A DNA stretch of 64,000 nucleotides from a bacterium (GCA_018824305.1 JAHJGM010000040.1:1-64000); one strand, 5' to 3'. Shown: positions 1 to 64,000, counted from the first letter of the stretch. Numbers and translations: made by a program. Notes: generated by a model from the sequence alone, not told the origin.

Positions 1-41
1 TAATATTTACTAAGTAAATAGTCATACTATCAAGGAATAAA

Positions 42-359
42 ATGAATGATGAACAACTAAAAGATATAGCATTATTGATGACTGTAAATTGTGTTAGAAA
101 TACGGTCATTGAAGAATATCACGGTGATGACAAAATTACAGATACTCAAATGATGCAGTTCAACATTGAAGTATCAAATAAAATATATACTTTTTTAAAA
201 TATTTTTTCAATGCTGATGATACAGAATATAGTAACTTTTTTAGTTTAATGTCAATGTACTATCCAAATGATTGGAATAAACCAATATTAGATGTTGATT
301 TTGTAGAAGCATTAGAAAAAATAAAGTCTATGAAAACAGTACAAATGAAAGAAGGTTAA
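42..359 (+). CDS. Hypothetical protein, 105 aa
   Basis: I do not recognise this protein. It is acidic, soluble and without a signal peptide or membrane segment; the middle is rich in aromatic residues (YTFLKYFF near residues 49-56). The start ATG has AAGGA about seven bases upstream. The gene is more AT-rich than the metabolic genes that follow. It is followed by a 65-base gap and a convergent gene, so it appears to be the end of a transcription unit that enters from outside the window. No function is proposed. Confidence 0.6.
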   Translation: MNDEQLKDIALLMTVNCVRNTVIEEYHGDDKITDTQMMQFNIEVSNKIYTFLKYFFNADDTEYSNFFSLMSMYYPNDWNKPILDVDFVEALEKIKSMKTVQMKEG

Positions 360-406
360 TTCAAAATAGGTAGACAACTTTTTGAGTTTTTTAACTTTCC
401 TTCATT

Positions 407-416
407 TTACATGTAA
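407..416. repeat. TTACATGTAA palindrome, intergenic copy
   Basis: Exact copy of the window-wide palindrome, extended here to the 12-base palindrome TTTACATGTAAA. It lies between two convergent genes and is one of only two exact copies outside coding sequence. Confidence 0.8.
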
Positions 417-424
417 AGAGTCCG

Positions 425-781
425 TTACTTCACAGACTCCGCACCCTGCTGAGTCAAAACCAAAGTAACACCATCACTCTGAACCTCAAATAACCCATTA
501 CGAACAAGCTCTTTCATAGCATCTTCCAAAGCATCGTTTTGCTTCGCATCAAGCTTTTTGATGACCTCTCTGACGACATCCTGCTTTGTCATGATTTGCC
601 CGACACTATTGTTCTTTTTGAACCAAGCGATAAACATCTCTTTGACTTCATTTTTAGGAGCGACCTCTTTTTCTGTCTTTTTAGGAGGCGCTTTTCTTTG
701 TGCGGTACGAGGTGCAGGTTTTGCACCGTTTCTAGGCGGTTTACTCGTACTATTGAAATTTTTTTTAGGAGTTGCTTTCAC
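425..781 (-). CDS. Basic-tailed hypothetical protein, 118 aa
   Basis: Residues 1-47 form a Lys/Pro/Ala/Arg-rich, probably disordered tail. Residues 48-118 look like a small helical or winged-helix-like domain (a helix around MFIAWFKKN, then DVVREVIKKL and a C-terminal strand pair). The basic tail plus a small domain suggests nucleic acid binding, but that is inference only. The start is GTG, with AAGGT about five bases upstream. The overall plan resembles small nucleoid or ribosome-associated proteins, but I recognise no named family. Confidence 0.6.
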   Translation of the reverse strand: MKATPKKNFNSTSKPPRNGAKPAPRTAQRKAPPKKTEKEVAPKNEVKEMFIAWFKKNNSVGQIMTKQDVVREVIKKLDAKQNDALEDAMKELVRNGLFEVQSDGVTLVLTQQGAESVK

Positions 782-835
782 TGCTGACCTTGTTTTTTAT
801 TTATATCTTCAAGAGTTGATACAATCATCTTATCA

Positions 836-1123
836 TTAAGCATAAATCAGATCTTTATGAATCATCTCTAGCAAAAATGGCTTGATATTTTTATGCTCTC
901 TTATGATATCGACCTTTGTTTGCAGGTCTTCTTCTATCTGCTCTTTAACAGCTATCATATCAAATAGGTTGGGTTTCATCTGTACGAAAATATCTACATC
1001 ACTATCTTCACTCGCTTCATCTCTTGCGTAGCTTCCAAACAAACCAATCTTCTCCACGCTGTATTTTTCGTGAAATTCTTGGTAATGCTCTTTAAGATAG
1101 TTTAGTACATCATATTTTGTCAT
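836..1123 (-). CDS. MNT-type nucleotidyltransferase (antitoxin-like), 95 aa
   Basis: Minimal nucleotidyltransferase domain of the MNT/MntA family. The signature GSYAR at residues 30-34 followed by SDVD at 41-44 supplies the metal-binding aspartates, and a third acidic position is likely in the KVDII stretch near residue 70. MNT proteins usually act as antitoxins that AMPylate a HEPN-domain toxin encoded next to them. Here no HEPN gene is adjacent: the downstream neighbour is the basic-tailed protein and the upstream neighbour is metH. It is therefore an orphan, either a solitary relic or one acting on a distant partner. AGAGG precedes the ATG. Confidence 0.85.
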   Translation of the reverse strand: MTKYDVLNYLKEHYQEFHEKYSVEKIGLFGSYARDEASEDSDVDIFVQMKPNLFDMIAVKEQIEEDLQTKVDIIREHKNIKPFLLEMIHKDLIYA

Positions 1124-1172
1124 AATAAACCTCTCTTTGATTTTTTAGTTATCGCTATTATAGCATTTATCA

Positions 1173-4100
1173 TTACACGTTATAGTAACTTGCATTGGGA
1201 TGGTAGACGACCAGTGCCGATGTCGATTGTTCAGGATGTATCTGGAACGTCTCGCTCAGCTCGATGCCAAACTCTTCTGGTTTGAGGAGATTAAACAGCG
1301 GACGGTTGAGTTCCAAGTCTGGACAAGCCGCATAACCAAACGAGTAACGCGCACCCTGATACTTGTTCATCTGCACATCACTCAGTCTGCTTCCCTCATT
1401 TTCCGAGATGCCAAGATCAAGACGTATCTGTTTGTGCACCATCTCTGCCAACGCTTCGGCAAGCTCGACGCCTAGACCGTGGAACTGGTAGTACTCCGTG
1501 TATTTTCCCTCTTCGTAGAGTTTGCGCTCCACTTCGCTGAGTTTACTTCCCGCACTTACACATGTAAGGGCTATGACGTCATGTCTGTCATGGTGAAAAA
1601 AGTCGCTCAGAGCGCGGTGAGGCTTGCGTCTTTGGCGTGGGAAGGTAAACTCTTCCACAGCTCTTGGGTATGCGTCGTGGAACTCTTCTTGATTGATGTC
1701 ATTTTTGCTGGTATAGCCTTCACTTTCATCGAAGATGAGCAGACGATTGTCGTCACTCCTGCACGGCCAGTAACCGTAGATGACGGTCGGCTCGAAAAGC
1801 TTCTCATCTAAAAATTGTGCTTTTAACTTCTCATACGCAGGCCATACGACTTCGTTTAGCTGTTTTTCATAAGCCTCTTTAGTCATTCCCTTAGAGCTGT
1901 AACCCCAGCGCGATTTGAAAAGTATCTTGTGGTTGATCCATTCAAATGCCATCTCGATCTGCGCAGGTGTGAGTTTCATCTCGCGTCTTCCCCAAAACGG
2001 AGGTGTCGGCACAGTGCTGTCGCGTGCAGGCATCTTTATCTCGCTAAACGGTGGTATGATGACTTCTGCATCTTCTACATGTTCGATGACAGGTGCATCG
2101 GGATGCAGGTTTGTGTCTGGATTGCCCGCTTCGATACGGCTCATCGCCGTGACTCCGTCAAATGCATCCTTACAGTAATAGATAGGGCCGTCATAAAACG
2201 GACGGCAGAAATCATCTATGAATGCACGTGTAAGCGCTGCACCGCCAAGCAGTATGGGCACTTTTATCCCCGCGCTTTTGAGTGCTTCGAGGTTCTCTTT
2301 CATCACCTGAGTCGATTTTACAAGAAGTCCGCTCATACCGATAGCGTCTGCGTTGCTCGTCTTTAATGCTTCTAAGAACTTCTCAAGCTCCACTTTGATG
2401 CCGAGGTTGATAACCTTGAAACCGTTGTTTGAGAGGATAATGTCCACAAGGTTTTTACCCACGTCATGCACATCGCCTTTTACCGTTCCAAGGATGAGCG
2501 TCGTATCTGTTTTTTTATCTATCTTTGGCAGATATGGCTGCAGGTAATCGACCGTGGTTTTCATGGTCTCCGCACTCTGGAGTACGAAAGGAAGTTGCAT
2601 CTTTCCCGAGCCGAAAAGTTCTCCGACGACTTTCATGGCGTCGATGAGTATCTCGTTTACGATACGCTCGGGTGCGATGGTCTTGCGAGCCTCTTCCACA
2701 AGAGGGATCATCCTCTCTTTGTCTCCGTCCATAAGCAGTTTTGCTATCTTCTCTTCATCGTTTAGGAGTTTATAGGCTTCATCTTCAGCCTCAGCGTCGA
2801 TGGCTTCTTTACCGCTAAAGTGGTCGATGAATGTAAAGAGTGCTTCACCATTTGGTTGGCGGTTAAAGATAAGGTCGTCACAGATCGTCTGCTCCTCTTC
2901 GCTTATCTTGTTTATCGGGATGATATGTTTGACGTTGATGATGACCGATGTCAGTCCCGCTTCGATACAGTGGTGCAAGAACATCGAGTTCAGGTACGGG
3001 CGTGCGTCTTTATCAAGTCCGAACGAGATATTTGAAAGTCCGAGGATCGCGCCGACTTCAGGGTGTCGAGTTCTCAGCTCACGTATAGCCTCGATGGTGT
3101 TTATACCCGCGTCAAAATACTCTTCATCACCGCTTCCAAGCGTGAAAGTCAGAAGGTCAAATACTAAATCTTCAGGATTGATGCCGTGCTTTTTAGTTGC
3201 AAGCTCGTAGATGCGCTCGGCTATGGCTACTTTGCGCTCTACGGTCTTTGCCATCCCCTCTTCGTCAATTGTCAGACATACAAGTGAAGCACCGAATTTC
3301 TTCGCCAGAGAACACACCGCGTCAAACTTCTCTATCCCGTCTTCGAGGTTGACAGAGTTGATGATAGGCTTTCCGCCGATGAGTTTGAGCGCTTCCTCTA
3401 ACGCTGCCGTCTGAGTAGAATCGGGCATCAAAGGAAGTGAGAGTTTTTGAGCATAAAGGCTCATGACACTTCTCATGTCTTTTGTCTCATCACGTCCTGC
3501 AAATCCTACGGAAACGTCAAGTACATGCGCGCCTGCACGGACTTGTTGTTGACCGACACTGAGAGTTCCCTCGTAGTTTTCATCCAAAAGCAGTTCACGG
3601 AACGCTTTTGAACCCGTCGCATTGCTTCTCTCGCCCACTAAAAGCGGAGCAGGGTCTTGCATCAGCGGTGTGGTGTTAAACAGCGAGGCAAGCGAGTTTG
3701 GCTGGCTTCCGCTAGGCGCTTTTGGAGTCTTGGATGTAACACGGTTTGTAAGCGCGCGGATATGCTGAGGAGTAGTCCCGCAACATCCGCCTAGAAAACT
3801 CACACCGTCGAACTCTAAGAACTCCTCCTGCTTGTCTGCAAACTCATCGGGTCCCATAGGGTAAAATGTGTAGCCTCCGCGGTTTTGCGGAAGTCCTGCA
3901 TTGGCGTGGATGGAGATAGGTTTGCTCCACACTTCGCTAAGTGTCTTGACATGTTTTTTGACCTGATCGGGTCCCGTTCCGCAGTTGAAACCAAGACTGA
4001 TGATGTCAAAAGGCTCGAGTATAGCGGCAATGGTAGTCGCGTCCGTCCCGATAAGCATCGTCCCCGCAAGTTCGATAGTAACAGAGACCATGACAGGGAT

Positions 4101-4661
4101 TTCTACTCCGCGTTCTTTACTTGCCGCATCACATGCGTGAAGGGCTGCTTTTATCTGAAGTGGATCTTGGCAAGTTTCTAGCAGGAAGATATCTGTACCG
4201 CCGTCAATGAGTCCAAGTGCACACTCTTTGTACCCCTCAAACATCTCGTCATAGTGGATATGTCCCAAAGAGGGAAGTTTCGTTCCTGGACCGATCGAGC
4301 CAAGCACGTAGCGGGGTTGTTCGGGTGTGGCGAACTTGTCGCACATCTTTTTAACAACAGCAGCCCCCGCCTTGGAAAGCTCATACGAACGATGCCCGAT
4401 ACCGTACTCGTCAAGTACCCATGAAAAAGAGCCGAAAGTATTTGTGGTGATGAGGTCTGCACCCGCTGTAAGATAGGCGCTGAAGATATCTTCCATCACA
4501 TCTACGGCTGTCACGTTGAGGAGTTCGTTACACCCTTCTAAACCTTCCCAAGCCTCTTTTGGTATCTGGTCATCGCGCTGCTGAAGCTGTGTACCCATAG
4601 CCCCGTCGATGATAAGCGGGCGCTTTTTTATAGTCTCTAATATTTGCTGTTTTATTGACAT
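1173..4661 (-). CDS. metH: Cobalamin-dependent methionine synthase
   Basis: Transfers a methyl group from 5-methyltetrahydrofolate to homocysteine through cobalamin, making methionine in the cytoplasm. The 1162-residue chain has the full MetH domain order. The homocysteine domain (about 1-310) carries the zinc cysteines at C227 (FNCGTG) and C293/C294 (GGCCGT). A pterin-binding barrel follows (about 335-600). The B12 module (about 640-870) carries the cobalt-ligand motif GDVHDVG, with H732. The C-terminal AdoMet reactivation domain ends with RYSFGYAACPDL. Length is slightly below E. coli MetH. It is noticeably more GC-rich than its surroundings and apparently monocistronic. The gene is intact. 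Confidence 0.97.
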   Translation of the reverse strand: MSIKQQILETIKKRPLIIDGAMGTQLQQRDDQIPKEAWEGLEGCNELLNVTAVDVMEDIFSAYLTAGADLITTNTFGSFSWVLDEYGIGHRSYELSKAGAAVVKKMCDKFATPEQPRYVLGSIGPGTKLPSLGHIHYDEMFEGYKECALGLIDGGTDIFLLETCQDPLQIKAALHACDAASKERGVEIPVMVSVTIELAGTMLIGTDATTIAAILEPFDIISLGFNCGTGPDQVKKHVKTLSEVWSKPISIHANAGLPQNRGGYTFYPMGPDEFADKQEEFLEFDGVSFLGGCCGTTPQHIRALTNRVTSKTPKAPSGSQPNSLASLFNTTPLMQDPAPLLVGERSNATGSKAFRELLLDENYEGTLSVGQQQVRAGAHVLDVSVGFAGRDETKDMRSVMSLYAQKLSLPLMPDSTQTAALEEALKLIGGKPIINSVNLEDGIEKFDAVCSLAKKFGASLVCLTIDEEGMAKTVERKVAIAERIYELATKKHGINPEDLVFDLLTFTLGSGDEEYFDAGINTIEAIRELRTRHPEVGAILGLSNISFGLDKDARPYLNSMFLHHCIEAGLTSVIINVKHIIPINKISEEEQTICDDLIFNRQPNGEALFTFIDHFSGKEAIDAEAEDEAYKLLNDEEKIAKLLMDGDKERMIPLVEEARKTIAPERIVNEILIDAMKVVGELFGSGKMQLPFVLQSAETMKTTVDYLQPYLPKIDKKTDTTLILGTVKGDVHDVGKNLVDIILSNNGFKVINLGIKVELEKFLEALKTSNADAIGMSGLLVKSTQVMKENLEALKSAGIKVPILLGGAALTRAFIDDFCRPFYDGPIYYCKDAFDGVTAMSRIEAGNPDTNLHPDAPVIEHVEDAEVIIPPFSEIKMPARDSTVPTPPFWGRREMKLTPAQIEMAFEWINHKILFKSRWGYSSKGMTKEAYEKQLNEVVWPAYEKLKAQFLDEKLFEPTVIYGYWPCRSDDNRLLIFDESEGYTSKNDINQEEFHDAYPRAVEEFTFPRQRRKPHRALSDFFHHDRHDVIALTCVSAGSKLSEVERKLYEEGKYTEYYQFHGLGVELAEALAEMVHKQIRLDLGISENEGSRLSDVQMNKYQGARYSFGYAACPDLELNRPLFNLLKPEEFGIELSETFQIHPEQSTSALVVYHPNASYYNV

Positions 4662-4729
4662 TCTTATTCTTTAGTGATTAATTGATATTATTTTATCAAA
4701 ATAGAGCATAAAAAATGATGAGGGTATCT

Positions 4730-4739
4730 TTACATGTAA
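4730..4739. repeat. TTACATGTAA palindrome, intergenic copy
   Basis: Exact copy, extended to the 14-base perfect palindrome CTTTACATGTAAAG. It lies in the divergent gap between metH and the DTW gene, 23 bases before the TTG start of the latter, so it could overlap a regulatory region. Confidence 0.8.
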
Positions 4740-4761
4740 AGATATTTAAGGATAAACAAGA

Positions 4762-5394
4762 TTGAACGAAGAGATAAGAGAGAAGTGTTACAGATGTTTT
4801 AGACCAAGCTCAAGTTGTATGTGCTCACATGTAAGACCCGTAATGACAAAAACAAAATTCGTTATCCTGATGCATCCCAAAGAGTACAGAAAGATCAGAA
4901 ACGGTACTGGTCATATCACGCATCTTTCTCTGCCAAATTCTGAGTTACATGTAGGCATAGACTTTAGTTCTCACACCCGAATCAACGAGATACTTGAAGA
5001 TAAAAATAATATCTGTTATCTGCTTTTCCCCGCAAAAGATGCCATAGAGATAAACTCGCACAATATCTCCAAAGAGGGACAAAACACGGTAATATTTATC
5101 ATCGATTCTACTTGGGCGTGTGCAAAAAAGATGCTTCGTCTGAGCCGTAACATCACGTCCCTTCAAAGTATCAGTTTTACTCACACGAAAAAGTCGGAGT
5201 TTGCCATAAAAGAGCAGCCTGAGGATTACTGCCTCTCGACCATAGAATCTGTTTTTACGGTTATGGAACTTTTGAATGAAAACGGTGAAGAAAAGATAGA
5301 AAAGAGATCTTTCGAGGAGTTTTTAAACCCATTTAAAAAGATGGTGGATTTTCAGATAGAGTATATGCAAGAGTGCAAAAACCCAAGATTTTAA
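4762..5394 (+). CDS. DTW-domain tRNA-uridine aminocarboxypropyltransferase
   Basis: Member of the DTW/TapT family, which uses S-adenosylmethionine to add a 3-amino-3-carboxypropyl group to a tRNA uridine (acp3U). The N-terminus has a cysteine cluster (CYRCFRPSSSCMC) typical of the family's zinc-binding start, and the family motif appears as IDSTWACAKKM near residue 117. Length (210 aa) is normal. The start is TTG with AAGGA upstream; no in-frame ATG lies near it. Its stop overlaps the stop of the convergent GGDEF gene. The exact tRNA position cannot be told from sequence. Confidence 0.85.
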   Translation: MNEEIREKCYRCFRPSSSCMCSHVRPVMTKTKFVILMHPKEYRKIRNGTGHITHLSLPNSELHVGIDFSSHTRINEILEDKNNICYLLFPAKDAIEINSHNISKEGQNTVIFIIDSTWACAKKMLRLSRNITSLQSISFTHTKKSEFAIKEQPEDYCLSTIESVFTVMELLNENGEEKIEKRSFEEFLNPFKKMVDFQIEYMQECKNPRF

Positions 5395-7208
5395 TCCAGT
5401 ACGACTACTTTGTTGCGCCCTGATTCTTTTGCTTGGTACAGGGCATCATCGACTCTTTTTAAAACACTCTGCATAGACTCATCCTCTTTATACTGCGTCA
5501 CACCGAAGCTGATAGTGATCGGTAGGATCTTTTTGTAGTTTTCAACTTCGTGGCGCAGTTTTTCTGCAATGTGTTGTGCTTCGCTAATCGTCGTGTAGGT
5601 AAGCAGAATTATGAACTCTTCTCCGCCTGTTCTGCAAAAAATATCTGTTTTTCTCAACAAACTTGATATGAACTGACTGTATGCGATTAAAACAGTGTCG
5701 CCTACTGCATGTCCGTGTTCATCATTGACGTTCTTGAAGTAGTCTATGTCAAACATGATCAACGATAAAGGATATTTGTAGCGTTTGACTCTTGATATCT
5801 CATCATTGATCTTTTGGTCGAAATAGTGGCGGTTATATATGCCTGTTAGGGAATCTTTGATGGTCAACTCAAGGAGTTCCCGCTGATACTCTTCCTCTTT
5901 TGTGATATCCGAAAAAACGACTGCACAGTGATTTTTTTCTTGTGATATAAGCGCGCCGCTTATAGAAAAATAGTATATCTTATCGAGATATTTTACTTTT
6001 GCTTTGTGCATTTTGTCACTGTTTTGTATGATATATTTGATCCAATACATTGAATCCATCGTGGACTGCAAGTAACCGTTCTCTTTTACAAAAAGGTCGC
6101 ATATACAGCTGTAATCTTTTAAAAACTCTTGAAGGTCGTTATATTTATAGAAATATTTAAAAAAGGTTTTGTTCACATCCAGAGCTTTCTCGCCGTCATT
6201 GATTATCACGATATTGCTTGCGGTATCTAGGATGTTTCGATAATACATTTTTTGTTTTCTATTTTTTATAAGTACGATATTGCTAATGATGAATAAGACG
6301 CTCAGACCAAGAAGCATGAAGACCGCTATCCATTTGAATGTAAAAAAGTCTACGTGGGCATTGTCAAGAGCAGAGGTGTTTTTAAACATTATAAAATACG
6401 CTATATCTTTAAGCTCGATGCTTTTGATGGGATACGATGCCACGATATAGCCGTTTTCAACTTTATATGAGTCATTAAAATATTTTTCTACCCCGTTCGT
6501 TTTTAAATACTCCAGAAAGTGCTTCGGAGCATCGATATTGGCTACATAGTAATTATTTATAAAAAGTTTTGTAAAAGGATATTTGAGCTGCTTATTATGC
6601 TCTTTGGCTACAATGACGACTGAGCCAATATTGGAAGATTGCAGGTTTTTTACGATGGAATTGAAGTGGGTGATTACCTCTAAGACACCCAAGAAACGGT
6701 CATTTTTAAATATAGGGACCATGCTTTTGATGGAAAGATCGAACATCCCTGCACTGATGGAATAAGTGATCTTTTTAGTCAAGAACACATGCCTTAAGTC
6801 ATCTCGAATATCGAGCAGATTGTCACCTTTGAGGTCACTCCAGCTTCTGTATATAGAGGTACCTTTGTTATCGACGAGATTGATCCATACATTTTTATAG
6901 AGTGTTTCTTTTTCAAAGTTTGATATGAGATCTTTGTAGTAGTCTGCTGACATATGTTTTTTTTCTAGGACGGTTATAAGATTTTTATCATTTGCCAGAC
7001 TGAGTGCGATCGCCATAGTGGCTTTTTGTTTTTGCAAGATCATTAAAGCGACTTTTTTTTGCATCGATGCGGCTTCGACTCTAAAAGCGGTATCTTGCAT
7101 ATCTGCAATAGTCGATTTTACGTAACTTGCATACGCAAACAACGTCGTTATAACGAGTATGACAAGAAAGAGTATAGTAAGATATAATCTATAATTTTTA
7201 AAAATAAT
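5391..7208 (-). CDS. Membrane diguanylate cyclase (sensor-PAS-GGDEF), probable ATT start
   Basis: Makes cyclic di-GMP. Order: membrane helix, a Cache-like extracytoplasmic sensor domain (roughly 45-270), a second helix (FKWIAVFMLLGLSVLF), a PAS-like region, then GGDEF with active site GGEEF and an RKTD inhibitory I-site upstream of it. The first conventional start is TTG at 7142, but that would cut the first membrane helix in half. The frame stays open upstream to 7239 and encodes the rest of the helix (KNYRLYLTILFLVILVITT). AGAAGG lies 4 and 7 bases before two consecutive ATT codons at 7208 and 7205, so I favour an ATT start. It follows the SQR-like gene closely and is probably co-transcribed with it. 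Confidence 0.85.
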   Translation of the reverse strand: MIFKNYRLYLTILFLVILVITTLFAYASYVKSTIADMQDTAFRVEAASMQKKVALMILQKQKATMAIALSLANDKNLITVLEKKHMSADYYKDLISNFEKETLYKNVWINLVDNKGTSIYRSWSDLKGDNLLDIRDDLRHVFLTKKITYSISAGMFDLSIKSMVPIFKNDRFLGVLEVITHFNSIVKNLQSSNIGSVVIVAKEHNKQLKYPFTKLFINNYYVANIDAPKHFLEYLKTNGVEKYFNDSYKVENGYIVASYPIKSIELKDIAYFIMFKNTSALDNAHVDFFTFKWIAVFMLLGLSVLFIISNIVLIKNRKQKMYYRNILDTASNIVIINDGEKALDVNKTFFKYFYKYNDLQEFLKDYSCICDLFVKENGYLQSTMDSMYWIKYIIQNSDKMHKAKVKYLDKIYYFSISGALISQEKNHCAVVFSDITKEEEYQRELLELTIKDSLTGIYNRHYFDQKINDEISRVKRYKYPLSLIMFDIDYFKNVNDEHGHAVGDTVLIAYSQFISSLLRKTDIFCRTGGEEFIILLTYTTISEAQHIAEKLRHEVENYKKILPITISFGVTQYKEDESMQSVLKRVDDALYQAKESGRNKVVVLD

Positions 7209-7238
7209 GCAACCTTCTTTTTTATGGTTATTATTATA

Positions 7239-8408
7239 CTACATTCCTGGGATACGTGGAATCAAACCGAGCTTAGATAATCTACAATATTTGCCCCAAC
7301 CTTTTTTTAGCCAGTGTCCGATGATTGGCAGCGGGATCATACTGGCTTTTTTGTCATCCCTGTAAACAAATGCCGCACCGTCCCCGCTATCCATGACACA
7401 AAGGATATTGAGGTGTTCTTGGTACCCTTTTTTATTCTCAGAACCGTTCTCTTTTTCATTGATGTTGTGAGCCGTGTTTCTTGCCATGACTTCTGCGATA
7501 TGCCCCTGTTTTGCTCTCCATTCCGGTCCTTCGATAGCCGCTGCGTCGCCCACTGCATAAATATTTTCAAATCCGTCGACTTCACAAAGATCATTGATCT
7601 TGACAAACCCCGCGGCGTTTTGTGGCAAGTCTGAATTTTTAACGACCTCATGACCGTCTCCTGCGGGGATAAACATAGTAAAATCGCTCTGAAGCTTGCT
7701 GTCGTCTTCAAAGATCACACCGTCGTTTTCAAAGGCTTTTATTTTTTTACCGAAATGTTTTGTCACTTTTGTGCGCTCAAAAAAGATATCCATCATCTTC
7801 AGTGCTTTTTCACCCATTCTTGCTCCCGGCTTTTCCATCGGTGCAAAAAAATCCAGCTCAAAATTGTCTCTTATCCCTTTTTTCTTGAGCATATTGTGAA
7901 CATTGAAAAGAAGCTCGAAACCGGGGCCGCCGCGTACTGCAGATGTGTCGTTCGGATTGCCTCCAAAGCCAAATGCGATCTTGCCGCTTCCTTTTTTGAT
8001 CAGTTCATCCAGTCTGTCTTTTATGAGAAGTGACTGTTGAGGTAAACCGCAGATGGAAAGGGTGTGTTCGACGCCTTGCGGTTTCATCTTGGAAGCTCCG
8101 AGTGCAATGATGAGATAATCATAGTCGCCGATGACTCTGCCGCTTTTTAAAGTGATAAGATGTTTTTGTGCTTCGATAGCGGCCACACCGTCGATGATAA
8201 TGCCAAATCCGTGTGCTTTTTGTAAATCTATGAGGCTTATGCAGATATCTTTGAATTTAGTTTCGCCGGTAGGTACCCATATAGATGTGGGATAGATATA
8301 AAAAAAGTCACGGTCACTTACCAAAGTCACGTCAAAGTTGTTTTTTCTTAGATAGATCGCTGACTCGACTCCGGCGAATCCTCCTCCTAAAACTAGTACT
8401 TTTTTCAT
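7239..8408 (-). CDS. SQR-like FAD-dependent oxidoreductase
   Basis: Two-dinucleotide-fold flavoprotein of the sulfide:quinone oxidoreductase / flavocytochrome c family. The FAD-binding GGGFAG is at residues 8-13, a second nucleotide segment is near ALGAS, and the FAD-closing motif is IYAVGDAAAI near residue 290. Of the cysteines used for sulfide chemistry, one is seen in the ICGLPQQ segment and one in ILCVMDSGDG, but the position usually reading CxGAPQK here reads RGGPGFE, so a classical catalytic cysteine is absent. It may be an SQR-like protein with another substrate. It precedes the diguanylate cyclase by about 30 bases. The substrate is not settled by sequence. Confidence 0.8.
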   Translation of the reverse strand: MKKVLVLGGGFAGVESAIYLRKNNFDVTLVSDRDFFYIYPTSIWVPTGETKFKDICISLIDLQKAHGFGIIIDGVAAIEAQKHLITLKSGRVIGDYDYLIIALGASKMKPQGVEHTLSICGLPQQSLLIKDRLDELIKKGSGKIAFGFGGNPNDTSAVRGGPGFELLFNVHNMLKKKGIRDNFELDFFAPMEKPGARMGEKALKMMDIFFERTKVTKHFGKKIKAFENDGVIFEDDSKLQSDFTMFIPAGDGHEVVKNSDLPQNAAGFVKINDLCEVDGFENIYAVGDAAAIEGPEWRAKQGHIAEVMARNTAHNINEKENGSENKKGYQEHLNILCVMDSGDGAAFVYRDDKKASMIPLPIIGHWLKKGWGKYCRLSKLGLIPRIPGM

Positions 8409-8504
8409 CTCCTGTCCTTATGTTATAATTTCAACTAATACAAAATATTAGGGTCATTGGCGTTAAAATTAGCTTAAAATCTTGATAATATCGTCATCTG
8501 TTGG

Positions 8505-9392
8505 GAGATTAAATTGAGAATACTTATATATGGATTGGGCGGCGTGGGCGGTTATATCGCTTCATACCTTTGCCAAACAGAGAATGAAATCGTCGGAGTG
8601 GCCAGAGGAGAACATCTACATGCAATCAAACAAAACGGCTTACATGTAGTAGAGGACGAGAAAGAGTTTAGCGCGCATTTTCAAGCTGTCGATGAAAAAG
8701 AGTTGAGCGGATACTTTGACATCGTCTTGTTTTGTGTGAAAAGCTATGATCTAAAAGATACTGCGCTTACATGTAAGCCGTTTGTAGATAAAAATACTCT
8801 GGTGCTTAGTCTGAGCAACGGTGTCGAACACGGCGACACGCTTCGCGGGCTTTTAGATGCAAAGGTATTGGAGGGTTGTGTCTATATCCTTTCACATATT
8901 CAAAGAGCTGGAGAGATCAGAAAAATGGGGAGTGTGTTCGCGCTTATATTTGCAGGGGAGGGCAGTGATGTATTGGCATCTGTCTTTGAATCGGCAAGAC
9001 TTCGATATAAAGTAGCGGAAAATATTGCAGAGGCGATCTGGAAAAAATATATATTTATCGCGACTTTTGCGATGCTTACAAGTTATTATGATGAACCTAT
9101 ACGATCCATATATGAGAATCATTATGATGATGCCGTGAACGTACTAAAAGAGGTCTCCGCCGTTGCAAAAGCAAAGAACATAGATATTGAAGATGAGATA
9201 GAAAAGTCGCTTCTTAGCGCATCAAAACTGCCGCAAAGCGCGTCAACGTCTATGCATAAAGATATAAAAGCTAAAAAAAGAGATGAACTTGAAACCTTGA
9301 GCGGTTATTTAGTCACAGAGGCAAAACGCTTACATGTAAGCGTGCCTGAGATCGAGAAATATTATGATGGACTTTTAAAACTCCATCATTGA
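8505..9392 (+). CDS. panE: Ketopantoate reductase family protein
   Basis: Member of the ApbA/PanE family, which reduces 2-dehydropantoate to pantoate with NADPH in coenzyme A synthesis. The N-terminal nucleotide-binding motif GLGGVGG follows the first strand, and a Lys of the family is seen at CVKSYDL. The C-terminal all-alpha domain contains AIWKKYIFIATFAMLTSYY. The coding start is TTG at 8514 (GGGAG lies about seven bases before it); the interval given here begins at that ribosome-binding region. Two exact TTACATGTAA palindromes and one near copy lie in this gene. Some family members reduce other substrates, so the symbol is probable rather than certain. Confidence 0.8.
   Translation, partial: EIKLRILIYGLGGVGGYIASYLCQTENEIVGVARGEHLHAIKQNGLHVVEDEKEFSAHFQAVDEKELSGYFDIVLFCVKSYDLKDTALTCKPFVDKNTLVLSLSNGVEHGDTLRGLLDAKVLEGCVYILSHIQRAGEIRKMGSVFALIFAGEGSDVLASVFESARLRYKVAENIAEAIWKKYIFIATFAMLTSYYDEPIRSIYENHYDDAVNVLKEVSAVAKAKNIDIEDEIEKSLLSASKLPQSASTSMHKDIKAKKRDELETLSGYLVTEAKRLHVSVPEIEKYYDGLLKLHH
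8767..8776. repeat. TTACATGTAA palindrome in panE
   Basis: Exact copy extended to CTTACATGTAAG and read as Leu-Thr-Cys-Lys. Confidence 0.8.
9330..9339. repeat. TTACATGTAA palindrome in panE
   Basis: Exact copy extended to the 14-base palindrome GCTTACATGTAAGC and read as Leu-His-Val. It lies only 563 bases from the previous copy. Confidence 0.8.
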
Positions 9393-9994
9393 TCATTTGA
9401 TCAGCTCTACTTCGATACGGCGGTTTTGTGCACGCCCCTCTTCGGTAGAATTGTCTGCGATAGGGTTTGCGTCACCTTTTCCGATAGCTGTCAGTCTTGC
9501 TCTTGAGATACCGTATCTTATCAGCGCCTCTTTAACTGCATCGGCTCTATTTTGAGATAGTTTGAGGTTTTTCTCAGCACTGCCCGATGTGTCCGTATAT
9601 CCTAGGATAAGGACATCATACCCCTCATTGTCTTTTAAAAACTGTGCAAAATCTTTTACATCGTTTAAAACAGTATCTGTCACGTTGTATGCATTTTGCC
9701 CAAATGTCACATGTAACGCTTTAGTCGTAGGGCATCCGTCTGCATCCACCGCAAAACCGCTCGGTGTATTTACACATTTGTCTTTTGAATCTACGACACC
9801 GTCATTATCGCTGTCAAGCTCTTTTGCGACTGCTTTTTCTTCCTTTTATCTTGCACCTGCTGTTTTTTGAGAACAGGTTTTTCTTTCTTGATAACAGGCG
9901 CCATTTCGACAGAGACAGGCTTGATAAAAGGGTACTCCTCAGCTGCGATGGATAAAGCGGAAAATGTCAGTAGCGATAATAGGATATATTTCAT
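9393..9994 (-). pseudogene. OmpA-family outer membrane protein, frameshifted
   Basis: The first part (9994 to about 9840) encodes a signal peptide (MKYILLSLLTFSALSIAA) and a Lys/Pro-rich linker. The second part, one frame away, encodes a thrombospondin type 3-like calcium repeat (DSDNDGVVDSKDKC) and a complete OmpA peptidoglycan-binding domain (GYTDTSGSAEKN, then NRRIEVELIK at the end). The span is 602 bases, one short of a multiple of three. Adding one A to the ATAAAAGG tract near 9843-9850 joins the frames as Q-D-K-K-E-E-K-A-V-A-K-E-L-D, giving about 200 residues. This is either a homopolymer sequencing error, a phase-variable tract or a recent mutation; the domain itself shows no decay. 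Confidence 0.8.
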
Positions 9995-10074
9995 AAAATA
10001 CTCACTTTTTTGTTTTTTAAATTATAACTAAATTTTAAAATAATGAGCAAAGTTCTATTTAATAAACGATAAAA

Positions 10075-10539
10075 TCAGAGTATCTCTTTGATCTTTTCAT
10101 TGGAAGTAGTGAACAATAGCCTTTCTAAAAGGTTTATCTGAGCGATCAGTTCGTTTGAGATCTCCTCGAGTTTGTCGTAATACTCTTTTGCCTTGGTGAT
10201 ATCATGGATCGATACCTCTTGTCTAATCTTAAAAAACTTAGACAAAACCCCTTGTTTGTGATTACCAAAATAGATATTATATATGTTCAAATACTTCTCA
10301 TGCAGATCATTGTGGAGCTGTTCTATCTTACTTATACACTCTTCTTGTCTGCTTGAAAGAGCACTGAGCTTTTGACCGTCACCATAAAACCATTTTCCAA
10401 ATTCGCACTCTTTTGAGTCTATCGGGATATCGTCTTTTTGTATATCGAGACCTTTTATAAGCAGTTTTGCTCTTTGTGCCCAGCGCACATGTGAAGACTT
10501 CGCCACTATTAACTGCGCTAAAGTGTGTGCTTTGTCCAT
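10075..10539 (-). CDS. Stand-alone CZB (zinc-binding chemoreceptor) domain protein
   Basis: 154-residue soluble protein matching the CZB domain, a four-helix zinc sensor normally attached to chemoreceptors or diguanylate cyclases. The expected ligands are visible: His in KSSHVRW (about 17), Cys in CEFGKWFYG (about 45), and His residues in LHNDLHEKY (about 76-80). It has no receptor or enzymatic domain, so it probably acts in trans. Campylobacterota carry several such single-domain CZB proteins. AGGGG lies about seven bases before the ATG. It is apparently monocistronic. Confidence 0.85.
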   Translation of the reverse strand: MDKAHTLAQLIVAKSSHVRWAQRAKLLIKGLDIQKDDIPIDSKECEFGKWFYGDGQKLSALSSRQEECISKIEQLHNDLHEKYLNIYNIYFGNHKQGVLSKFFKIRQEVSIHDITKAKEYYDKLEEISNELIAQINLLERLLFTTSNEKIKEIL

Positions 10540-10680
10540 GCAAATCCCCTTTGGTATGCTTAGTCGGATTATGCGATTAAAAAATCACAAAACTATTTCT
10601 AAATTATGCTTTCTAATCTATTTGTTTAAAATAGTTCACACCATAATGATGTAAAATCACACAAAATGAAAGGATCTATG

Positions 10681-11208
10681 ATGTCTATGAAAAAACTTCT
10701 GCTCGGCGGCGGATGCTTTTGGTGTGTCGAAGCCGTATTTAGCAATGTCAAAGGTGTCTCAAAAGCCATTAGCGGTTATGCCGGAGGCAAAAGAAAAAAT
10801 CCGTCGTATGAGCAGGTATGCAGCGGTGCTACTGGGCATGCAGAGGTAGTGGAGATACATTACGATGATGAGCTTATAACGATGGATGAACTATTAGATA
10901 TATTTTGGGAGATACACGATCCGACTACCCTAAACCGCCAAGGTGCCGATGCAGGGACGCAATACCGTTCGGTCGTATACTACAGCGATGCACAAGAGAA
11001 AGAGAAGATACTAAACTCCATAAAAAAAATCTCTGAAAAATTTGAAGATGAAGTAGTGACAGAGGTAAGCGAGCTTCCGGAATTTTATCCTGCTGAAGAT
11101 TATCATCAGAACTATTTTGCGCAAAATCCGAATCAGGGATATTGCAGAGTGGTCATCGCTCCAAAACTCCAAAAATTCATGACGCATTTTCCCAATAGAC
11201 TTGCATAA
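10681..11208 (+). CDS. msrA: Peptide-methionine (S)-S-oxide reductase
   Basis: Reduces the S-epimer of methionine sulfoxide in proteins and free methionine. The catalytic motif GGGCFWC places the nucleophilic Cys at residue 12 from the chosen start. GYAGG, GHAEVVEI and the C-terminal EDYHQNYFAQNPNQGYC are family hallmarks. ATGs occur at 10666, 10678, 10681 and 10687 in the same frame; AAAGGA at 10669-10674 best serves 10681. Length of about 175 aa is normal. It is a single-domain form without MsrB. Confidence 0.95.
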   Translation: MSMKKLLLGGGCFWCVEAVFSNVKGVSKAISGYAGGKRKNPSYEQVCSGATGHAEVVEIHYDDELITMDELLDIFWEIHDPTTLNRQGADAGTQYRSVVYYSDAQEKEKILNSIKKISEKFEDEVVTEVSELPEFYPAEDYHQNYFAQNPNQGYCRVVIAPKLQKFMTHFPNRLA

Positions 11209-11306
11209 GCATTTTTTATAAAGCGAGTAAGCTGTTTATTATTTTATAATGTGCTAAAATAGATTTACTAAATAGTGATAAAAAACATAGAAACCAAGGA
11301 GAGTGG

Positions 11307-12260
11307 ATGGAAAAAATTTACGATATGGTCATAGTCGGAGCAGGTCCTGCGGGCATAGCTGCTGCGGTCGAGAGTTATATGCTCGGGATCAGAAACATCT
11401 TGATGCTGGAAAAAGATGAAAACCATAATGCCACGATCCGAAAATACTACAAAGACAACAAGCGTGTCGATAAGGACTGGAAGGGTCAAAAGGTAGAACT
11501 TGACGGGAATATCTATTTTCTCGACGGCACGAAAGAGACGACGCTGGACTTTTTTGACGAGGTGATAAAAGCTCACGGCGTAGAACTGAAGACTCATACA
11601 GAAGTCAACAAGATAGAAAAAACTGACGGTATCTTTGATGTATACATCGCAGGAGGATGTATCAAAGCAAAATATGTGGTCGTCACGATAGGCAGAATGG
11701 GAAAACCAAACAAACCCGACTACAAGATACCCTCATCGATAAAAAAACTTGTAGGCTACACACTTGATGATTGTAAAGACGGTGAAAAGATCTTAGTCAT
11801 AGGCGGCGGTGACAGCGCTATAGAGTATGCCGTAGATCTGAGTGCAAGAAATGAGGTGGCGATCTGTTACAGGCGCGCGACTTTTAGACGTGCCAATCCT
11901 ACGAACCAGAAAGATATCGCCAATGCTATCGCTCATAAGGAAGTGCGTCCTATCTTAAATGTGAACATCTCCGGACTCGAAGATGAGAATGGTAAAGTAA
12001 AAGTGCTTTTTGAGGAGATCGAGGCGGAGGTGTATGACAGAGTCATCTATGCGATCGGCGGGACGACTCCAAGTGCGTTTTTGGCTAGTTCGGGCATAGA
12101 GGAGCAAGAGGGCAAACCTGTGCATGATGATAACTACGAAACAGCCGTAGAGGGACTTTTTGTAGCGGGAGATATCACTCAGGAGTCAGGCGGATCTATC
12201 GCACTTGGACTCAACCACGGATACAAGATAGCGTGTCATATCAATAATAACTGTATCTAA
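11307..12260 (+). CDS. YpdA-like FAD/NAD(P) oxidoreductase (thioredoxin reductase fold)
   Basis: 317-residue flavoprotein of the thioredoxin-reductase fold. The FAD motif is VGAGPAG near residue 11, the NAD(P) motif is VIGGGDSAIEYA near 170, and the closing motif is LFVAGDITQ near 280. The redox-active CxxC of true thioredoxin reductase is missing, as in the YpdA/bacillithiol-disulfide reductase-like group and the related proteins of Campylobacterota. The physiological substrate is unknown, possibly a low-molecular-weight disulfide. AGGAGAG sits directly upstream of the ATG. It stands alone between msrA and a convergent gene. Confidence 0.8.
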   Translation: MEKIYDMVIVGAGPAGIAAAVESYMLGIRNILMLEKDENHNATIRKYYKDNKRVDKDWKGQKVELDGNIYFLDGTKETTLDFFDEVIKAHGVELKTHTEVNKIEKTDGIFDVYIAGGCIKAKYVVVTIGRMGKPNKPDYKIPSSIKKLVGYTLDDCKDGEKILVIGGGDSAIEYAVDLSARNEVAICYRRATFRRANPTNQKDIANAIAHKEVRPILNVNISGLEDENGKVKVLFEEIEAEVYDRVIYAIGGTTPSAFLASSGIEEQEGKPVHDDNYETAVEGLFVAGDITQESGGSIALGLNHGYKIACHINNNCI

Positions 12261-12268
12261 TAAAAACT

Positions 12269-12637
12269 CTACTCTTTGATGATCGGTTCGTCTGTAGAGG
12301 TCTCGATATCAAATCCTCCATCTTCATTGGGGATCAAAAGAGAGAGCTCTATGGAGCAGTGAAGATACTCTGCCGTTGTGATGGGCGGATTGTTCTTATC
12401 CTGAAACGCAGCTACTTTGGCATTGTAGATAATGTCGTCGATAAGCGTTCTGCAGGCATCGCTTGATGATGCTTTGCCACGGAGTTCATCATCTACTTTG
12501 ATGGATACCACGGTATTCATCTTCTGCTCTAAAACAGGATACTCCTTTAAAAGGGCATCCCTGTCGATTTTTCTTTTCGCTTCGATCACCTCTTCGATGG
12601 AGTCGCGTACAAGTTGTAAAAGCGGTGATCTTGCCAT
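12269..12637 (-). CDS. Shortened AMMECR1-like domain protein
   Basis: The pattern LLQLVRDSIEEVIEAKRK, LLKEYPVLEQKMNTVVSIKVDDELRG, then IYNAKVAAFQDKNNPPITTAEY and IELSLL follows the AMMECR1 / AmmeMemoRadiSam protein A fold, where the corresponding text is usually LARxxIE, YPxL, FVTLxxxGELRGCIG and NAxxAAFxDPRFPP. The conserved GCIG core is replaced by GKASSSDAC, and the C-terminal third of the usual length is missing (122 aa instead of about 180-200). It could be a degenerate family member or an early-diverged short form. The match is by eye and function is unknown. Confidence 0.5.
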   Translation of the reverse strand: MARSPLLQLVRDSIEEVIEAKRKIDRDALLKEYPVLEQKMNTVVSIKVDDELRGKASSSDACRTLIDDIIYNAKVAAFQDKNNPPITTAEYLHCSIELSLLIPNEDGGFDIETSTDEPIIKE

Positions 12638-12679
12638 TTCCTGCGACTCCTTGTATGCGATTTTCTAAATTATAGCAAA

Positions 12680-13837
12680 TTATGCAACTATTTTTTCTTT
12701 TAAATAATTGTTCAGAAGTTTGATGAGAAGCATAACGATGATGACTTGAAAAAGCGATGCAAGGATGAAGGCATAGTAGTGAAACTGGTCTATACTGTCC
12801 GCATTATAGGCAAGTGTCGCCATTGCGATGAGTAGAGTAAGCGGCATCGATTGGCTGAGTCCCATAAGTATCGAGTCTTTGAGACCATACTCTTTTATAA
12901 ATACAAGGGAGCTGACCAAACGCATACTTATCATTGCAAAAGTGATGATCAATGCTTTTACGATAAGACCGTCGATTAAAAGTGCATTGAGATTGAATGT
13001 GCTCCCGATATGGATAAAAAATATAGGAATTAAAAATCCAAATCCATAACTGCCGAGTTTTTCAGGCAGCTCATCTTTGTGTTCAAAGAATGTAGGGATA
13101 AACATACCTGCCAAAAACGCGCCGAACGCGAGTTCAAGATTGAGGTAAAGCATTACGGCAACGAGTATGAAAAATATCCCCATCGAGAGTCTTATATCTT
13201 GTTCTTTATTGTCATTATAAGGCATAAGTGCGACTGAGACCTCCGGAAACCACCAAAAGAGCAGCTGCAGTGAGCGAAACAGCAAAAGCATAAAGAGCAA
13301 GAAGAGGATGAGAGCAAAAAGTGCTTTAAACAGGCCGATCCCGCTTCCATACTCTAGAGCGGCAGAGACCAAAGTAAGCAAAGCGATACTGACGACTTCA
13401 CCGATCCCTCCCGCTGTCATCGAGAGTGTCAGCCAATCCGTTTTGCCGTACTCTTTTGAAAGTGTCGCGATAAGCCCCACTGAGATAAGAGGCAAAAGAA
13501 CCATAAAGATCTTTCCGAGTGCAAAGTACATAGAAAATGCGACAGAGGAAGCATAGAGCAAAAGAAGATAGAACAAGATCATCTTGACAAGTCTTTTGGG
13601 TGTCTTTAATACTTTGTTGAGATCGACTTCAGTCCCTGCGATAAACATAAGATATAAAAATCCAAACTCTGCGACTATGTCAAAAAGAGTCTGGTGATGG
13701 ACTAAGCCGATATACCCGAGCACTGAACCGAAAACAATCTCGATAGGTGTTGTAGGAAGTTTTAATATTTTTGCAAAAAATGGAGAAAATATGACTATCA
13801 AAGAGATAGTCAATATCAGTTTTACATCATCAATCAA
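12680..13837 (-). CDS. CPA2-family cation:proton antiporter
   Basis: 385-residue integral membrane protein with about 11-12 hydrophobic segments and no soluble C-terminal RCK/TrkA domain. It matches the Na+/H+ exchanger (CPA2, KefB-like) domain. The family features PTTPIEIVFGSVLGYIGL near residue 30 and FGAFLAGMFIPTF near 245 are present. It probably exchanges Na+ or K+ for protons across the inner membrane. It sits just downstream of bioB on the same strand with a 24-base gap, so co-transcription is possible. The start codon here is TTG or a nearby codon with AGGT upstream; the exact start is not firm. Confidence 0.85.
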   Translation of the reverse strand: MIDDVKLILTISLIVIFSPFFAKILKLPTTPIEIVFGSVLGYIGLVHHQTLFDIVAEFGFLYLMFIAGTEVDLNKVLKTPKRLVKMILFYLLLLYASSVAFSMYFALGKIFMVLLPLISVGLIATLSKEYGKTDWLTLSMTAGGIGEVVSIALLTLVSAALEYGSGIGLFKALFALILFLLFMLLLFRSLQLLFWWFPEVSVALMPYNDNKEQDIRLSMGIFFILVAVMLYLNLELAFGAFLAGMFIPTFFEHKDELPEKLGSYGFGFLIPIFFIHIGSTFNLNALLIDGLIVKALIITFAMISMRLVSSLVFIKEYGLKDSILMGLSQSMPLTLLIAMATLAYNADSIDQFHYYAFILASLFQVIIVMLLIKLLNNYLKEKIVA

Positions 13838-13861
13838 AACTTTTTACCTCCACATGTAAGA

Positions 13862-14710
13862 TCAGACATTGGGTGATGTCGCTATACCAAATCCAAGAGA
13901 TTTTAACATATCCAGATCTCTGTTTTTTTCTCTTCCCAAAGTCGTCAGATAGTTTCCGATGACGATGGAGTTCGCACCGGCTTCAAATATCTCAGCTTGT
14001 CTGTCGCCAAACATCATCTCTCTTCCGCCTGCCACCATGATCCTGTCTGCATCAGATAAGATCTCACGAGTGAGTCTTATTAGCTCCAAGGCTTCATCGA
14101 CACTCAGTGCGTTTGGTTTTAGAGGAAGAGCCGGATTATGGTGATAAAAGTTTATCGGAACAGAGGTAGGGTTAAGCTCTTTGAGTGAGTTTAGCATACT
14201 TATCCTGTCTTCTTGCGTTTCTCCGAGTCCAAAAATACCGCCTGTAATGAGTACAAGTCCGGCTTTGTTTACATTTTGGCAAGTCTCGAATCTTTCATCC
14301 CACGGATGGGTCGTGCAAATATGGGGATAAAACTCACGTGAAGTCTCAAGGTTATGATTGTATGCTTTTATGCCCGATTCTTTTAGCTCTAAAAGCTGTT
14401 CAAGAGATGCTGTTCCGTTACATGCGATGAGTCGAAGGGAGGGAACTTCACGGCTTACTTCGCGTGCGACTTCACATACGAATTTCAGCGTCTTGTTATC
14501 CAGACCTTTGTGCGCCGTTACCAGACAAAAACCAAGAGCACCGCTCTCTTTTGCTTCTTTTGCTTCTTGGACTATCTTCTCTATGGGTTTTTGGATGTAA
14601 CGCTCTATGTCTGCTTTATATTTTACACTTTGGGAGCAAAATTTACAATCTTCGTTACATGTACCGCTGTTGATATTGCTTATCGCACATAAAAAAATAT
14701 TTTTGCTCAT
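13862..14710 (-). CDS. bioB: Biotin synthase
   Basis: Radical SAM enzyme inserting sulfur into dethiobiotin. The SAM-cluster cysteines are C18, C22 and C25 (CNEDCKFC). The auxiliary-cluster cysteine candidates are in GFCLV and ETCQN, and the arginine-containing segment VAGGREMMFGD is conserved. The 282-residue length is the short form typical of Campylobacterota. Its start overlaps the stop of the upstream phosphodiesterase gene by four bases (ATGA), so the two are translationally coupled behind topA. Confidence 0.95.
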   Translation of the reverse strand: MSKNIFLCAISNINSGTCNEDCKFCSQSVKYKADIERYIQKPIEKIVQEAKEAKESGALGFCLVTAHKGLDNKTLKFVCEVAREVSREVPSLRLIACNGTASLEQLLELKESGIKAYNHNLETSREFYPHICTTHPWDERFETCQNVNKAGLVLITGGIFGLGETQEDRISMLNSLKELNPTSVPINFYHHNPALPLKPNALSVDEALELIRLTREILSDADRIMVAGGREMMFGDRQAEIFEAGANSIVIGNYLTTLGREKNRDLDMLKSLGFGIATSPNV

Positions 14711-15225
14711 ATTGTCCTCTCAAAAAAGAAGTGAGATTCACTGAAATCACTGCTTTTTGGTTTTTTATTGTAATAGGTCACGCCGTATTTGTTTGCAGTT
14801 ACTTCTAACATCGCACATTCGATAAGCGGTTTGTTCCTTGCACAAGCCTCTCCGGGATTTAAAAAAAGCGTATTGTTTTTAAAATCACATTCAAAGATAT
14901 GCGTGTGTCCAAAGATGACTATGTCTGCATCCGGATTCATATAAAAGGGCAGATGCATAAGTTTGAAATTCGTATTTGCCAATTTGAAATAATAGGGTTC
15001 CTGCACAAGATTGTATCTGTTGTGAAAATTCACAAGAGGTGCATCGTTGTTCCCGTAAACGGCTACATATTTTACGCCGCTGTTTTTTAGGTACTCTAAG
15101 ACTTTAGGTTCGACGATATCTCCCGCATGTATTAAAAACTCTGCACCGTTTTTTATCAAGTGATTTATGATCTCTTGCGCAAACTCAGATTTCTTATGCG
15201 TATCCGAGAGTATACCGATTTTCAT
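14707..15225 (-). CDS. YfcE/MJ0936-type metallophosphoesterase
   Basis: 172-residue calcineurin-like phosphoesterase with the metal-binding series DTH (residues 8-10), GD (about 35), GNND (about 58-61), and GHTHIFE near 105. Proteins of this type are phosphodiesterases with broad in vitro activity; the natural substrate is unknown. It lies one base after the topA stop and overlaps bioB by four bases, making a topA-phosphoesterase-bioB transcription unit. Confidence 0.88.
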   Translation of the reverse strand: MKIGILSDTHKKSEFAQEIINHLIKNGAEFLIHAGDIVEPKVLEYLKNSGVKYVAVYGNNDAPLVNFHNRYNLVQEPYYFKLANTNFKLMHLPFYMNPDADIVIFGHTHIFECDFKNNTLFLNPGEACARNKPLIECAMLEVTANKYGVTYYNKKPKSSDFSESHFFFERTI

Positions 15226-15226
15226 C

Positions 15227-17449
15227 TCAGCTCTCTTCGCTCTCTCTTGGAGTACGGTTTTTACATTTTATACACTCATATATCTCTTTGTTTCTATAGA
15301 CTCTTGCAGCAAGTACGCCGTTACATCCATCCTCTTCACATCGAAGAGTCGTCGGCTCGAATTTAGAGATAAATGTACATTTCGGATAGTTTTCACATCC
15401 CCAAAAAGCACCTCTTCTAGATTGGCGAAACAGCAGTTTTCCTCCACAATCAGGACACGGGATCGCTGATTCTTTGGCCGTTGATTCAAGTGCTTTCGTG
15501 TTTTTACATTTTGGGTATGCGCTACATGCCAGAAATTTACCGTTACGGCCGTTTTTGACGACCATATCGCTGCCGCATTTGTCACATTTTTCTTCACTTG
15601 TCTCAGATGCAGGCTTCTCCTCTTTCTCTTCGCCCTCTATCTGTTCTGTATATTTACATTTTGGAAATCCGCTACATGCGATGAAGTTTCCATAACGTCC
15701 CGAGCGAAGAAGAAGTTCACTGCCGCATTGTGGACAGCTTTTACCGGTTGGTTGAGCCAGTTTTGTACTGACGATATTTTTTTTACCCTCTTCGATCTCT
15801 TCCATAAACGGGAAGTAGAAATCTTTGAGAGTCTTCTGCCAGTCTTTACCATTTTCGGCGATCTCATCGAGTACTTCTTCCATATTTGCAGTAAAGGAAG
15901 CGTCAACGATCTCTTTAAAGTGTTTTTCTAGAAGTTCCGTTACCGTAAAAGCCATCTCGGTAGGCACTAGTTGTTTTTTCTCGACATTTATATAGGTTCT
16001 TACCGTCAATGTAGAGATGGTAGGTGCATAGGTCGATGGACGGCCGATCCCCTCTGCTTCAAGTTTTTTGATGATCGAAGCTTCGCTGTAACGCGCCGGA
16101 GGCTCGGTAAAGTGTTGAGTCGGACTGATAGATTTTATCTCTATAGGTTCATTCTCTTTTAAAGCAGGAAGAAGTTTGTCTTTGTCGTCGCTTCCCATGA
16201 CTTTATAAAAACCGTCAAATAATAGTTTTCTTCCCGTTGCTTTAAATTCAGAGTTTTTACCGCTAAAAGTGATGCTTTGCTGTTCAAACAGTGCATCGTT
16301 CATCTGACAAGCCATAAATCTTTCATAGATAAGTTTGTAAAGCTTGATCTCATCTGCTTTGAGATACTTTGATGCGATCTCAGGCGTGAAATGAAGCATT
16401 GTCGGGCGGATTGCCTCATGCGCTTCTTGTGCACCTTTTGATTTTTTTACATACACTTTAGGAGACTGTGGAAGATATTTGTCTCCATATCTTTTTGAAA
16501 TTTCCTCACGTACTGCTTCTACTGCTTCTTGTGCCATGTTCAATGAATCGGTACGCATATAGGTGATGACTCCAGAAGTCCCATCAGGAGTTTTGACACC
16601 TTCATAAAGAGACTGTGCGATCATCATGGTCTTTTTCGGTGAGTAGCCGAGTTTGCTTGAAGCCGTTTGTTGCAGTGTCGATGTCATAAACGGAGGCGGA
16701 GTCGATGTCTTACGCTGTTTTGTTTCTATGGCAGATACGATGAAGGAGTCTTTTTGTACATCTGCTACTATTTTTTTAGCTTCATTAGCATTTTTAATAG
16801 AGAGTTTTTCTATTTTATCGCCGTAAAAAGATGTCAGGTTTGCTTCGATATCAGGTTTAAAAAGGGTATCGATAGTCCAATATTCCTCAGGTACGAATGC
16901 TTTTATCTCACGTTCACGGTCGACTATGATCTTGAGTGTCGATGATTGGACACGTCCTGCTGAGAGCCCTTTTTGTATCTTTGAACTCAGAAGCGGAGAG
17001 AGTTTATAACCCACGATCCTGTCAAGCAGACGGCGTGTCTGCTGTGCATTTACACGGTTCATATCTATGCTTCTTGCAGTTTGGAGTGCATGAGTGATAG
17101 CAGTTTTTGTGATCTCATGAAATACGATCCTTGGCAGTGTGTCAGGGTCTTTTTTTATAGCTTGGGCTATGTGCCAGCCTATCGCTTCTCCCTCGCGGTC
17201 CTCATCGGTCGCGATATAGATGGTATCTGCTTTTTTTGCTAAATCCTGTATCTCTTTTACTGTGGCAGCGTTCTCTTTTGCGACGCTGTATGCAGGAATG
17301 AGCTCATTGTTCTCATCTACTGTTATTCCAAAACGTGATTTAGGAAGGTCTCTTATGTGCCCTTTTGAGGCGATGACCTCATACCCTTTTCCCAAAAAAT
17401 TTTTTATTGTTCGCGCTTTTGCCGGTGATTCGACGATAATTAAGTCCAA
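15227..17449 (-). CDS. topA: DNA topoisomerase I
   Basis: Type IA topoisomerase relaxing negative supercoils. The TOPRIM domain begins at residue 1 (IIVESPAKARTI) with the acidic triad at DEDREGE near residue 105. The catalytic tyrosine is in YMRTDS near residue 298. Four C-terminal zinc-ribbon units are present (CPQCG, CDKCG, CPDCG, CEEDGC), as in many Campylobacterota TopA proteins. The start is TTG at 17449, with AGGAAAA upstream; no in-frame ATG fits better. The 740-residue chain is complete. Confidence 0.96.
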   Translation of the reverse strand: MDLIIVESPAKARTIKNFLGKGYEVIASKGHIRDLPKSRFGITVDENNELIPAYSVAKENAATVKEIQDLAKKADTIYIATDEDREGEAIGWHIAQAIKKDPDTLPRIVFHEITKTAITHALQTARSIDMNRVNAQQTRRLLDRIVGYKLSPLLSSKIQKGLSAGRVQSSTLKIIVDREREIKAFVPEEYWTIDTLFKPDIEANLTSFYGDKIEKLSIKNANEAKKIVADVQKDSFIVSAIETKQRKTSTPPPFMTSTLQQTASSKLGYSPKKTMMIAQSLYEGVKTPDGTSGVITYMRTDSLNMAQEAVEAVREEISKRYGDKYLPQSPKVYVKKSKGAQEAHEAIRPTMLHFTPEIASKYLKADEIKLYKLIYERFMACQMNDALFEQQSITFSGKNSEFKATGRKLLFDGFYKVMGSDDKDKLLPALKENEPIEIKSISPTQHFTEPPARYSEASIIKKLEAEGIGRPSTYAPTISTLTVRTYINVEKKQLVPTEMAFTVTELLEKHFKEIVDASFTANMEEVLDEIAENGKDWQKTLKDFYFPFMEEIEEGKKNIVSTKLAQPTGKSCPQCGSELLLRSGRYGNFIACSGFPKCKYTEQIEGEEKEEKPASETSEEKCDKCGSDMVVKNGRNGKFLACSAYPKCKNTKALESTAKESAIPCPDCGGKLLFRQSRRGAFWGCENYPKCTFISKFEPTTLRCEEDGCNGVLAARVYRNKEIYECIKCKNRTPRESEES

Positions 17450-17533
17450 AATGTTTTCCTATATATAGTAGTATGCTACTTTTCGATTGTGAAAGTGTAT
17501 CAAAAAAAAATAAAATAATTTGAAAAAATAATT

Positions 17534-17560
17534 TAAAGCTTTTTTTTTAGGTGTCGATAT
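17534..17560 (+). promoter_or_regulatory. Sigma28 (FliA) promoter of flaA
   Basis: TAAAGCTT at 17534-17541, then exactly 11 bases, then GTCGATAT at 17553-17560. This matches the flagellar sigma28 consensus TAAAGTTT-N11-GCCGATAA in sequence and spacing. It is 70 bases upstream of the flagellin start and in the right orientation. Confidence 0.88.
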
Positions 17561-17595
17561 AGATTGTAACAGCAAGGATGCTGAAACAAATTTGA

Positions 17596-17610
17596 AGAGC
17601 TAGAAGCTCT
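17596..17610 (+). promoter_or_regulatory. Hairpin in the flaA leader
   Basis: AGAGCT, loop AGA, AGCTCT form a perfect 6-bp stem in the predicted 5' untranslated region, about 10 bases before the ribosome-binding site AAAGGA. It may stabilise or regulate the abundant flagellin mRNA; that role is inference. Confidence 0.6.
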
Positions 17611-17629
17611 CGCCCTAAAAGGATTTATT

Positions 17630-19123
17630 ATGGGTTTTAGAATAAATACAAATATTGCAGCTATGAATGCTCATACAAATGCAATGGTAAACAATCGTTC
17701 AATGGATAACTCACTTGCGAAATTGAGTTCAGGTCTACGTATTAATACTGCAGCAGACGATGCTTCTGGTATGTCAATTGCGGATTCTCTACGTAATCAG
17801 GCTTCTTCATTAGGACAAGCGATCTCGAATGCTAATGATGGTATCTCTATCATTCAAATTGCTGATAAAGCGATGGATGAGCAAACAAAAATTCTTGATA
17901 CTATCAAAACGAAAGCGACTCAAGCTGCACAAGACGGTCAAAGTGCTGACTCTCGTAAAGCTCTACAAGCTGACATCACTCGTCTTATGGATGAACTTGA
18001 TAACATCGCAGGAACAACTTCTTTCAATGGTCAAAACCTGCTTTCTGGTCAATTTACGAACAAAGAGTTCCAAATCGGTGCATACTCTAACCAATCTATC
18101 AAAGCTAGTATCGGTGCTACAAGTTCTGATAAAATCGGTTCTGCTCGTTTTGAGACATCGGCTACGATTACAGCTGGCGGTAGTACGACTTTAACATTTA
18201 AAAATGTTGACGGAGTAAATGACGTTACTTTAGAAAGCGTTAAAATATCTACAAGTGCCGGTACAGGTCTTGGTGTTCTTGCTGAAACTATCAACAAAAA
18301 CTCTGATGCTCTTGGCGGTATTGCAGCAAGTTTCCAAGTTGTATCAACTGGTAGTACATCAGTTTCAAGTGGTACTATTTCTGGACTTACTATTAACGGT
18401 ACAAATATCGGTAATATCAAAGTCGATGATGCAAATGACAGCAAAGGTGTTTTAGTTGCTGCTATTAACAACTTCTCTTCTGATACTGGTGTTACAGCAT
18501 CTGTTGATGGTCGTGGTCGTTTAGAACTTACATCTGGTGACGGACGTGCTATTCAAATTTCTGGTACAGGTCTAAGTACAGTTGCCGGTATCGGTGCTGG
18601 AGATAAAGATTTCAATGCCGGTCGTTTGACATTGACTCGTACTGGTGCTGCTGATATCATCGTAAGCGCAAGCGGTGCAGGTTCTTTAAATACTGCAATC
18701 ACAAATTCTGCAGAAGCTACGACAAACTTACGTGATATCAAAGGTTCTACTTCTGCTAATATCGCAAGTGCGATGGGTTTCAATGCGAATATGAATGCTA
18801 ATAACATCGATTCTGCAAAAGGTGCGGGTGTTACTACACTTAAAGGTGCGATGGGCGTTATGAAAATAGCGGATGCTGCTCTTAAAGCACTTGATAGAGT
18901 TCGTTCAGATCTTGGTTCTGTTCAAAATCAACTTGTTTCTACTGTTAATAACATTTCAGTAACACAAGTTAACGTTAAAGCTGCGGAATCTCAAATCCGT
19001 GATGTTGACTTTGCTCAAGAGAGTGCAAACTTCTCAAAAATGAATATATTAGCTCAATCTGGTTCATATGCTATGAGTCAAGCTAATGCTGTTCAACAAA
19101 ATGTGCTTCGTTTACTACAATAG
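17630..19123 (+). CDS. flaA: Flagellin A (sigma28-driven)
   Basis: Major filament subunit, exported by the flagellar type III system. The N-terminal D0/D1 segment ([15 protein letters not shown] through [15 protein letters not shown]) and the C-terminal D1/D0 segment ([18 protein letters not shown] to NVLRLLQ) are canonical. The middle (about 170-380) is the variable surface domain, rich in Ser/Thr/Gly/Asn and so a plausible target for O-linked pseudaminic acid glycosylation. Length is 497 aa. It is followed by its own terminator and a second very similar flagellin gene. AAAGGA lies six bases before the ATG. Confidence 0.97.
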
Positions 19124-19207
19124 TAGTAAATGAAATTGCTGCGTAGCAGTGCACATTTCCTGAAAACGGTCTAAGACTATTACAATAGTCTAAAACGTTC
19201 AAAATTC

Positions 19208-19233
19208 GGGAGTCTCTTGACTCCCTGTTTTTC
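19208..19233 (+). terminator. Rho-independent terminator after flaA
   Basis: GGGAGTC, loop TCTT, GACTCCC, then TGTTTTT. A perfect 7-bp GC-rich stem followed by a T run, 85 bases downstream of the flaA stop. A weaker AT-rich hairpin (AGACTATT-AC-AATAGTCT) lies just upstream. Confidence 0.88.
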
Positions 19234-19297
19234 TTCATTCAATAACTCTTCCTTATCTCCTATAAATCACAACGAAATTTTAATATGTTATAAAAAA

Positions 19298-19315
19298 TTG
19301 GAACACCTTTTGCTT
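19298..19315 (+). promoter_or_regulatory. Sigma54 promoter of flaB
   Basis: TTGGAACACCTTTTGCTT: GG at 19300-19301 and GC at 19312-19313 with exactly ten bases between, matching the -24/-12 pattern TGGCAC-N5-TTGC. It lies about 58 bases before the flaB start. C. jejuni flaB is also sigma54-dependent. Confidence 0.9.
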
Positions 19316-19332
19316 TTGTGCCTTTAACTAGA

Positions 19333-19350
19333 TTTTACATGGATGTAAAA
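19333..19350 (+). promoter_or_regulatory. Inverted repeat in the flaB leader
   Basis: TTTTACAT, GG, ATGTAAAA: perfect 8-base arms around a two-base spacer, between the sigma54 promoter and the ribosome-binding site. It reads as the TTACATGTAA palindrome split in its centre. It could be a protein-binding site or a small hairpin. Confidence 0.55.
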
Positions 19351-19372
19351 CTACATATTTAAAGGATTGATG

Positions 19373-20881
19373 ATGGGTTTTAGAATAAATACAAACATTG
19401 CGGCTATGAATGCGCATACAAGTGCGACGATAAATAACCGTGCAATGGATAGTTCGCTATCTAAGTTAAGTTCAGGTCTTCGTATCAATACAGCAGCAGA
19501 TGATGCTTCTGGTATGTCAATCGCAGATAGTCTTCGTTCACAAGCATCAGCTCTTGGGCAAGCTATTGCAAATGCAAATGATGGTATCTCTATTATCCAA
19601 ATCGCCGATAAAGCTATGGATGAGCAGATCAAGATTCTTGATACGATCAAAACGAAAGCGACTCAAGCTGCACAAGACGGTCAAAGTGCCGACTCTCGTA
19701 AAGCTTTGCAAGCTGATATTTCCCGTCTTATGGAAGAGCTTGATAACATCGCCAGTACGACTGCATTCAACGGTCAAAGTCTCCTTTCGGGTCAGTTCAC
19801 GAACAAAGAGTTCCAGATCGGTGCATACTCTAACCAATCTATCAAAGCGAGTATCGGTGCTACAAGTTCAGATAAGATCGGTAATGCTCGTTTTGAGACA
19901 ACGGCTACGATTACAGCGAGCAGTTTGGCACAGTTGACATTTAAAAATGTCGACGGAGTCAATGACGTTACACTAGAGGGTGTGAAAATATCTTCAAGTG
20001 CAGGTACGGGTATCGGTGTCTTGGCTGAAGTCATCAACAAAAACTCTAATGCTCTTGGCGGTATCGCGGCGAGTTACCAAGTCATTGACACGGGAAGCCA
20101 TTCAGTACAAGCGGGTATGATCTCGGGACTTACGATCAACGGTCTCAATATCGGTAATATCAGAATTGATGATGCAAACGATGCAAAAGGCGTCTTAGTC
20201 GCAGCGATCAACAACTTTGCTTCGACAACGGGTGTTACGGCATCTACGGATAATCTTGGACGTTTGGAACTTACATCAGGCGACGGACGTGCGATACAGA
20301 TCTCTGGTGTAGGACTCAGTGCGATCACGGGTATAGGTGTTAACGATAAAGACTTCAATGCCGGTCGTTTGACACTGACACGTACGGGAGCAGCAGATAT
20401 AATCATCAGTGCTTCTGGTGCAGGCAACAGTCCTACCACGGGTCTGGAAAAAGCTATTTTAAATTCAGCGGAAGCAACATCTAGTCTGCGTGAGATCAAA
20501 GGTTCTACTTCAGCGGATCTTGCAAGTGCGATCGGTTTCAATGCTAATATGAACACGATGAACATCAGTTCTGCAAAAGGTGCGGGTGTCACGACGCTTA
20601 AAGGTGCGATGGCTGTTATGAAAATAACGGATTCTGCTCTTAAAGCGCTTGATGCTGTACGTGCGGATCTTGGTTCTGTCCAAAATCAACTTGTCTCTAC
20701 CGTCAACAACATCTCTGTAACGCAAGTTAACGTAAAATCAGCGGAATCTCAAATCCGTGATGTCGATTTTGCCGCAGAGAGTGCAAACTTCTCAAAACAC
20801 AATATTTTGGCGCAATCAGGTTCATTTGCGATGAGTCAAGCGAACGCTATTCAGCAAAATGTACTAAAACTTTTACAATAA
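19373..20881 (+). CDS. flaB: Flagellin B (sigma54-driven)
   Basis: Second filament subunit, closely similar to FlaA throughout both conserved ends and much of the middle. At the DNA level long runs are identical (for example around 17930 and 19665). The main differences are in the variable domain ([14 protein letters not shown] replaces GAGSLNTAI) and in codon choice. In Campylobacter the sigma54-driven minor flagellin is used early or at the base of the filament, which may hold here. TTG at 19367 and ATG at 19370 are in frame upstream, but the ATG at 19373 matches the FlaA start and is six bases from AAAGGA. Confidence 0.96.
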
Positions 20882-20903
20882 TATCTGACTTTCTTAATCT
20901 TAC

Positions 20904-20926
20904 ATGCAGAGCATTATGCTCTGCAT
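20904..20926 (+). terminator. Strong hairpin after flaB, possible terminator
   Basis: ATGCAGAGCAT, T, ATGCTCTGCAT: two perfect 11-base arms 23 bases after the flaB stop. The following bases are ACCTCTTC rather than a T run, so it may stabilise the 3' end or attenuate transcription into the Maf operon instead of terminating fully. Confidence 0.6.
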
Positions 20927-20975
20927 ACCTCTTCAAAAAGAATCTAAGCTACCGATTTGAAAGCAAAGGAAACGG

Positions 20976-23900
20976 ATGTCTGTTTATGAACAAAATCTTC
21001 AATCACTCTTTTTAGTAAACCATAAGCTTGCAACGCAGCTTTTTGCACTGAAAACAAATGAAAGATTTGAAGTTTTTGTTGATGAAAAAGATCCGCTTAA
21101 TATCAATATAGCAAACAATCAAAACGGTAAAGTACTTTATGAAAATGTACCGATAAAGCAGACCGAGGAGTATCTTGAAGGTTTTTCTAACGAGTATCAA
21201 AGATATCCGTATCTCTATTTTTTCGGTGCGGGAAACGGTATTTTTTATAAAGCTTTGCTGCAAGACGAGACACATAAGAGAGTAGTGGTCGTAGAGCCTG
21301 AGATGGAGATACTCTATATGGTGCTTCATTTTGTCGACTTCACAAAAGAGATAGAATCAGGCAGATTGCTCCTGCTTTTGGCGCGTGATATTACTTTTGC
21401 TACGGCATCTGAGATCTTTATGCACCCGGAATCGAGAATATTTTCCAAGACCTATGCCTTTCATGTACTTCTACCCTTTTATGAAACAGAGTACGAGCGT
21501 TATATTATCGCGATAAACAGGATGTTCCTGCAGGCGATCGAGCATGTGATACGCGGACTTGGAAACGATTCTACGGACTCGTTGATCGGTTTGCAGCATC
21601 AGATCGCAAATATAGATAAGATGCTGCATACTCCCACAACGACTGAACTCATAAGAAAAGTAAAGAACAGTGAAGTCGCAGTCATCATTTCAACGGGACC
21701 CTCACTAAAAAAACAGCTGCCGCTTTTGAAAAAGATCAAGGATCACGCGACACTTTTTTGTATCGATTCAAGTCTGCCTATTTTGGAAAAAGCGGGCATC
21801 AAGCCCGATATCGTCATCTCTATCGAACGTGTCATCGAGACGGCAAAATTTTACAATGAGACCTCCAAAGAGTTTCAAAAAGATATCGTCTATGCCATCA
21901 CTTCCATCGCCCATCCTGATCTTTTTAAGGAGATTAAATCGGGGAGTCTGCAGATAAGCATGAGACCTTTTGGCTACACAAGCTATTTTGAGATGCCGGA
22001 ATATGGATATCTGGGTATCGGGATGAGTGCTGCGAATATGGCGTATGAGATCATATTTCATGCAAATTTTAAGACCTGTATCCTCATCGGTCAGGATCTT
22101 TCATACGGCGCAGACGGCTCGACGCACAGTGACGGACATGTTTACGGCATAAAAGAAAAGGGCAAAAGCCAGCAGCAACGTTATATAGTCGGAGCTTACG
22201 GCGGAGCGGGAACCGTGGAGACGACCCTTACATGGAAGCTGTTTAAAAACTTTTTTGAGTCAGACATCGCTTTTGGCAATGAACGGGGGATGAAAACCGT
22301 CAATGCAACAGAGGGCGGAGCTAGGATAGAGGGCTCCATAGAGATGCCTTTTAGCGAAGCGATCGAGAAATATGTCGATTTTAACCACAAAAAAGAGCTG
22401 ATCTGTCTGCAAAAACCTGATGAACCGACAATACAAAACAATCTAAAAAAAGCGGATAGTAAAATAAAACATATGCTCTCCTATGCGATAAAGCTGCAAA
22501 AAAAGGTAGAAGAGACGTTCTTACATGTAGCAAAAGAGTGCGAGATCATTGAGAGTGTAGAAGAGAATGAGCGTTATGAGAAGCTGGATTATCAAAATCT
22601 TGCAAACGTTATGGAAGAGATCGACACGATAAAAGAGTATTTTGACGATCAGGAGTTTGCAAATATCTTTACCGATTCAACGCAGGCGATGATACTGCAT
22701 CAAGAGATAGAACTGGCAAAGATACAGGTAAGAAATGTGCGTACAGATAACGAAAAACGCCAAAAGATGATCGACTGGGTCCTTTCTCACAGATATTGGC
22801 TTTTCTCTCTTGCGGGGATGATGCATGCGACCATCGATGCCATCAATATGGGCTTGGAGATGAAGATCGATTTTGGCTCCATCGAAGTCATACGCGTCTA
22901 TTTGGATGAGAAAGAGATGGATGTCTTGCAGCTCAAAGGCGCTTCACACGTAAACAATATCTTCGATATCAAGCGCCTCTGTATCGATTATGAGTCTGCA
23001 CATAAAGAGAGAGCAGCATTTTATTATAGCGATGAACAAGAGAGCTTTAGAGTACGGATCCATATGCCGAGTATCAATGACAGGCATTTTGAGGAGTTTA
23101 GTTTCAAAAACTCTCTTTTGGAAACAACGCAGAGCAGAATGTTTGGTTCAGATCTGCATGATGTCAGCAAAAAGATACGAGTCGGTTTCTTGGCTGGACA
23201 GGGAATAGAAGAGGATCAGGCATTTATCGACCTGATCAAAGAGTTGTACAGAGTATTTCCAAACCTTGTTTTGCAAGCCGTTTGTTTTAAAGAGGAAGAG
23301 AAAATTTTTATAGAGGAACTCTTCTCACATGAAATGGACAAGATAGAGTTTATATCCGTAAAAAGTATTTATGAGCTGGCAGAGCAGATCGATCTTTATA
23401 TCTACGGTGTCGAGTCTACAAAACAGAACAAACTTTATGCATTACAGGATATCCTGCATAGATACAGCAGCGTCAAAGTTCCGCAATTAGAGATAGAAAA
23501 CGGTTATGAGAGAGGGTTTGAAGAACATAGTGAGCATCTCAAGATATCTCTAGATATTTTAATCTCCCAGGGGGTGAAGATCGATGTTTATGCACCAAGC
23601 GGAAAAATAGATGAGATCATACATCATGAAAAAGTCGGAAATATAGCTGACGTAAGAGCGTTGTGCATTGACTACGAGAGTGCGCAAGAGGAGTTGAAGT
23701 TCGTCTATGTAGATGATAGTAGAGGGTTCCAAGCTGATATCGCGCTTCCTTCAAGAACCGATGAGGGATACGATCTATTTGCTTTTAGCAACTCTTTAGC
23801 GACTACGACAGATAAAGATGCATTAAGAGGGCTATATAACAAAGGAGTCATCGGATTTCTCGGTATAGATGAGAACCTTGAGGATGAAGATTTCATAGGC

Positions 23901-24467
23901 AGTATAAAAGAGCTGATGCAGAAGTTTTCAACATGCTCTTTTAAAGCCTTTTATTTCAACGAAGCGCAAAAGCAGAAACTGCAAAAGCTGTTTGAAGACT
24001 TCTCTTTAACAACGGTCATCGCGGCGAATATAGCCGATTTATGTTCGCAGATAGAGGTGCTTTACTCAAACTACGACAGAAACTATGGGCAGCTTTTTGA
24101 GTCCTCATTGGTGAAGATCATACGTGAGTATTCAGATGATCTGTTTGTACAAGGGGCACTGCTTAACTACAAGAACATCTCCGTTACGGAGTATGTGAAG
24201 TTAAACGAAAACTACTTTAACAGGTTCTTTGAAAACATAGAGGAACTTGGATTTGAGCAAAGCGACATCGAAAAATACGGAAGATCGTTTCACGCGGTAT
24301 TTTATAAAAAAGCGATGCAAAAGTACGCTGTTGATCTGGATTTGGATATGTCAAGATCGGTATGTGATGCATACACGGACTGGACTTTATCGATAGGTCT
24401 GCATGACCATGAGTTCTTAAAAGAGTATACAAAGTTCATAAGAGCCTTCGCAAGGATGCAAAGATGA
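20976..24467 (+). CDS. Maf-family motility accessory factor with duplicated C-terminal domain
   Basis: Large (1163 aa) member of the Maf family (MAF_flag10/DUF115), the probable transferases that attach pseudaminic or legionaminic acid to flagellin. The core (about 170-480) has the family segments ISTGPSLKKQLPLL, FCIDSSLPILEKAGIKPDIVISIE and LIGQDLSYGADGSTHS. The rest of the protein is unusual: residues about 660-830 and 888-1050 are two copies of a domain, each with LCIDYESA near its start and a later IKEL segment. Typical Maf proteins are near 650 aa. It is directly downstream of flaB and first in an eight-gene operon; its stop overlaps the next start by four bases. Confidence 0.88.
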   Translation: MSVYEQNLQSLFLVNHKLATQLFALKTNERFEVFVDEKDPLNINIANNQNGKVLYENVPIKQTEEYLEGFSNEYQRYPYLYFFGAGNGIFYKALLQDETHKRVVVVEPEMEILYMVLHFVDFTKEIESGRLLLLLARDITFATASEIFMHPESRIFSKTYAFHVLLPFYETEYERYIIAINRMFLQAIEHVIRGLGNDSTDSLIGLQHQIANIDKMLHTPTTTELIRKVKNSEVAVIISTGPSLKKQLPLLKKIKDHATLFCIDSSLPILEKAGIKPDIVISIERVIETAKFYNETSKEFQKDIVYAITSIAHPDLFKEIKSGSLQISMRPFGYTSYFEMPEYGYLGIGMSAANMAYEIIFHANFKTCILIGQDLSYGADGSTHSDGHVYGIKEKGKSQQQRYIVGAYGGAGTVETTLTWKLFKNFFESDIAFGNERGMKTVNATEGGARIEGSIEMPFSEAIEKYVDFNHKKELICLQKPDEPTIQNNLKKADSKIKHMLSYAIKLQKKVEETFLHVAKECEIIESVEENERYEKLDYQNLANVMEEIDTIKEYFDDQEFANIFTDSTQAMILHQEIELAKIQVRNVRTDNEKRQKMIDWVLSHRYWLFSLAGMMHATIDAINMGLEMKIDFGSIEVIRVYLDEKEMDVLQLKGASHVNNIFDIKRLCIDYESAHKERAAFYYSDEQESFRVRIHMPSINDRHFEEFSFKNSLLETTQSRMFGSDLHDVSKKIRVGFLAGQGIEEDQAFIDLIKELYRVFPNLVLQAVCFKEEEKIFIEELFSHEMDKIEFISVKSIYELAEQIDLYIYGVESTKQNKLYALQDILHRYSSVKVPQLEIENGYERGFEEHSEHLKISLDILISQGVKIDVYAPSGKIDEIIHHEKVGNIADVRALCIDYESAQEELKFVYVDDSRGFQADIALPSRTDEGYDLFAFSNSLATTTDKDALRGLYNKGVIGFLGIDENLEDEDFIGSIKELMQKFSTCSFKAFYFNEAQKQKLQKLFEDFSLTTVIAANIADLCSQIEVLYSNYDRNYGQLFESSLVKIIREYSDDLFVQGALLNYKNISVTEYVKLNENYFNRFFENIEELGFEQSDIEKYGRSFHAVFYKKAMQKYAVDLDLDMSRSVCDAYTDWTLSIGLHDHEFLKEYTKFIRAFARMQR

Positions 24468-25480
24468 TGCATCCTGAGAAGATCTTACATGTAATGGTTC
24501 TGGATAAATTTCTGGCTCCCTACATCGATTTTGTGGATGAGTTTTTCGGCAGAGATGAGCATCATTATGTTTTTATCACAAGCGAAAAATACCAGTTCGC
24601 CTTGACTCCCGAGCATAAAGCAGAGTTCTTATATACGGATGATGATATCTTCGGCACGCTTTTAGAGTACATGAATCAAGCCAAAAAAGTCATCATCCAC
24701 GGACTTTGGAGAGACAAGGTGGATATGCTGCTTTTGGACAATCCAAACCTGTTTGACAAAACATATTGGGTACTGTGGGGCGGAGACTTTTATTTTCCGG
24801 AAAAACAAAACGAAAACAGAAAAAAAGTGATCGCAAAGATACAAAACTTCGTAGGGGTGGTTTCGGGCGATTATACATATCTTCAAGAGCACTATAGTGC
24901 AGAGGGGAATTTTTTTCAGTGTGTGATATATCCTAGAAACCTGCTGCCTGAGCGAAAAGAGTTTTATGCAAATGCAAAGCCGAGACTCTTGGTAGGCAAC
25001 AGCTCTACACAGACAAACAGGCATATCGAGGTCTTTGAGAAACTCAAAAAATATGACTATAAAGATTTTGAGGTAGTCTCTCCTCTTTCTTACGGTGACT
25101 TTAAATACGGCATGGAAGTGATGAAAAGAGGGTATGAGCAGTTCCATGACAACTTCCATCCTCTAATCGATTACATGGCGTATGAGGATTACATGGAAGT
25201 CCTAAAAAATGTGGATATCGCGGCTTTTAACAACAACAGACAGCAGGGACTTGGCAACCTTGTGACGCTTTTGAGCCTGGGAAAAACGGTATATTTGAAT
25301 CACGAGACGACGACTTGGGAGTATTTAGCGAGTTTTGGTTTGATAATCAGAAGATTTGACGATATTTCCTTAGAACTATTACCTCAAGAAGAACGCGAAA
25401 AAAATATCGAGATAATGTACGGACATTTTTCACAAGAGGCTTCGGCGGCTCAGTGGCATAGGATTTTTACACATGGTTAA
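24464..25480 (+). CDS. GT56-like (WecF) glycosyltransferase
   Basis: 338-residue protein resembling the TDP-Fuc4NAc:lipid II transferase family (Glyco_transf_56, WecF). Family-like segments include KVIIHGLWRD, VLWGGDFYFPE, LLVGNSSTQTNRH and NNRQQGLGNLVTLLSLGKTVYL. Together with the next gene, an aminotransferase of the type that makes TDP-amino-dideoxyhexoses, it suggests transfer of an amino-sugar such as Fuc4NAc or Qui4N. Acceptor is unknown. It carries one exact TTACATGTAA read as Leu-His-Val. Confidence 0.8.
   Translation: MMHPEKILHVMVLDKFLAPYIDFVDEFFGRDEHHYVFITSEKYQFALTPEHKAEFLYTDDDIFGTLLEYMNQAKKVIIHGLWRDKVDMLLLDNPNLFDKTYWVLWGGDFYFPEKQNENRKKVIAKIQNFVGVVSGDYTYLQEHYSAEGNFFQCVIYPRNLLPERKEFYANAKPRLLVGNSSTQTNRHIEVFEKLKKYDYKDFEVVSPLSYGDFKYGMEVMKRGYEQFHDNFHPLIDYMAYEDYMEVLKNVDIAAFNNNRQQGLGNLVTLLSLGKTVYLNHETTTWEYLASFGLIIRRFDDISLELLPQEEREKNIEIMYGHFSQEASAAQWHRIFTHG
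24485..24494. repeat. TTACATGTAA palindrome in the GT56-like gene
   Basis: Exact copy near the gene's 5' end, read as Leu-His-Val. Confidence 0.8.
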
Positions 25481-26546
25481 TGTAACAAAGACGTATCTGC
25501 CCGATAAAGAGAGATACAAAAAGTATATTGATGAGATATATGCCAACGGCTGGGTCACAAATAACGGAGCGCTTGTCCAAAGACTGGAAAAAAGACTTGC
25601 TGAGTATCTGGGAGTGAAAAACATCGTCCTTGTCTCAAACGGGACGGTCGCATTGGAAATAGCATACCGTACACTTGGGTTAAAGGGATTTGTAGTGACG
25701 ACTCCCTTTAGTTTTGTAGCGACAACTAGTTCACTGGTGACAAACGACCTGCTTCCCATCTTTGCTGATATAGATGAGAAAAGCTTCAATCTTGATCCAA
25801 AAAGTATAGAGAATGCTATCACCAAAAATACAAGCGCCATCCTTCCCGTACATGTGTTTGGAAACAGCTGCGAAGTGGAGCGCATCGCATCTATCGCAAA
25901 GAAACATGAGCTTAAAGTGATCTATGATGCGGCTCACGCTTTTGGTGTGAAGTATAAAGGACAGAGTGTCTTGAACTACGGAGATATCTCCACTCTTAGT
26001 TTTCATGCGACGAAACTTTTTCATACTATCGAGGGAGGCGCTTTAATCATCAATGATGATGCTCTTGTGCAAAAAGCAAGATACCTCATAAACTTCGGGA
26101 TCAAAAACGAAGAAGAGATCCCAGAACTCGGTACCAATGCCAAGATGAATGAGTTTGAAGCGGCGATGGGACTGTGCATCCTTGATGATATGCAGTTGAT
26201 AGAAGAGAAAAGAAAAGCTATTTATGAAAGATATGCACGTGAACTTAAAGGCTTGGTGGTTTTTCAGGAGAGAAACAGTGAAGCGACATACAATTACAGC
26301 TATTTTCCCGCAGTGTTTCAAAGCGAGGAACAGTTAAAAAGGGTACAAAAAGCACTCAATGCAGAGGATGTCTTTCCGCGCAGATATTTTTACCCCTCTT
26401 TGGACACACTGAACTATATCGAGCCAAAGCAGTATATGCCAAAATCCAGAGATATCTCCACAAGGATATTTTGTCTGCCGATCTATCCCGAACTCGCAGA
26501 TGAGATCCAGACAAAGATCATCGGTATCATAAAAAAGGCTTTATGA
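25473..26546 (+). CDS. DegT/DnrJ/EryC1 sugar aminotransferase
   Basis: PLP-dependent nucleotide-sugar aminotransferase, 357 aa. The substrate-binding front VSNGTVALEIAYRTL, the aspartate of IYDAAHAFG and the PLP lysine in SFHATKLFHTIEGG (about residue 183) are all present. The family converts 4- or 3-keto-6-deoxy sugars to amino sugars. With the GT56-like and acyltransferase neighbours it probably makes an N-acylated 4-amino-4,6-dideoxyhexose, but no dedicated dehydratase is in this operon. It overlaps the previous gene by eight bases and the next by four. Confidence 0.88.
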   Translation: MVNVTKTYLPDKERYKKYIDEIYANGWVTNNGALVQRLEKRLAEYLGVKNIVLVSNGTVALEIAYRTLGLKGFVVTTPFSFVATTSSLVTNDLLPIFADIDEKSFNLDPKSIENAITKNTSAILPVHVFGNSCEVERIASIAKKHELKVIYDAAHAFGVKYKGQSVLNYGDISTLSFHATKLFHTIEGGALIINDDALVQKARYLINFGIKNEEEIPELGTNAKMNEFEAAMGLCILDDMQLIEEKRKAIYERYARELKGLVVFQERNSEATYNYSYFPAVFQSEEQLKRVQKALNAEDVFPRRYFYPSLDTLNYIEPKQYMPKSRDISTRIFCLPIYPELADEIQTKIIGIIKKAL

Positions 26547-27097
26547 TGGATAAATACAAGATTCCTTATGTAAAGACGTTTGAATATACAAAGATCATCG
26601 GCCTTGAAAATATAGAGTTTGGCAAAAATATCATCATCGATGATTTTGTTATTATCTATGCAAAAGAGAAGATGCATATAGGCAGTTTCGTGCATATCGC
26701 CAGTTTCTCTTCCATATCAGGAGGCGGAGAACTCGTGATGGAGGATTTTTCAGGTCTAGCTTCAGGTTGTCGGATCGTGACGGGGAGTGATGACTTTAAA
26801 GAGTGGGGATTTGGAAATCCGACGATCGCGGAACAGTTTAGAAATCTGAAAACAGGCAGTGTCAAAATAGGAAAGTTTGCTATTATCGGGACAAACTCTG
26901 TTATCTTACCAAATGTCGTTATAGGTGAGGGCGTTTCTGTGGCTGCAAACTCAGTTGTGACAAAAAATCTCGAACCTTGGGGCATCTATGTGGGCAATAA
27001 AAAGGTCGGGAGTAGAGACAAAGAAGCAGTGTTAAAAAACTATGAGAATTTTTTGGCAACGTCTGAAAATGAAAGAGTCGGAAAGCTGTTTTTATGA
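26543..27097 (+). CDS. Hexapeptide-repeat acyltransferase
   Basis: Left-handed beta-helix acyltransferase of the LacA/CysE/NodL kind, 184 aa, with repeated hexapeptides (IEFGKNIIIDDFVII, VKIGKFAIIGTNSVILP, VVIGEGVSVAANSVV). It probably acetylates the amino sugar made by the neighbouring aminotransferase, or a hydroxyl on the glycan; the pathway assignment is inference from position. It is translationally coupled on both sides by four-base overlaps. Confidence 0.85.
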   Translation: MMDKYKIPYVKTFEYTKIIGLENIEFGKNIIIDDFVIIYAKEKMHIGSFVHIASFSSISGGGELVMEDFSGLASGCRIVTGSDDFKEWGFGNPTIAEQFRNLKTGSVKIGKFAIIGTNSVILPNVVIGEGVSVAANSVVTKNLEPWGIYVGNKKVGSRDKEAVLKNYENFLATSENERVGKLFL

Positions 27098-27792
27098 TAC
27101 GTTTAAAACCAAGCAAATACCACAGCAATAAAAAGCAGTACAATTGGCTTGCGTATGAGATGATGGATAGATGGTTAGAGGAGTATAGCAAGCATTACAA
27201 GGGAACCTTAGTCGATCTTGGGTGTGGGGAAGCTCCCTATAAAGAGTACTTTTTGCAGTATGCAAAGAAATATATCGGAGTCGACTGGACAAAGACTCTG
27301 CATAACTCAAAAGCGGATATCGTCTCCAATCTTAATGAGAAAATAGAGCTTGAAGACAACTGTGCCGATACCATAATCTCTATCTCCGTGATGGAGCACC
27401 TTTGTGAACCTCAGATATTTTTAAACGAGAGTCACAGGATACTTAACGATGGGGGGATGATGATCCTTCAAGTCCCGTGGCAATGGTGGATACATGAAGC
27501 GCCCCATGATTATTTCCGCTATACTCCCTACGGGTTGGAATATATGTTCAAAAAAGCGGGATTTGACGAGATATATGTACAGCCGATGAGCGGTTTTTTT
27601 TCGATGTGGTTTTTGAAGATGAACTATTTCAGTCTTAGATGGATAAAGGGTTCGGCACTTAGAAAAGCTCTCACAAAAGCTTTGCTCGTACCGATCTGGT
27701 ATGGTGTACAAAAGATGGCACCGTGGCTTGATGGCAAGCACAGAGGATGGGCGCTTGAGAGTGCCGGATATTTTGTGACGGCCAAGAAGTGA
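27094..27792 (+). CDS. SAM-dependent methyltransferase (class I)
   Basis: 232-residue methyltransferase with glycine motif LVDLGCGEAPYKEYF near residue 38, acidic ribose-binding segment YIGVDWTKTLH, and motif II region ADTIISISVMEHL. The acceptor is unknown; in this operon a sugar O- or N-methylation is likely. Start ATG overlaps the acyltransferase stop by four bases. A 41-base gap follows before the GT2 gene. Confidence 0.85.
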   Translation: MIRLKPSKYHSNKKQYNWLAYEMMDRWLEEYSKHYKGTLVDLGCGEAPYKEYFLQYAKKYIGVDWTKTLHNSKADIVSNLNEKIELEDNCADTIISISVMEHLCEPQIFLNESHRILNDGGMMILQVPWQWWIHEAPHDYFRYTPYGLEYMFKKAGFDEIYVQPMSGFFSMWFLKMNYFSLRWIKGSALRKALTKALLVPIWYGVQKMAPWLDGKHRGWALESAGYFVTAKK

Positions 27793-27833
27793 CGGATAAA
27801 TAAGATATCAGAGTTTGAGAGGATGGTTTTAGT

Positions 27834-29009
27834 TTGAATCAAGAGAGAGTTTCTATCGTGATCACTACACAAAACAGATCAGAACTGTTACAACGTGCCT
27901 TGAAATCGGTAATTGACCAGACATATAAGAACTTAGAGATCATTGTTGTCGATGATTGTTCTACAGATAATACGGCAGATGTGGTAAAAGAGTTTCAAAA
28001 AACAGATGCTAGAATTATTTATGTAAAAAATGACAAAGTCTTTGGTTCAAACGCTTCGAGGAACAAAGGTATAAAAGCAGCAGTCGGCGAGTTTATCGCA
28101 GGGCTTGACGATGATGACGAGTTCTTACCGCAGAGGATAGAACTGCTTCTTGAAAACTATGATGCAGAGTATGCATTTATCACTACGAATAATGAGCTTA
28201 TCTTTGATAACACCGGCTGGTGCACCAATATGCCCAGCGAGGTTTCATTAGAGCAGATGTTGTCCGAGAATATCGTGATGAATCAGGGACTCATAGAAAA
28301 AAAACGCATCGAGGCAGTCGGCTATTATGATGAGAATCTCACTGCCTGTCAGGATTATGACCTTTGGATGAGACTTGTCATCGCTTACGGAGGTGCAAAA
28401 GCTCTGCAAACAGTCACACAAAAAGTCTACATGGAAGAGTCACGTACGAGGATCTCCTCTTGTTCGCATAAAAAGTTCAGCGGCTATTTTGGATTTTACA
28501 AGAGATATAAACATCTTATGACAAAGAGCGATAGAAAGATTCATTTTCACCGCATTTACGATATACGAAATAAACCGATCTCTCCGCTTGTCTCTTTGAT
28601 CCTATGTAAGCCGAGTGAGGCGAGACAAAAGTTTGATTACTACGTTAAGATGAAAGCCCAAGAGCAAAGAGAACGTATTGGGTATAAATTTCTAGTCGAT
28701 ACACTGCCAAAGATCGAGAATCTTCCGTTAGATGCGGAGGTGATGCTTTACGGATACGGTACGGTCGGAAAGTTCTTATATAATAGAATCGGTCTCAGAG
28801 TGATCGCCGTCATAGATCAGGGACTGCTGGAAAAGGGTGAAAATATGATGGGCGATATCCCCGTGATACGTATGGACGAGATCAAAAAATTTAAAGATTG
28901 TCCGATTATTATCACGCCATGTCTGAACAGAGAGACGATAATGAAAAATATAAAAGACACAGGGGCGCAAAATCCCCTGATAACACTTTATGACGACAGT
29001 GAAGTATAG
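27834..29009 (+). CDS. GT2 glycosyltransferase with C-terminal Rossmann-like module
   Basis: N-terminal GT-A domain (about 1-230): VSIVITTQNRSELLQRAL opening, VVDDCSTDNT nucleotide site and the DxD-type GLDDDDEF near residue 90. After a linker, the last 100 residues (about 295-391) form a separate alpha/beta unit starting VMLYGYGTVGKFL, with a glycine-rich nucleotide-binding-like loop. The same kind of unit ends two neighbouring proteins. The start is TTG with AGAGGAT about ten bases upstream; an ATG at 27823 is out of frame and stops after four codons. Confidence 0.85.
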   Translation: MNQERVSIVITTQNRSELLQRALKSVIDQTYKNLEIIVVDDCSTDNTADVVKEFQKTDARIIYVKNDKVFGSNASRNKGIKAAVGEFIAGLDDDDEFLPQRIELLLENYDAEYAFITTNNELIFDNTGWCTNMPSEVSLEQMLSENIVMNQGLIEKKRIEAVGYYDENLTACQDYDLWMRLVIAYGGAKALQTVTQKVYMEESRTRISSCSHKKFSGYFGFYKRYKHLMTKSDRKIHFHRIYDIRNKPISPLVSLILCKPSEARQKFDYYVKMKAQEQRERIGYKFLVDTLPKIENLPLDAEVMLYGYGTVGKFLYNRIGLRVIAVIDQGLLEKGENMMGDIPVIRMDEIKKFKDCPIIITPCLNRETIMKNIKDTGAQNPLITLYDDSEV

Positions 29010-29012
29010 GAG

Positions 29013-31316
29013 ATGAGCTTTTTGTTTCAAGAGTTCCATGAGAGTTTAAAAGACCCGGATATCAAACTTGTGTCATTTGATCTTTTTGACACGCTGGTGT
29101 ACAGATATCTGTTTCATCCCTCGGATATCTTTTTAAAACTGCAAGAGACGGAGTCGGTACAAAGCTGCGGGTTAAGTCATTTTGCCGATAAACGCCAGTT
29201 CTTTGAAAACAGAGCGCGACAGATGAGAGACGACAAAGAGGATATATCGCTTTACGAAGTGTATAGCCATTTCGTTAAAGATGCAGCTGCCTTTGTAGAG
29301 AGTGAACTGCAGATCGAAGATCGATATATCTATGCAAATGCCCTCTTGGATGGGTGGATAGGTATGGCACATGCAGCGGGTAAACGCGTTGTCATTACAT
29401 CGGATTTTTATCTTAGTGCAGAAGAGTTGGAACAAATAGCACTGTATAAACTTCAAAACTCTCATCTCATTAGCAGAGTCTATGTTTCAGGGCAGGAGGG
29501 TGTCTTAAAAAGCACAGGCAATCTGTTTAAAAGAGTGATGGCCGAAGAGAGCGTGAAGCCCGAGCAGATCTTACATGTAGGCGATAAACATAAAAACGAC
29601 CATATCGCACCCAAAAATCTCGGTATCAAAACGATCTATACGGGACTCTCAGGCAGTATTCAAAAGGCATATGAAATAGAAAGGGCATTTTTAACGCAAA
29701 AACCGCATCTGCTTCAGGCTTCCCGCCAGCACGTGGCATCTCATAGCCCGTATCCAAAAGGCGCTAAAGAGAACATTTTTTATGAGATAGGCAGTTATGT
29801 CTTTGCTCCCGCACTCTATGCGTTTAGTTACTGGACGTTGGAGCTGTGTTTGGCGCGCGGCCTGACTCAGATAAACTGTCTGATGCGGGAGGGGCGTATC
29901 TTTAAAAAATCGCTGGAGAGTGTAAAAAACAGCGATAAACGTTTTGCAGATATTCAGATCAATCTTATCTATGCCTCAAGGGCATCGCTGTTTTTTCCGT
30001 ATCTGCATGATGACAAGATCGACGATGCCCATATGATCTATGGGGATATGAGCGTGGGCGAGTATTACAAGCTGTGCAGGATCAAACCAAGTTCTAATGA
30101 GGTTATAAAATATATAGATGAGGATCTAAGAAAGTCCAAAAACATTTTTACCGAAACACATGAGAGGGTCTATGACTTGGTGTTTTCTGATATCGAATCG
30201 AGAAAAGATGAGATAAAACAGGCTAGTCATACTCAGGCAGAGCTTTTTAGGGAACATCTCAAACAGCTTGACTATACAAAAGAGTCTATTTTATTGGATT
30301 TTGGCGGAAGCGGCAGTATGTTTGGCATCATCGACAAACTTTTAAAAGAGGAGGCTCCATCGACCTATATCCTCTTTTTTGAACAGAAAAAAGTCTTACA
30401 AAACAGTTTGAAAATAGAGTCGTTCTTTCCTTATCGGGACGAGTTCAAAAAAAGCTGCGACGCGATACTCACCTATGCGCCTATCATCGAAGCACTCTTT
30501 AACGCAGATGAGGGAACGACAGTGGCATTAAAGCGCTCCGGTTCTCTTGTCATCCCTGTTCTTGGGAGATCAAATAAGTCGTTTTTTGAGCAGTTTTTTG
30601 CATTTGATCGAGGTGTCTTGGAATTTATAGCGTATGTAAACCAAGATGAAAAACTGCACAAAACAGCTTCTGATGAGGAGCGTTTGAGTTATGCTCAGAT
30701 CATCCACAGACTCCTTGTCGCACCGACGAAGCAAGAAGCACAGACGCTTGGAACTCTGCCTTTTGAACAGGATGCAGAAGGTCTGAGACATGAGACTTTT
30801 TTAGATGAGATCTCACTTGCTTATCTAAAAAAAGAGGGCATAGAAAACTACTTTTTCAATCTCATAAAACACAATAACAGAAGTGCTTTAAAATGTTTCT
30901 GGCCGCACGGAGAGATCGCAAGACATGATGATACGCTTCTGGCAAAGATGCATAATCCGGAGTTTTTTGTCTCTCCTAATCATAACGATGTAAGCGACAT
31001 CATCAAACAGCTGAGAGAAAAAGAGATCTCTTCGCTTAGTATCTTTGGCGCGGGTACGTTTTTGGATGATCTGTTTTTGGAGATCGAAGAGCTTGGGATA
31101 AAGATCAATTTTATCGCAGACTCTAACGCAAAAAACAATCCTAGAAGAGTGTACGGCCATAATGTTCTTCATCCAAGCGAGTTGTTGGCGCACGGGGAAA
31201 AAATATTTGTCATCGCTTCGGGGAGTTTCTATAAGCAGATGAAAGAGCAGCTGCAGTTTTTAGCCAAAGAGTTTTCGCAGGAGATAGAGATCATAACAGT
31301 GAGAGATCATGAATAG
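29013..31316 (+). CDS. COG5610-type HAD-like protein with C-terminal Rossmann-like module
   Basis: 767 residues. N-terminal HAD fold (about 18-215): motif I SFDLFDTLV, motif II ITSDFYLS and motif IV-like HVGDKHKNDHIAPKNLG. The residue two after the presumed nucleophile D23 is Phe, not Asp, so phosphatase activity is not assured. The long middle part contains MREGRIFKKSLE and LLDFGGSGSM, features of the COG5610 group found in polysaccharide loci. The last 100 residues start SLSIFGAGTFLDD, the same extra module as in the flanking GT2 proteins. It is a paralogue of the gene at 37465-39792. AGGAG precedes the ATG. Confidence 0.8.
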   Translation: MSFLFQEFHESLKDPDIKLVSFDLFDTLVYRYLFHPSDIFLKLQETESVQSCGLSHFADKRQFFENRARQMRDDKEDISLYEVYSHFVKDAAAFVESELQIEDRYIYANALLDGWIGMAHAAGKRVVITSDFYLSAEELEQIALYKLQNSHLISRVYVSGQEGVLKSTGNLFKRVMAEESVKPEQILHVGDKHKNDHIAPKNLGIKTIYTGLSGSIQKAYEIERAFLTQKPHLLQASRQHVASHSPYPKGAKENIFYEIGSYVFAPALYAFSYWTLELCLARGLTQINCLMREGRIFKKSLESVKNSDKRFADIQINLIYASRASLFFPYLHDDKIDDAHMIYGDMSVGEYYKLCRIKPSSNEVIKYIDEDLRKSKNIFTETHERVYDLVFSDIESRKDEIKQASHTQAELFREHLKQLDYTKESILLDFGGSGSMFGIIDKLLKEEAPSTYILFFEQKKVLQNSLKIESFFPYRDEFKKSCDAILTYAPIIEALFNADEGTTVALKRSGSLVIPVLGRSNKSFFEQFFAFDRGVLEFIAYVNQDEKLHKTASDEERLSYAQIIHRLLVAPTKQEAQTLGTLPFEQDAEGLRHETFLDEISLAYLKKEGIENYFFNLIKHNNRSALKCFWPHGEIARHDDTLLAKMHNPEFFVSPNHNDVSDIIKQLREKEISSLSIFGAGTFLDDLFLEIEELGIKINFIADSNAKNNPRRVYGHNVLHPSELLAHGEKIFVIASGSFYKQMKEQLQFLAKEFSQEIEIITVRDHE

Positions 31317-32580
31317 AGTAAAAATATCGGTTATTATTCCCGTTTACAACGCTGAAATATTTTTGACAAGAGCCATTGACAGCGTGCTTGCATCTTCTAT
31401 GAGGGAGCTTGAGATCTTAGTGATCGATGATGCCTCACCGGGAAACTGCCAAGAGATAGTCGCAGGCTATAAAGAGGATCCTCGCGTAAGGTACATCAGA
31501 CATGAAAAAAACCTTGGGCTCTTTGCTGCAAGATGCACGGGCATAACCCATGCAAAGGGAGAGTACTTGGTGCACTTAGATCCCGATGACTGGATCATAG
31601 ATGATATTTATAGAAACGCCTACAGCCTAGCAACACGAAAGAGTCTTGATTTTGTACTTTTTAATGTCATTCAAGAGGATGAGAACGCCTACAGATGGAT
31701 AGAGGATGAGAATGTTTTAAAAGAGTGTCATAAAGGCAAGGATGTCATCGATCATATATTTGGGTCAAAATCAAAAGCCTGGATCTGGCATGTAAGCTGG
31801 AACAAGCTCATGAAGAGTGACAAAGTAAGAGAAGTGTTACACTATTTCAGGCAGTCGGATCATCTTAATATGTATGAAGACCTGCTTTGGTCTGTGGCGA
31901 TCTTCTCTCATCATTACAATTCGGATAAAGTAGGCATATTGGAGCAGGTGGGTCTTGTTTATTACCGCCATAGTGCATCCATAACAAAAAGTGTCGGGTA
32001 TGCATCGTATGCTAAGAAATATAATGATCTGAATTTTGTTTTAAAGAAGATAGAGAAAATTTTGAATGATTATAAAATTTTCTCTAAGTATCAAAAGGAT
32101 TTCTATAAGCTTTCCTGTTATGTGCTTGAGATGCATTCACCGTTGAAACAAAAAGTATCCGGTTTTTTCAACACTTTGAAATTGATGTTCTTACAAGGGC
32201 AATATAAGAGGGGCTGGCAAAATGTGTGTGAAGATTACAACGATATCAGTGAATCTGCAGAGATATTGCAAAAGAAAGTAGAACACTTGGGATTAGATGA
32301 AGTGGCGATCTTCGGCACTGGCGAGTTTGCCATCAAACTTAAAAAAGCGTTTGATGAGAACAATGTAGCAACACGCTTTTTTATCTCCAGCGATACGCTT
32401 TTTGTGGGTAAAAAGATCGATGGAGTCGATGTGGTCGATATTGAAGAAGCCATCACTAAATGTCAAAATAAATATATCTGTATCGCTTCAATCGGTTCAT
32501 TTGAGAAAATCGCACAGATGCTAAAAGAGCGTGGAAACGGTGAAAATATCACCTATATAACAATCAAATCAGGTGAGTGA
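31309..32580 (+). CDS. GT2 glycosyltransferase with C-terminal Rossmann-like module
   Basis: 423 residues. GT-A domain at the N-terminus (VSVIIPVYNA-type opening ISVIIPVYNAEIFL, VIDDASPGN, DxD-type HLDPDDW near residue 98). The C-terminal unit from about residue 330 begins EVAIFGTGEFAIKL and continues with a second half ending ITYITIKSGE, again the shared module. It is the last gene of the operon and its 3' end overlaps the convergent response regulator gene by 12 bases. Confidence 0.85.
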   Translation: MNRVKISVIIPVYNAEIFLTRAIDSVLASSMRELEILVIDDASPGNCQEIVAGYKEDPRVRYIRHEKNLGLFAARCTGITHAKGEYLVHLDPDDWIIDDIYRNAYSLATRKSLDFVLFNVIQEDENAYRWIEDENVLKECHKGKDVIDHIFGSKSKAWIWHVSWNKLMKSDKVREVLHYFRQSDHLNMYEDLLWSVAIFSHHYNSDKVGILEQVGLVYYRHSASITKSVGYASYAKKYNDLNFVLKKIEKILNDYKIFSKYQKDFYKLSCYVLEMHSPLKQKVSGFFNTLKLMFLQGQYKRGWQNVCEDYNDISESAEILQKKVEHLGLDEVAIFGTGEFAIKLKKAFDENNVATRFFISSDTLFVGKKIDGVDVVDIEEAITKCQNKYICIASIGSFEKIAQMLKERGNGENITYITIKSGE

Positions 32581-33249
32581 ATAACCGATTTTAGAGAGAT
32601 TGAAAAGATTGCTGTCATTGACCATTTTTTTGCGGATTCGAAAAATGAGGTTTTTTAAAGCACCATCAGACATAGTCTGGTTCAAAGTCTGTGAGAATGT
32701 CTCGTAATTGATGATCTGTCCACGGTTTGAGAGAAGCAGCTCGATGGCTAAGATCTCATTTTTTGTCAAAGCTGTTTTTTTACCATCTTGAAAGATGAAT
32801 GATTTGCCAAAATAATCGTATGAGACAGTATCATTTATTTTAGTCAGCATCAGACCATGAGCTTTCATGCGATCGATTGCTAAATAAAGGACTTTTATCA
32901 AAGTGCCAAAATCAAATGGTTTTTGTATATATTCGACAAGATTCAGCTTACATGCAGCCAGAAGGTCTTCTGTTGCTATTGAACCTGAAACGATGATGAT
33001 AGGGACTTTGTTATTATATTCACGTATCTGTTTTGCCACATCGATACCGCTGATTTTCCCCATGTAAATATCCAGTAGCACTATATCTATCGGATTGTTT
33101 TTGTATATATCCAGCGCTTCTGCGCCGCTGGATGCGGAGTGGACTTTGCTTACCATGAGCTGCAAGGTCGTTTTTGTCGTTTCGCGTAAAGTCTCATCAT
33201 CTTCAGCATATAGGACGCAAAGGTTTTTAAATTCATGAAATTTAGTCAT
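32569..33249 (-). CDS. OmpR-type response regulator
   Basis: 226 residues: receiver domain (acidic pocket E16-D17-D18, phospho-acceptor D60 in VLLDIYMG, switch Ser in IVSGS, Lys in QKPF) followed by a winged-helix DNA-binding domain (TKNEILAIELLLSNRGQIIN to IRKKM). It is the last gene of a three-gene signalling operon with the histidine kinase and the HD-GYP protein; the gap to the latter is 12 bases. Confidence 0.92.
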   Translation of the reverse strand: MTKFHEFKNLCVLYAEDDETLRETTKTTLQLMVSKVHSASSGAEALDIYKNNPIDIVLLDIYMGKISGIDVAKQIREYNNKVPIIIVSGSIATEDLLAACKLNLVEYIQKPFDFGTLIKVLYLAIDRMKAHGLMLTKINDTVSYDYFGKSFIFQDGKKTALTKNEILAIELLLSNRGQIINYETFSQTLNQTMSDGALKNLIFRIRKKMVNDSNLFNLSKIGYSLT

Positions 33250-33261
33250 TCTAAATTTTTC

Positions 33262-34695
33262 CTAGTCTTTGAATTTTAATGATATCTCTTTAAAACTTTC
33301 GATATTGTCCAAAAATATATCGACTAACTTCGGATCGAACTGTTTGGCGCGTTCGTTGCTGATAAACTCGATGATCTTTTCTAAAGACCAAGCTTGTTTA
33401 TAGACTCGTCCATAGGAGAGTGCGTCAAAAACATCGGCTAAGGCAACGATTCTTCCGTATATATGGATTTCTTCACCTGCGATTTTGTTTGGGTATCCCG
33501 TACCGTCCCATCTTTCATGATGCTCGTGAGCAATGATCGCAGCAGCCTGCAGCAGCGGACGATGCGATTCTTTTAAAATAGTATATCCGATTTTACTATG
33601 AGTTTTCATAGTCTCGTACTCTTGGGGGTCTAATTTTTCCGGTTTAAGTAAAATCGAATCAGGAATGCCGATCTTACCTATATCATGCATCGGTGTGGCG
33701 CTGTAGAGCATCTTGATCTGTTCATCTTCCAATCCGTACAATTCTCCAAGGAGTTTAGCGTATTTGGCCACGCGCCTTACATGGTTTCCGGTCTCTAGCG
33801 ATCTTGTCTCTCCGACCTCTCCGAGCAGTGAGAGCATCTCGTGCTGTGTATGCCAGATCTCATCATTGAGATCATGGAGTTCGGTTACATTGTGGCTGAT
33901 GCTTATAAAGTTTATGATGTTGTCAAACTCATCTAGAATCGGCTTGATCGTCGAGTTGTTGATATAAGTCTTACCATCTTTGTCTATATTTTTTATAGTG
34001 CCGTGCCAAGTCTGCTTGTTTAAGATCGTTTCCCAAAGGTTTTTGTAGAACTCCGAACTCATATCTGGATGGCGGAGAATATTATGGTTTCTTGAGATAA
34101 CCTCTTTTGGGCAATAGCCGCTTATCTTGCAAAACGCTTCATTGGCATAGATGATACTGCCCTCGATATCTGTTTGTGTCACGATGGTGGAGATATCGAC
34201 GATCTCTTTATACTGTTCTAAAAGCGCTGTCTGGTGGATAAGCTCTTGTTTTAGATTATTGTTACATTCATCTACTTTACGCTGATTATAGATGTTTGTC
34301 ACGACTTCGTTTAGAATATTTATGACCTGTTCTGTTTTTATCGGTTTGAGTAGAAACTGTGTGACCCCGAGATTGATGAGTTCAAGCAAATAGGTACTTT
34401 CTTCACATGCGGAAGTTATGATCACGGATTGTTGCGGGTTTATTTTTTTTATCTTTTGCACGACCGTGATACCGTTCATCTCAGGCATGAAAATATCTGT
34501 GACGACAATGTCGAATTTTTTCTCTTGATAGAGTCTGAGTGCTTCGATCCCGTTTGAAGCTACTTCCACATCGGTGAAGATCGTCTGTAAAAACAGTGCT
34601 ATATTGTTTCGTATAAGTTCTTCATCTTCGATATAAAGAAGACTCATGCCTTTAGCAAGGGATGAGAGTTGGGAGAGGGTTTCTTTGAATGTCAT
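33262..34695 (-). CDS. Response regulator with PAS and HD-GYP domains
   Basis: 477 residues. Receiver domain with acceptor D67 (VVTDIFMPEMNG), a PAS domain (about 155-275, with a GYCPKEVISRNHNILRHPDM signature), and an HD-GYP phosphodiesterase domain. The catalytic HD of PMHDIGKIG is near residue 336 and HHERWDGTGYP near 395, so all key residues of active c-di-GMP phosphodiesterases are visible. Its start overlaps the kinase stop by four bases. It should lower c-di-GMP in response to the kinase, opposing the two GGDEF proteins of this window. Confidence 0.93.
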   Translation of the reverse strand: MTFKETLSQLSSLAKGMSLLYIEDEELIRNNIALFLQTIFTDVEVASNGIEALRLYQEKKFDIVVTDIFMPEMNGITVVQKIKKINPQQSVIITSACEESTYLLELINLGVTQFLLKPIKTEQVINILNEVVTNIYNQRKVDECNNNLKQELIHQTALLEQYKEIVDISTIVTQTDIEGSIIYANEAFCKISGYCPKEVISRNHNILRHPDMSSEFYKNLWETILNKQTWHGTIKNIDKDGKTYINNSTIKPILDEFDNIINFISISHNVTELHDLNDEIWHTQHEMLSLLGEVGETRSLETGNHVRRVAKYAKLLGELYGLEDEQIKMLYSATPMHDIGKIGIPDSILLKPEKLDPQEYETMKTHSKIGYTILKESHRPLLQAAAIIAHEHHERWDGTGYPNKIAGEEIHIYGRIVALADVFDALSYGRVYKQAWSLEKIIEFISNERAKQFDPKLVDIFLDNIESFKEISLKFKD

Positions 34696-37082
34696 AAACT
34701 CTCCTTCTCATACGGTAGTAAAATGGTGAAAATTGTTTCATTCGCTTGACTTGAAACAGTTATTTTACCATTACAGTGGTCATGGATGATCAGCTTGCTC
34801 ATATAAAGTCCTAATCCGGTTCCCGCATTTTTACTTTTAGTCGTAAAATAGGGAACAAAAAGTTTGTTTATAATATCTTTTGGGATGCCTCCCGCATTGT
34901 CATAGACACTTATAAAACACTCTTTCTCATCGTGGTCTATAGTGATTATTATCTTTGCGTCCGGAGTCTTATTTTCTTCAAACATATCCACCGAGTTTTT
35001 TAATAAAGCGATGAGGACTTGCAGGATCTCATTGCGATAAGTATAGATCACTGCATCGTGGATCACGTTCGTCTCAAACTGGATACCTTGGCTTTTGATG
35101 GTGTGATCGATGAGACTCAAAACATTTTTTATAAGAGAAGAGAGAGTAAAATACTCTTTTGGTTTGTCTGGAATGAAGAAATTTCTGTAATCGGAAATGG
35201 TCTGTGAGAGATGAAGAGTCTGTGTCTCGATTTTCATCAGATTTCCTATATATTCCGTTTCCTCTTCACCGCTTATCATCGCTTTGATATACATCTGCGA
35301 TACGATGGCATTGATGATCGCCAAAGGCTGACGCCACTGATGTGCGATCATAGAGATCATCTCTCCCATCTGTGCCTGTCTTGAGTACATGACAAACAGT
35401 TTTTCATCCTCCGTCTCCTTGGTGATGTCACGCGCCACCATGATGAGTTTGTTTTCATCCGCTGCACCGAATTTAGAAAGGGTGAACTCTATGATCTTTG
35501 ATTCGCTAGGATTCGTATGAAGAGAGAGCGAACACTCCGCACTCTTATATTCACCCTGATGTGCCGAATGGAGATAGTGGTGAAAGCTGTAATCTTTACA
35601 TTCTATATCATACACGGCATCTAGGATATTGATACCGATAAGCGAGTTTTTGTCTCTTTCGAATATATGAAGTGCCGAGTCATTACAGTCTGTTATGATG
35701 TTGTCCTCAAGTATGACGATCGCATCGTTGAGCGATGAAAACATCGTCTGATAAAACTCTTTGCTGTTTTGCAGGTCCAGCTCGGCTTGGCGGATCTCCG
35801 TGATATCTTCTCCCGAACACAGAAGCCCGATAAACTCTCCGTTAGGATCAAACAACGGGGTGTTGTGCCAAGCAATGAGACGCTCCTCTCCACTCTTTGT
35901 CAAAACAGGGTTTTCATAGTAGGTTGCTGTCTTGTCGGCTTGTATCAATTTATCTCTGACACACATGACGTCTTCATGAACATTTGGAGGCAGAAAGTTT
36001 GCTACCCAGTCTTTACCGATCACTTCATCGATGGAATAACCGATGATCTCGCATCCGCGTCTATTTAGGAGTTTTACTTTTTTGGACGTATCAAGCACCA
36101 GCATCATCACATTGACGATATCCAAGTACTCTTGTGCAGTACTTTTCTCATTTTCTAATTCCAAGGTCTTGTCTAGCAATATTTTTTTTGTTCTGTGCAG
36201 TTTCATAATAATATAAAGAAGAATAAAATATGAGATCAATCCGATCAGGGTCAGTAACAGCGGATATTGGTTGTCTGCAATAGTTTTAAAATGAGATGAG
36301 CATGTGTAGTAGATCGTCCACTGCCTTTCACCGATCATAACTGTACGCTTGGTGTCGTGATGAGAGATGTTGGGAGTACCGTTTAGCGATCTATATAAGA
36401 GATGCTCAGCAGATCCGTCTTCCCCGTCATAAATCTCAAAATTCAGCGATTGGCTATGCAGAGCCATAGGTTGCATCAAACTCTCCATATTAAACAGACA
36501 AGAAACAAAGCCTTTGACCGATCGTCGCCTTTTTTCTACGGTGTCAAGATCTTTGGTAAGGCCGTAAAATGGAAGATACATCAAAAAACCCGTATCTTTT
36601 TCTTGCATAAGGTTTACTTTGCCGGATATTTCAATCCGACCGCTGTCTATCGCCCTGTCAAGCCCTTCATCCTGCATCTTTTTTTCAAGAGTTTGAACTT
36701 GGTCTTTTTGAGTTATCGGAGTGTATTTTATTGCTTGAATACCGGGGAATTTATCGGGAATATCGAAACTCTTTACAAACAATTCCCATTTTGTATGGTC
36801 AAGATGATCGACTCCTTTTAAAAAACCGACACTGCCAAGAAGTATGGTCTCATAGCTCTGGATATGTTTTGTGAGATCATCAAGATGCTCATTCACGTTT
36901 TGTATAAATAACTTTTGCGAACGATTGTAAAAATATTTGTAAGATAATGACCATGTAGAGATGATGAGAAGAATTGCGAGTAAAAATCCTCCGATTGATA
37001 ATAGTCTGTTATATTTGAAGCAGTCTTTGAAAAGATCTTTAAAGTTCTGTATATTAATATGCATATATTTAGTGGATATCAC
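34692..37082 (-). CDS. CHASE-PAS-PAS sensor histidine kinase
   Basis: 796 residues. Membrane helices near residues 28-50 and 275-297 flank a CHASE extracytoplasmic sensor (PGIQAIKYTP is a CHASE signature). Two PAS domains follow (about 330-450 and 455-570), then a phospho-acceptor helix with MIAHQWRQPLAIINA and an HATPase domain (LLKNSVDMFEE, DNAGGIPKDI, GTGLGLYMSKL). The start is GTG with AAGGAG upstream. It is first in an operon with two response regulators, probably both its partners. Confidence 0.93.
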   Translation of the reverse strand: MISTKYMHINIQNFKDLFKDCFKYNRLLSIGGFLLAILLIISTWSLSYKYFYNRSQKLFIQNVNEHLDDLTKHIQSYETILLGSVGFLKGVDHLDHTKWELFVKSFDIPDKFPGIQAIKYTPITQKDQVQTLEKKMQDEGLDRAIDSGRIEISGKVNLMQEKDTGFLMYLPFYGLTKDLDTVEKRRRSVKGFVSCLFNMESLMQPMALHSQSLNFEIYDGEDGSAEHLLYRSLNGTPNISHHDTKRTVMIGERQWTIYYTCSSHFKTIADNQYPLLLTLIGLISYFILLYIIMKLHRTKKILLDKTLELENEKSTAQEYLDIVNVMMLVLDTSKKVKLLNRRGCEIIGYSIDEVIGKDWVANFLPPNVHEDVMCVRDKLIQADKTATYYENPVLTKSGEERLIAWHNTPLFDPNGEFIGLLCSGEDITEIRQAELDLQNSKEFYQTMFSSLNDAIVILEDNIITDCNDSALHIFERDKNSLIGINILDAVYDIECKDYSFHHYLHSAHQGEYKSAECSLSLHTNPSESKIIEFTLSKFGAADENKLIMVARDITKETEDEKLFVMYSRQAQMGEMISMIAHQWRQPLAIINAIVSQMYIKAMISGEEETEYIGNLMKIETQTLHLSQTISDYRNFFIPDKPKEYFTLSSLIKNVLSLIDHTIKSQGIQFETNVIHDAVIYTYRNEILQVLIALLKNSVDMFEENKTPDAKIIITIDHDEKECFISVYDNAGGIPKDIINKLFVPYFTTKSKNAGTGLGLYMSKLIIHDHCNGKITVSSQANETIFTILLPYEKESL

Positions 37083-37464
37083 GGCAATTCTCCTTGTAAA
37101 TATATTTTTCTTTAATATAGTCTATAAAAGAAAAGTGAGTTAATAGTGAGTATTAACAATATATAATATCAATGCTGGTTTTTAACCTCTGCTTCTGATA
37201 AACAAGATAGTTGAAAAATCCAATAAATAGGCTGTTTTGTGAAATTAAAAGTAATCTGTATAAAAATATTCTATTTATCTTTTATCACAAAATAAGCATA
37301 AACATAAATAACTTATAAATATTAATCATCATATCTGTCGTTTGCAGATATTTAATTTGTTGAACTGATTTTGCTGAAATAAGACGATTACCTATTTATA
37401 AAATGGTATATTAACAATAAAAAATCATAAAACAATCATAATTTAAATATTACCTGTTGTTATT
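37083..37464. other. AT-rich intergenic region upstream of the sensor kinase
   Basis: 382 bases without a gene, very AT-rich. It holds the promoter side of the minus-strand kinase operon and the downstream side of the HAD-like gene. The only structure I see is an inverted repeat ATATCTG / CAGATAT at 37331-37351 with a seven-base spacer and no T run after it on either strand. No tRNA or clear small RNA is visible. Confidence 0.6.
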
Positions 37465-39792
37465 TCACAACTTTATTAATCCGTTATAGTGGTTGATGAT
37501 ATCAAATATTAGATCATTCTCTTTGGCATATTGAAGGAGTTTGTCCGTTATCTCGATGGAAAATGCGACACTCGAGATGATAACGGGAAAACAGTTCTTC
37601 TTATTGATGCTTTCTTTGAGGGATTTGACTTCAAAACCTTCTATCTTAAAGCTTTCGATCTCTGCTCTGCTGTCTATGAGAGAGAGTATCTCGATGTTTC
37701 TCTGTAAAAGAGGGTATCGTATCTTTTTAAAAAAATCTCCGGCACCGTAGATGTTTACTTTTTTGATCCTGTTCTCATCGAGGATATGCAAAATCTCCTC
37801 GATTGCAGAGTCGTTGACACTGTGTTCGACTATGTTTTTGACGTAGGGCAAGAACATCTCATCGGTTTGTGTTATGGCACCCTGTACCCAGTGAAGCTGC
37901 TCTTTTTTGTAGCCTATGTTTTTGCACAGCTGTGTGTAAAGAGGTTCGACTCCCTCTTTTTTTACAAGTTCGAGACTCTTTTTTGAAATAAGCGGGTAGG
38001 AATAAGAAGATCCTCTTCCCTCATCATAGATCAGCGCTCCCAAGCGGGTGGCTTCATCAAGGGTAGGAACCTCTATAAGCCTTGCTATCATCAGTGCCAG
38101 ACTTTCTCTGTCAAATCTGCTCTCTTTGTCATACATCTTTTTTGTAGCAAAAAATGCATCTATGCCTAAGTGCAGAGCCTCTTCTATCTCTTGCAGACCA
38201 TGCATATCGCCGTTAAATATTTTGGTAACGGGAACTATCTGCGTGCCGCTTTGTTTATAACTGAGTGTGGAGGTCGCAAACCCGTTTAGCAGTATCTCTA
38301 AAAACTCAGGAACTCTTCTGATAAGTTCGATAGCATATCTCGTCTTGTCGTTCATCGGTAAAAAAGAGAGCGCATGGGAGCTATTCATATACTCATATCC
38401 GCCGCTATGCATGTAAAAGAGCAGATATTGCTTAAAGTCGATGTCGCATGAACTGCCGATCTGTTTGAGTGATCTTCCGATACCGCCAAAATCTACAATG
38501 GCAGAGCCGTTTTTGACTCCCAGAGATTTTGCATATCGTGTGATGAGGCTTTTTTGCTTATTGATGTTTTCTTTTACTTCATCCAGTCTTGCAGAAAAAT
38601 CGTTTTTGAATATTTCCAGAAGAGAGTGTTCATCGACGTATATCGTATTGGCATCTTTACAGAGCGTTTTTTTATATTTTTTGAGGGTTTTATCCTTTAT
38701 CTCCAACATATACATATCGTAGAAATTTTCGATGCTGAACTCTTTATAGGTGTAAAAGTTGATGTTACTCTCTTTGAAGTTCTCAAAATCTATCGAGGGC
38801 AGAAGTGTTGATTTTCTTGATGCATAGATGAGATTGACTTCCTTATCGTCAAAAAGCGTCGTAAAATATCTCTGAAAGAGTTTGCCTTCTCGCATGACGA
38901 AATTTATCTGCTCTATATTTTGTTTGTCGCTCATATCATGAAGCCAGTGCGAAAACTCCCAAAGAAGAGGTGCAAAAAATGTGCTGCCCAGATCGAAGTA
39001 AAAGCGTTGCTCTGTTTTTTCAAAAGGGTTTAAAAGTGCCGAGAGGACTCTGATGTTGGCATTGGATTTAAAGTCGTTTTGGATATATCTTTTTTCAAAC
39101 TCCAAACTCTTTTTCAAACTCCCCTCTATATTGTAGTGGAGTGTATTGATCCCTTTTTCTTTGGCATTGTCCACATCGTTTTTTTTGTTGTCGCCGATAT
39201 GAAAAAGCTCTTTTGGCTTGATGCCGAGTTCCTCTAAGATGTGAGGATAGATCGTCCCTTTTGCTTTGCTTTTACCCAGCTCGCAGGAGATATATATTTT
39301 CTCTACATGTAAGGCATCAAACTTTGAAAGGAGAATCTTTTTGATGCTTTTGTGTGAGAGATAGGTGTCGGATATCAGTATGACTTTTTTTCCGTTTTTT
39401 ATAGCAGTTTTCGTCCAGCTCTCTACCTGCTTGTTGATGTAGATATTTTCTGTCTCTGTCTTTATCTCCAGATCCATCAGTCTCTTTTTTTTCTTCTCGG
39501 TTACAAAGAGCTGCTCGTAGATCTGTTCTAGTGTGATCTCATCAAGATTAGAGTGTTTTCTGCGTGCCTGAGTCTCCGCATTTTCTCGAAATTGTCTAAA
39601 AGTAGAGGGGGTGTCAAAGAGTTCTTTGACAAATTTTTTCTCACCCATGAGCGAGAAGATATCTTTGGGAACGGCTGTTTTTCTAAAAGCCAAAGTCTCG
39701 AAGATATCAAAAGAGACGACCTTTATCTGTGGGTCGTTTATGGCAGCGATAAACTCTTTTTCCAGACGGCTTTCTTGAAACATCTTTTTCAT
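37465..39792 (-). CDS. COG5610-type HAD-like protein (second copy)
   Basis: 775 residues and colinear with the protein at 29013-31316: motif I SFDIFETLAFR, motif II LISDTYLSHKS, HIGDNKKNDVDNAKEKG, the middle marker NFVMREGKLFQRYF and VDFGGIGRSL, and a C-terminal unit from about residue 675 beginning KVNIYGAGDFFKK. As in its paralogue, the position two after the presumed nucleophile is Phe. It is the last gene of the eleven-gene pse operon and overlaps the previous gene by four bases. The two copies end two oppositely oriented glycan operons. Confidence 0.8.
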   Translation of the reverse strand: MKKMFQESRLEKEFIAAINDPQIKVVSFDIFETLAFRKTAVPKDIFSLMGEKKFVKELFDTPSTFRQFRENAETQARRKHSNLDEITLEQIYEQLFVTEKKKKRLMDLEIKTETENIYINKQVESWTKTAIKNGKKVILISDTYLSHKSIKKILLSKFDALHVEKIYISCELGKSKAKGTIYPHILEELGIKPKELFHIGDNKKNDVDNAKEKGINTLHYNIEGSLKKSLEFEKRYIQNDFKSNANIRVLSALLNPFEKTEQRFYFDLGSTFFAPLLWEFSHWLHDMSDKQNIEQINFVMREGKLFQRYFTTLFDDKEVNLIYASRKSTLLPSIDFENFKESNINFYTYKEFSIENFYDMYMLEIKDKTLKKYKKTLCKDANTIYVDEHSLLEIFKNDFSARLDEVKENINKQKSLITRYAKSLGVKNGSAIVDFGGIGRSLKQIGSSCDIDFKQYLLFYMHSGGYEYMNSSHALSFLPMNDKTRYAIELIRRVPEFLEILLNGFATSTLSYKQSGTQIVPVTKIFNGDMHGLQEIEEALHLGIDAFFATKKMYDKESRFDRESLALMIARLIEVPTLDEATRLGALIYDEGRGSSYSYPLISKKSLELVKKEGVEPLYTQLCKNIGYKKEQLHWVQGAITQTDEMFLPYVKNIVEHSVNDSAIEEILHILDENRIKKVNIYGAGDFFKKIRYPLLQRNIEILSLIDSRAEIESFKIEGFEVKSLKESINKKNCFPVIISSVAFSIEITDKLLQYAKENDLIFDIINHYNGLIKL
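39303..39312. repeat. CTACATGTAA, near copy of the palindrome
   Basis: One mismatch to TTACATGTAA, read in the HAD-like gene as Leu-His-Val. The other eight near copies are at 4945, 8640, 14655, 22521, 29571, 43061, 62998 and 63532. Confidence 0.7.
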
Positions 39793-41198
39793 GATACTCT
39801 CTCTTGTATTGCTTTACATGCAGGTTTGTGCGCGGTGTCAAAAAAGAAGTTTTTTACATGTGCGCGTTTTTCATACATCTCATCACTCCCTTGCAGTGCC
39901 CCGATCAGCTCATTTTGTGTCTTGACAAAACAAGAGGGCGAGTACTCAAAATAATCAAATAAAAACCCGTCTCTATGGCTCATATAATCCTCATAGTCGT
40001 AAATAAACGAGATAACTGGACGATCAAGCAGCAAAAAATCATAGATGACGGATGAATAATCACTGACTAAAACATCGACATATTTAAGGATCGGATAAAT
40101 GTCGCTTTGTGTCTCGTAAAAGATGATACGATCAAGGGCTTTTGGCTTTTGTATCTTGACGAAGGGGTGAAACTTCACGATGAAATAGGCATCCATCTCT
40201 TTCATCTGCTCGTTTAAAAGTTCAAAATCAAGCGGCGGCGTGTTGTGCATCTCATTTTCACGGTAGGTCGGCATGTAGAGTATCTTCTTGCCTTGGGCGT
40301 TTTTGACCAGATCGTAGATCCCCATATCGCAAAATATCAGATCATCTTTCTCCTCATCTTTAAAAAAGATATCAAGACGCGGATACCCGAGATTTAAAAA
40401 CTCTTTTGCTTTGAACACGTTTTGGAAGTTCGTCTCATTGGTCCACTCCGAAGTGGAGACAAAATAGTCGTACTCGATGTTGGACATGTCGTTTATCCTC
40501 TTCAATCCCACTCCGTGCCATAACTGGAGCGTTTTTTGTGAGGGAGAAAGACAGTCTAAATAGTTGTAAAGGATATGGTCTAAAAAGATGTTCTTAGCAA
40601 GCGCAATATAAAAATGCGAAAGCCAGCTTCCAAGTCTAGCAGATGGCAGATGATGCTCTTTTAGAACTTTTAACTGCTCTTCGTTATCGCTTAGCAAGAT
40701 GGCGTTTTGAGCGTTTTTTACATAATGAAGATAAAGATGTTTGATGTTTGCATCCACGTAACCTTCGCCTATAAAAACATTTTTAGTGCGCTTGTATTTT
40801 ACTCTGTCTAAAAAAGCGGAGAGGTGTTTTAAAAACAGTTTTTTGAGTTTTGTATTGAGATTCAAAAAAGAGCGTTGCAAAGTTTTTAAGAGTATCTGTT
40901 TTCTGTCATAGACCGCATAGCCCTCGGCTGTTTTTTCTACTTGATAGAGCTTACTTACATGTAAAGATTTTTTATAGGTGTTATAGATACTCTGGAAATG
41001 GTTTGGAGAGTAGATGAAGATGGCATCATACTTTTTGTCAGCCATCTCTTCTACTTTAAACACTCCCTCGGCTGATATATTTTTATCTATGAAACCAAGC
41101 ACAGTGATGCCGTTTTCTTCGAGAAAGAGTCTGAGATTTTTGGTTATAGGCGAGTAGGGGGAGATAAAGACCTTTTTGCCCGTAAACTCTTTCATCAT
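39789..41198 (-). CDS. CDP-glycerol/ribitol phosphotransferase-like protein (TagF family)
   Basis: 469 residues. An N-terminal 80-residue unit (KKVFISPYSPITKNL to IFIYSPNHFQSIYN) resembles the small Rossmann-like module of neighbouring proteins. The rest matches Glyphos_transf: LWHGVGLKRIND, FVSTSEW, LNLGYPRLDIFF, ILYMPTYREN, FIVKFHP and VLVSDYSSVIYDFLLLDRPV. Family members move polyol-phosphate from a CDP-polyol to a glycan or build teichoic-acid-like chains. The gene just upstream encodes a likely CDP-ribitol synthase, so ribitol-phosphate is the probable donor group. Four-base overlaps on both sides. It carries one exact TTACATGTAA. Confidence 0.85.
   Translation of the reverse strand: MMKEFTGKKVFISPYSPITKNLRLFLEENGITVLGFIDKNISAEGVFKVEEMADKKYDAIFIYSPNHFQSIYNTYKKSLHVSKLYQVEKTAEGYAVYDRKQILLKTLQRSFLNLNTKLKKLFLKHLSAFLDRVKYKRTKNVFIGEGYVDANIKHLYLHYVKNAQNAILLSDNEEQLKVLKEHHLPSARLGSWLSHFYIALAKNIFLDHILYNYLDCLSPSQKTLQLWHGVGLKRINDMSNIEYDYFVSTSEWTNETNFQNVFKAKEFLNLGYPRLDIFFKDEEKDDLIFCDMGIYDLVKNAQGKKILYMPTYRENEMHNTPPLDFELLNEQMKEMDAYFIVKFHPFVKIQKPKALDRIIFYETQSDIYPILKYVDVLVSDYSSVIYDFLLLDRPVISFIYDYEDYMSHRDGFLFDYFEYSPSCFVKTQNELIGALQGSDEMYEKRAHVKNFFFDTAHKPACKAIQERVS
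40955..40964. repeat. TTACATGTAA palindrome in the TagF-like gene
   Basis: Exact copy, read as Leu-His-Val on the minus strand. Confidence 0.8.
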
Positions 41199-42547
41199 AC
41201 CCCTCTTTTGATGTCTATGATCTGACCTGAGATGTTTTTACCAAGCAGCTGGATCGTTTTTTTCGCTACCTCGGATGAACTCAAAAGGGTGTCCTCATCC
41301 TCATAGCCGAAGTTTTTCACTCTCATCGGGGTGAGTGTGCGCGCGGGATTGATACAGTTGATGCGGATATCAAACTCGCTCCACTCCTCGTCCAAAGCCT
41401 GCGTGAGGTTGACGATGGCCGCTTTTGATGCAGAGTAGAGGCTGTAGTTCGCTCTGCCTCTTGTGTAGGAACTGGATGTAAAAAACAGAAGCATCCCGTG
41501 AGATTTTTGTAGGTACGCTAATGACGCTCTGGCGATGTTTACACTCCCTTTGAAGTTTGTGTCGATGATCTCGTCTATCTGCTCCTGTGTATATTCATGA
41601 AGCGGACTTTTTTCTAATACTCCCGTGGTATTGATGACATAGTCTATCTGCGCATCGATGCTTTGAAAAGCCTCTTGAACGCTTTGATACTTTCTCACGT
41701 CACAGCCTAAAGACCTGCTAAACTCAAAGACTCTGCAGCCGTTTTGTTTCAAAAGTTCGGCAATATCTTTACCTATGCCGCTGCTTGCACCGAAGATGAC
41801 GACGGTTTTATCTTTGAACTCTAAAATATCATCATCTTCGATCGTCGAAGTTTTGAGCTGAAGCAGTTTTTCGGCTAAAAGAAGGTCCTCTTTGTGAGTG
41901 ATCTTGATGTTTGCACTCTCGCCGTTTACCACATAGACTTTTTCGTCTGGAATGTATTTGACGACCATACCGCAGTCATCGGTAAACTCGATCTTTTCAC
42001 TCGAAGACCTTGCGATGTCGTGAGCCTGTTTAATGGTGGTGAGTTTAAAAGCCTGAGGCGTCTGCCCGCGTCTGAGCTCGGCACGTTTTGGGATGGAGTC
42101 TATGGTGTCGTGTGCATCGATTTTTATGATGGTATCGGCACTCTCTATCGCCACATCGACTGCGTTGTACTGTTCAAGCGCTTTGATGGAGTTGTTGATG
42201 ATCTCCTGAGAGACAAAAGGCCGCACGCCGTCGTGAAATATCAGGTTTACGTCATCTTCGCTTTCATAGGCTTTGATGGCGTTGTAGCTTGAATCATACC
42301 GTTCCTCTCCGCCGCTGATGATCTTTGTGACCTTGGCAAAACCGTTTTCGTCGATGAGGGCTTGGATATCCTCTTTGTAATCGAAGTTTATGACCAGACA
42401 TATCTCATCGATGAGTCTGTTTTTTTCAAACTCTGCGATCGTGTACTCGATGATCTTTTTACCGCCAAGACGGATATACTGTTTTGGCGTCTCGCTGCCA
42501 AATCTTTTACCGCTTCCAGCGGCAAGGATGACGGCTACGTTTTTCAT
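41195..42547 (-). CDS. Bifunctional CDP-ribitol synthase (cytidylyltransferase-reductase)
   Basis: 450 residues in two domains. Residues 1-230 are an IspD/TarI-type cytidylyltransferase (LAAGSGKRFG, TPKQY, FHDGVRPFV, RRGQTPQAF). Residues about 245-450 are a short-chain dehydrogenase (VVIFGASSGIGKD, NTTGV, catalytic YSASK). This fused layout is that of Haemophilus Bcs1/Acs1, where the reductase makes ribitol-5-phosphate from ribulose-5-phosphate and the transferase activates it with CTP. A stand-alone IspD is less likely because Campylobacterota usually carry an IspDF fusion. Its next gene encodes a CDP-polyol phosphotransferase. Confidence 0.8.
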   Translation of the reverse strand: MKNVAVILAAGSGKRFGSETPKQYIRLGGKKIIEYTIAEFEKNRLIDEICLVINFDYKEDIQALIDENGFAKVTKIISGGEERYDSSYNAIKAYESEDDVNLIFHDGVRPFVSQEIINNSIKALEQYNAVDVAIESADTIIKIDAHDTIDSIPKRAELRRGQTPQAFKLTTIKQAHDIARSSSEKIEFTDDCGMVVKYIPDEKVYVVNGESANIKITHKEDLLLAEKLLQLKTSTIEDDDILEFKDKTVVIFGASSGIGKDIAELLKQNGCRVFEFSRSLGCDVRKYQSVQEAFQSIDAQIDYVINTTGVLEKSPLHEYTQEQIDEIIDTNFKGSVNIARASLAYLQKSHGMLLFFTSSSYTRGRANYSLYSASKAAIVNLTQALDEEWSEFDIRINCINPARTLTPMRVKNFGYEDEDTLLSSSEVAKKTIQLLGKNISGQIIDIKRGV

Positions 42548-43557
42548 AAGGTCATATCCATTTGAAGAGGAGTTCCCGCTTTGATGTCGTATGATGCTCT
42601 TCTGCCCAAAAGGTCTTCGTAATGTTTTGGATGCAGACCGTTTCCTGGGCGGATGCTTTTGATGTTTTCTTTACTAAAACTTTCGCCCTTTTTGATGTCG
42701 CAGCTGACATAGAGGCTTCTTGCGTAGGCTTTTGACTTACCGTCATATTTGACGGAGCCAAGCATCTTTTCGACGTTGCGCACGCTTGTTACCATCTCTT
42801 TTAGTTGTGTCGGCGAGAGTGAGAATGCACCGTCTGGCGTTTCTATGTTCTCATCGGGTGTGAAATGTTTTTCTATCACACGAGCACCCAAAGCGACCGA
42901 AGCGATGACGGCGTCATTTCCCATGCTGTGGTCGGAGAGTCCCACTTCCGTGCCAAAACGCTCTTTCATATCATTGATGGTGAGCAGGTTCATGGATTCG
43001 GGTTTTGCAGGGTAGGCGCTTGTGCATTTTAAAAGTACGATCTGCTCATTGCCCGCATTCTTACATGTAGCGATGGCAAGCTCGATATCCTCTATCTCCG
43101 CGACACCCGTGGAGATGATGATGGGCTTGCCTTTGGAAGCGGCATATTTGATAAGAGGGATATCGGTGATCTCAAAAGAGGCTATTTTGTACGCAGGTAC
43201 GTCGATCCCCTCCAAAACATCCACAGCTTCCAGATCAAAAGGGGATGAAAACAGCAAGATCCCAAGTTCGTCGGCATACTCTTTTAAGGGTTTGTGCCAC
43301 TCATAAGGCATACATGCACGCTTGTAAAGATCATAAAGGTACTCATTCTGCCACAGATCACCCGCTTTAAACTTCTCCTCTTTGATGTCGAGTGTCAAAG
43401 AATCGGGAGTATAGGTCTGAAGCTTTATAGCGTCGCATCCCGCTTCATGAGCGATCAGGACGGCTTTTTTCGCAAGCGAAAAATCCTGATTATGGTTTGC
43501 AGAGAGTTCGGCGATGATGAAGACTTTTTTAGAAGTGTCGTGAGTACCTATGATCAT
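42544..43557 (-). CDS. pseI: Pseudaminic acid synthase
   Basis: NeuB-family synthase condensing phosphoenolpyruvate with 2,4-diacetamido-2,4,6-trideoxy-L-altrose to give pseudaminic acid. The TIM barrel shows IAELSANHNQD, IKLQTYTPDSLT, LFSSPFD, ISTGVAEIEDIELAI and GLSDHSMG, and the C-terminal SAF antifreeze-like domain starts near residue 275 (SLYVSCDIKKGE to GTPLQMD). The surrounding pseG, pseH, pseF and the distant pseB and pseC identify it as PseI rather than a sialic or legionaminic acid synthase. Confidence 0.93.
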   Translation of the reverse strand: MIIGTHDTSKKVFIIAELSANHNQDFSLAKKAVLIAHEAGCDAIKLQTYTPDSLTLDIKEEKFKAGDLWQNEYLYDLYKRACMPYEWHKPLKEYADELGILLFSSPFDLEAVDVLEGIDVPAYKIASFEITDIPLIKYAASKGKPIIISTGVAEIEDIELAIATCKNAGNEQIVLLKCTSAYPAKPESMNLLTINDMKERFGTEVGLSDHSMGNDAVIASVALGARVIEKHFTPDENIETPDGAFSLSPTQLKEMVTSVRNVEKMLGSVKYDGKSKAYARSLYVSCDIKKGESFSKENIKSIRPGNGLHPKHYEDLLGRRASYDIKAGTPLQMDMTL

Positions 43558-44075
43558 CTTTTCTCATTTCTTAGTAGTTTTGATATTTTAGCATCTGCTT
43601 TTTTATAATCTTCATACGTGAGCAGATAACTTTTATATGTGTCGAATGTCTCGATCTCTTTGTAGCCCAAAGAGAGGTTAAAACGCACGGCTCTTGGATT
43701 GTCTGGCATTATCTTACATGTAAGGGCGGCAAACTTTTTCTGATTGAAAAGATAGTCGTGAAAAAGAGTCACTATTTTGTATGGCGTGAGCGAGTTCTGT
43801 CTGCTCTCATCATAGATATAAAACCCTGTTTCTATCGTCTCATCACGCTTATTAAACCAGATAAGACCCACACTCTCATCCCCTACATGTATGACAAAAT
43901 ACTCATCCTCTTTTTCCTGCAGGGAGATAAACCAGTTTAACTGCTGCTCGGGAGTGATATATTCTTGGTTGAGCGCGTAGCGTTTTACTTTATCGCTGTT
44001 GCGCCAGTTTCTCACCATCTCGATCTCTTGAATTCCAAGCGGCGTGAGCGTGATGTCAAAGCCCTTAAGCGTCAA
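43554..44075 (-). CDS. pseH: PseH N-acetyltransferase
   Basis: GNAT-fold acetyltransferase, 173 aa. It N-acetylates UDP-4-amino-4,6-dideoxy-N-acetyl-L-altrosamine, the PseC product. The opening ITLTPLGIQEIEMVRNWRNS and the RFNLSLGYKE C-terminal GNAT motif fit PseH proteins. It overlaps the ACP gene upstream by 11 bases and pseI by four. One exact and one near TTACATGTAA occur in it. Confidence 0.9.
   Translation of the reverse strand: MTLKGFDITLTPLGIQEIEMVRNWRNSDKVKRYALNQEYITPEQQLNWFISLQEKEDEYFVIHVGDESVGLIWFNKRDETIETGFYIYDESRQNSLTPYKIVTLFHDYLFNQKKFAALTCKIMPDNPRAVRFNLSLGYKEIETFDTYKSYLLTYEDYKKADAKISKLLRNEKR
43714..43723. repeat. TTACATGTAA palindrome in pseH
   Basis: Exact copy, read on the minus strand as Leu-Thr-Cys-Lys. 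Confidence 0.8.
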
Positions 44076-44289
44076 AGCCGGCCTTTTGCAAAATATCTTT
44101 TATGCTTTGACAGTTTTCAAGCTCATCTATCTCTACAGATGCGCCGATCTCATCAAAAACACTCAGTGCGCCGAGCATCGCAAGGGAATCCCATTCGGGC
44201 ACGTCACAAAGCATCTCATCTACGTTTAACTGGCGGTCTAACTGTACTTCCTCGGAAAGTCGGATCAAAAACTCCTCTTGTGTCATCAT
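44065..44289 (-). CDS. Acyl carrier protein (first of two)
   Basis: 74-residue carrier protein with the phosphopantetheine site at Ser35 in EWDSLAMLG. Acidic helices fit the ACP fold. It lies between the KASIII-like and PseH genes and overlaps both, so it is made with them. Paired with the other ACP it corresponds to AcpP2/AcpP3-like genes of the C. jejuni flagellin modification locus. Confidence 0.9.
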   Translation of the reverse strand: MMTQEEFLIRLSEEVQLDRQLNVDEMLCDVPEWDSLAMLGALSVFDEIGASVEIDELENCQSIKDILQKAGFDA

Positions 44290-45359
44290 ATCTCCTTTTT
44301 GTAAAGCTGCGTTTTGGGTGCATAGATGTTATCTGTCTGGATGACCGCTCCGCCCCAGCTCAGCCCGATGCCAAATCCCGCTATGGCAATGGTGAGTTTT
44401 TTGGAGCTGAACTCTTCACTTAAAAAACCGTTGATAGTCCCCGGTATGCTTGCTGCGTTTTGGTTGCCGTAGATCTGTCCCGTTTCAAGGGGGACTTTTT
44501 CCTTTTCCACTTTCAGACGTGAGGCGATGGTCTTTAGGATGTATGGATTTGCCTGATGCAGCACGAAATAGTCTATCTCATCATTTGCTTTTCCCGCAAG
44601 CTCCACCACTTCAGCTATGAGCGGTGGTACGGTTTTGATGGCGAAGTTAAACACCTCTTTGCCGTCCATGAACAGGTCTTCATCTCTGCGAATCCCGCCG
44701 TCTTCGCGCTCTTTTGGCACTAATGTCTCAGCAGTCGTTGGAGTTCTTGCTCCGCCTGCGGGGACGATGAGATGTCTGTATCCGCTACCGTCGCTGTATA
44801 GCGAGAAGAAGCTGCGCGGCGAATCTTTTTGCTCGATGATGATGGCACTTCCCGCATCCCCCATAAGCGGAGTAAATATCTTGTCACGCTCACCCGAAAA
44901 GTAACTGTTTACATCCCCCACGCAGAGCAGGACTTTTTTCATCCCGCTGTTGACATAGCTAAAAGCCGTGAAAAGCCCGTAGATAAACCCGCTGCATCCA
45001 AGGTTGATGTCAAATGCCCCGCAGCTTTTTGGCAGACCCAGACGGTCTTGCATGATGATGGCAGTGGAGGGCGCTTTATAATCAGGACTCTGCGTGACAA
45101 AGAGCAGCGCTTCTATCTCCTCTTTTTTGATGTCAGTATTGGCAAAGATATCTTCGGCACTTTGAACACACAGATCACTTGCACACACACCCTCATCTGC
45201 GATGTATCGGGTCTTTAGCCCTATGCTTCTTTGGAGTCTTGCAAAGCCCTCATCGTCAAATCCGAAGCGCTCTTTTTCATCTTCGAGGTTTATGATATTG
45301 TTGCCAACAGTCGTCGCCATCGCCGTGACAGCGATATTAGCAAAACTAATTTGACTCAT
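44286..45359 (-). CDS. 3-oxoacyl-ACP synthase III-like condensing enzyme
   Basis: 357-residue FabH-type ketosynthase with catalytic C122 (INLGCSGFIYG), H268 (VLHQANPY) and N299 (YGNQNAAS). It would condense an acyl-CoA or acyl-ACP starter with an extender on ACP. It is not the housekeeping FabH by context: it sits between two small ACP genes and an FkbH-like gene inside the Pse operon, as fabH2 does in C. jejuni. The product is unknown; an acyl decoration of a nonulosonate is a reasonable guess. Confidence 0.88.
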   Translation of the reverse strand: MSQISFANIAVTAMATTVGNNIINLEDEKERFGFDDEGFARLQRSIGLKTRYIADEGVCASDLCVQSAEDIFANTDIKKEEIEALLFVTQSPDYKAPSTAIIMQDRLGLPKSCGAFDINLGCSGFIYGLFTAFSYVNSGMKKVLLCVGDVNSYFSGERDKIFTPLMGDAGSAIIIEQKDSPRSFFSLYSDGSGYRHLIVPAGGARTPTTAETLVPKEREDGGIRRDEDLFMDGKEVFNFAIKTVPPLIAEVVELAGKANDEIDYFVLHQANPYILKTIASRLKVEKEKVPLETGQIYGNQNAASIPGTINGFLSEEFSSKKLTIAIAGFGIGLSWGGAVIQTDNIYAPKTQLYKKEI

Positions 45360-45630
45360 CGGCTATCCTTTGGCTGAGGTATTTTTCTAGGGTCGCAAGA
45401 GTCTTAAAAGGTGTTTTTTTAGCATCCATACTCTCTTCGCTTGCAACGGCGATGTAGCTGCCAGTGGCATCTTCCAGCGAGGATTCAAGCTCTAGTATCA
45501 GATCAAGCGTGCCAAGTGAATCTAGCAGTTCAAAAAGCGGAGTCTCATCGTCGATGCTGTTTAGTTCATCTATTTTCAGATCTTTGTTTATATTTTTGAT
45601 AGCTTCTAAAATAATCTCTCTAAGATTCAT
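45346..45630 (-). CDS. Acyl carrier protein (second of two)
   Basis: 94-residue carrier-like protein. The attachment serine is probably S38 in LLDSLGTLDLI, and the fold is an acidic helix bundle. The C-terminal half is longer and less typical than in AcpP. It overlaps FkbH-like by 11 bases and the ketosynthase by 14. Confidence 0.85.
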   Translation of the reverse strand: MNLREIILEAIKNINKDLKIDELNSIDDETPLFELLDSLGTLDLILELESSLEDATGSYIAVASEESMDAKKTPFKTLATLEKYLSQRIADESN

Positions 45631-47176
45631 AATTTACCTTTATACTTTTATTGATATCGACAAAATCTGCGAATTTATAATGCTTACATGCCCCGTTTTC
45701 GACTAGTTTAAAACCGTTTGTCTCATAAAAGTTTTCCACCAATGAGTTTTTGTCCGTCTTGAGGTAGCTTGCCGTGAGATTTTGATGTTTATGTGTTATA
45801 AAATTTAAAACGCTCTCTTCTATCCCTCTGCCTAAAACTCTGCAGCTCATCAAGAAGGTGTCGATCTCATCCTCTTTGACGATGACCACTCCCACAAGCC
45901 CCATATCTCCAAACTTGTCCTTGACGCTGAAATCATAAACGAAACTTTTTTGCATAAGCTCTTTTATCTGTGAAAGCTCATATCTTTTGGTTGTGAGATT
46001 AAACTGGTTAGTCTTGTTTGTTAGTTGTGTTATACGCTCTATATGCTCCAAGTAGTTACATCTGACGGTTATCTCGATCTCTAGCGAAGCGATGAAGTCA
46101 TCTTTGCTCTGCAAGGTAGAACTGAGGTTCAAACGCTCTTTTTCATCCCTGTAAAGCGCCGTTTTTTTGGCATCTTCATCGCTTACATGTAAAGTCTTTA
46201 GTGCGGTAATGTTTTTGAGCGTCTCGATGTTTTCCAAAGGGTTTGCAGGATTCATCTTGTAGCACTCTATGCCCAGACGCTGGCGCATCTCTTCTATCTC
46301 CGCATTTGAATCATCTACGAAGATGATGCCTGTTTTGGTGAGTTTCAGCTCTTCCAATATACTGCTTAGGTTTTCACTCTTGGAGTTCCAGTCGACTGCG
46401 CGTGCTACAAAATCATCCAGACTAAGAGGCATACTTTTTTTGGCAAAGACTTCATCCACTGCACTCTCGTCATTCTTACTCAGCAGGATGAGGATGATCC
46501 CGCTGTTTTTGAGTTCTAAGAGATACTCTTGAAATCTTTTGTAGACGATGCCCGGATAGTTATTGTCGATCTTTAAACCCTCCAAGCCGTCCTCTCCCAC
46601 GATTCCGCCCCAAAGCGTGTTGTCTGCATCCACGGCGATCGCTTTGATGCGCGGCTGGGTAAAGAGAGAGATGAGTTCTTCTATCTTCGCGCTTAAAAGT
46701 TCAGTGGCGCTTTTTGTAAAGGGTGTCTGAAAGAGATAGCGGTTTTTTTCATTGATGAGGTTTTTTGTTCCGTGCTCTTTACAAAGTGCATAAAAATCCA
46801 AAACTGCAAGATCGTTTATCTCGTTTTGCAGAGATGCGATCTTACCGTTGAGCGTGATGAGTTGTAACTCTTTGCTTACATGTAAGGGTGTAAATATTTC
46901 ATTAAACTCTTCATTGACCGTGTTGATGATGATCTTTGAAGCGTTGTTCATGCGAAAATGGATCAGGGCATTTTTGAGAAGTGAAAAACTCTCGTCGTAG
47001 TTTGTGGCAAAAAAGCCGGCATCAAGAAGCAGGACTAAAACATCCTCCTCCACCTTTGTATAAAGAGTGCCGATGATCGTATCAAGCGGATAATGGGTGA
47101 TGGAGTGATCTTTTAAGAAGCGTTCAAAGGGCTTTGTGATGGTGTTTGACAAAAAAGCGATACTATTTATACCCAT
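45620..47176 (-). CDS. FkbH-like HAD-IIIC phosphatase/acyl-ACP enzyme
   Basis: 518 residues. The central HAD-IIIC domain begins IKAIAVDADNTLWGG with D183 and D185, followed by LLSKND and GIIFVDDSNAEIEEMR. A GNAT-like C-terminal domain runs from about 365 to 500 (DKFGDMGLVGVVIV to YLKTDKNSLVENFYETNGF). FkbH proteins load a three-carbon glyceryl unit from 1,3-bisphosphoglycerate onto an ACP. Its companions here are two ACPs and a ketosynthase, so a short ACP-bound chain is probably made. Two exact TTACATGTAA copies lie in this gene, both read as Leu-His-Val. Confidence 0.88.
   Translation of the reverse strand: MGINSIAFLSNTITKPFERFLKDHSITHYPLDTIIGTLYTKVEEDVLVLLLDAGFFATNYDESFSLLKNALIHFRMNNASKIIINTVNEEFNEIFTPLHVSKELQLITLNGKIASLQNEINDLAVLDFYALCKEHGTKNLINEKNRYLFQTPFTKSATELLSAKIEELISLFTQPRIKAIAVDADNTLWGGIVGEDGLEGLKIDNNYPGIVYKRFQEYLLELKNSGIILILLSKNDESAVDEVFAKKSMPLSLDDFVARAVDWNSKSENLSSILEELKLTKTGIIFVDDSNAEIEEMRQRLGIECYKMNPANPLENIETLKNITALKTLHVSDEDAKKTALYRDEKERLNLSSTLQSKDDFIASLEIEITVRCNYLEHIERITQLTNKTNQFNLTTKRYELSQIKELMQKSFVYDFSVKDKFGDMGLVGVVIVKEDEIDTFLMSCRVLGRGIEESVLNFITHKHQNLTASYLKTDKNSLVENFYETNGFKLVENGACKHYKFADFVDINKSIKVNYES
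46183..46192. repeat. TTACATGTAA palindrome in the FkbH-like gene
   Basis: Exact copy, read as Leu-His-Val. Confidence 0.8.
46876..46885. repeat. TTACATGTAA palindrome in the FkbH-like gene
   Basis: Exact copy, extended to CTTACATGTAAG, read as Leu-His-Val. Confidence 0.8.
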
Positions 47177-48140
47177 CGATTATCTCCTTTGCCACACCGT
47201 TTTTACCAAAGCTGTATTTGCTTAGAACTCTTTTTATTTTGTGAGGTCGGTATTGTACAAAATTAAGAGCCGTTTTTAAAGATGCGAGAGTAAAGTTCTC
47301 AATCACATTTTTAAGGTTTTGTCTTTTGAGTATATCGACAGTTTGTGCCTGATTTGAAGCGCATTTGATGGCGATGAAGGGTTTTTGCAGAGCAAAGGTC
47401 TCCAAAAGCGAAGTGCTTGCACTGGTGATGATAAGATCGTACTTTTTCATCAAAGCAGCCATATCTTCCGCATTGACGATAAGTCCGTTGTCGGCGACTT
47501 TGAGATAGGAGAGTTTCGGGTTCGCCGAGGTCGTCACGATGTTTACATGTAAACTCTTTTCAATGCTCACAAGATATTTTTTTATGCGTAGTGAGAGATT
47601 TTGCGGATCACTGCCACCGAGCGTGATGAGCACCTTTTTATTCTTGAGATTCTCAAGCGGAGCAAAGCCGTTTTTGTGGGAGAGAAAATTCTCTTTTAGA
47701 AGCGTGTAACGGCTTCCTGCTAGGATTTTCGTGTTTTTGAGATAGGCGTAATCCTCATCTTTGGCAATAAAAGAGTGGTTCAAGACGATGTTTGCAGAGT
47801 GCTCTTTGAACTCATCGTCAAATACCAAAACATCGCAAAACGCTTGTACTTTTGCCTCACATGCAGGGTCGATGCCGTAGTGGTCGATGATGACAAGGAC
47901 GGGTTTTGTCTCTTGCACGATTTTGACAAACTCAGCGCAATCCGACCCGTTTAAAATTCGATGCTCAAACCCATTTTTCTCTATCAGACGGTTTTGGTTT
48001 CCTTTGAACTCCTGCGTGACATAGGTAATACTAAACTCATTTTTCAGGCCGTTTGCAAGCAGCAGTGTACGCATGAGATGACCAAGACCGATGGTCGAGG
48101 ATGAGTCCATTCTAATGAGTATGTTTTTTTTGTTCGACAT
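47163..48140 (-). CDS. pseG: PseG UDP-sugar hydrolase
   Basis: Removes UDP from UDP-2,4-diacetamido-2,4,6-trideoxy-L-altrose before PseI. It shows the PseG signature IRMDSSSTIGLGHLMRTLLLA near residue 9, DHYGIDP, VLITLGGSDPQNLSLRI and LIITSASTSLLETFALQKP. The GT-B-like fold and 325-residue length are as expected. It overlaps pseF by 29 bases and the FkbH-like gene by 14, so the operon is tightly coupled. Confidence 0.93.
   Translation of the reverse strand: MSNKKNILIRMDSSSTIGLGHLMRTLLLANGLKNEFSITYVTQEFKGNQNRLIEKNGFEHRILNGSDCAEFVKIVQETKPVLVIIDHYGIDPACEAKVQAFCDVLVFDDEFKEHSANIVLNHSFIAKDEDYAYLKNTKILAGSRYTLLKENFLSHKNGFAPLENLKNKKVLITLGGSDPQNLSLRIKKYLVSIEKSLHVNIVTTSANPKLSYLKVADNGLIVNAEDMAALMKKYDLIITSASTSLLETFALQKPFIAIKCASNQAQTVDILKRQNLKNVIENFTLASLKTALNFVQYRPHKIKRVLSKYSFGKNGVAKEIIDGYK
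47543..47552. repeat. TTACATGTAA palindrome in pseG
   Basis: Exact copy extended to the 14-base palindrome GTTTACATGTAAAC, read as Leu-His-Val. Confidence 0.8.
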
Positions 48141-48834
48141 GCTTGTTTATCTCGTAGATATATGGGTTTTGCTCCAAAGTCTCTATCAGCTTTTCATAGC
48201 TAAAATCGGTTCTGCACTCCAGTTTGTCATAAAGCTCCTGTATCGCTTTGTAGTCGTCTGCTTCATCGAGTGTGAGGCGGTATTTTGAGTGGTCTGCTTT
48301 GTTTTTGTAGGAGTCGGTCGTATAGTTTGCTTTGATGTAAGGGGTCACATGTTCTTTTTCGTATGCGGTATTTGCATGTACATAGGCATCTTTGAGAAGT
48401 TTGAATGAGAACACTTCGGTGTCCAGACCGCGGGGAAAGCCGCTTTCCTGACAGGCGCAGACATATTGGGCCTCGCTGCTTTTATAAAACTCTATCGTCT
48501 CTTTTATGACCTGCGCGTCAATGAGCGGACAGTCGCTTGTGCATCTTATGATGATGGTCTCATCATCCGCACCGAACTTGAGCGCGCTGTGGTAGTAGCG
48601 GGATAAGACATCATCCGTGTCTCCCTCCAAATAGCTTACATGTAAGCGCTTGCAAAGATCGACTATCGGCGTCTGTGAGCCGTCGTCCGTAGTCGCGATG
48701 ACGATGTTTTCTTTGAACTTGCCAAGACGCTCCAGCATCACTTCTAGCACGGTTTTACCGCACAGCGGAAGTGTCACTTTTGCCGGAAGTCTGGTGCTTG
48801 TCATGCGGGCTTGAATGATGATCTTTAAATTCAT
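48112..48834 (-). CDS. pseF: SpsF-type cytidylyltransferase, probable PseF
   Basis: 240-residue nucleotidyltransferase opening IIIQARMTSTRLPAKV, which is the SpsF version of the CMP-sugar synthase family (CMP-NeuAc synthetases open with IPARGGSKR instead). Later segments LSRYYHSALKFGADDETIIIRCTSDCPLID and GLDTEVFSFKLL agree. By context it is the only candidate for CMP activation of pseudaminic acid. It is first in the eleven-gene operon. No Shine-Dalgarno sequence precedes its ATG, and the predicted transcription start falls on that ATG, so the message may be leaderless. Confidence 0.82.
   Translation of the reverse strand: MNLKIIIQARMTSTRLPAKVTLPLCGKTVLEVMLERLGKFKENIVIATTDDGSQTPIVDLCKRLHVSYLEGDTDDVLSRYYHSALKFGADDETIIIRCTSDCPLIDAQVIKETIEFYKSSEAQYVCACQESGFPRGLDTEVFSFKLLKDAYVHANTAYEKEHVTPYIKANYTTDSYKNKADHSKYRLTLDEADDYKAIQELYDKLECRTDFSYEKLIETLEQNPYIYEINKHVEQKKHTH
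48636..48645. repeat. TTACATGTAA palindrome in pseF
   Basis: Exact copy extended to the 14-base palindrome GCTTACATGTAAGC, read as Leu-His-Val. Confidence 0.8.
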
Positions 48835-48836
48835 AG

Positions 48837-48846
48837 TATAATTATA
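48837..48846. promoter_or_regulatory. Symmetric -10 element, bidirectional promoter
   Basis: TATAATTATA is a perfect palindrome that contains TATAAT on both strands, in the 41-base gap between the divergent pseF and ywbE genes. Counting from each -10, transcription would start near 48849 for ywbE (which then has AGGAG before its ATG) and at 48834 for pseF, exactly the A of its start codon. Confidence 0.55.
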
Positions 48847-48875
48847 GCTATATATGGTCGAAATAGGAGTTTAAA

Positions 48876-49070
48876 ATGAATGGCAAAGAGCGTAAAAACA
48901 TACGAAGCGGGATACGCGTGGCTATAGTTTTAAAACAGGACCAAGACACGGGAAAACTCACCGATGGAGTGGTGCGCGACATCCTGACAAACTCTGCGAC
49001 ACATCCTCACGGCATCAAAGTCCGTCTGATGAGCGGAGAGGTCGGACGCGTCAAAGAGATACACGGCTAA
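48876..49070 (+). CDS. YwbE family protein (DUF2196)
   Basis: 64-residue basic protein matching the YwbE family: IRSGIRVAIVLKQDQDTGKLTDGVVRDILTNS and HPHGIKVRLMSGEVGRVKEI fit throughout. Function unknown; the KOW/S4-like short beta-barrel character suggests RNA contact, which is inference. AGGAG lies six bases before the ATG. The stop TAA is followed immediately by the next start. Confidence 0.88.
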   Translation: MNGKERKNIRSGIRVAIVLKQDQDTGKLTDGVVRDILTNSATHPHGIKVRLMSGEVGRVKEIHG

Positions 49071-49523
49071 ATGACTCTTTATGTAGACGGCGATGCCTTT
49101 CCAAATCTCTTAAAACCCATCTTGCTTCGAAGTATCGAGCGTCTGGGGCTTCAGACTTTTGTCATTGCAAATAAAAAGATAAATATCGGTGAGTCAAAGT
49201 TCGTGACATACCTCATAGTAGAGCAGGGTGCGGATGAGGCTGACCATAAAATCGTCGAGATGGCAAACGAGGGCGATTTAGTCATCACAGCCGACATCCC
49301 TCTTGCCGACCGCGTCATAGCCAAAAATGCCCATGCCATCGACCACCGCGGAGAACTTTACAGCGTGGACAACATCAAGCAGTACTTAGCGATGAGAAAC
49401 CTGATGGAGTCCATACGCGAGAGCGGAGAAAACACCAGAGGGCCTAAACCATTTTCTCAAAAAGATGCCCACGAGTTCGCAAACCAGCTCAATGCATTTT
49501 TGACAAAATGGTTGAAAGATTAA
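49071..49523 (+). CDS. YaiI/YqxD family protein (DUF188)
   Basis: 150-residue UPF0178 family protein: LYVDGDAFP opening, VIANKKINI, VEQGADEADHKIVEMANEGDLVITADIPLADRVIAKNAHAIDHRGE and TRGPKPFSQKDAHEFANQLNAFL. The arrangement of conserved aspartates recalls PIN-like nucleases, but no activity is established. It begins directly on the base after the ywbE stop, so the two are translationally coupled. The end lies 36 bases before the attC site of the OLD cassette. Confidence 0.9.
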   Translation: MTLYVDGDAFPNLLKPILLRSIERLGLQTFVIANKKINIGESKFVTYLIVEQGADEADHKIVEMANEGDLVITADIPLADRVIAKNAHAIDHRGELYSVDNIKQYLAMRNLMESIRESGENTRGPKPFSQKDAHEFANQLNAFLTKWLKD

Positions 49524-49559
49524 AAGCTGGCGTAGTTTTTGATTTTAACCTTTTGTGGT

Positions 49560-49631
49560 AGATAACGTTTAAAATGAGCAATCAAAAAAGCCGCCCGCGG
49601 GTTTTTGATTGGCTCCACTGATTTGTTGGGC
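49560..49631 (-). other. attC recombination site of the OLD-nuclease cassette
   Basis: Read on the minus strand it begins GCCCAAC (R'' box, RYYYAAC) followed by AAATCAGTGGAG, has a central inverted repeat (CCAATCAAAAA with TTTTTTGATTG), and ends AAACGTTATCT with the R' box GTTATCT. It starts seven bases after the stop codon of the OLD-like gene, the usual position for a cassette attC. The R'' box is the exact complement of GTTGGGC at the start of the same cassette (51645-51639). Confidence 0.85.
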
Positions 49632-51644
49632 ATACTTGCTAATATAGCTTATTGATTTCAATAAATATTTTCTCAAAACGATCAAGTGTATTTTTCGAAA
49701 AGTCGTTTGCTTTTGGACTCAGTTGGTTGAGTTTATTTGCTGGGCGGTAATGATTGAATCTATCCTTACCTATTACTTTATTGATCTGTTTGAGAATAGT
49801 TGGCATTGAAGTATCTAGATCAGAAACTTTGATTTCTTGGTACTCTCCAGCAAACGCAAGGTTGAAGTACTTGAGATACTCATCTTTATCGAAAAGATCT
49901 TCAATATCAGCAACATTGTTACTGTTTCCAACAAATTCATCGAAGAATCTAATATGCTTATCCTTAATTATTTTTTGGGATATAAGGTCTTGAACTTTCT
50001 GCTTCCCTTTCTGATCAACAAAAGTATCCAGGAGACATGCTACTCCAAGTTTTGAGCCTCGAAGCAGTGAAATGAAAGTTGTGACCTTATCAAGTCCGCC
50101 AACAGGTACGATTGTAATGTCATCTTGGAGGCCAGTCCTCTTCTCACTTTGTAACAAATTTGAGAAGAACGTCAAATAGAGTAAGTCTGCTGGACCTTCT
50201 ACTAATAGATTTTTCTTTGAGATGAACAGGTTTTGTGCAATATCGTATCCAAGGGCAGCTTGGAGTGGAAAAAGAGTGTTCGGATCTTTTTCTTGGATTG
50301 AATCCGATATAACGCTCCCTGAATCTGTTTCAAGACATGTGCGAACACGATTTAGATGTTCAGATTCCACCATAAATGGTGAGTGTGTCGTGTATATAAC
50401 CTGATATTTGTCTGCAAGCTCGGTAATGAATCTTAAGAGGTCTGCTTGTGCGGATGCATGTAAGTTGAGACCCGGCTCATCTAGCAAAAGAATATATTCG
50501 GATTTTTTATCTGATTGAATTTTTGAAAACCATATAATAAAAGAGAAAAACCAGTTGAATCCTTTACTTCTTCTATCAAGAGGAAGTGTGATTTTATGCC
50601 TTTGGCTTTTCACCCGAATATCCAAATATTTTTCAGGCTGATTTTGAGCGTTTTTCATTTCTTGAATTTTGAATTCTATGTCAAGATTTGTATTAGTTGT
50701 CCAAAATTTGAATATTTCTTTCGTGATTTTATTCGCGGAAGCTTCTAGTAATGCAACAAATCGTTCATACTCATTTGTTTGGGCATTTAAAACGTCCTGA
50801 GGCTTTATTTTTGCCAGCTCAAAAAGCGCACGTGCTGTTTTGTCCTGTTCGGTCATTCCTTGAGACGTGGTCATTTTGTTGATATTGATTTTCCCACTTA
50901 GTGGATAATAATCATCAAAATACCAGAATTTTGGCATTGCAGGACGTATATATGTAACATATATATGGTGCCCGAGATCGTTCCAACCGGTAGGGTTATT
51001 TGCATACTTCGCTATTTCAGCTTTAAATGCTGAAAGACCAGTGTCCTCTTCTGCAGCTTTTAATGCAGATACTTTGTCAATACTTTTTAATTCAGATATT
51101 GCTTTTTGAGTTGGCTCAGATAGCTCATAATTTTTACTAAGGTGTTCTATGAAGGCTCGATCATCTGCTGTAATTCCTGAAAGTGTTATCTTTGGTTCGC
51201 GGTAATTACTGTTGTGAGTAAATTCGGTGACATTGAATACATCAACTTCAAGTTCTTTATTGATTTGTTCAATTAACTCTTTTGGAATTACATACGTACA
51301 AGATACAATCTTCCCCTCATCATCCTCATCATCCTCGAAGTCAATTAATTCGTTTCTTGGATAATCATGTGTAGTGTCGAACTTGAAGTCGTTATCGCTA
51401 TCATCAAAATAGTTTGTTTTTGCGATGGCAGAAAGAAACGAAGTCTTGCCTGACTCATTCATGCCTACAATAGTGGTGGTTTTTGGATCGATTGCCACTT
51501 TTTGCTCATTCAAAAAGCACTTATATTTATATACTTTTACTTCTTTTAACACTAGTTTCATTTTTGCTCCTATTTGTATTTAATAACAACACCCATTTTA
51601 TTCTTTGCTTGGGATTAAATCGACCCTACGAAATTGTTGCCCAA
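49566..51644 (-). mobile_element. Integron gene cassette B (OLD-like nuclease plus attC)
   Basis: Cassette from the T after the crossover G at 51645 to the G of GTTATCT at 49566. It carries one gene in cassette orientation, with about 75 bases before its start and an attC after its stop. It lacks the TTACATGTAA palindrome that is frequent in neighbouring genes. No integrase or attI is found in the window. Confidence 0.82.
49639..51561 (-). CDS. OLD-like AAA ATPase/TOPRIM nuclease (defence)
   Basis: 640-residue SMC-like ATPase with Walker A GMNESGKT at 33-40, Walker B LLLDEPGLNLH near 357-365, and the H-loop TTHSPF. A TOPRIM domain follows: LLVEGPADLLYL near residue 455, VPVGGLDKV, and CLLDTFVD near residue 520. 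This is the plan of OLD/GajA-type overcoming-lysogenization nucleases used in phage defence, cutting DNA or RNA. It is a single gene; no GajB-like helicase partner lies beside it. It is intact and carried in an integron-type cassette. The specific defence activity is inference. Confidence 0.85.
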   Translation of the reverse strand: MKLVLKEVKVYKYKCFLNEQKVAIDPKTTTIVGMNESGKTSFLSAIAKTNYFDDSDNDFKFDTTHDYPRNELIDFEDDEDDEGKIVSCTYVIPKELIEQINKELEVDVFNVTEFTHNSNYREPKITLSGITADDRAFIEHLSKNYELSEPTQKAISELKSIDKVSALKAAEEDTGLSAFKAEIAKYANNPTGWNDLGHHIYVTYIRPAMPKFWYFDDYYPLSGKININKMTTSQGMTEQDKTARALFELAKIKPQDVLNAQTNEYERFVALLEASANKITKEIFKFWTTNTNLDIEFKIQEMKNAQNQPEKYLDIRVKSQRHKITLPLDRRSKGFNWFFSFIIWFSKIQSDKKSEYILLLDEPGLNLHASAQADLLRFITELADKYQVIYTTHSPFMVESEHLNRVRTCLETDSGSVISDSIQEKDPNTLFPLQAALGYDIAQNLFISKKNLLVEGPADLLYLTFFSNLLQSEKRTGLQDDITIVPVGGLDKVTTFISLLRGSKLGVACLLDTFVDQKGKQKVQDLISQKIIKDKHIRFFDEFVGNSNNVADIEDLFDKDEYLKYFNLAFAGEYQEIKVSDLDTSMPTILKQINKVIGKDRFNHYRPANKLNQLSPKANDFSKNTLDRFEKIFIEINKLY

Positions 51645-51708
51645 CGTTTGAGTTGAGAAATATTTGAGCCGCAGGGGTCAAATATTTCTCTCCAATGATT
51701 TGTTATGT
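51639..51708 (-). other. attC recombination site of the SIR2 cassette
   Basis: On the minus strand: R'' ACATAAC, then AAATCATTGGAGAG, arms GAGAAATATTTGA and TCAAATATTTCTC, then AACTCAAACGTTGGGC ending in the R' box GTTGGGC (GTTRRRY). The L'/R' end closely matches classical attC ends of the AACTCAAGCGTTAGR type. It begins 20 bases after the SIR2-like stop. Its R'' is the exact complement of GTTATGT at 52873-52867, the start of that cassette. Confidence 0.88.
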
Positions 51709-52872
51709 ATTGACTATGCATTGCAAAATCACTCATCACAATAAATGTTATCTTGAATATATTTCTTTAAAGGATATTCTATACCACAATATTCTACATT
51801 TATCTTATTATCTATATCATTAATCATCATTTTATACTTTTCTAAAACTTTATCTTTATTCTCGATATTAATTACTTGGATTTCCAAGTTTTTATTTTTC
51901 TGAATAGCTGATTCTAGTAAATAGATCATTGAAAGATCTGTTTGGGGAAATGAAAAGCCAACAATGATTATTTTATTTGATGATGATAATTGATCTAATG
52001 CTTGTGTCCATAGCATACGTATTTGTTCATTTGAATAATAGACAGATTTATCAAGTGTTGGAGGAATTATTTTCCCACCTGAGTTTGAATACTCATTTTC
52101 AATAGAACCATGTAATTTAATCATTTTGGGAACACTATAACTATCAAATGTTTTTTTTATTTTATAGTTATACTCTTTTTTTGGAGGATTATTATCCCAT
52201 CGGTGACCAATTAATTTTTCAAATTCTTTGTTAATTATTTCAGGTTCTGTATCTTCATAAAAACTTCTCCGAACGCGGATTTGTTCATCAATTTTTCTTC
52301 CATTAATAACAGTAGTTGGAATTTGAAATCTTATAATATTTTCATCTTCTTTAAGGATTTTATTTTTATCATTTTTATCCTCAAAATAGATTTCAAACCC
52401 ACAATATTCATAACTTTTCTCTTGATTGTTTTTTCCGCTAATTTCCTCTAATAGAGTATCGTAATTTAAAGTGATTATATTGCATTTTTCATATGAGATT
52501 TGTTTAATAAAATCTATGTATTCTTCATCAATATTTTCATTTTTTACATTACTAATAACAATTACTAATAAATCCTCTATTGCTTTATATAATGCTAAAT
52601 CAATATATTTATTAATCTCCGTTTTCCATGGCCAATTTACACTTAAAAAAGATAAAAGTTTTTCTATATCAGTTTTGCATTCATTTGGTAAAGAATTATA
52701 GTGCTTTAAGATAGGAGAATCTGAATATTTATCTTGGAATATTGTAAGAACTTGATCTGTTAATTCAGAGAGAATTGGATATTGATTATTTATTTCTTTT
52801 GAAAAACCAGCTCCAAAAATATAAGTTTCACTCATAAAAAATCCTCTTTTTTGAATACTTTTTTGTACATAA
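51645..52872 (-). mobile_element. Integron gene cassette A (SIR2-like gene plus attC)
   Basis: Cassette from the T after the crossover G at 52873 to the G of GTTGGGC at 51645. The gene begins 37 bases inside. Its DNA is strikingly AT-rich compared with cassette B and with the chromosome on both sides, consistent with a separate origin. Confidence 0.82.
51729..52835 (-). CDS. SIR2-like NADase-type protein (defence)
   Basis: 368-residue protein of the SIR2-like group seen in antiphage systems. Segments: GAGFSKE at 8-14 (nucleotide loop), TLNYDTLLE with N124, KLHGSIE with H242, and VGFSFPQTD near 292-300 closing the NAD site. Such domains hydrolyse NAD+ to abort phage infection, usually together with a sensor. 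No extra effector or sensor domain is seen in the middle insertion (about 135-235), which is Lys/Asp/Asn-rich. Low GC points to recent transfer. It is the only gene in cassette A. Confidence 0.83.
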   Translation of the reverse strand: MSETYIFGAGFSKEINNQYPILSELTDQVLTIFQDKYSDSPILKHYNSLPNECKTDIEKLLSFLSVNWPWKTEINKYIDLALYKAIEDLLVIVISNVKNENIDEEYIDFIKQISYEKCNIITLNYDTLLEEISGKNNQEKSYEYCGFEIYFEDKNDKNKILKEDENIIRFQIPTTVINGRKIDEQIRVRRSFYEDTEPEIINKEFEKLIGHRWDNNPPKKEYNYKIKKTFDSYSVPKMIKLHGSIENEYSNSGGKIIPPTLDKSVYYSNEQIRMLWTQALDQLSSSNKIIIVGFSFPQTDLSMIYLLESAIQKNKNLEIQVINIENKDKVLEKYKMMINDIDNKINVEYCGIEYPLKKYIQDNIYCDE

Positions 52873-53132
52873 CTATTTATTCAACGAACATTATATATAA
52901 AACGACCCGATAATTCAAAATTAATTGACACGGAAAATGTTAGTTTAAATGAGAAAATTATTGAAAAATGCAATATTTCGACTATTTTTTTGTCAAATCC
53001 ATTCAAATCTTTAAAATATCGATGTACATTTAAAAATATTTTTGGCGTTATTTGGACACATTGTCGTTTAATTGGAAGAAAAAGGTGTTAAATGTACATT
53101 TCGCATGTAACGATGAGGTCAAGTAGTGTATA
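52873..53132. other. AT-rich gap between pseC and the cassettes
   Basis: About 260 bases with no gene. The only repeated element is ATGTACATTT, found at 53022-53031 and 53092-53101. I find no integrase fragment, no clear attI and no strong terminator. The cassette array begins at its left edge (minus strand GTTATGT at 52873-52867). Confidence 0.6.
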
Positions 53133-55303
<2,171 letters not shown>

Positions 55304-55558
55304 TTAGTGCATTATATCAAGTTTTGGGGCATTTGTAATGTGTGTGGATTCTATAAAGGAGATATTGTCTTTAATTTTTCTCATTGTTCTTGCTGTTTCG
55401 TTTTTGAGGTCGTTTAGGAGTTTGTCAGCCTGTTGAAACAGGTAAAAAGCCTCCTCCATCTCATCGAGGGTATCAAACTGCGGCATAGCATCCATAATGG
55501 TGTCTATTTTATTGACATCTTTGGTTATGATAGCTATTTTGAAATCATTGAGCCACAT
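55304..55558 (-). CDS. FliT-like flagellar chaperone
   Basis: 84-residue helical protein starting MWLNDFKIAI, with helices around DVNKIDTIMDAM and EAFYLFQQADKLLNDLKNETARTM. Size, helical pattern and position directly after fliD-fliS fit FliT-type chaperones, but sequence identity by eye is weak. I chose the ATG at 55558, with GGAGAGAAG upstream; its coding region overlaps the fliS stop. A longer frame to 55591 lacks support. Confidence 0.65.
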   Translation of the reverse strand: MWLNDFKIAIITKDVNKIDTIMDAMPQFDTLDEMEEAFYLFQQADKLLNDLKNETARTMRKIKDNISFIESTHITNAPKLDIMH

Positions 55559-55919
55559 TCGTTTCTTCTCTCCATGCATCCAAAAGACCACGTACCACTT
55601 GATTGACTTCCATTATATATGTATCATTGTTTTCAATATTGGCTTTACTAAGCAGATTGAGCTGATACGTATAAAGACCGTGAAGATACATAGATACATC
55701 ACCTTGGTTAATGTCTAATGTGTTTATGAGTTCTATAAAGATCGCATTTGAACGGTTGATCCAATATGTACGTTTTTCAATATCGTTATCTTTGATAGCG
55801 CGTTTAGCCTGCGTGTTAAAACGTAAAATACCCTCATATAGCATCTCGATGAGCTTTTGCGGTGATTCGATTCCGACATTATTTTGTGCGTAAGTGTTGT
55901 ATGCGTTTGTTTGGTACAT
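55545..55919 (-). CDS. fliS: FliS flagellin export chaperone
   Basis: 124-residue chaperone binding the flagellin C-terminus before export. MYQTNAYNTYAQNNVGIESPQKLIEMLYEGILRF opening family pattern and the four-helix content are canonical (only part of the motif is quoted here: LIEMLYEGILRF). I use the ATG at 55919, which has AAAGGA six bases upstream; an in-frame ATG at 55943 overlaps fliD but adds eight atypical residues. Confidence 0.94.
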   Translation of the reverse strand: MYQTNAYNTYAQNNVGIESPQKLIEMLYEGILRFNTQAKRAIKDNDIEKRTYWINRSNAIFIELINTLDINQGDVSMYLHGLYTYQLNLLSKANIENNDTYIMEVNQVVRGLLDAWREETNVAQ

Positions 55920-55932
55920 ATATATTCCTTTA

Positions 55933-57630
55933 TTATTTTCCATTTATTTGCATTTCGATCTGCTGTTTCAGTGAAGAGAACTTGCCGTTCATCTTATTGA
56001 TAATAGAATCGTATGCGATAAATTGGTTTGTCATGGTGTCGTATTTGCTTTTTAAAGATGCAAGGGCTTTTTCTTTATCCTCTTTTAGTGATTTTGCTTC
56101 TGTTGTAAGTCCGTCGGTCATAGTGGTCAATGTCCCGTTTTTAGCGACCAGATTTTTCAGATCGTCATAAAGGGTGCTAAAGACACCTTTTGTCACGATA
56201 GAACGACCACCGGGGCCAAATGATGTTTGTCCGCTGAAATAGTTAGCCATCATTTCGGGATCTTCAGCCATTTTTTTATCAAAGGTCGAACTGTCAAAAC
56301 TTATAGTCCCGTCTTTTTTAACGTCTAGACCATACTGCGTCAGAGAAAGACCGTGCGAATCGGATGAAGTCAGAATCCTTTTGATCGCTCTGTCGATGCT
56401 TTTTAATGAATTGTCCCCGTTAAATAGACCGACTTTGCCGGCTTCGGTATCCGTGAGGCTCATAGTGTCGATCTGTTTGGTCATGGTATTGTAGCTGTCT
56501 ACCAGACTTTGCATAGCATCTTTTATCGGTTGGGCGTCCTGCGTGATGTCTATCGTCGCTTTTGCATCGTCTTTTAGCAGGTTTATGGTGACTCCGACAG
56601 TTATATCTTTGATCTCATTTGATGGTCTTGTGAGCATGATACCGTTGTATTTGAAGGTCGCATCGGAAGCGGTTTGTATGTCTGCCGCCTCTCCCACATC
56701 GTTTTTCAAGCCTTCGACAAGATTTGTACTGAGTGTACCGCCTGCTTGATCACATATTACAATAGGCTGACCTTGTGCCTCATTTTTTGCGGTCAAAACA
56801 AGACTGTACGTACCGTCTTCGTTTGTTATCATACTCGCATGGGTACTTGCACCGGCTACAGGGTCATTGTTTATCATATCTACCAATTGGCTTAAAGTCG
56901 TGGATGCAGTGTATTTGAGTGTCGTATCCACTCCGCCTGCTGTAAGGGTCAAAGTCCCTGCCGTCGTCGCGATCGCACTCTTGTTTGATTTAAAAGGACC
57001 GGATCTTAGAGTATCGCTTTTTAGCGTGCCGTTGAGGTTTCCGCTTAGGTCGGTCATGGTTATCTGTTGGTCTTTACCCGTATTTTTTGAGGTCACGACC
57101 AAGCTGTACGAAGTACTGTTGTTTTGAAGTATGCTGGCACTGACATCACTGCCTGCGACATCGTTTATCTTGTTCTTTAAGTCATCATAATTCGTGTTGG
57201 CATCGTACGCTATCTTATAGTTTTTTCCGTTGATATTGATATTGAGATGCCCGCTTCCGGTTGCGACATTCTTGTCAGGTGATGTAAACGATCCTGATTG
57301 GATGACGTCTGCCGTTGCCAGTTTTGTGTCTGAGATAGAAAATTTTTGTAATGCGACACCCGTGTCTGCCGTGACTGTGACATCATCATTCGCCCCGGAA
57401 ACAGTACGTTTTTGATACAATGAGCTGTCTTGCAGGGAGGATACCGAAGAGGAGAATGAGGTCGCCAGACTGCTAAGAAGGTCAAGAGCTTTTTGCTTGT
57501 CGGCATTTTTTGTTAATTTATTATCAATAGGATTGATGATAAGCTTGGTGTCATTCGCTTTTAATTTATCGATGACATCAGAAGTTAATACGCCAGAACC
57601 CATACCAAGCGAATTAATAACTCCAGCCAT
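55933..57630 (-). CDS. fliD: FliD flagellar filament cap
   Basis: 565-residue cap protein that guides flagellin assembly at the filament tip. N-terminal MAGVINSLGMGSGVL and the helical D0/D1 region, a Ser/Thr/Asn-rich middle (about 90-330) and the C-terminal coiled-coil region ending in YDTMTNQFIAYDSIINKMNG fit the family. First gene of the operon fliD-fliS-fliT-like-pseB-pseC. Confidence 0.93.
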   Translation of the reverse strand: MAGVINSLGMGSGVLTSDVIDKLKANDTKLIINPIDNKLTKNADKQKALDLLSSLATSFSSSVSSLQDSSLYQKRTVSGANDDVTVTADTGVALQKFSISDTKLATADVIQSGSFTSPDKNVATGSGHLNININGKNYKIAYDANTNYDDLKNKINDVAGSDVSASILQNNSTSYSLVVTSKNTGKDQQITMTDLSGNLNGTLKSDTLRSGPFKSNKSAIATTAGTLTLTAGGVDTTLKYTASTTLSQLVDMINNDPVAGASTHASMITNEDGTYSLVLTAKNEAQGQPIVICDQAGGTLSTNLVEGLKNDVGEAADIQTASDATFKYNGIMLTRPSNEIKDITVGVTINLLKDDAKATIDITQDAQPIKDAMQSLVDSYNTMTKQIDTMSLTDTEAGKVGLFNGDNSLKSIDRAIKRILTSSDSHGLSLTQYGLDVKKDGTISFDSSTFDKKMAEDPEMMANYFSGQTSFGPGGRSIVTKGVFSTLYDDLKNLVAKNGTLTTMTDGLTTEAKSLKEDKEKALASLKSKYDTMTNQFIAYDSIINKMNGKFSSLKQQIEMQINGK

Positions 57631-57710
57631 AACACTTCCTTTTTCTAATACTTGTTCTTCTGAAGCTATAATCGACAGAGTTCTGTTATTGTTTAATAGT
57701 GTTTGGTATC

Positions 57711-57728
57711 AAGCAAAAAAAGTTCCAT
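57711..57728 (-). promoter_or_regulatory. Sigma54 promoter of the fliD operon
   Basis: On the minus strand TGGAACTTTTTTTGCTT, with GG at 57726-57725 and GC at 57714-57713, ten bases apart: the same -24/-12 pattern as at flaB. It is about 95 bases before the fliD start and overlaps the end of the SDR gene (stop at 57729). Confidence 0.88.
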
Positions 57729-58424
57729 TTATCCTTTTTTGACGATCGCAAATTTTTGTGCGCGTATCGTTATATCCGTTATGCAGACACCGTTTCTCAT
57801 CTCTAAGATATTTTGAACGGTATCGGCTATATCTTCGGCTTCAAGTCTTTTGTCAAACTCTTCAGAGGGGCTAAAACGAAGATTGTCAAAAAAGGAGGTA
57901 TCCGTCATATCGGGATTGATGCTTACGACGTTTACACCGCTTTTTCTGACCTCTTCAAAAAGTGCCTGACTGAAGGCTCTCAGACCTGTCTTTGTCGCGG
58001 TGTAGATCGCCGAAAACTTTGAAGAGCGCAGCGCTTCTATGGAGGTGATGTTAAAGATGATCCCCTCGTTGAACTTTAAGACTCTCAGCAAAGCATTGCT
58101 CAGTATCATCGGTGCACTGAGATTGAGAGTGACCATATTTGAGATGGTCTTTGCAGCGATCTCTTCATGAGGTTCAAATACACCGTAACCCGCAACATTG
58201 CAAAGGATAGATACGGAAGGGTCGATCTGAAGCAAAGGGACTATCCTGTTTAGTTCGGCTTCGTCACTCAGATCACAAGAGACAGCCGTGAATTGAGGGT
58301 GTTCTATCGGGTTGTTTTGCGGATTTCTGCTTATTCCGATGACATCGTATCCACACTCTAAAAGTCTTAGAGAGATCGCTCTGCCTATTCCTCTGCTTGC
58401 TCCCGTTACTACTGCAGTTGCCAT
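57729..58424 (-). CDS. Short-chain dehydrogenase/reductase
   Basis: 231-residue classical SDR: TGASRGIGRA near residue 8, DLSD, CNVAGYG, and the active-site pair in IYTATKTG (Tyr near 145). Substrate is unknown. Its start overlaps the photolyase-like gene by 16 bases, so the two are probably co-transcribed; a shared role is not evident. Confidence 0.88.
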   Translation of the reverse strand: MATAVVTGASRGIGRAISLRLLECGYDVIGISRNPQNNPIEHPQFTAVSCDLSDEAELNRIVPLLQIDPSVSILCNVAGYGVFEPHEEIAAKTISNMVTLNLSAPMILSNALLRVLKFNEGIIFNITSIEALRSSKFSAIYTATKTGLRAFSQALFEEVRKSGVNVVSINPDMTDTSFFDNLRFSPSEEFDKRLEAEDIADTVQNILEMRNGVCITDITIRAQKFAIVKKG

Positions 58425-59425
58425 GTTCTTATCCTTGTTCTTGGTATATAGTTTGTTGCACGTTCTATCATCGTTTCTAAGATATTTTGTTCTATCTCTT
58501 TAGAGTAAGAGACTATGTTGTCTTTGATCTCATAGGGATAAAAAGCGATATCGCTTCGACGCAGTTTTTTGATTCTTTTGAGGTGTGTCGAACTCATCCT
58601 AAAACTTCCGAGCGTCAGCTGAAACAGTTTTTCAGGTTCTATTGTATTAAAAAGTTTGTCTATTAGAGGCGGATAGAGTTCATGAAACTCTTCATTGTAT
58701 ATGACTGGGTCTATGCAGACTCTGACCTTCCAACCTGCGTCGATCGCTTCTTTTATGGATCTAAGTCTTTTCTCCAGAGAGGGAGTTTTGTGTTCATAGG
58801 ATTCTATGATCTTTTGGGGAGAAAGTGTCCAGGCAAGGACGATGTTTTCGTTACATGTAAGGGATTTAATGGCTTTGAAATTTGCACTTTTTGTGCGGAT
58901 CTCCAGATGAAGATTCGGATGTTTTGCTGCGTGTTCTATCCATATCTTTGTATGGGAAGTGATCGATTCTATTGCCAAGGTATCCGTATCGTAAGAGATG
59001 GCGATGAGTGTGGGTTTCTCAAGATATGGAGTCAGTGCTTCGAAAAAATCATCCGTATTTACAAAGAGGACGCTGTTTGCAGAGTTATACATGCCCGAGA
59101 GGTAACAGTAGTCACAATCATACAGACAGCCCAAAATAGAGGGTGTGTAAAAGAAATTTTCATACTCAAATCCGTCACTGTAGTAGGAACCCTCATATAA
59201 AAAGGGTGCTTCGCGGCGTGCCAAGATAAGGTTCTTGCTTCTGCTTTGCATCGCGAAATCTTGGTTTGGACGGTTGAAGACGTCTTTGTAATGCTTTATC
59301 ATGATGATCTTGGAGTTTGAAAACTTTGAGATTATCTCTTTGGTCAAAGGTTCGTCTATTACACTCTCTTCTATATAAAGGTGAGAAAAAAAATCAGAGT
59401 GTGAGGGTTTTGATAAGTTGTTCAA
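58409..59425 (-). CDS. Spore-photolyase-like radical SAM protein
   Basis: Radical SAM protein resembling SplB / COG1533 DNA repair photolyase-like proteins. The cluster cysteines lie in CLYDCDYCYL (C112, C116 and C119 of the longer ORF). GYxNx... is replaced by SGMYNSANSVLF after the cluster, and the later part has IAISYDTDTLAIES and LAWTLSPQKIIESYE. I take the TTG at 59425 as the start (strong AGGAGAGG upstream), which still overlaps the upstream gene by 32 bases; a longer ATG frame begins at 59461. Substrate cannot be assigned: spores are not made by this group. Confidence 0.8.
   Translation of the reverse strand: MNNLSKPSHSDFFSHLYIEESVIDEPLTKEIISKFSNSKIIMIKHYKDVFNRPNQDFAMQSRSKNLILARREAPFLYEGSYYSDGFEYENFFYTPSILGCLYDCDYCYLSGMYNSANSVLFVNTDDFFEALTPYLEKPTLIAISYDTDTLAIESITSHTKIWIEHAAKHPNLHLEIRTKSANFKAIKSLTCNENIVLAWTLSPQKIIESYEHKTPSLEKRLRSIKEAIDAGWKVRVCIDPVIYNEEFHELYPPLIDKLFNTIEPEKLFQLTLGSFRMSSTHLKRIKKLRRSDIAFYPYEIKDNIVSYSKEIEQNILETMIERATNYIPRTRIRTWQLQ
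58851..58860. repeat. TTACATGTAA palindrome in the radical SAM gene
   Basis: Exact copy, read on the minus strand as Leu-Thr-Cys-Asn. Confidence 0.8.
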
Positions 59426-60206
59426 AGTATTTGTTCCTCTCCTGTTTTGAGATCTTTTCATCGATGGCTTTTATGCCGCTTACATGCAAAGTGCCCTTTG
59501 GGTGTAAAGGTTTTTTTTGATGAAATTTGTAGTAATGACAAGCATCGACAAAAGCATCGGACTGTGATTTGCTGAGCAGGTCCGATATCTTTTGTATCAG
59601 TTCCTCTTCATCGGTTGTAAAAAGCTTCTCTTTTTTCATCACATATTGAGCGCGGGATATTATATCTTCAATCTTTTTCACATTTGCCAAGATCAGCTCT
59701 TCTGCCAGCTCTTTTGTCACAGTATGCGGCTCGAAATGATCGGATACGACTTTATAAAAGAGCATCTGATGTGTCTGTAAAAAACGAGAGGCAGCTTTGT
59801 AAATGCCGTAGCTTTCCATATCTACAGGCATCTGCTGCTCCTCATCGGTAGGTTTATCGACCGTGAGAAGTCCGCTCTCTTTTAAAGAGTGTTCAAAGAG
59901 GATATCGGGAAAACAGGAGTGCTCTTCACGGGTGATCTTATGGATAAGCAGAGATTCGCCTATTGCATATTTTTTTGGTGCGGCGCAGATACCGATGTTT
60001 ATGAGCAGATCACTCTCACAGGGAGGAAGATGTCCCAAAAGTGTACTTGTAGCCATCATGGCATTGTCATTGCCCATGCCGCTGATGATGAGTTTTACAT
60101 CCTCATTTTCAAACATTGTATAGGGCAAGGTATAAACTCTTTTGAGTTTTAGCATTTGGACAATGGCTCTGGCTTCGGCACTGAGTGCGATTACGATATA
60201 TAACAT
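59394..60206 (-). CDS. Nucleoside phosphorylase/MTAN-like protein
   Basis: 270-residue protein with the MTA/SAH nucleosidase and purine phosphorylase fold (COG0775 type): IVIALSAEARAIVQML, IISGMGNDNAMMAT, LLINIGICAAPKKYAIGESLL and the substrate motif VDMESYGIYKAA near residue 128. The C-terminal 80 residues are a helical extension not typical of MTAN. It could act on a nucleoside made by the adjacent radical SAM enzyme, whose 5'-deoxyadenosine product resembles MTA; that link is inference. Confidence 0.78.
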   Translation of the reverse strand: MLYIVIALSAEARAIVQMLKLKRVYTLPYTMFENEDVKLIISGMGNDNAMMATSTLLGHLPPCESDLLINIGICAAPKKYAIGESLLIHKITREEHSCFPDILFEHSLKESGLLTVDKPTDEEQQMPVDMESYGIYKAASRFLQTHQMLFYKVVSDHFEPHTVTKELAEELILANVKKIEDIISRAQYVMKKEKLFTTDEEELIQKISDLLSKSQSDAFVDACHYYKFHQKKPLHPKGTLHVSGIKAIDEKISKQERNKYFEQLIKTLTL

Positions 60207-60504
60207 CTTGTCATTTTAGCGTATTGCTCTTTTAAAATAGATTTTTTTTTGCTATACTTCCACTCTCAAAAGCGTTGAAAACATAATTCCTTTTGTGTTT
60301 TGAACGCTCTCCTTTAGACCTGTGCAATGGCATTGTGAAGTAATGTGTCAGGGTAGGAATACAGCAGCACCCTTTGCTTTGCTATGTGCCGCAGGTATCT
60401 GGAGGGGAGTACTTTCTTCATAAAATAATCTATTTTCCCACTACAGTAAGTTTTTTTATAGTTTTTGCCGATGTTATCGTGTGACGTTTATAAAAGGATA
60501 ATAA
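60207..60504. other. Intergenic region holding the SRP RNA
   Basis: 298 bases between the nucleosidase-like gene and the diguanylate cyclase. It contains the SRP RNA described separately; the remainder is promoter and leader sequence with no ORF. Confidence 0.7.
60305..60411 (+). ncRNA. ffs: Small SRP RNA (4.5S type)
   Basis: Contains the conserved domain IV sequence GTCAGGGTAGGAATACAGCA at 60347-60366 and the following GCACC, the Ffh-binding loop of bacterial 4.5S RNA (compare GTCAGGTCCGGAAGGAAGCA in E. coli). The outer arms pair: CTCTCC with GGGGAG near the ends, and GACCTG with CAGGT further in. The ends are approximate within a few bases. Together with Ffh it targets membrane proteins to the translocon. 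Confidence 0.9.
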
Positions 60505-63204
60505 CTGAAATATTTAATCATACTTTTTTTTCTTTCTTTCTCCCTTTTTGCCGATGATCTGACAAAAGTCACCCTGCAATTAAAATGGAGAAATCAGTTC
60601 CAGTTTGCGGGTTATTACATGGCAAAAGAGAAGGGTTTTTATAAAGAACTCGGACTCGATGTCAATATAAGAGAATATGAGTTCGGTGAAGATATCCTAA
60701 AAAAACTGATCTCCTCCGAAGCGGATTTTGCCATAGCCGATTCATCCGTATTGCTCTACAACGCAAATCGTGACCTTGATCTGCTTTTTTTATTAGCCGC
60801 ATATCAGACATCCCCGACAGTTTTGATCACAAATGAAAAGATTAAAAAGATCTCTGATCTCAAAACAAAAAAGATCATCTTTAACAGTACAGAGATCGAC
60901 AACGCCTCGATAGACTCGATGCTTTTTGCAAACGGCATCGTGGAGAGTGATTATAAGGCGATCGGAAATCGCTTTAGCCTGAATGATCTGACCTCCCATA
61001 AGGTCGATGCTATGGTGGCGTATGTGTCTAATGAGCCGTACAGACTGAAAAAAAGAGGTTTTAAGTTCCATGTTTTTGATCCCAAAGATTATGGATATAA
61101 GTTTTATGATGATCTGCTTTTTACTTCAAGTACATACGCAAAAAAACATCCAAAAATAGTAGATAAGTTTTATGCCGCTTCCATGAAGGGGTGGAAATAT
61201 GCTTTTGATCATATCGATGAGACCATCGATGTGATTTTAAAAAAATACAACACGCAGCTAAAGACAAAAGAAGCGTATCGCTATGAAGCCAATGTCCTTA
61301 AAAAACTGGCATTCAAAGAGGGTATAAAGTTCGGAGACATAAACCAGAAGAGTTTTACGGATATTTTAAAGACATACGACAGTCTGGGCTTTTTGGATCA
61401 AAGGTTTGCATCGTTTAAAGACAATATATACATCCCAAGAGAGATCACCGACAATAGCTTTACAAAGTTGGAATCGGATTATATTCATGACAAAAAGAGG
61501 GTTTCTCTATGTGTAAATCAGGATCAGATGCCCTTTGGAAGTGTAGAAAACGGGAGTTATAACGGGATAATATCCGATTTTATGAGCTTGATAAAGGAAA
61601 AGACGGGCTTAGACACGACCTTTATAGCCACAAAAGATCTGAACCAGTCATTGGAGTATGTAAGAGCAAAAAAATGCAGTATCGTACCCTTTATTTTAAA
61701 AACCGACGACGATCAGAAATATCTGAATTTTAGCGCGCCTGTTTTAGACGTACGCATCGCAGTCGCTTCAAAATCCGACAAATCTTTTATCAATGATATC
61801 TCCTCTCTTGAGGGTAAAAAAATCGGAGTTATAAAAGGCAGCGGACTCAAATCAAAAATGAAGTTCAAATATCCAAAAGTAGAGATCCAAGAGATCGATA
61901 ACTTGCAAGAGGGACTCAAAAAAGTCCTTGAAGACAGACTTTATGCCGTGATGGACTCCACGATTCGATTGAACTATCTCATCAATCCTCATTACACGGG
62001 CAAGATAAGTATTGCGGGACAGCTGGCCAATAGTGAACATCTGAGCATCGGCGTAGCAAAAGATGACTTCATCCTTCTATCGGTACTGGATAAAGCAGTG
62101 TTGTCTATAGATGGAAAAGAGAAAGCATCGATCTTAGATAGATGGAAAAGAGTCGAATCCAATCATGGTCTAGACGAGGATATTGTTAAAGGAAATATCA
62201 TCACAATTGTAGTTTTCTTTATTTTGTTGATGTTTTTTATAGCTATTAGACTCAATATCAAATTAAAGAAAAATATACGAGAAGCCCAACAAGCGCTTAT
62301 GATAAAAACACAGGAGCTTTCGGATAAAAACACTGAAACGGAGTATATGCTGGATACGATAATGGAGGGTGTCTTGATCTTTCACGACTCTATCTGTATC
62401 AATGCCAATCAATCGGCACTGAGCATTAGCGGTTACAGTTCTAAAGCCGATGTCATAGGACACACTTTCGATGAGTTCGTAGCAGAAGAATACAGGGAAG
62501 TCGTACAAAAAAACATGATGCAAAACGATACAGAACCTTATGAGATTTTGGGAGTTAAAAAGGATGGTTCCACATTTGCATGTTTGGTAAAAGGGCACAC
62601 ATTTCAGATAAATGCCAAAATTTTAAGGATTACGACATTTATGGATTTGACAGACAGTAAAGAAAAAGAGAGACAATTGATCGAGACTCAAAAAGAGTTG
62701 CAGGAACAAGCACATAAAGATTATCTCACGGGTCTGTATAACAGAAGATATTTTGCAGAACTGGCCCAAAACTACATGGAACTTTTTCACAGGGAGCATA
62801 AGGAAGCATCGATGTTGATGATCGACATCGATTTTTTCAAAAAGATCAACGATACGTATGGGCACGCAGAGGGAGACAAGGTCTTGAAATCTTTAGCCGA
62901 AGCATTGCTGAAACATACGAGACAAAGTGATATAGTCGCGCGTTTTGGCGGCGAGGAGTTTGTTATATTGTTACCCAATATCGGAGTCGAGAGCGCTTTA
63001 CATGTAGCTCAAAAGATAAGACAAAGTGTAGAAAGGCTCGATGTGGTTTCGGATGAAAACGAGCTTATAAAATTCACTATCAGTATCGGTGTATCAGAGA
63101 TACATGATGATGATAAAAATATCGAGTCCTCTATAAAAAGAGCCGACGATGCTTTGTATAAAGCGAAGAACGCAGGGAGAAACAGAGTAGAGATCAATGA
63201 TTAA
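60505..63204 (+). CDS. Diguanylate cyclase with two periplasmic binding domains, probable CTG start
   Basis: 899 residues. Signal peptide KYLIILFFLSFSLFA, then an NMT1/THI5-like binding domain (about 20-265, LQLKWRNQFQFAGYYMAKEKG), a second SBP_bac_3-like binding domain (about 295-550), one membrane helix, a PAS domain (about 590-690) and a GGDEF domain with active site GGEEF and RQSD I-site. It should make c-di-GMP in response to a small periplasmic ligand. The first ATG (60619) would remove the signal peptide. CTG at 60505 is preceded by AAAGGA seven bases upstream and directly by a TAA in frame, so CTG is the likely start. Confidence 0.88.
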   Translation: MKYLIILFFLSFSLFADDLTKVTLQLKWRNQFQFAGYYMAKEKGFYKELGLDVNIREYEFGEDILKKLISSEADFAIADSSVLLYNANRDLDLLFLLAAYQTSPTVLITNEKIKKISDLKTKKIIFNSTEIDNASIDSMLFANGIVESDYKAIGNRFSLNDLTSHKVDAMVAYVSNEPYRLKKRGFKFHVFDPKDYGYKFYDDLLFTSSTYAKKHPKIVDKFYAASMKGWKYAFDHIDETIDVILKKYNTQLKTKEAYRYEANVLKKLAFKEGIKFGDINQKSFTDILKTYDSLGFLDQRFASFKDNIYIPREITDNSFTKLESDYIHDKKRVSLCVNQDQMPFGSVENGSYNGIISDFMSLIKEKTGLDTTFIATKDLNQSLEYVRAKKCSIVPFILKTDDDQKYLNFSAPVLDVRIAVASKSDKSFINDISSLEGKKIGVIKGSGLKSKMKFKYPKVEIQEIDNLQEGLKKVLEDRLYAVMDSTIRLNYLINPHYTGKISIAGQLANSEHLSIGVAKDDFILLSVLDKAVLSIDGKEKASILDRWKRVESNHGLDEDIVKGNIITIVVFFILLMFFIAIRLNIKLKKNIREAQQALMIKTQELSDKNTETEYMLDTIMEGVLIFHDSICINANQSALSISGYSSKADVIGHTFDEFVAEEYREVVQKNMMQNDTEPYEILGVKKDGSTFACLVKGHTFQINAKILRITTFMDLTDSKEKERQLIETQKELQEQAHKDYLTGLYNRRYFAELAQNYMELFHREHKEASMLMIDIDFFKKINDTYGHAEGDKVLKSLAEALLKHTRQSDIVARFGGEEFVILLPNIGVESALHVAQKIRQSVERLDVVSDENELIKFTISIGVSEIHDDDKNIESSIKRADDALYKAKNAGRNRVEIND

Positions 63205-63428
63205 TCTTCTCTGTATTTAGAGATCCCGCAAGGCTGATTCGGTGTAGGAGGATGCTCTTTGAGGTAGGTCAGATCTTCCAGCGTCTGGGAGAGCACTTTT
63301 TTTTGCTGTAGTAAAGGCAGCATGATATTGTCTTTCTCTTGAAGCGAGAGCTTCATATCCATAAGGGTCGCTTCTACCTCAGAGTCCAGTTCTTTTAGTG
63401 CTGCTTGTATATATTCTATTGATTTCAT
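63201..63428 (-). CDS. Small coiled-coil hypothetical protein
   Basis: 75 residues, helical and coiled-coil-like (LKELDSEVEATLMDMKLSLQ and LLQQKKVLSQTLEDLTYLKE), with a short PTPNQPCGISKY tail. No family recognised. It overlaps the convergent diguanylate cyclase by four bases at the stops and lies 23 bases after rnhB on the same strand. Confidence 0.6.
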   Translation of the reverse strand: MKSIEYIQAALKELDSEVEATLMDMKLSLQEKDNIMLPLLQQKKVLSQTLEDLTYLKEHPPTPNQPCGISKYRED

Positions 63429-63451
63429 AAATGGGATTATAGCTTACTATT

Positions 63452-63997
63452 TTAAAATAGGGTAGGTTCTAAAGCTTTGATCTTATAGCTTTTTCTATGC
63501 ACGTCACTGTAACCGTGTTGCTTTATCATCTCTACATGTAAGGCGGTTCCATACCCTTTGTGTGACGCGAATTTATACTGCGGGTAGAGTTTGTCAAGGA
63601 TCAGCATATCTCTGTCATGTGCAACCTTTGCCAAGATCGAAGCGGCGCTCACTTGGGGTATGGTCGCATCCGCTTTTATGAGGGTCTCTAGATTTTTGAC
63701 TCCAAAGCTGCTGTTTCCGTCAAAAAGATATCTTTGTGCTTTGATATTTTGCATAATTTCCAAAAGTCCTTGAGTAAGACATTTTGATATTCCTATCTCA
63801 TCGATTGTCGCAGCGGAAAACTTTACTATATGGTACGAGGAGTTTTGTACTATCTTTTCATAAAGTTCTTCTCTTTTTTTTGGTGTGAGTTTTTTTGAAT
63901 CGTTCAGCCCGTCCACTTCATGATGCAAAACACATCCTGCCATAACAAGGTCCCCGGCGATGGGACCGCGTCCCGCTTCATCTATCCCGCACAACAT
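63452..63997 (-). CDS. rnhB: Ribonuclease HII
   Basis: 181-residue RNase HII, which removes ribonucleotides from RNA/DNA hybrids. The metal-binding start CGIDEAGRGPIAGDLV gives D6 and E7, and the later motif SAASILAKVAHDRDM supplies further active-site residues. It looks complete, with the ATG three bases before the window end, so nothing can be said about its promoter. Confidence 0.94.
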   Translation of the reverse strand: MLCGIDEAGRGPIAGDLVMAGCVLHHEVDGLNDSKKLTPKKREELYEKIVQNSSYHIVKFSAATIDEIGISKCLTQGLLEIMQNIKAQRYLFDGNSSFGVKNLETLIKADATIPQVSAASILAKVAHDRDMLILDKLYPQYKFASHKGYGTALHVEMIKQHGYSDVHRKSYKIKALEPTLF

Positions 63998-64000
63998 TAA

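Follow-up and report, generated by a model that had tools for sequence, protein, structure and literature searches.

The window analyzed here, a 64,000-nucleotide stretch of bacterial DNA (GCA_018824305.1, JAHJGM010000040.1:1-64000), carries a flagellin glycosylation island in which the genes for pseudaminic acid (Pse) biosynthesis lie together with flagellin genes and a gene for the flagellin glycosyltransferase Maf. The features are as follows.

17630-19123, plus strand: flagellin 1, predicted acceptor protein (PF00669/PF00700)
19367-20881, plus strand: flagellin 2, predicted acceptor protein (PF00669/PF00700)
20976-24467, plus strand: Maf, nonulosonate-to-flagellin transferase (PF01973, 1.7e-41; the sole PF01973 match in the genome)
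29013-31316, plus strand: second HAD and ribofuranosyltransferase-like protein (28% identical to the product of 37465-39792; 7SHG, 1.3e-5)
37465-39792, minus strand: predicted HAD phosphatase and PRPP-dependent ribofuranosyltransferase (CrpP-CriT or PRP-gPRT type) with a Rossmann-like C-terminal tail, 775 aa (phmmer, profile and fold)
39789-41198, minus strand: TagF-family polyol-phosphate transferase, predicted ribitol type, 469 aa (PF04464, HGVGLK)
41195-42547, minus strand: IspD-SDR fusion, Bcs1-type, predicted ribulose-5-phosphate reductase and CDP-ribitol synthase, 450 aa (PF01128 and PF00106, NF001183)
42544-43557, minus strand: pseI, pseudaminic acid synthase (TIGR03586, 466 bits, cut-off 340)
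43554-44075, minus strand: pseH-like GNAT acetyltransferase (TIGR03585, 59.5 bits, under the cut-off of 93.1)
44065-44286, minus strand: small acyl-carrier-protein-like ORF, 73 aa (putative, from translation and operon position)
44286-45359, minus strand: beta-ketoacyl-ACP synthase III-like protein (PF08541/PF08545)
45346-45630, minus strand: acyl-carrier-protein-like ORF (putative, from sequence and position; no Pfam match at threshold)
45620-47176, minus strand: FkbH-domain protein (TIGR01686, 255 bits, cut-off 146.65)
47163-48140, minus strand: pseG (TIGR03590, 195.8 bits, cut-off 153.55)
48112-48834, minus strand: CMP-nonulosonate synthetase occupying the pseF slot (PF02348, 1.6e-28; no TIGR03584 match)
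53133-54335, minus strand: pseC (TIGR03588, 458.5 bits, cut-off 423.5)
54275-55282, minus strand: pseB (TIGR03589, 551.4 bits, cut-off 407.75)
55933-57630, minus strand: fliD, beyond pseB

Other plus-strand genes encode a WecF-like transferase, a DegT aminotransferase, an acyltransferase, a methyltransferase and two GT2 enzymes. The minus-strand operon runs from the CMP-nonulosonate synthetase through pseG, the FkbH, ACP-like, ketosynthase III, small ACP-like and pseH-like genes to pseI, and then to the fusion, the TagF-family gene and the HAD/gPRT gene. The Pse set deviates at two points, namely the non-TIGR03584 enzyme in the PseF slot and a PseH that stays under its cut-off. ATGA four-base overlaps join pseI to the fusion (42544-42547), the fusion to the TagF-family gene (41195-41198) and the latter to the HAD/gPRT gene (39789-39792). 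The original prediction had placed the first two of these genes directly after pseI with four-base overlaps, and both are there, behind a pseI identified by TIGR03586; its two-gene cassette was nevertheless one gene short, having missed the HAD/gPRT gene (39792-37465) that follows the third overlap. GC and GC3 give no sign of a foreign origin for the cassette genes. The assignment of the organism to the Campylobacterota is supported by kinship, because the same family includes Sulfurimonas sp. STC_122.

The first cassette gene encodes an N-terminal IspD-like cytidylyltransferase (PF01128, 5.5e-50, residues 4-230) fused to a C-terminal SDR (adh_short, PF00106, 1.4e-34, residues 280-411), the architecture of Bcs1/Acs1-type enzymes. 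The nucleotidyltransferase GxG-R motif and K22 are conserved across 13 fusion relatives, as are GxxxGIG and Y371xxxK375 of the SDR; S277 is invariant and R278 nearly so, suggesting a reductase of the NADPH type. We predict a Bcs1-type enzyme, as had been proposed, the tie to H. influenzae Bcs1 resting on architecture and literature and the relatives compared being uncharacterized. The fusion scores 167.3 with the NCBIfam model for D-ribitol-5-phosphate cytidylyltransferase (NF001183), barely over its cut-off of 166, and 189.2 with the IspD model TIGR00453 (cut-off 181.3). The second of these matches would be expected of an ordinary isoprenoid (MEP-pathway) cytidylyltransferase that happened to be fused and to lie near glycan genes, a reading we find scarcely credible: almost no relative has the fusion, and the gene encodes an SDR domain as well and adjoins that of a polyol-phosphate transferase. 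Moreover, a separate IspD match occurs in the same genome (a 392-aa frame on contig C31), which rules out the fusion as the housekeeping IspD.

The second gene encodes a TagF-type polyol-phosphate transferase (PF04464, 6.3e-49), in agreement with the original prediction. Its HGVGLK motif (H228, G231, K233) is the same as that of Bcs3 in the alignment, and the catalytic histidine pair of the PF04464 GT-B fold, H228 and H344, is invariant. The AlphaFold model (pLDDT 90.6) finds its best PDB fold matches in TarL with CDP-ribitol, TagF and Bcs3. Ribitol-phosphate transferases have a glycine in the polyol pocket (Gly99), where glycerol-phosphate transferases have a proline (P447 of TagF) (PMC10299916), and the HGxG of the window's enzyme places a glycine there. 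We compared this residue with the activating enzyme encoded nearby, counting as neighbors genes within 200 bp. Glycine was found in 20 of 22 TagF-like genes adjoining a fusion (the exceptions are at loci L136 and L150), against none of the five adjoining a glycerol-3-phosphate cytidylyltransferase (GCT), all of which encode proline (Fisher p = 2.6e-4, with related genes counted as independent). One operon, L043, contains both matched pairs, a fusion with an HGVG enzyme and a GCT (TIGR01518, 181.4 bits against 165.4) with an HGIP enzyme.

In the tree, the window's transferase belongs to a pse-linked clade of 11 rows (support 99/99), 10 of which come from pse-linked loci. The glycine and proline types are interleaved inside this clade, the window's glycine enzyme pairing with the L043 proline enzyme at 94/82, and therefore the pocket residue appears to have switched there in step with the activating enzyme. 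A search of viral contigs with the TagF-like protein gave no relative. Ribitol specificity of the transferase is thus independently supported by the Bcs3-type motif and by the covariation; a glycerol-phosphate transferase was considered and rejected, given the neighboring fusion, the lack of a glycerol cytidylyltransferase beside it and the glycine in the pocket. It is also conceivable, if very unlikely, that the fusion makes another CDP-pentitol (e.g. CDP-arabinitol) or CDP-polyol, which the transferase would add to the flagellin glycan. In its favor, sequence does not reveal the stereochemistry of the reductase, and TIGR00453 and NF001183 alike accept the IspD half; set against this are the Bcs1-like fused architecture, the ribitol-type glycine and the structural kinship of the transferase with Bcs3 and TarL. 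The predicted CDP-ribitol pathway accordingly retains the support of the fusion architecture, the Bcs3-identical HGVGLK and the covariation of residue and neighbor.

The third gene product has a HAD phosphatase domain followed by a gPRT fold and is similar, in sequence and in predicted structure, to the CrpP-CriT portion of Bcs3 from Haemophilus influenzae b. It matches Bcs3 residues 385-833 (phmmer, 9e-13) and the T. composti ribofuranosyltransferase 7SHG (1e-8); a profile of eight HAD/gPRT relatives strengthens both matches (9e-34 and 5e-28), and the same two proteins are the top Foldseek matches of its AlphaFold model (pLDDT 86; 4e-22 and 4e-19). Invariant among the eight relatives are D29 in the HAD nucleophile region, R301-E302, S325-R326, D434-F-G and G439, with the loops R-E-G, A-S-R and D-F-G. 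In Bcs3 CriT, the acidic pair D680/E818 positions the PRPP ribose and is reported to be conserved among the homologs compared there (PMC10299916). The corresponding positions here are E302/D434, so that the two acidic residues are exchanged relative to Bcs3, and 7SHG has the same E/D arrangement.

Together, the fusion, the TagF-like enzyme and the HAD/gPRT protein offer a counterpart of each catalytic activity of the H. influenzae type b (Hib) system, and the trio looks like a split Hib-type ribosyl/ribitol-phosphate machine. Common to both (Bcs1 plus Bcs3, the latter comprising CroT, CrpP and CriT) are a CDP-ribitol synthase fusion, an HGVGLK transferase, a HAD phosphatase and a PRPP ribosyltransferase. 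In E. coli K18, CroT is encoded apart from CrpP-CriT, the same division as in this trio (PMC10299916). Unlike Hib, the trio consists of separate polypeptides, stands in a pseudaminic acid/flagellin operon, occurs in a genome without PF02563 and has the E/D instead of the D/E acidic pair. The predicted two-step chemistry, PRPP transfer followed by HAD dephosphorylation, also resembles that of the ribofuranosyltransferases of Klebsiella, T. composti (7SHG) and C. jejuni, where PRPP ribosyltransfer is known from the capsule enzyme Cj1432 (PMC12096443). The Klebsiella and C. jejuni enzymes build O-antigen or capsule, whereas the window's gene lies in a flagellin operon beside a predicted ribitol-phosphate transferase.

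Among 397 genomes of the phylum, 15 have the fusion, and in four of these, counting the present one, it belongs to a pse operon; the word unusual in the original prediction is borne out. Many Bacteroidota loci that lack a pse operon have the fusion too, so the enzyme is ordinary and the setting unusual. Three further Campylobacterota genera have a ribitol cassette in a pse operon, with Maf and flagellins in L043, with a HAD/gPRT gene as well in L044 (Aliarcobacter vitoriensis) and with fliD in L045 (Sulfurimonas sp.). The same slot holds glycerol-type cassettes in L098, L099 and L100, and also in L043. Their TagF-like enzymes belong to the same clade as that of the window; unlike the window cassette, they combine a glycerol-3-phosphate cytidylyltransferase with an HGIP motif, and would therefore use CDP-glycerol instead of CDP-ribitol. 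In a further locus from the same genus (L106), the operon is 72-90% identical through pseI, and its tail has UDP-galactopyranose mutase, GT2 genes and a HAD/gPRT gene in place of the cassette. As judged from these comparisons, the operon tail behaves as an exchangeable cassette. Three other loci (L101-L103) contain a PhnW-like aminotransferase (under its cut-off), a nucleotidyltransferase and methyltransferases; we did not adopt a phosphonate pathway for them, there being no PEP mutase among the genes scanned.

The original prediction left the acceptor as a flagellin glycan or a surface polymer, and of these the former is favored. The cassette lies in an island with flagellins, Maf and fliD, the genome (99.7% complete) has a single Maf and a single PF04464 gene, it has no match to an OPX/Wza/KpsD-family capsule export gene (PF02563, Poly_export), and in related operons the cassette likewise adjoins Maf, flagellin or fliD. 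The surface polymer is accordingly the less favored of the two. As to Group 2 ABC-transporter capsules, it is the PF02563 export gene that is absent; exporters of other kinds are possible. Alternatively, the cassette might use ribitol-phosphate and ribose to decorate LPS or to build a surface polymer of its own, sharing only the operon with Pse synthesis. Pse is also part of surface glycans in some bacteria; many fusion relatives occupy loci without pse operons, e.g. L041 with its Wzy-family polymerase; and every characterized Bcs3-type system builds capsule (PMC10299916). We nonetheless regard this alternative as unlikely in view of the missing PF02563 exporter, the flagellin/Maf/fliD surroundings that recur in related genomes and the placement of the TagF-like protein in the clade dominated by pse-linked loci. 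Since the cassette ends the pseudaminic acid operon, a flagellum decorated with teichoic-acid-like ribitol-phosphate is the probable outcome.

The identities of the genes and their overlaps, the folds and conserved active-site residues of their products, the pocket-residue covariation and the recurrence in pse/flagellin operons can be assembled into a scheme that we consider likely, in which the trio behind pseI acts in the cytoplasm to add ribitol-phosphate, and probably ribofuranose, to the Pse glycan of flagellin. The SDR half of the fusion would reduce ribulose-5-phosphate to ribitol-5-phosphate, and the IspD half would use CTP to turn this into CDP-ribitol. The TagF-like enzyme would then transfer ribitol-5-phosphate from CDP-ribitol to a glycan hydroxyl as a phosphodiester. 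The HAD/gPRT protein would transfer ribose-5-phosphate from PRPP and remove the 5-phosphate, adding a predicted +132 Da. Maf would attach Pse to Ser/Thr of flagellin, with decoration taking place before export. Substrate stereochemistry, acceptor, step order, chain length and location on flagellin are those that we infer. There are also pse operons that lack a TagF gene and have a HAD/gPRT relative next to UDP-galactopyranose mutase, and joint action of this protein with ribitol-phosphate transfer is therefore not assured. It is rather doubtful that the enzymes alternate between ribitol-phosphate and ribose in the manner of Bcs3 to give a short teichoic-acid-like ribosyl-ribitol-phosphate polymer primed by Pse on flagellin.

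Precedents for parts of this scheme are already published. In C. difficile, the TagF-like CD0244 is proposed to move phospho-threonine from CDP-threonine onto flagellin GlcNAc (PMC10714395). The type A flagellin glycan locus of this organism (CD0240-CD0244) thus shares with our cassette a TagF-like enzyme, a nucleotidyltransferase and a proposed phosphodiester-linked group on a flagellin glycan; it differs in using phospho-threonine on GlcNAc, where ours would use ribitol-phosphate on a Pse-based glycan, and in having no ribosyltransferase. Ribitol biosynthesis genes have been noted in silico in enterobacterial flagellin glycosylation island type 12, in two strains; that island belongs to another phylum, and the portion of the report available gives neither a mechanism nor a transferase, and no link to Pse or to a ribosyltransferase (PMC4875605). 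We found no report in the open-licence literature of ribitol-phosphate measured on a flagellin, and nothing there on Pse of Sulfurimonas flagellin.

If the proposed scheme is correct, the chemistry of teichoic acids and capsules operates on a protein filament, and a single operon slot exchanges matched pairs of activating enzyme and transferase. The single-residue Gly/Pro rule would make the head group predictable from sequence. Should the alternating polymer also prove real, Campylobacterota would be exchanging the charged tip of their flagellar glycan by swapping matched nucleotidyltransferase/TagF cassettes, with ribitol, glycerol and perhaps an amino group as the alternative head groups.

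The nonulosonate part of the operon and a further gene pair in the window were annotated as follows.
44065-47176, minus strand: FkbH, two ACP-like ORFs and ketosynthase III, within the pse operon
49639-52835, minus strand: OLD-like AAA ATPase/TOPRIM protein and SIR2-like protein, lying where the pse gene set is split in two

The FkbH, ACP-like and ketosynthase III set suggests that an ACP-borne acyl group is made and then placed on the nonulosonate. The pseH-like gene (43554-44075) scores under its own family cut-off, and the CMP-nonulosonate synthetase (48112-48834, minus strand) differs in type from the TIGR03584 PseF that related operons of the L044 (Aliarcobacter vitoriensis) type encode. 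The OLD-like/SIR2-like pair resembles anti-phage defence genes.

A further gene set adjoins Maf.
24464-27792, plus strand: WecF-like transferase, DegT aminotransferase, hexapeptide acyltransferase and methyltransferase

Its position and content suggest that the flagellin glycan contains an acylamino-dideoxyhexose. Relatives of three of these four genes (48-76% identical) occur at locus L105, alongside a HAD/gPRT gene.

In several of the following window transferases, one end of the protein has a small Rossmann-like segment of the IYGAG/IFGAG...IDS type.
37465-39792
29013-31316
31309-32580
39789-41198

A third cassette type lies near pse genes at three other loci.
L101, 8777-14317
L102, 8470-14923
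L103, 5882-10858

At these loci the TagF-like enzymes show the motif HGIPLE or HGITIE. Their neighbours are methyltransferases, an NTP transferase and an aminotransferase that resembles PhnW but scores below cut-off, and the head group is perhaps of an amino type, comparable to the C. difficile type A flagellin glycan.

Within the window's genus, the operon of L106 (9698-20000) closely resembles that of the window as far as pseI, whereas its tail differs, comprising UDP-galactopyranose mutase, GT2 genes and HAD/gPRT, a pattern of cassette exchange at the operon end. The gammaproteobacterial contig L131 (1-4931) combines an FkbH-like gene, the cytidylyltransferase-SDR fusion and a TagF-like enzyme that shares 41% identity with its counterpart in the window, which suggests that the cassette has moved between phyla.
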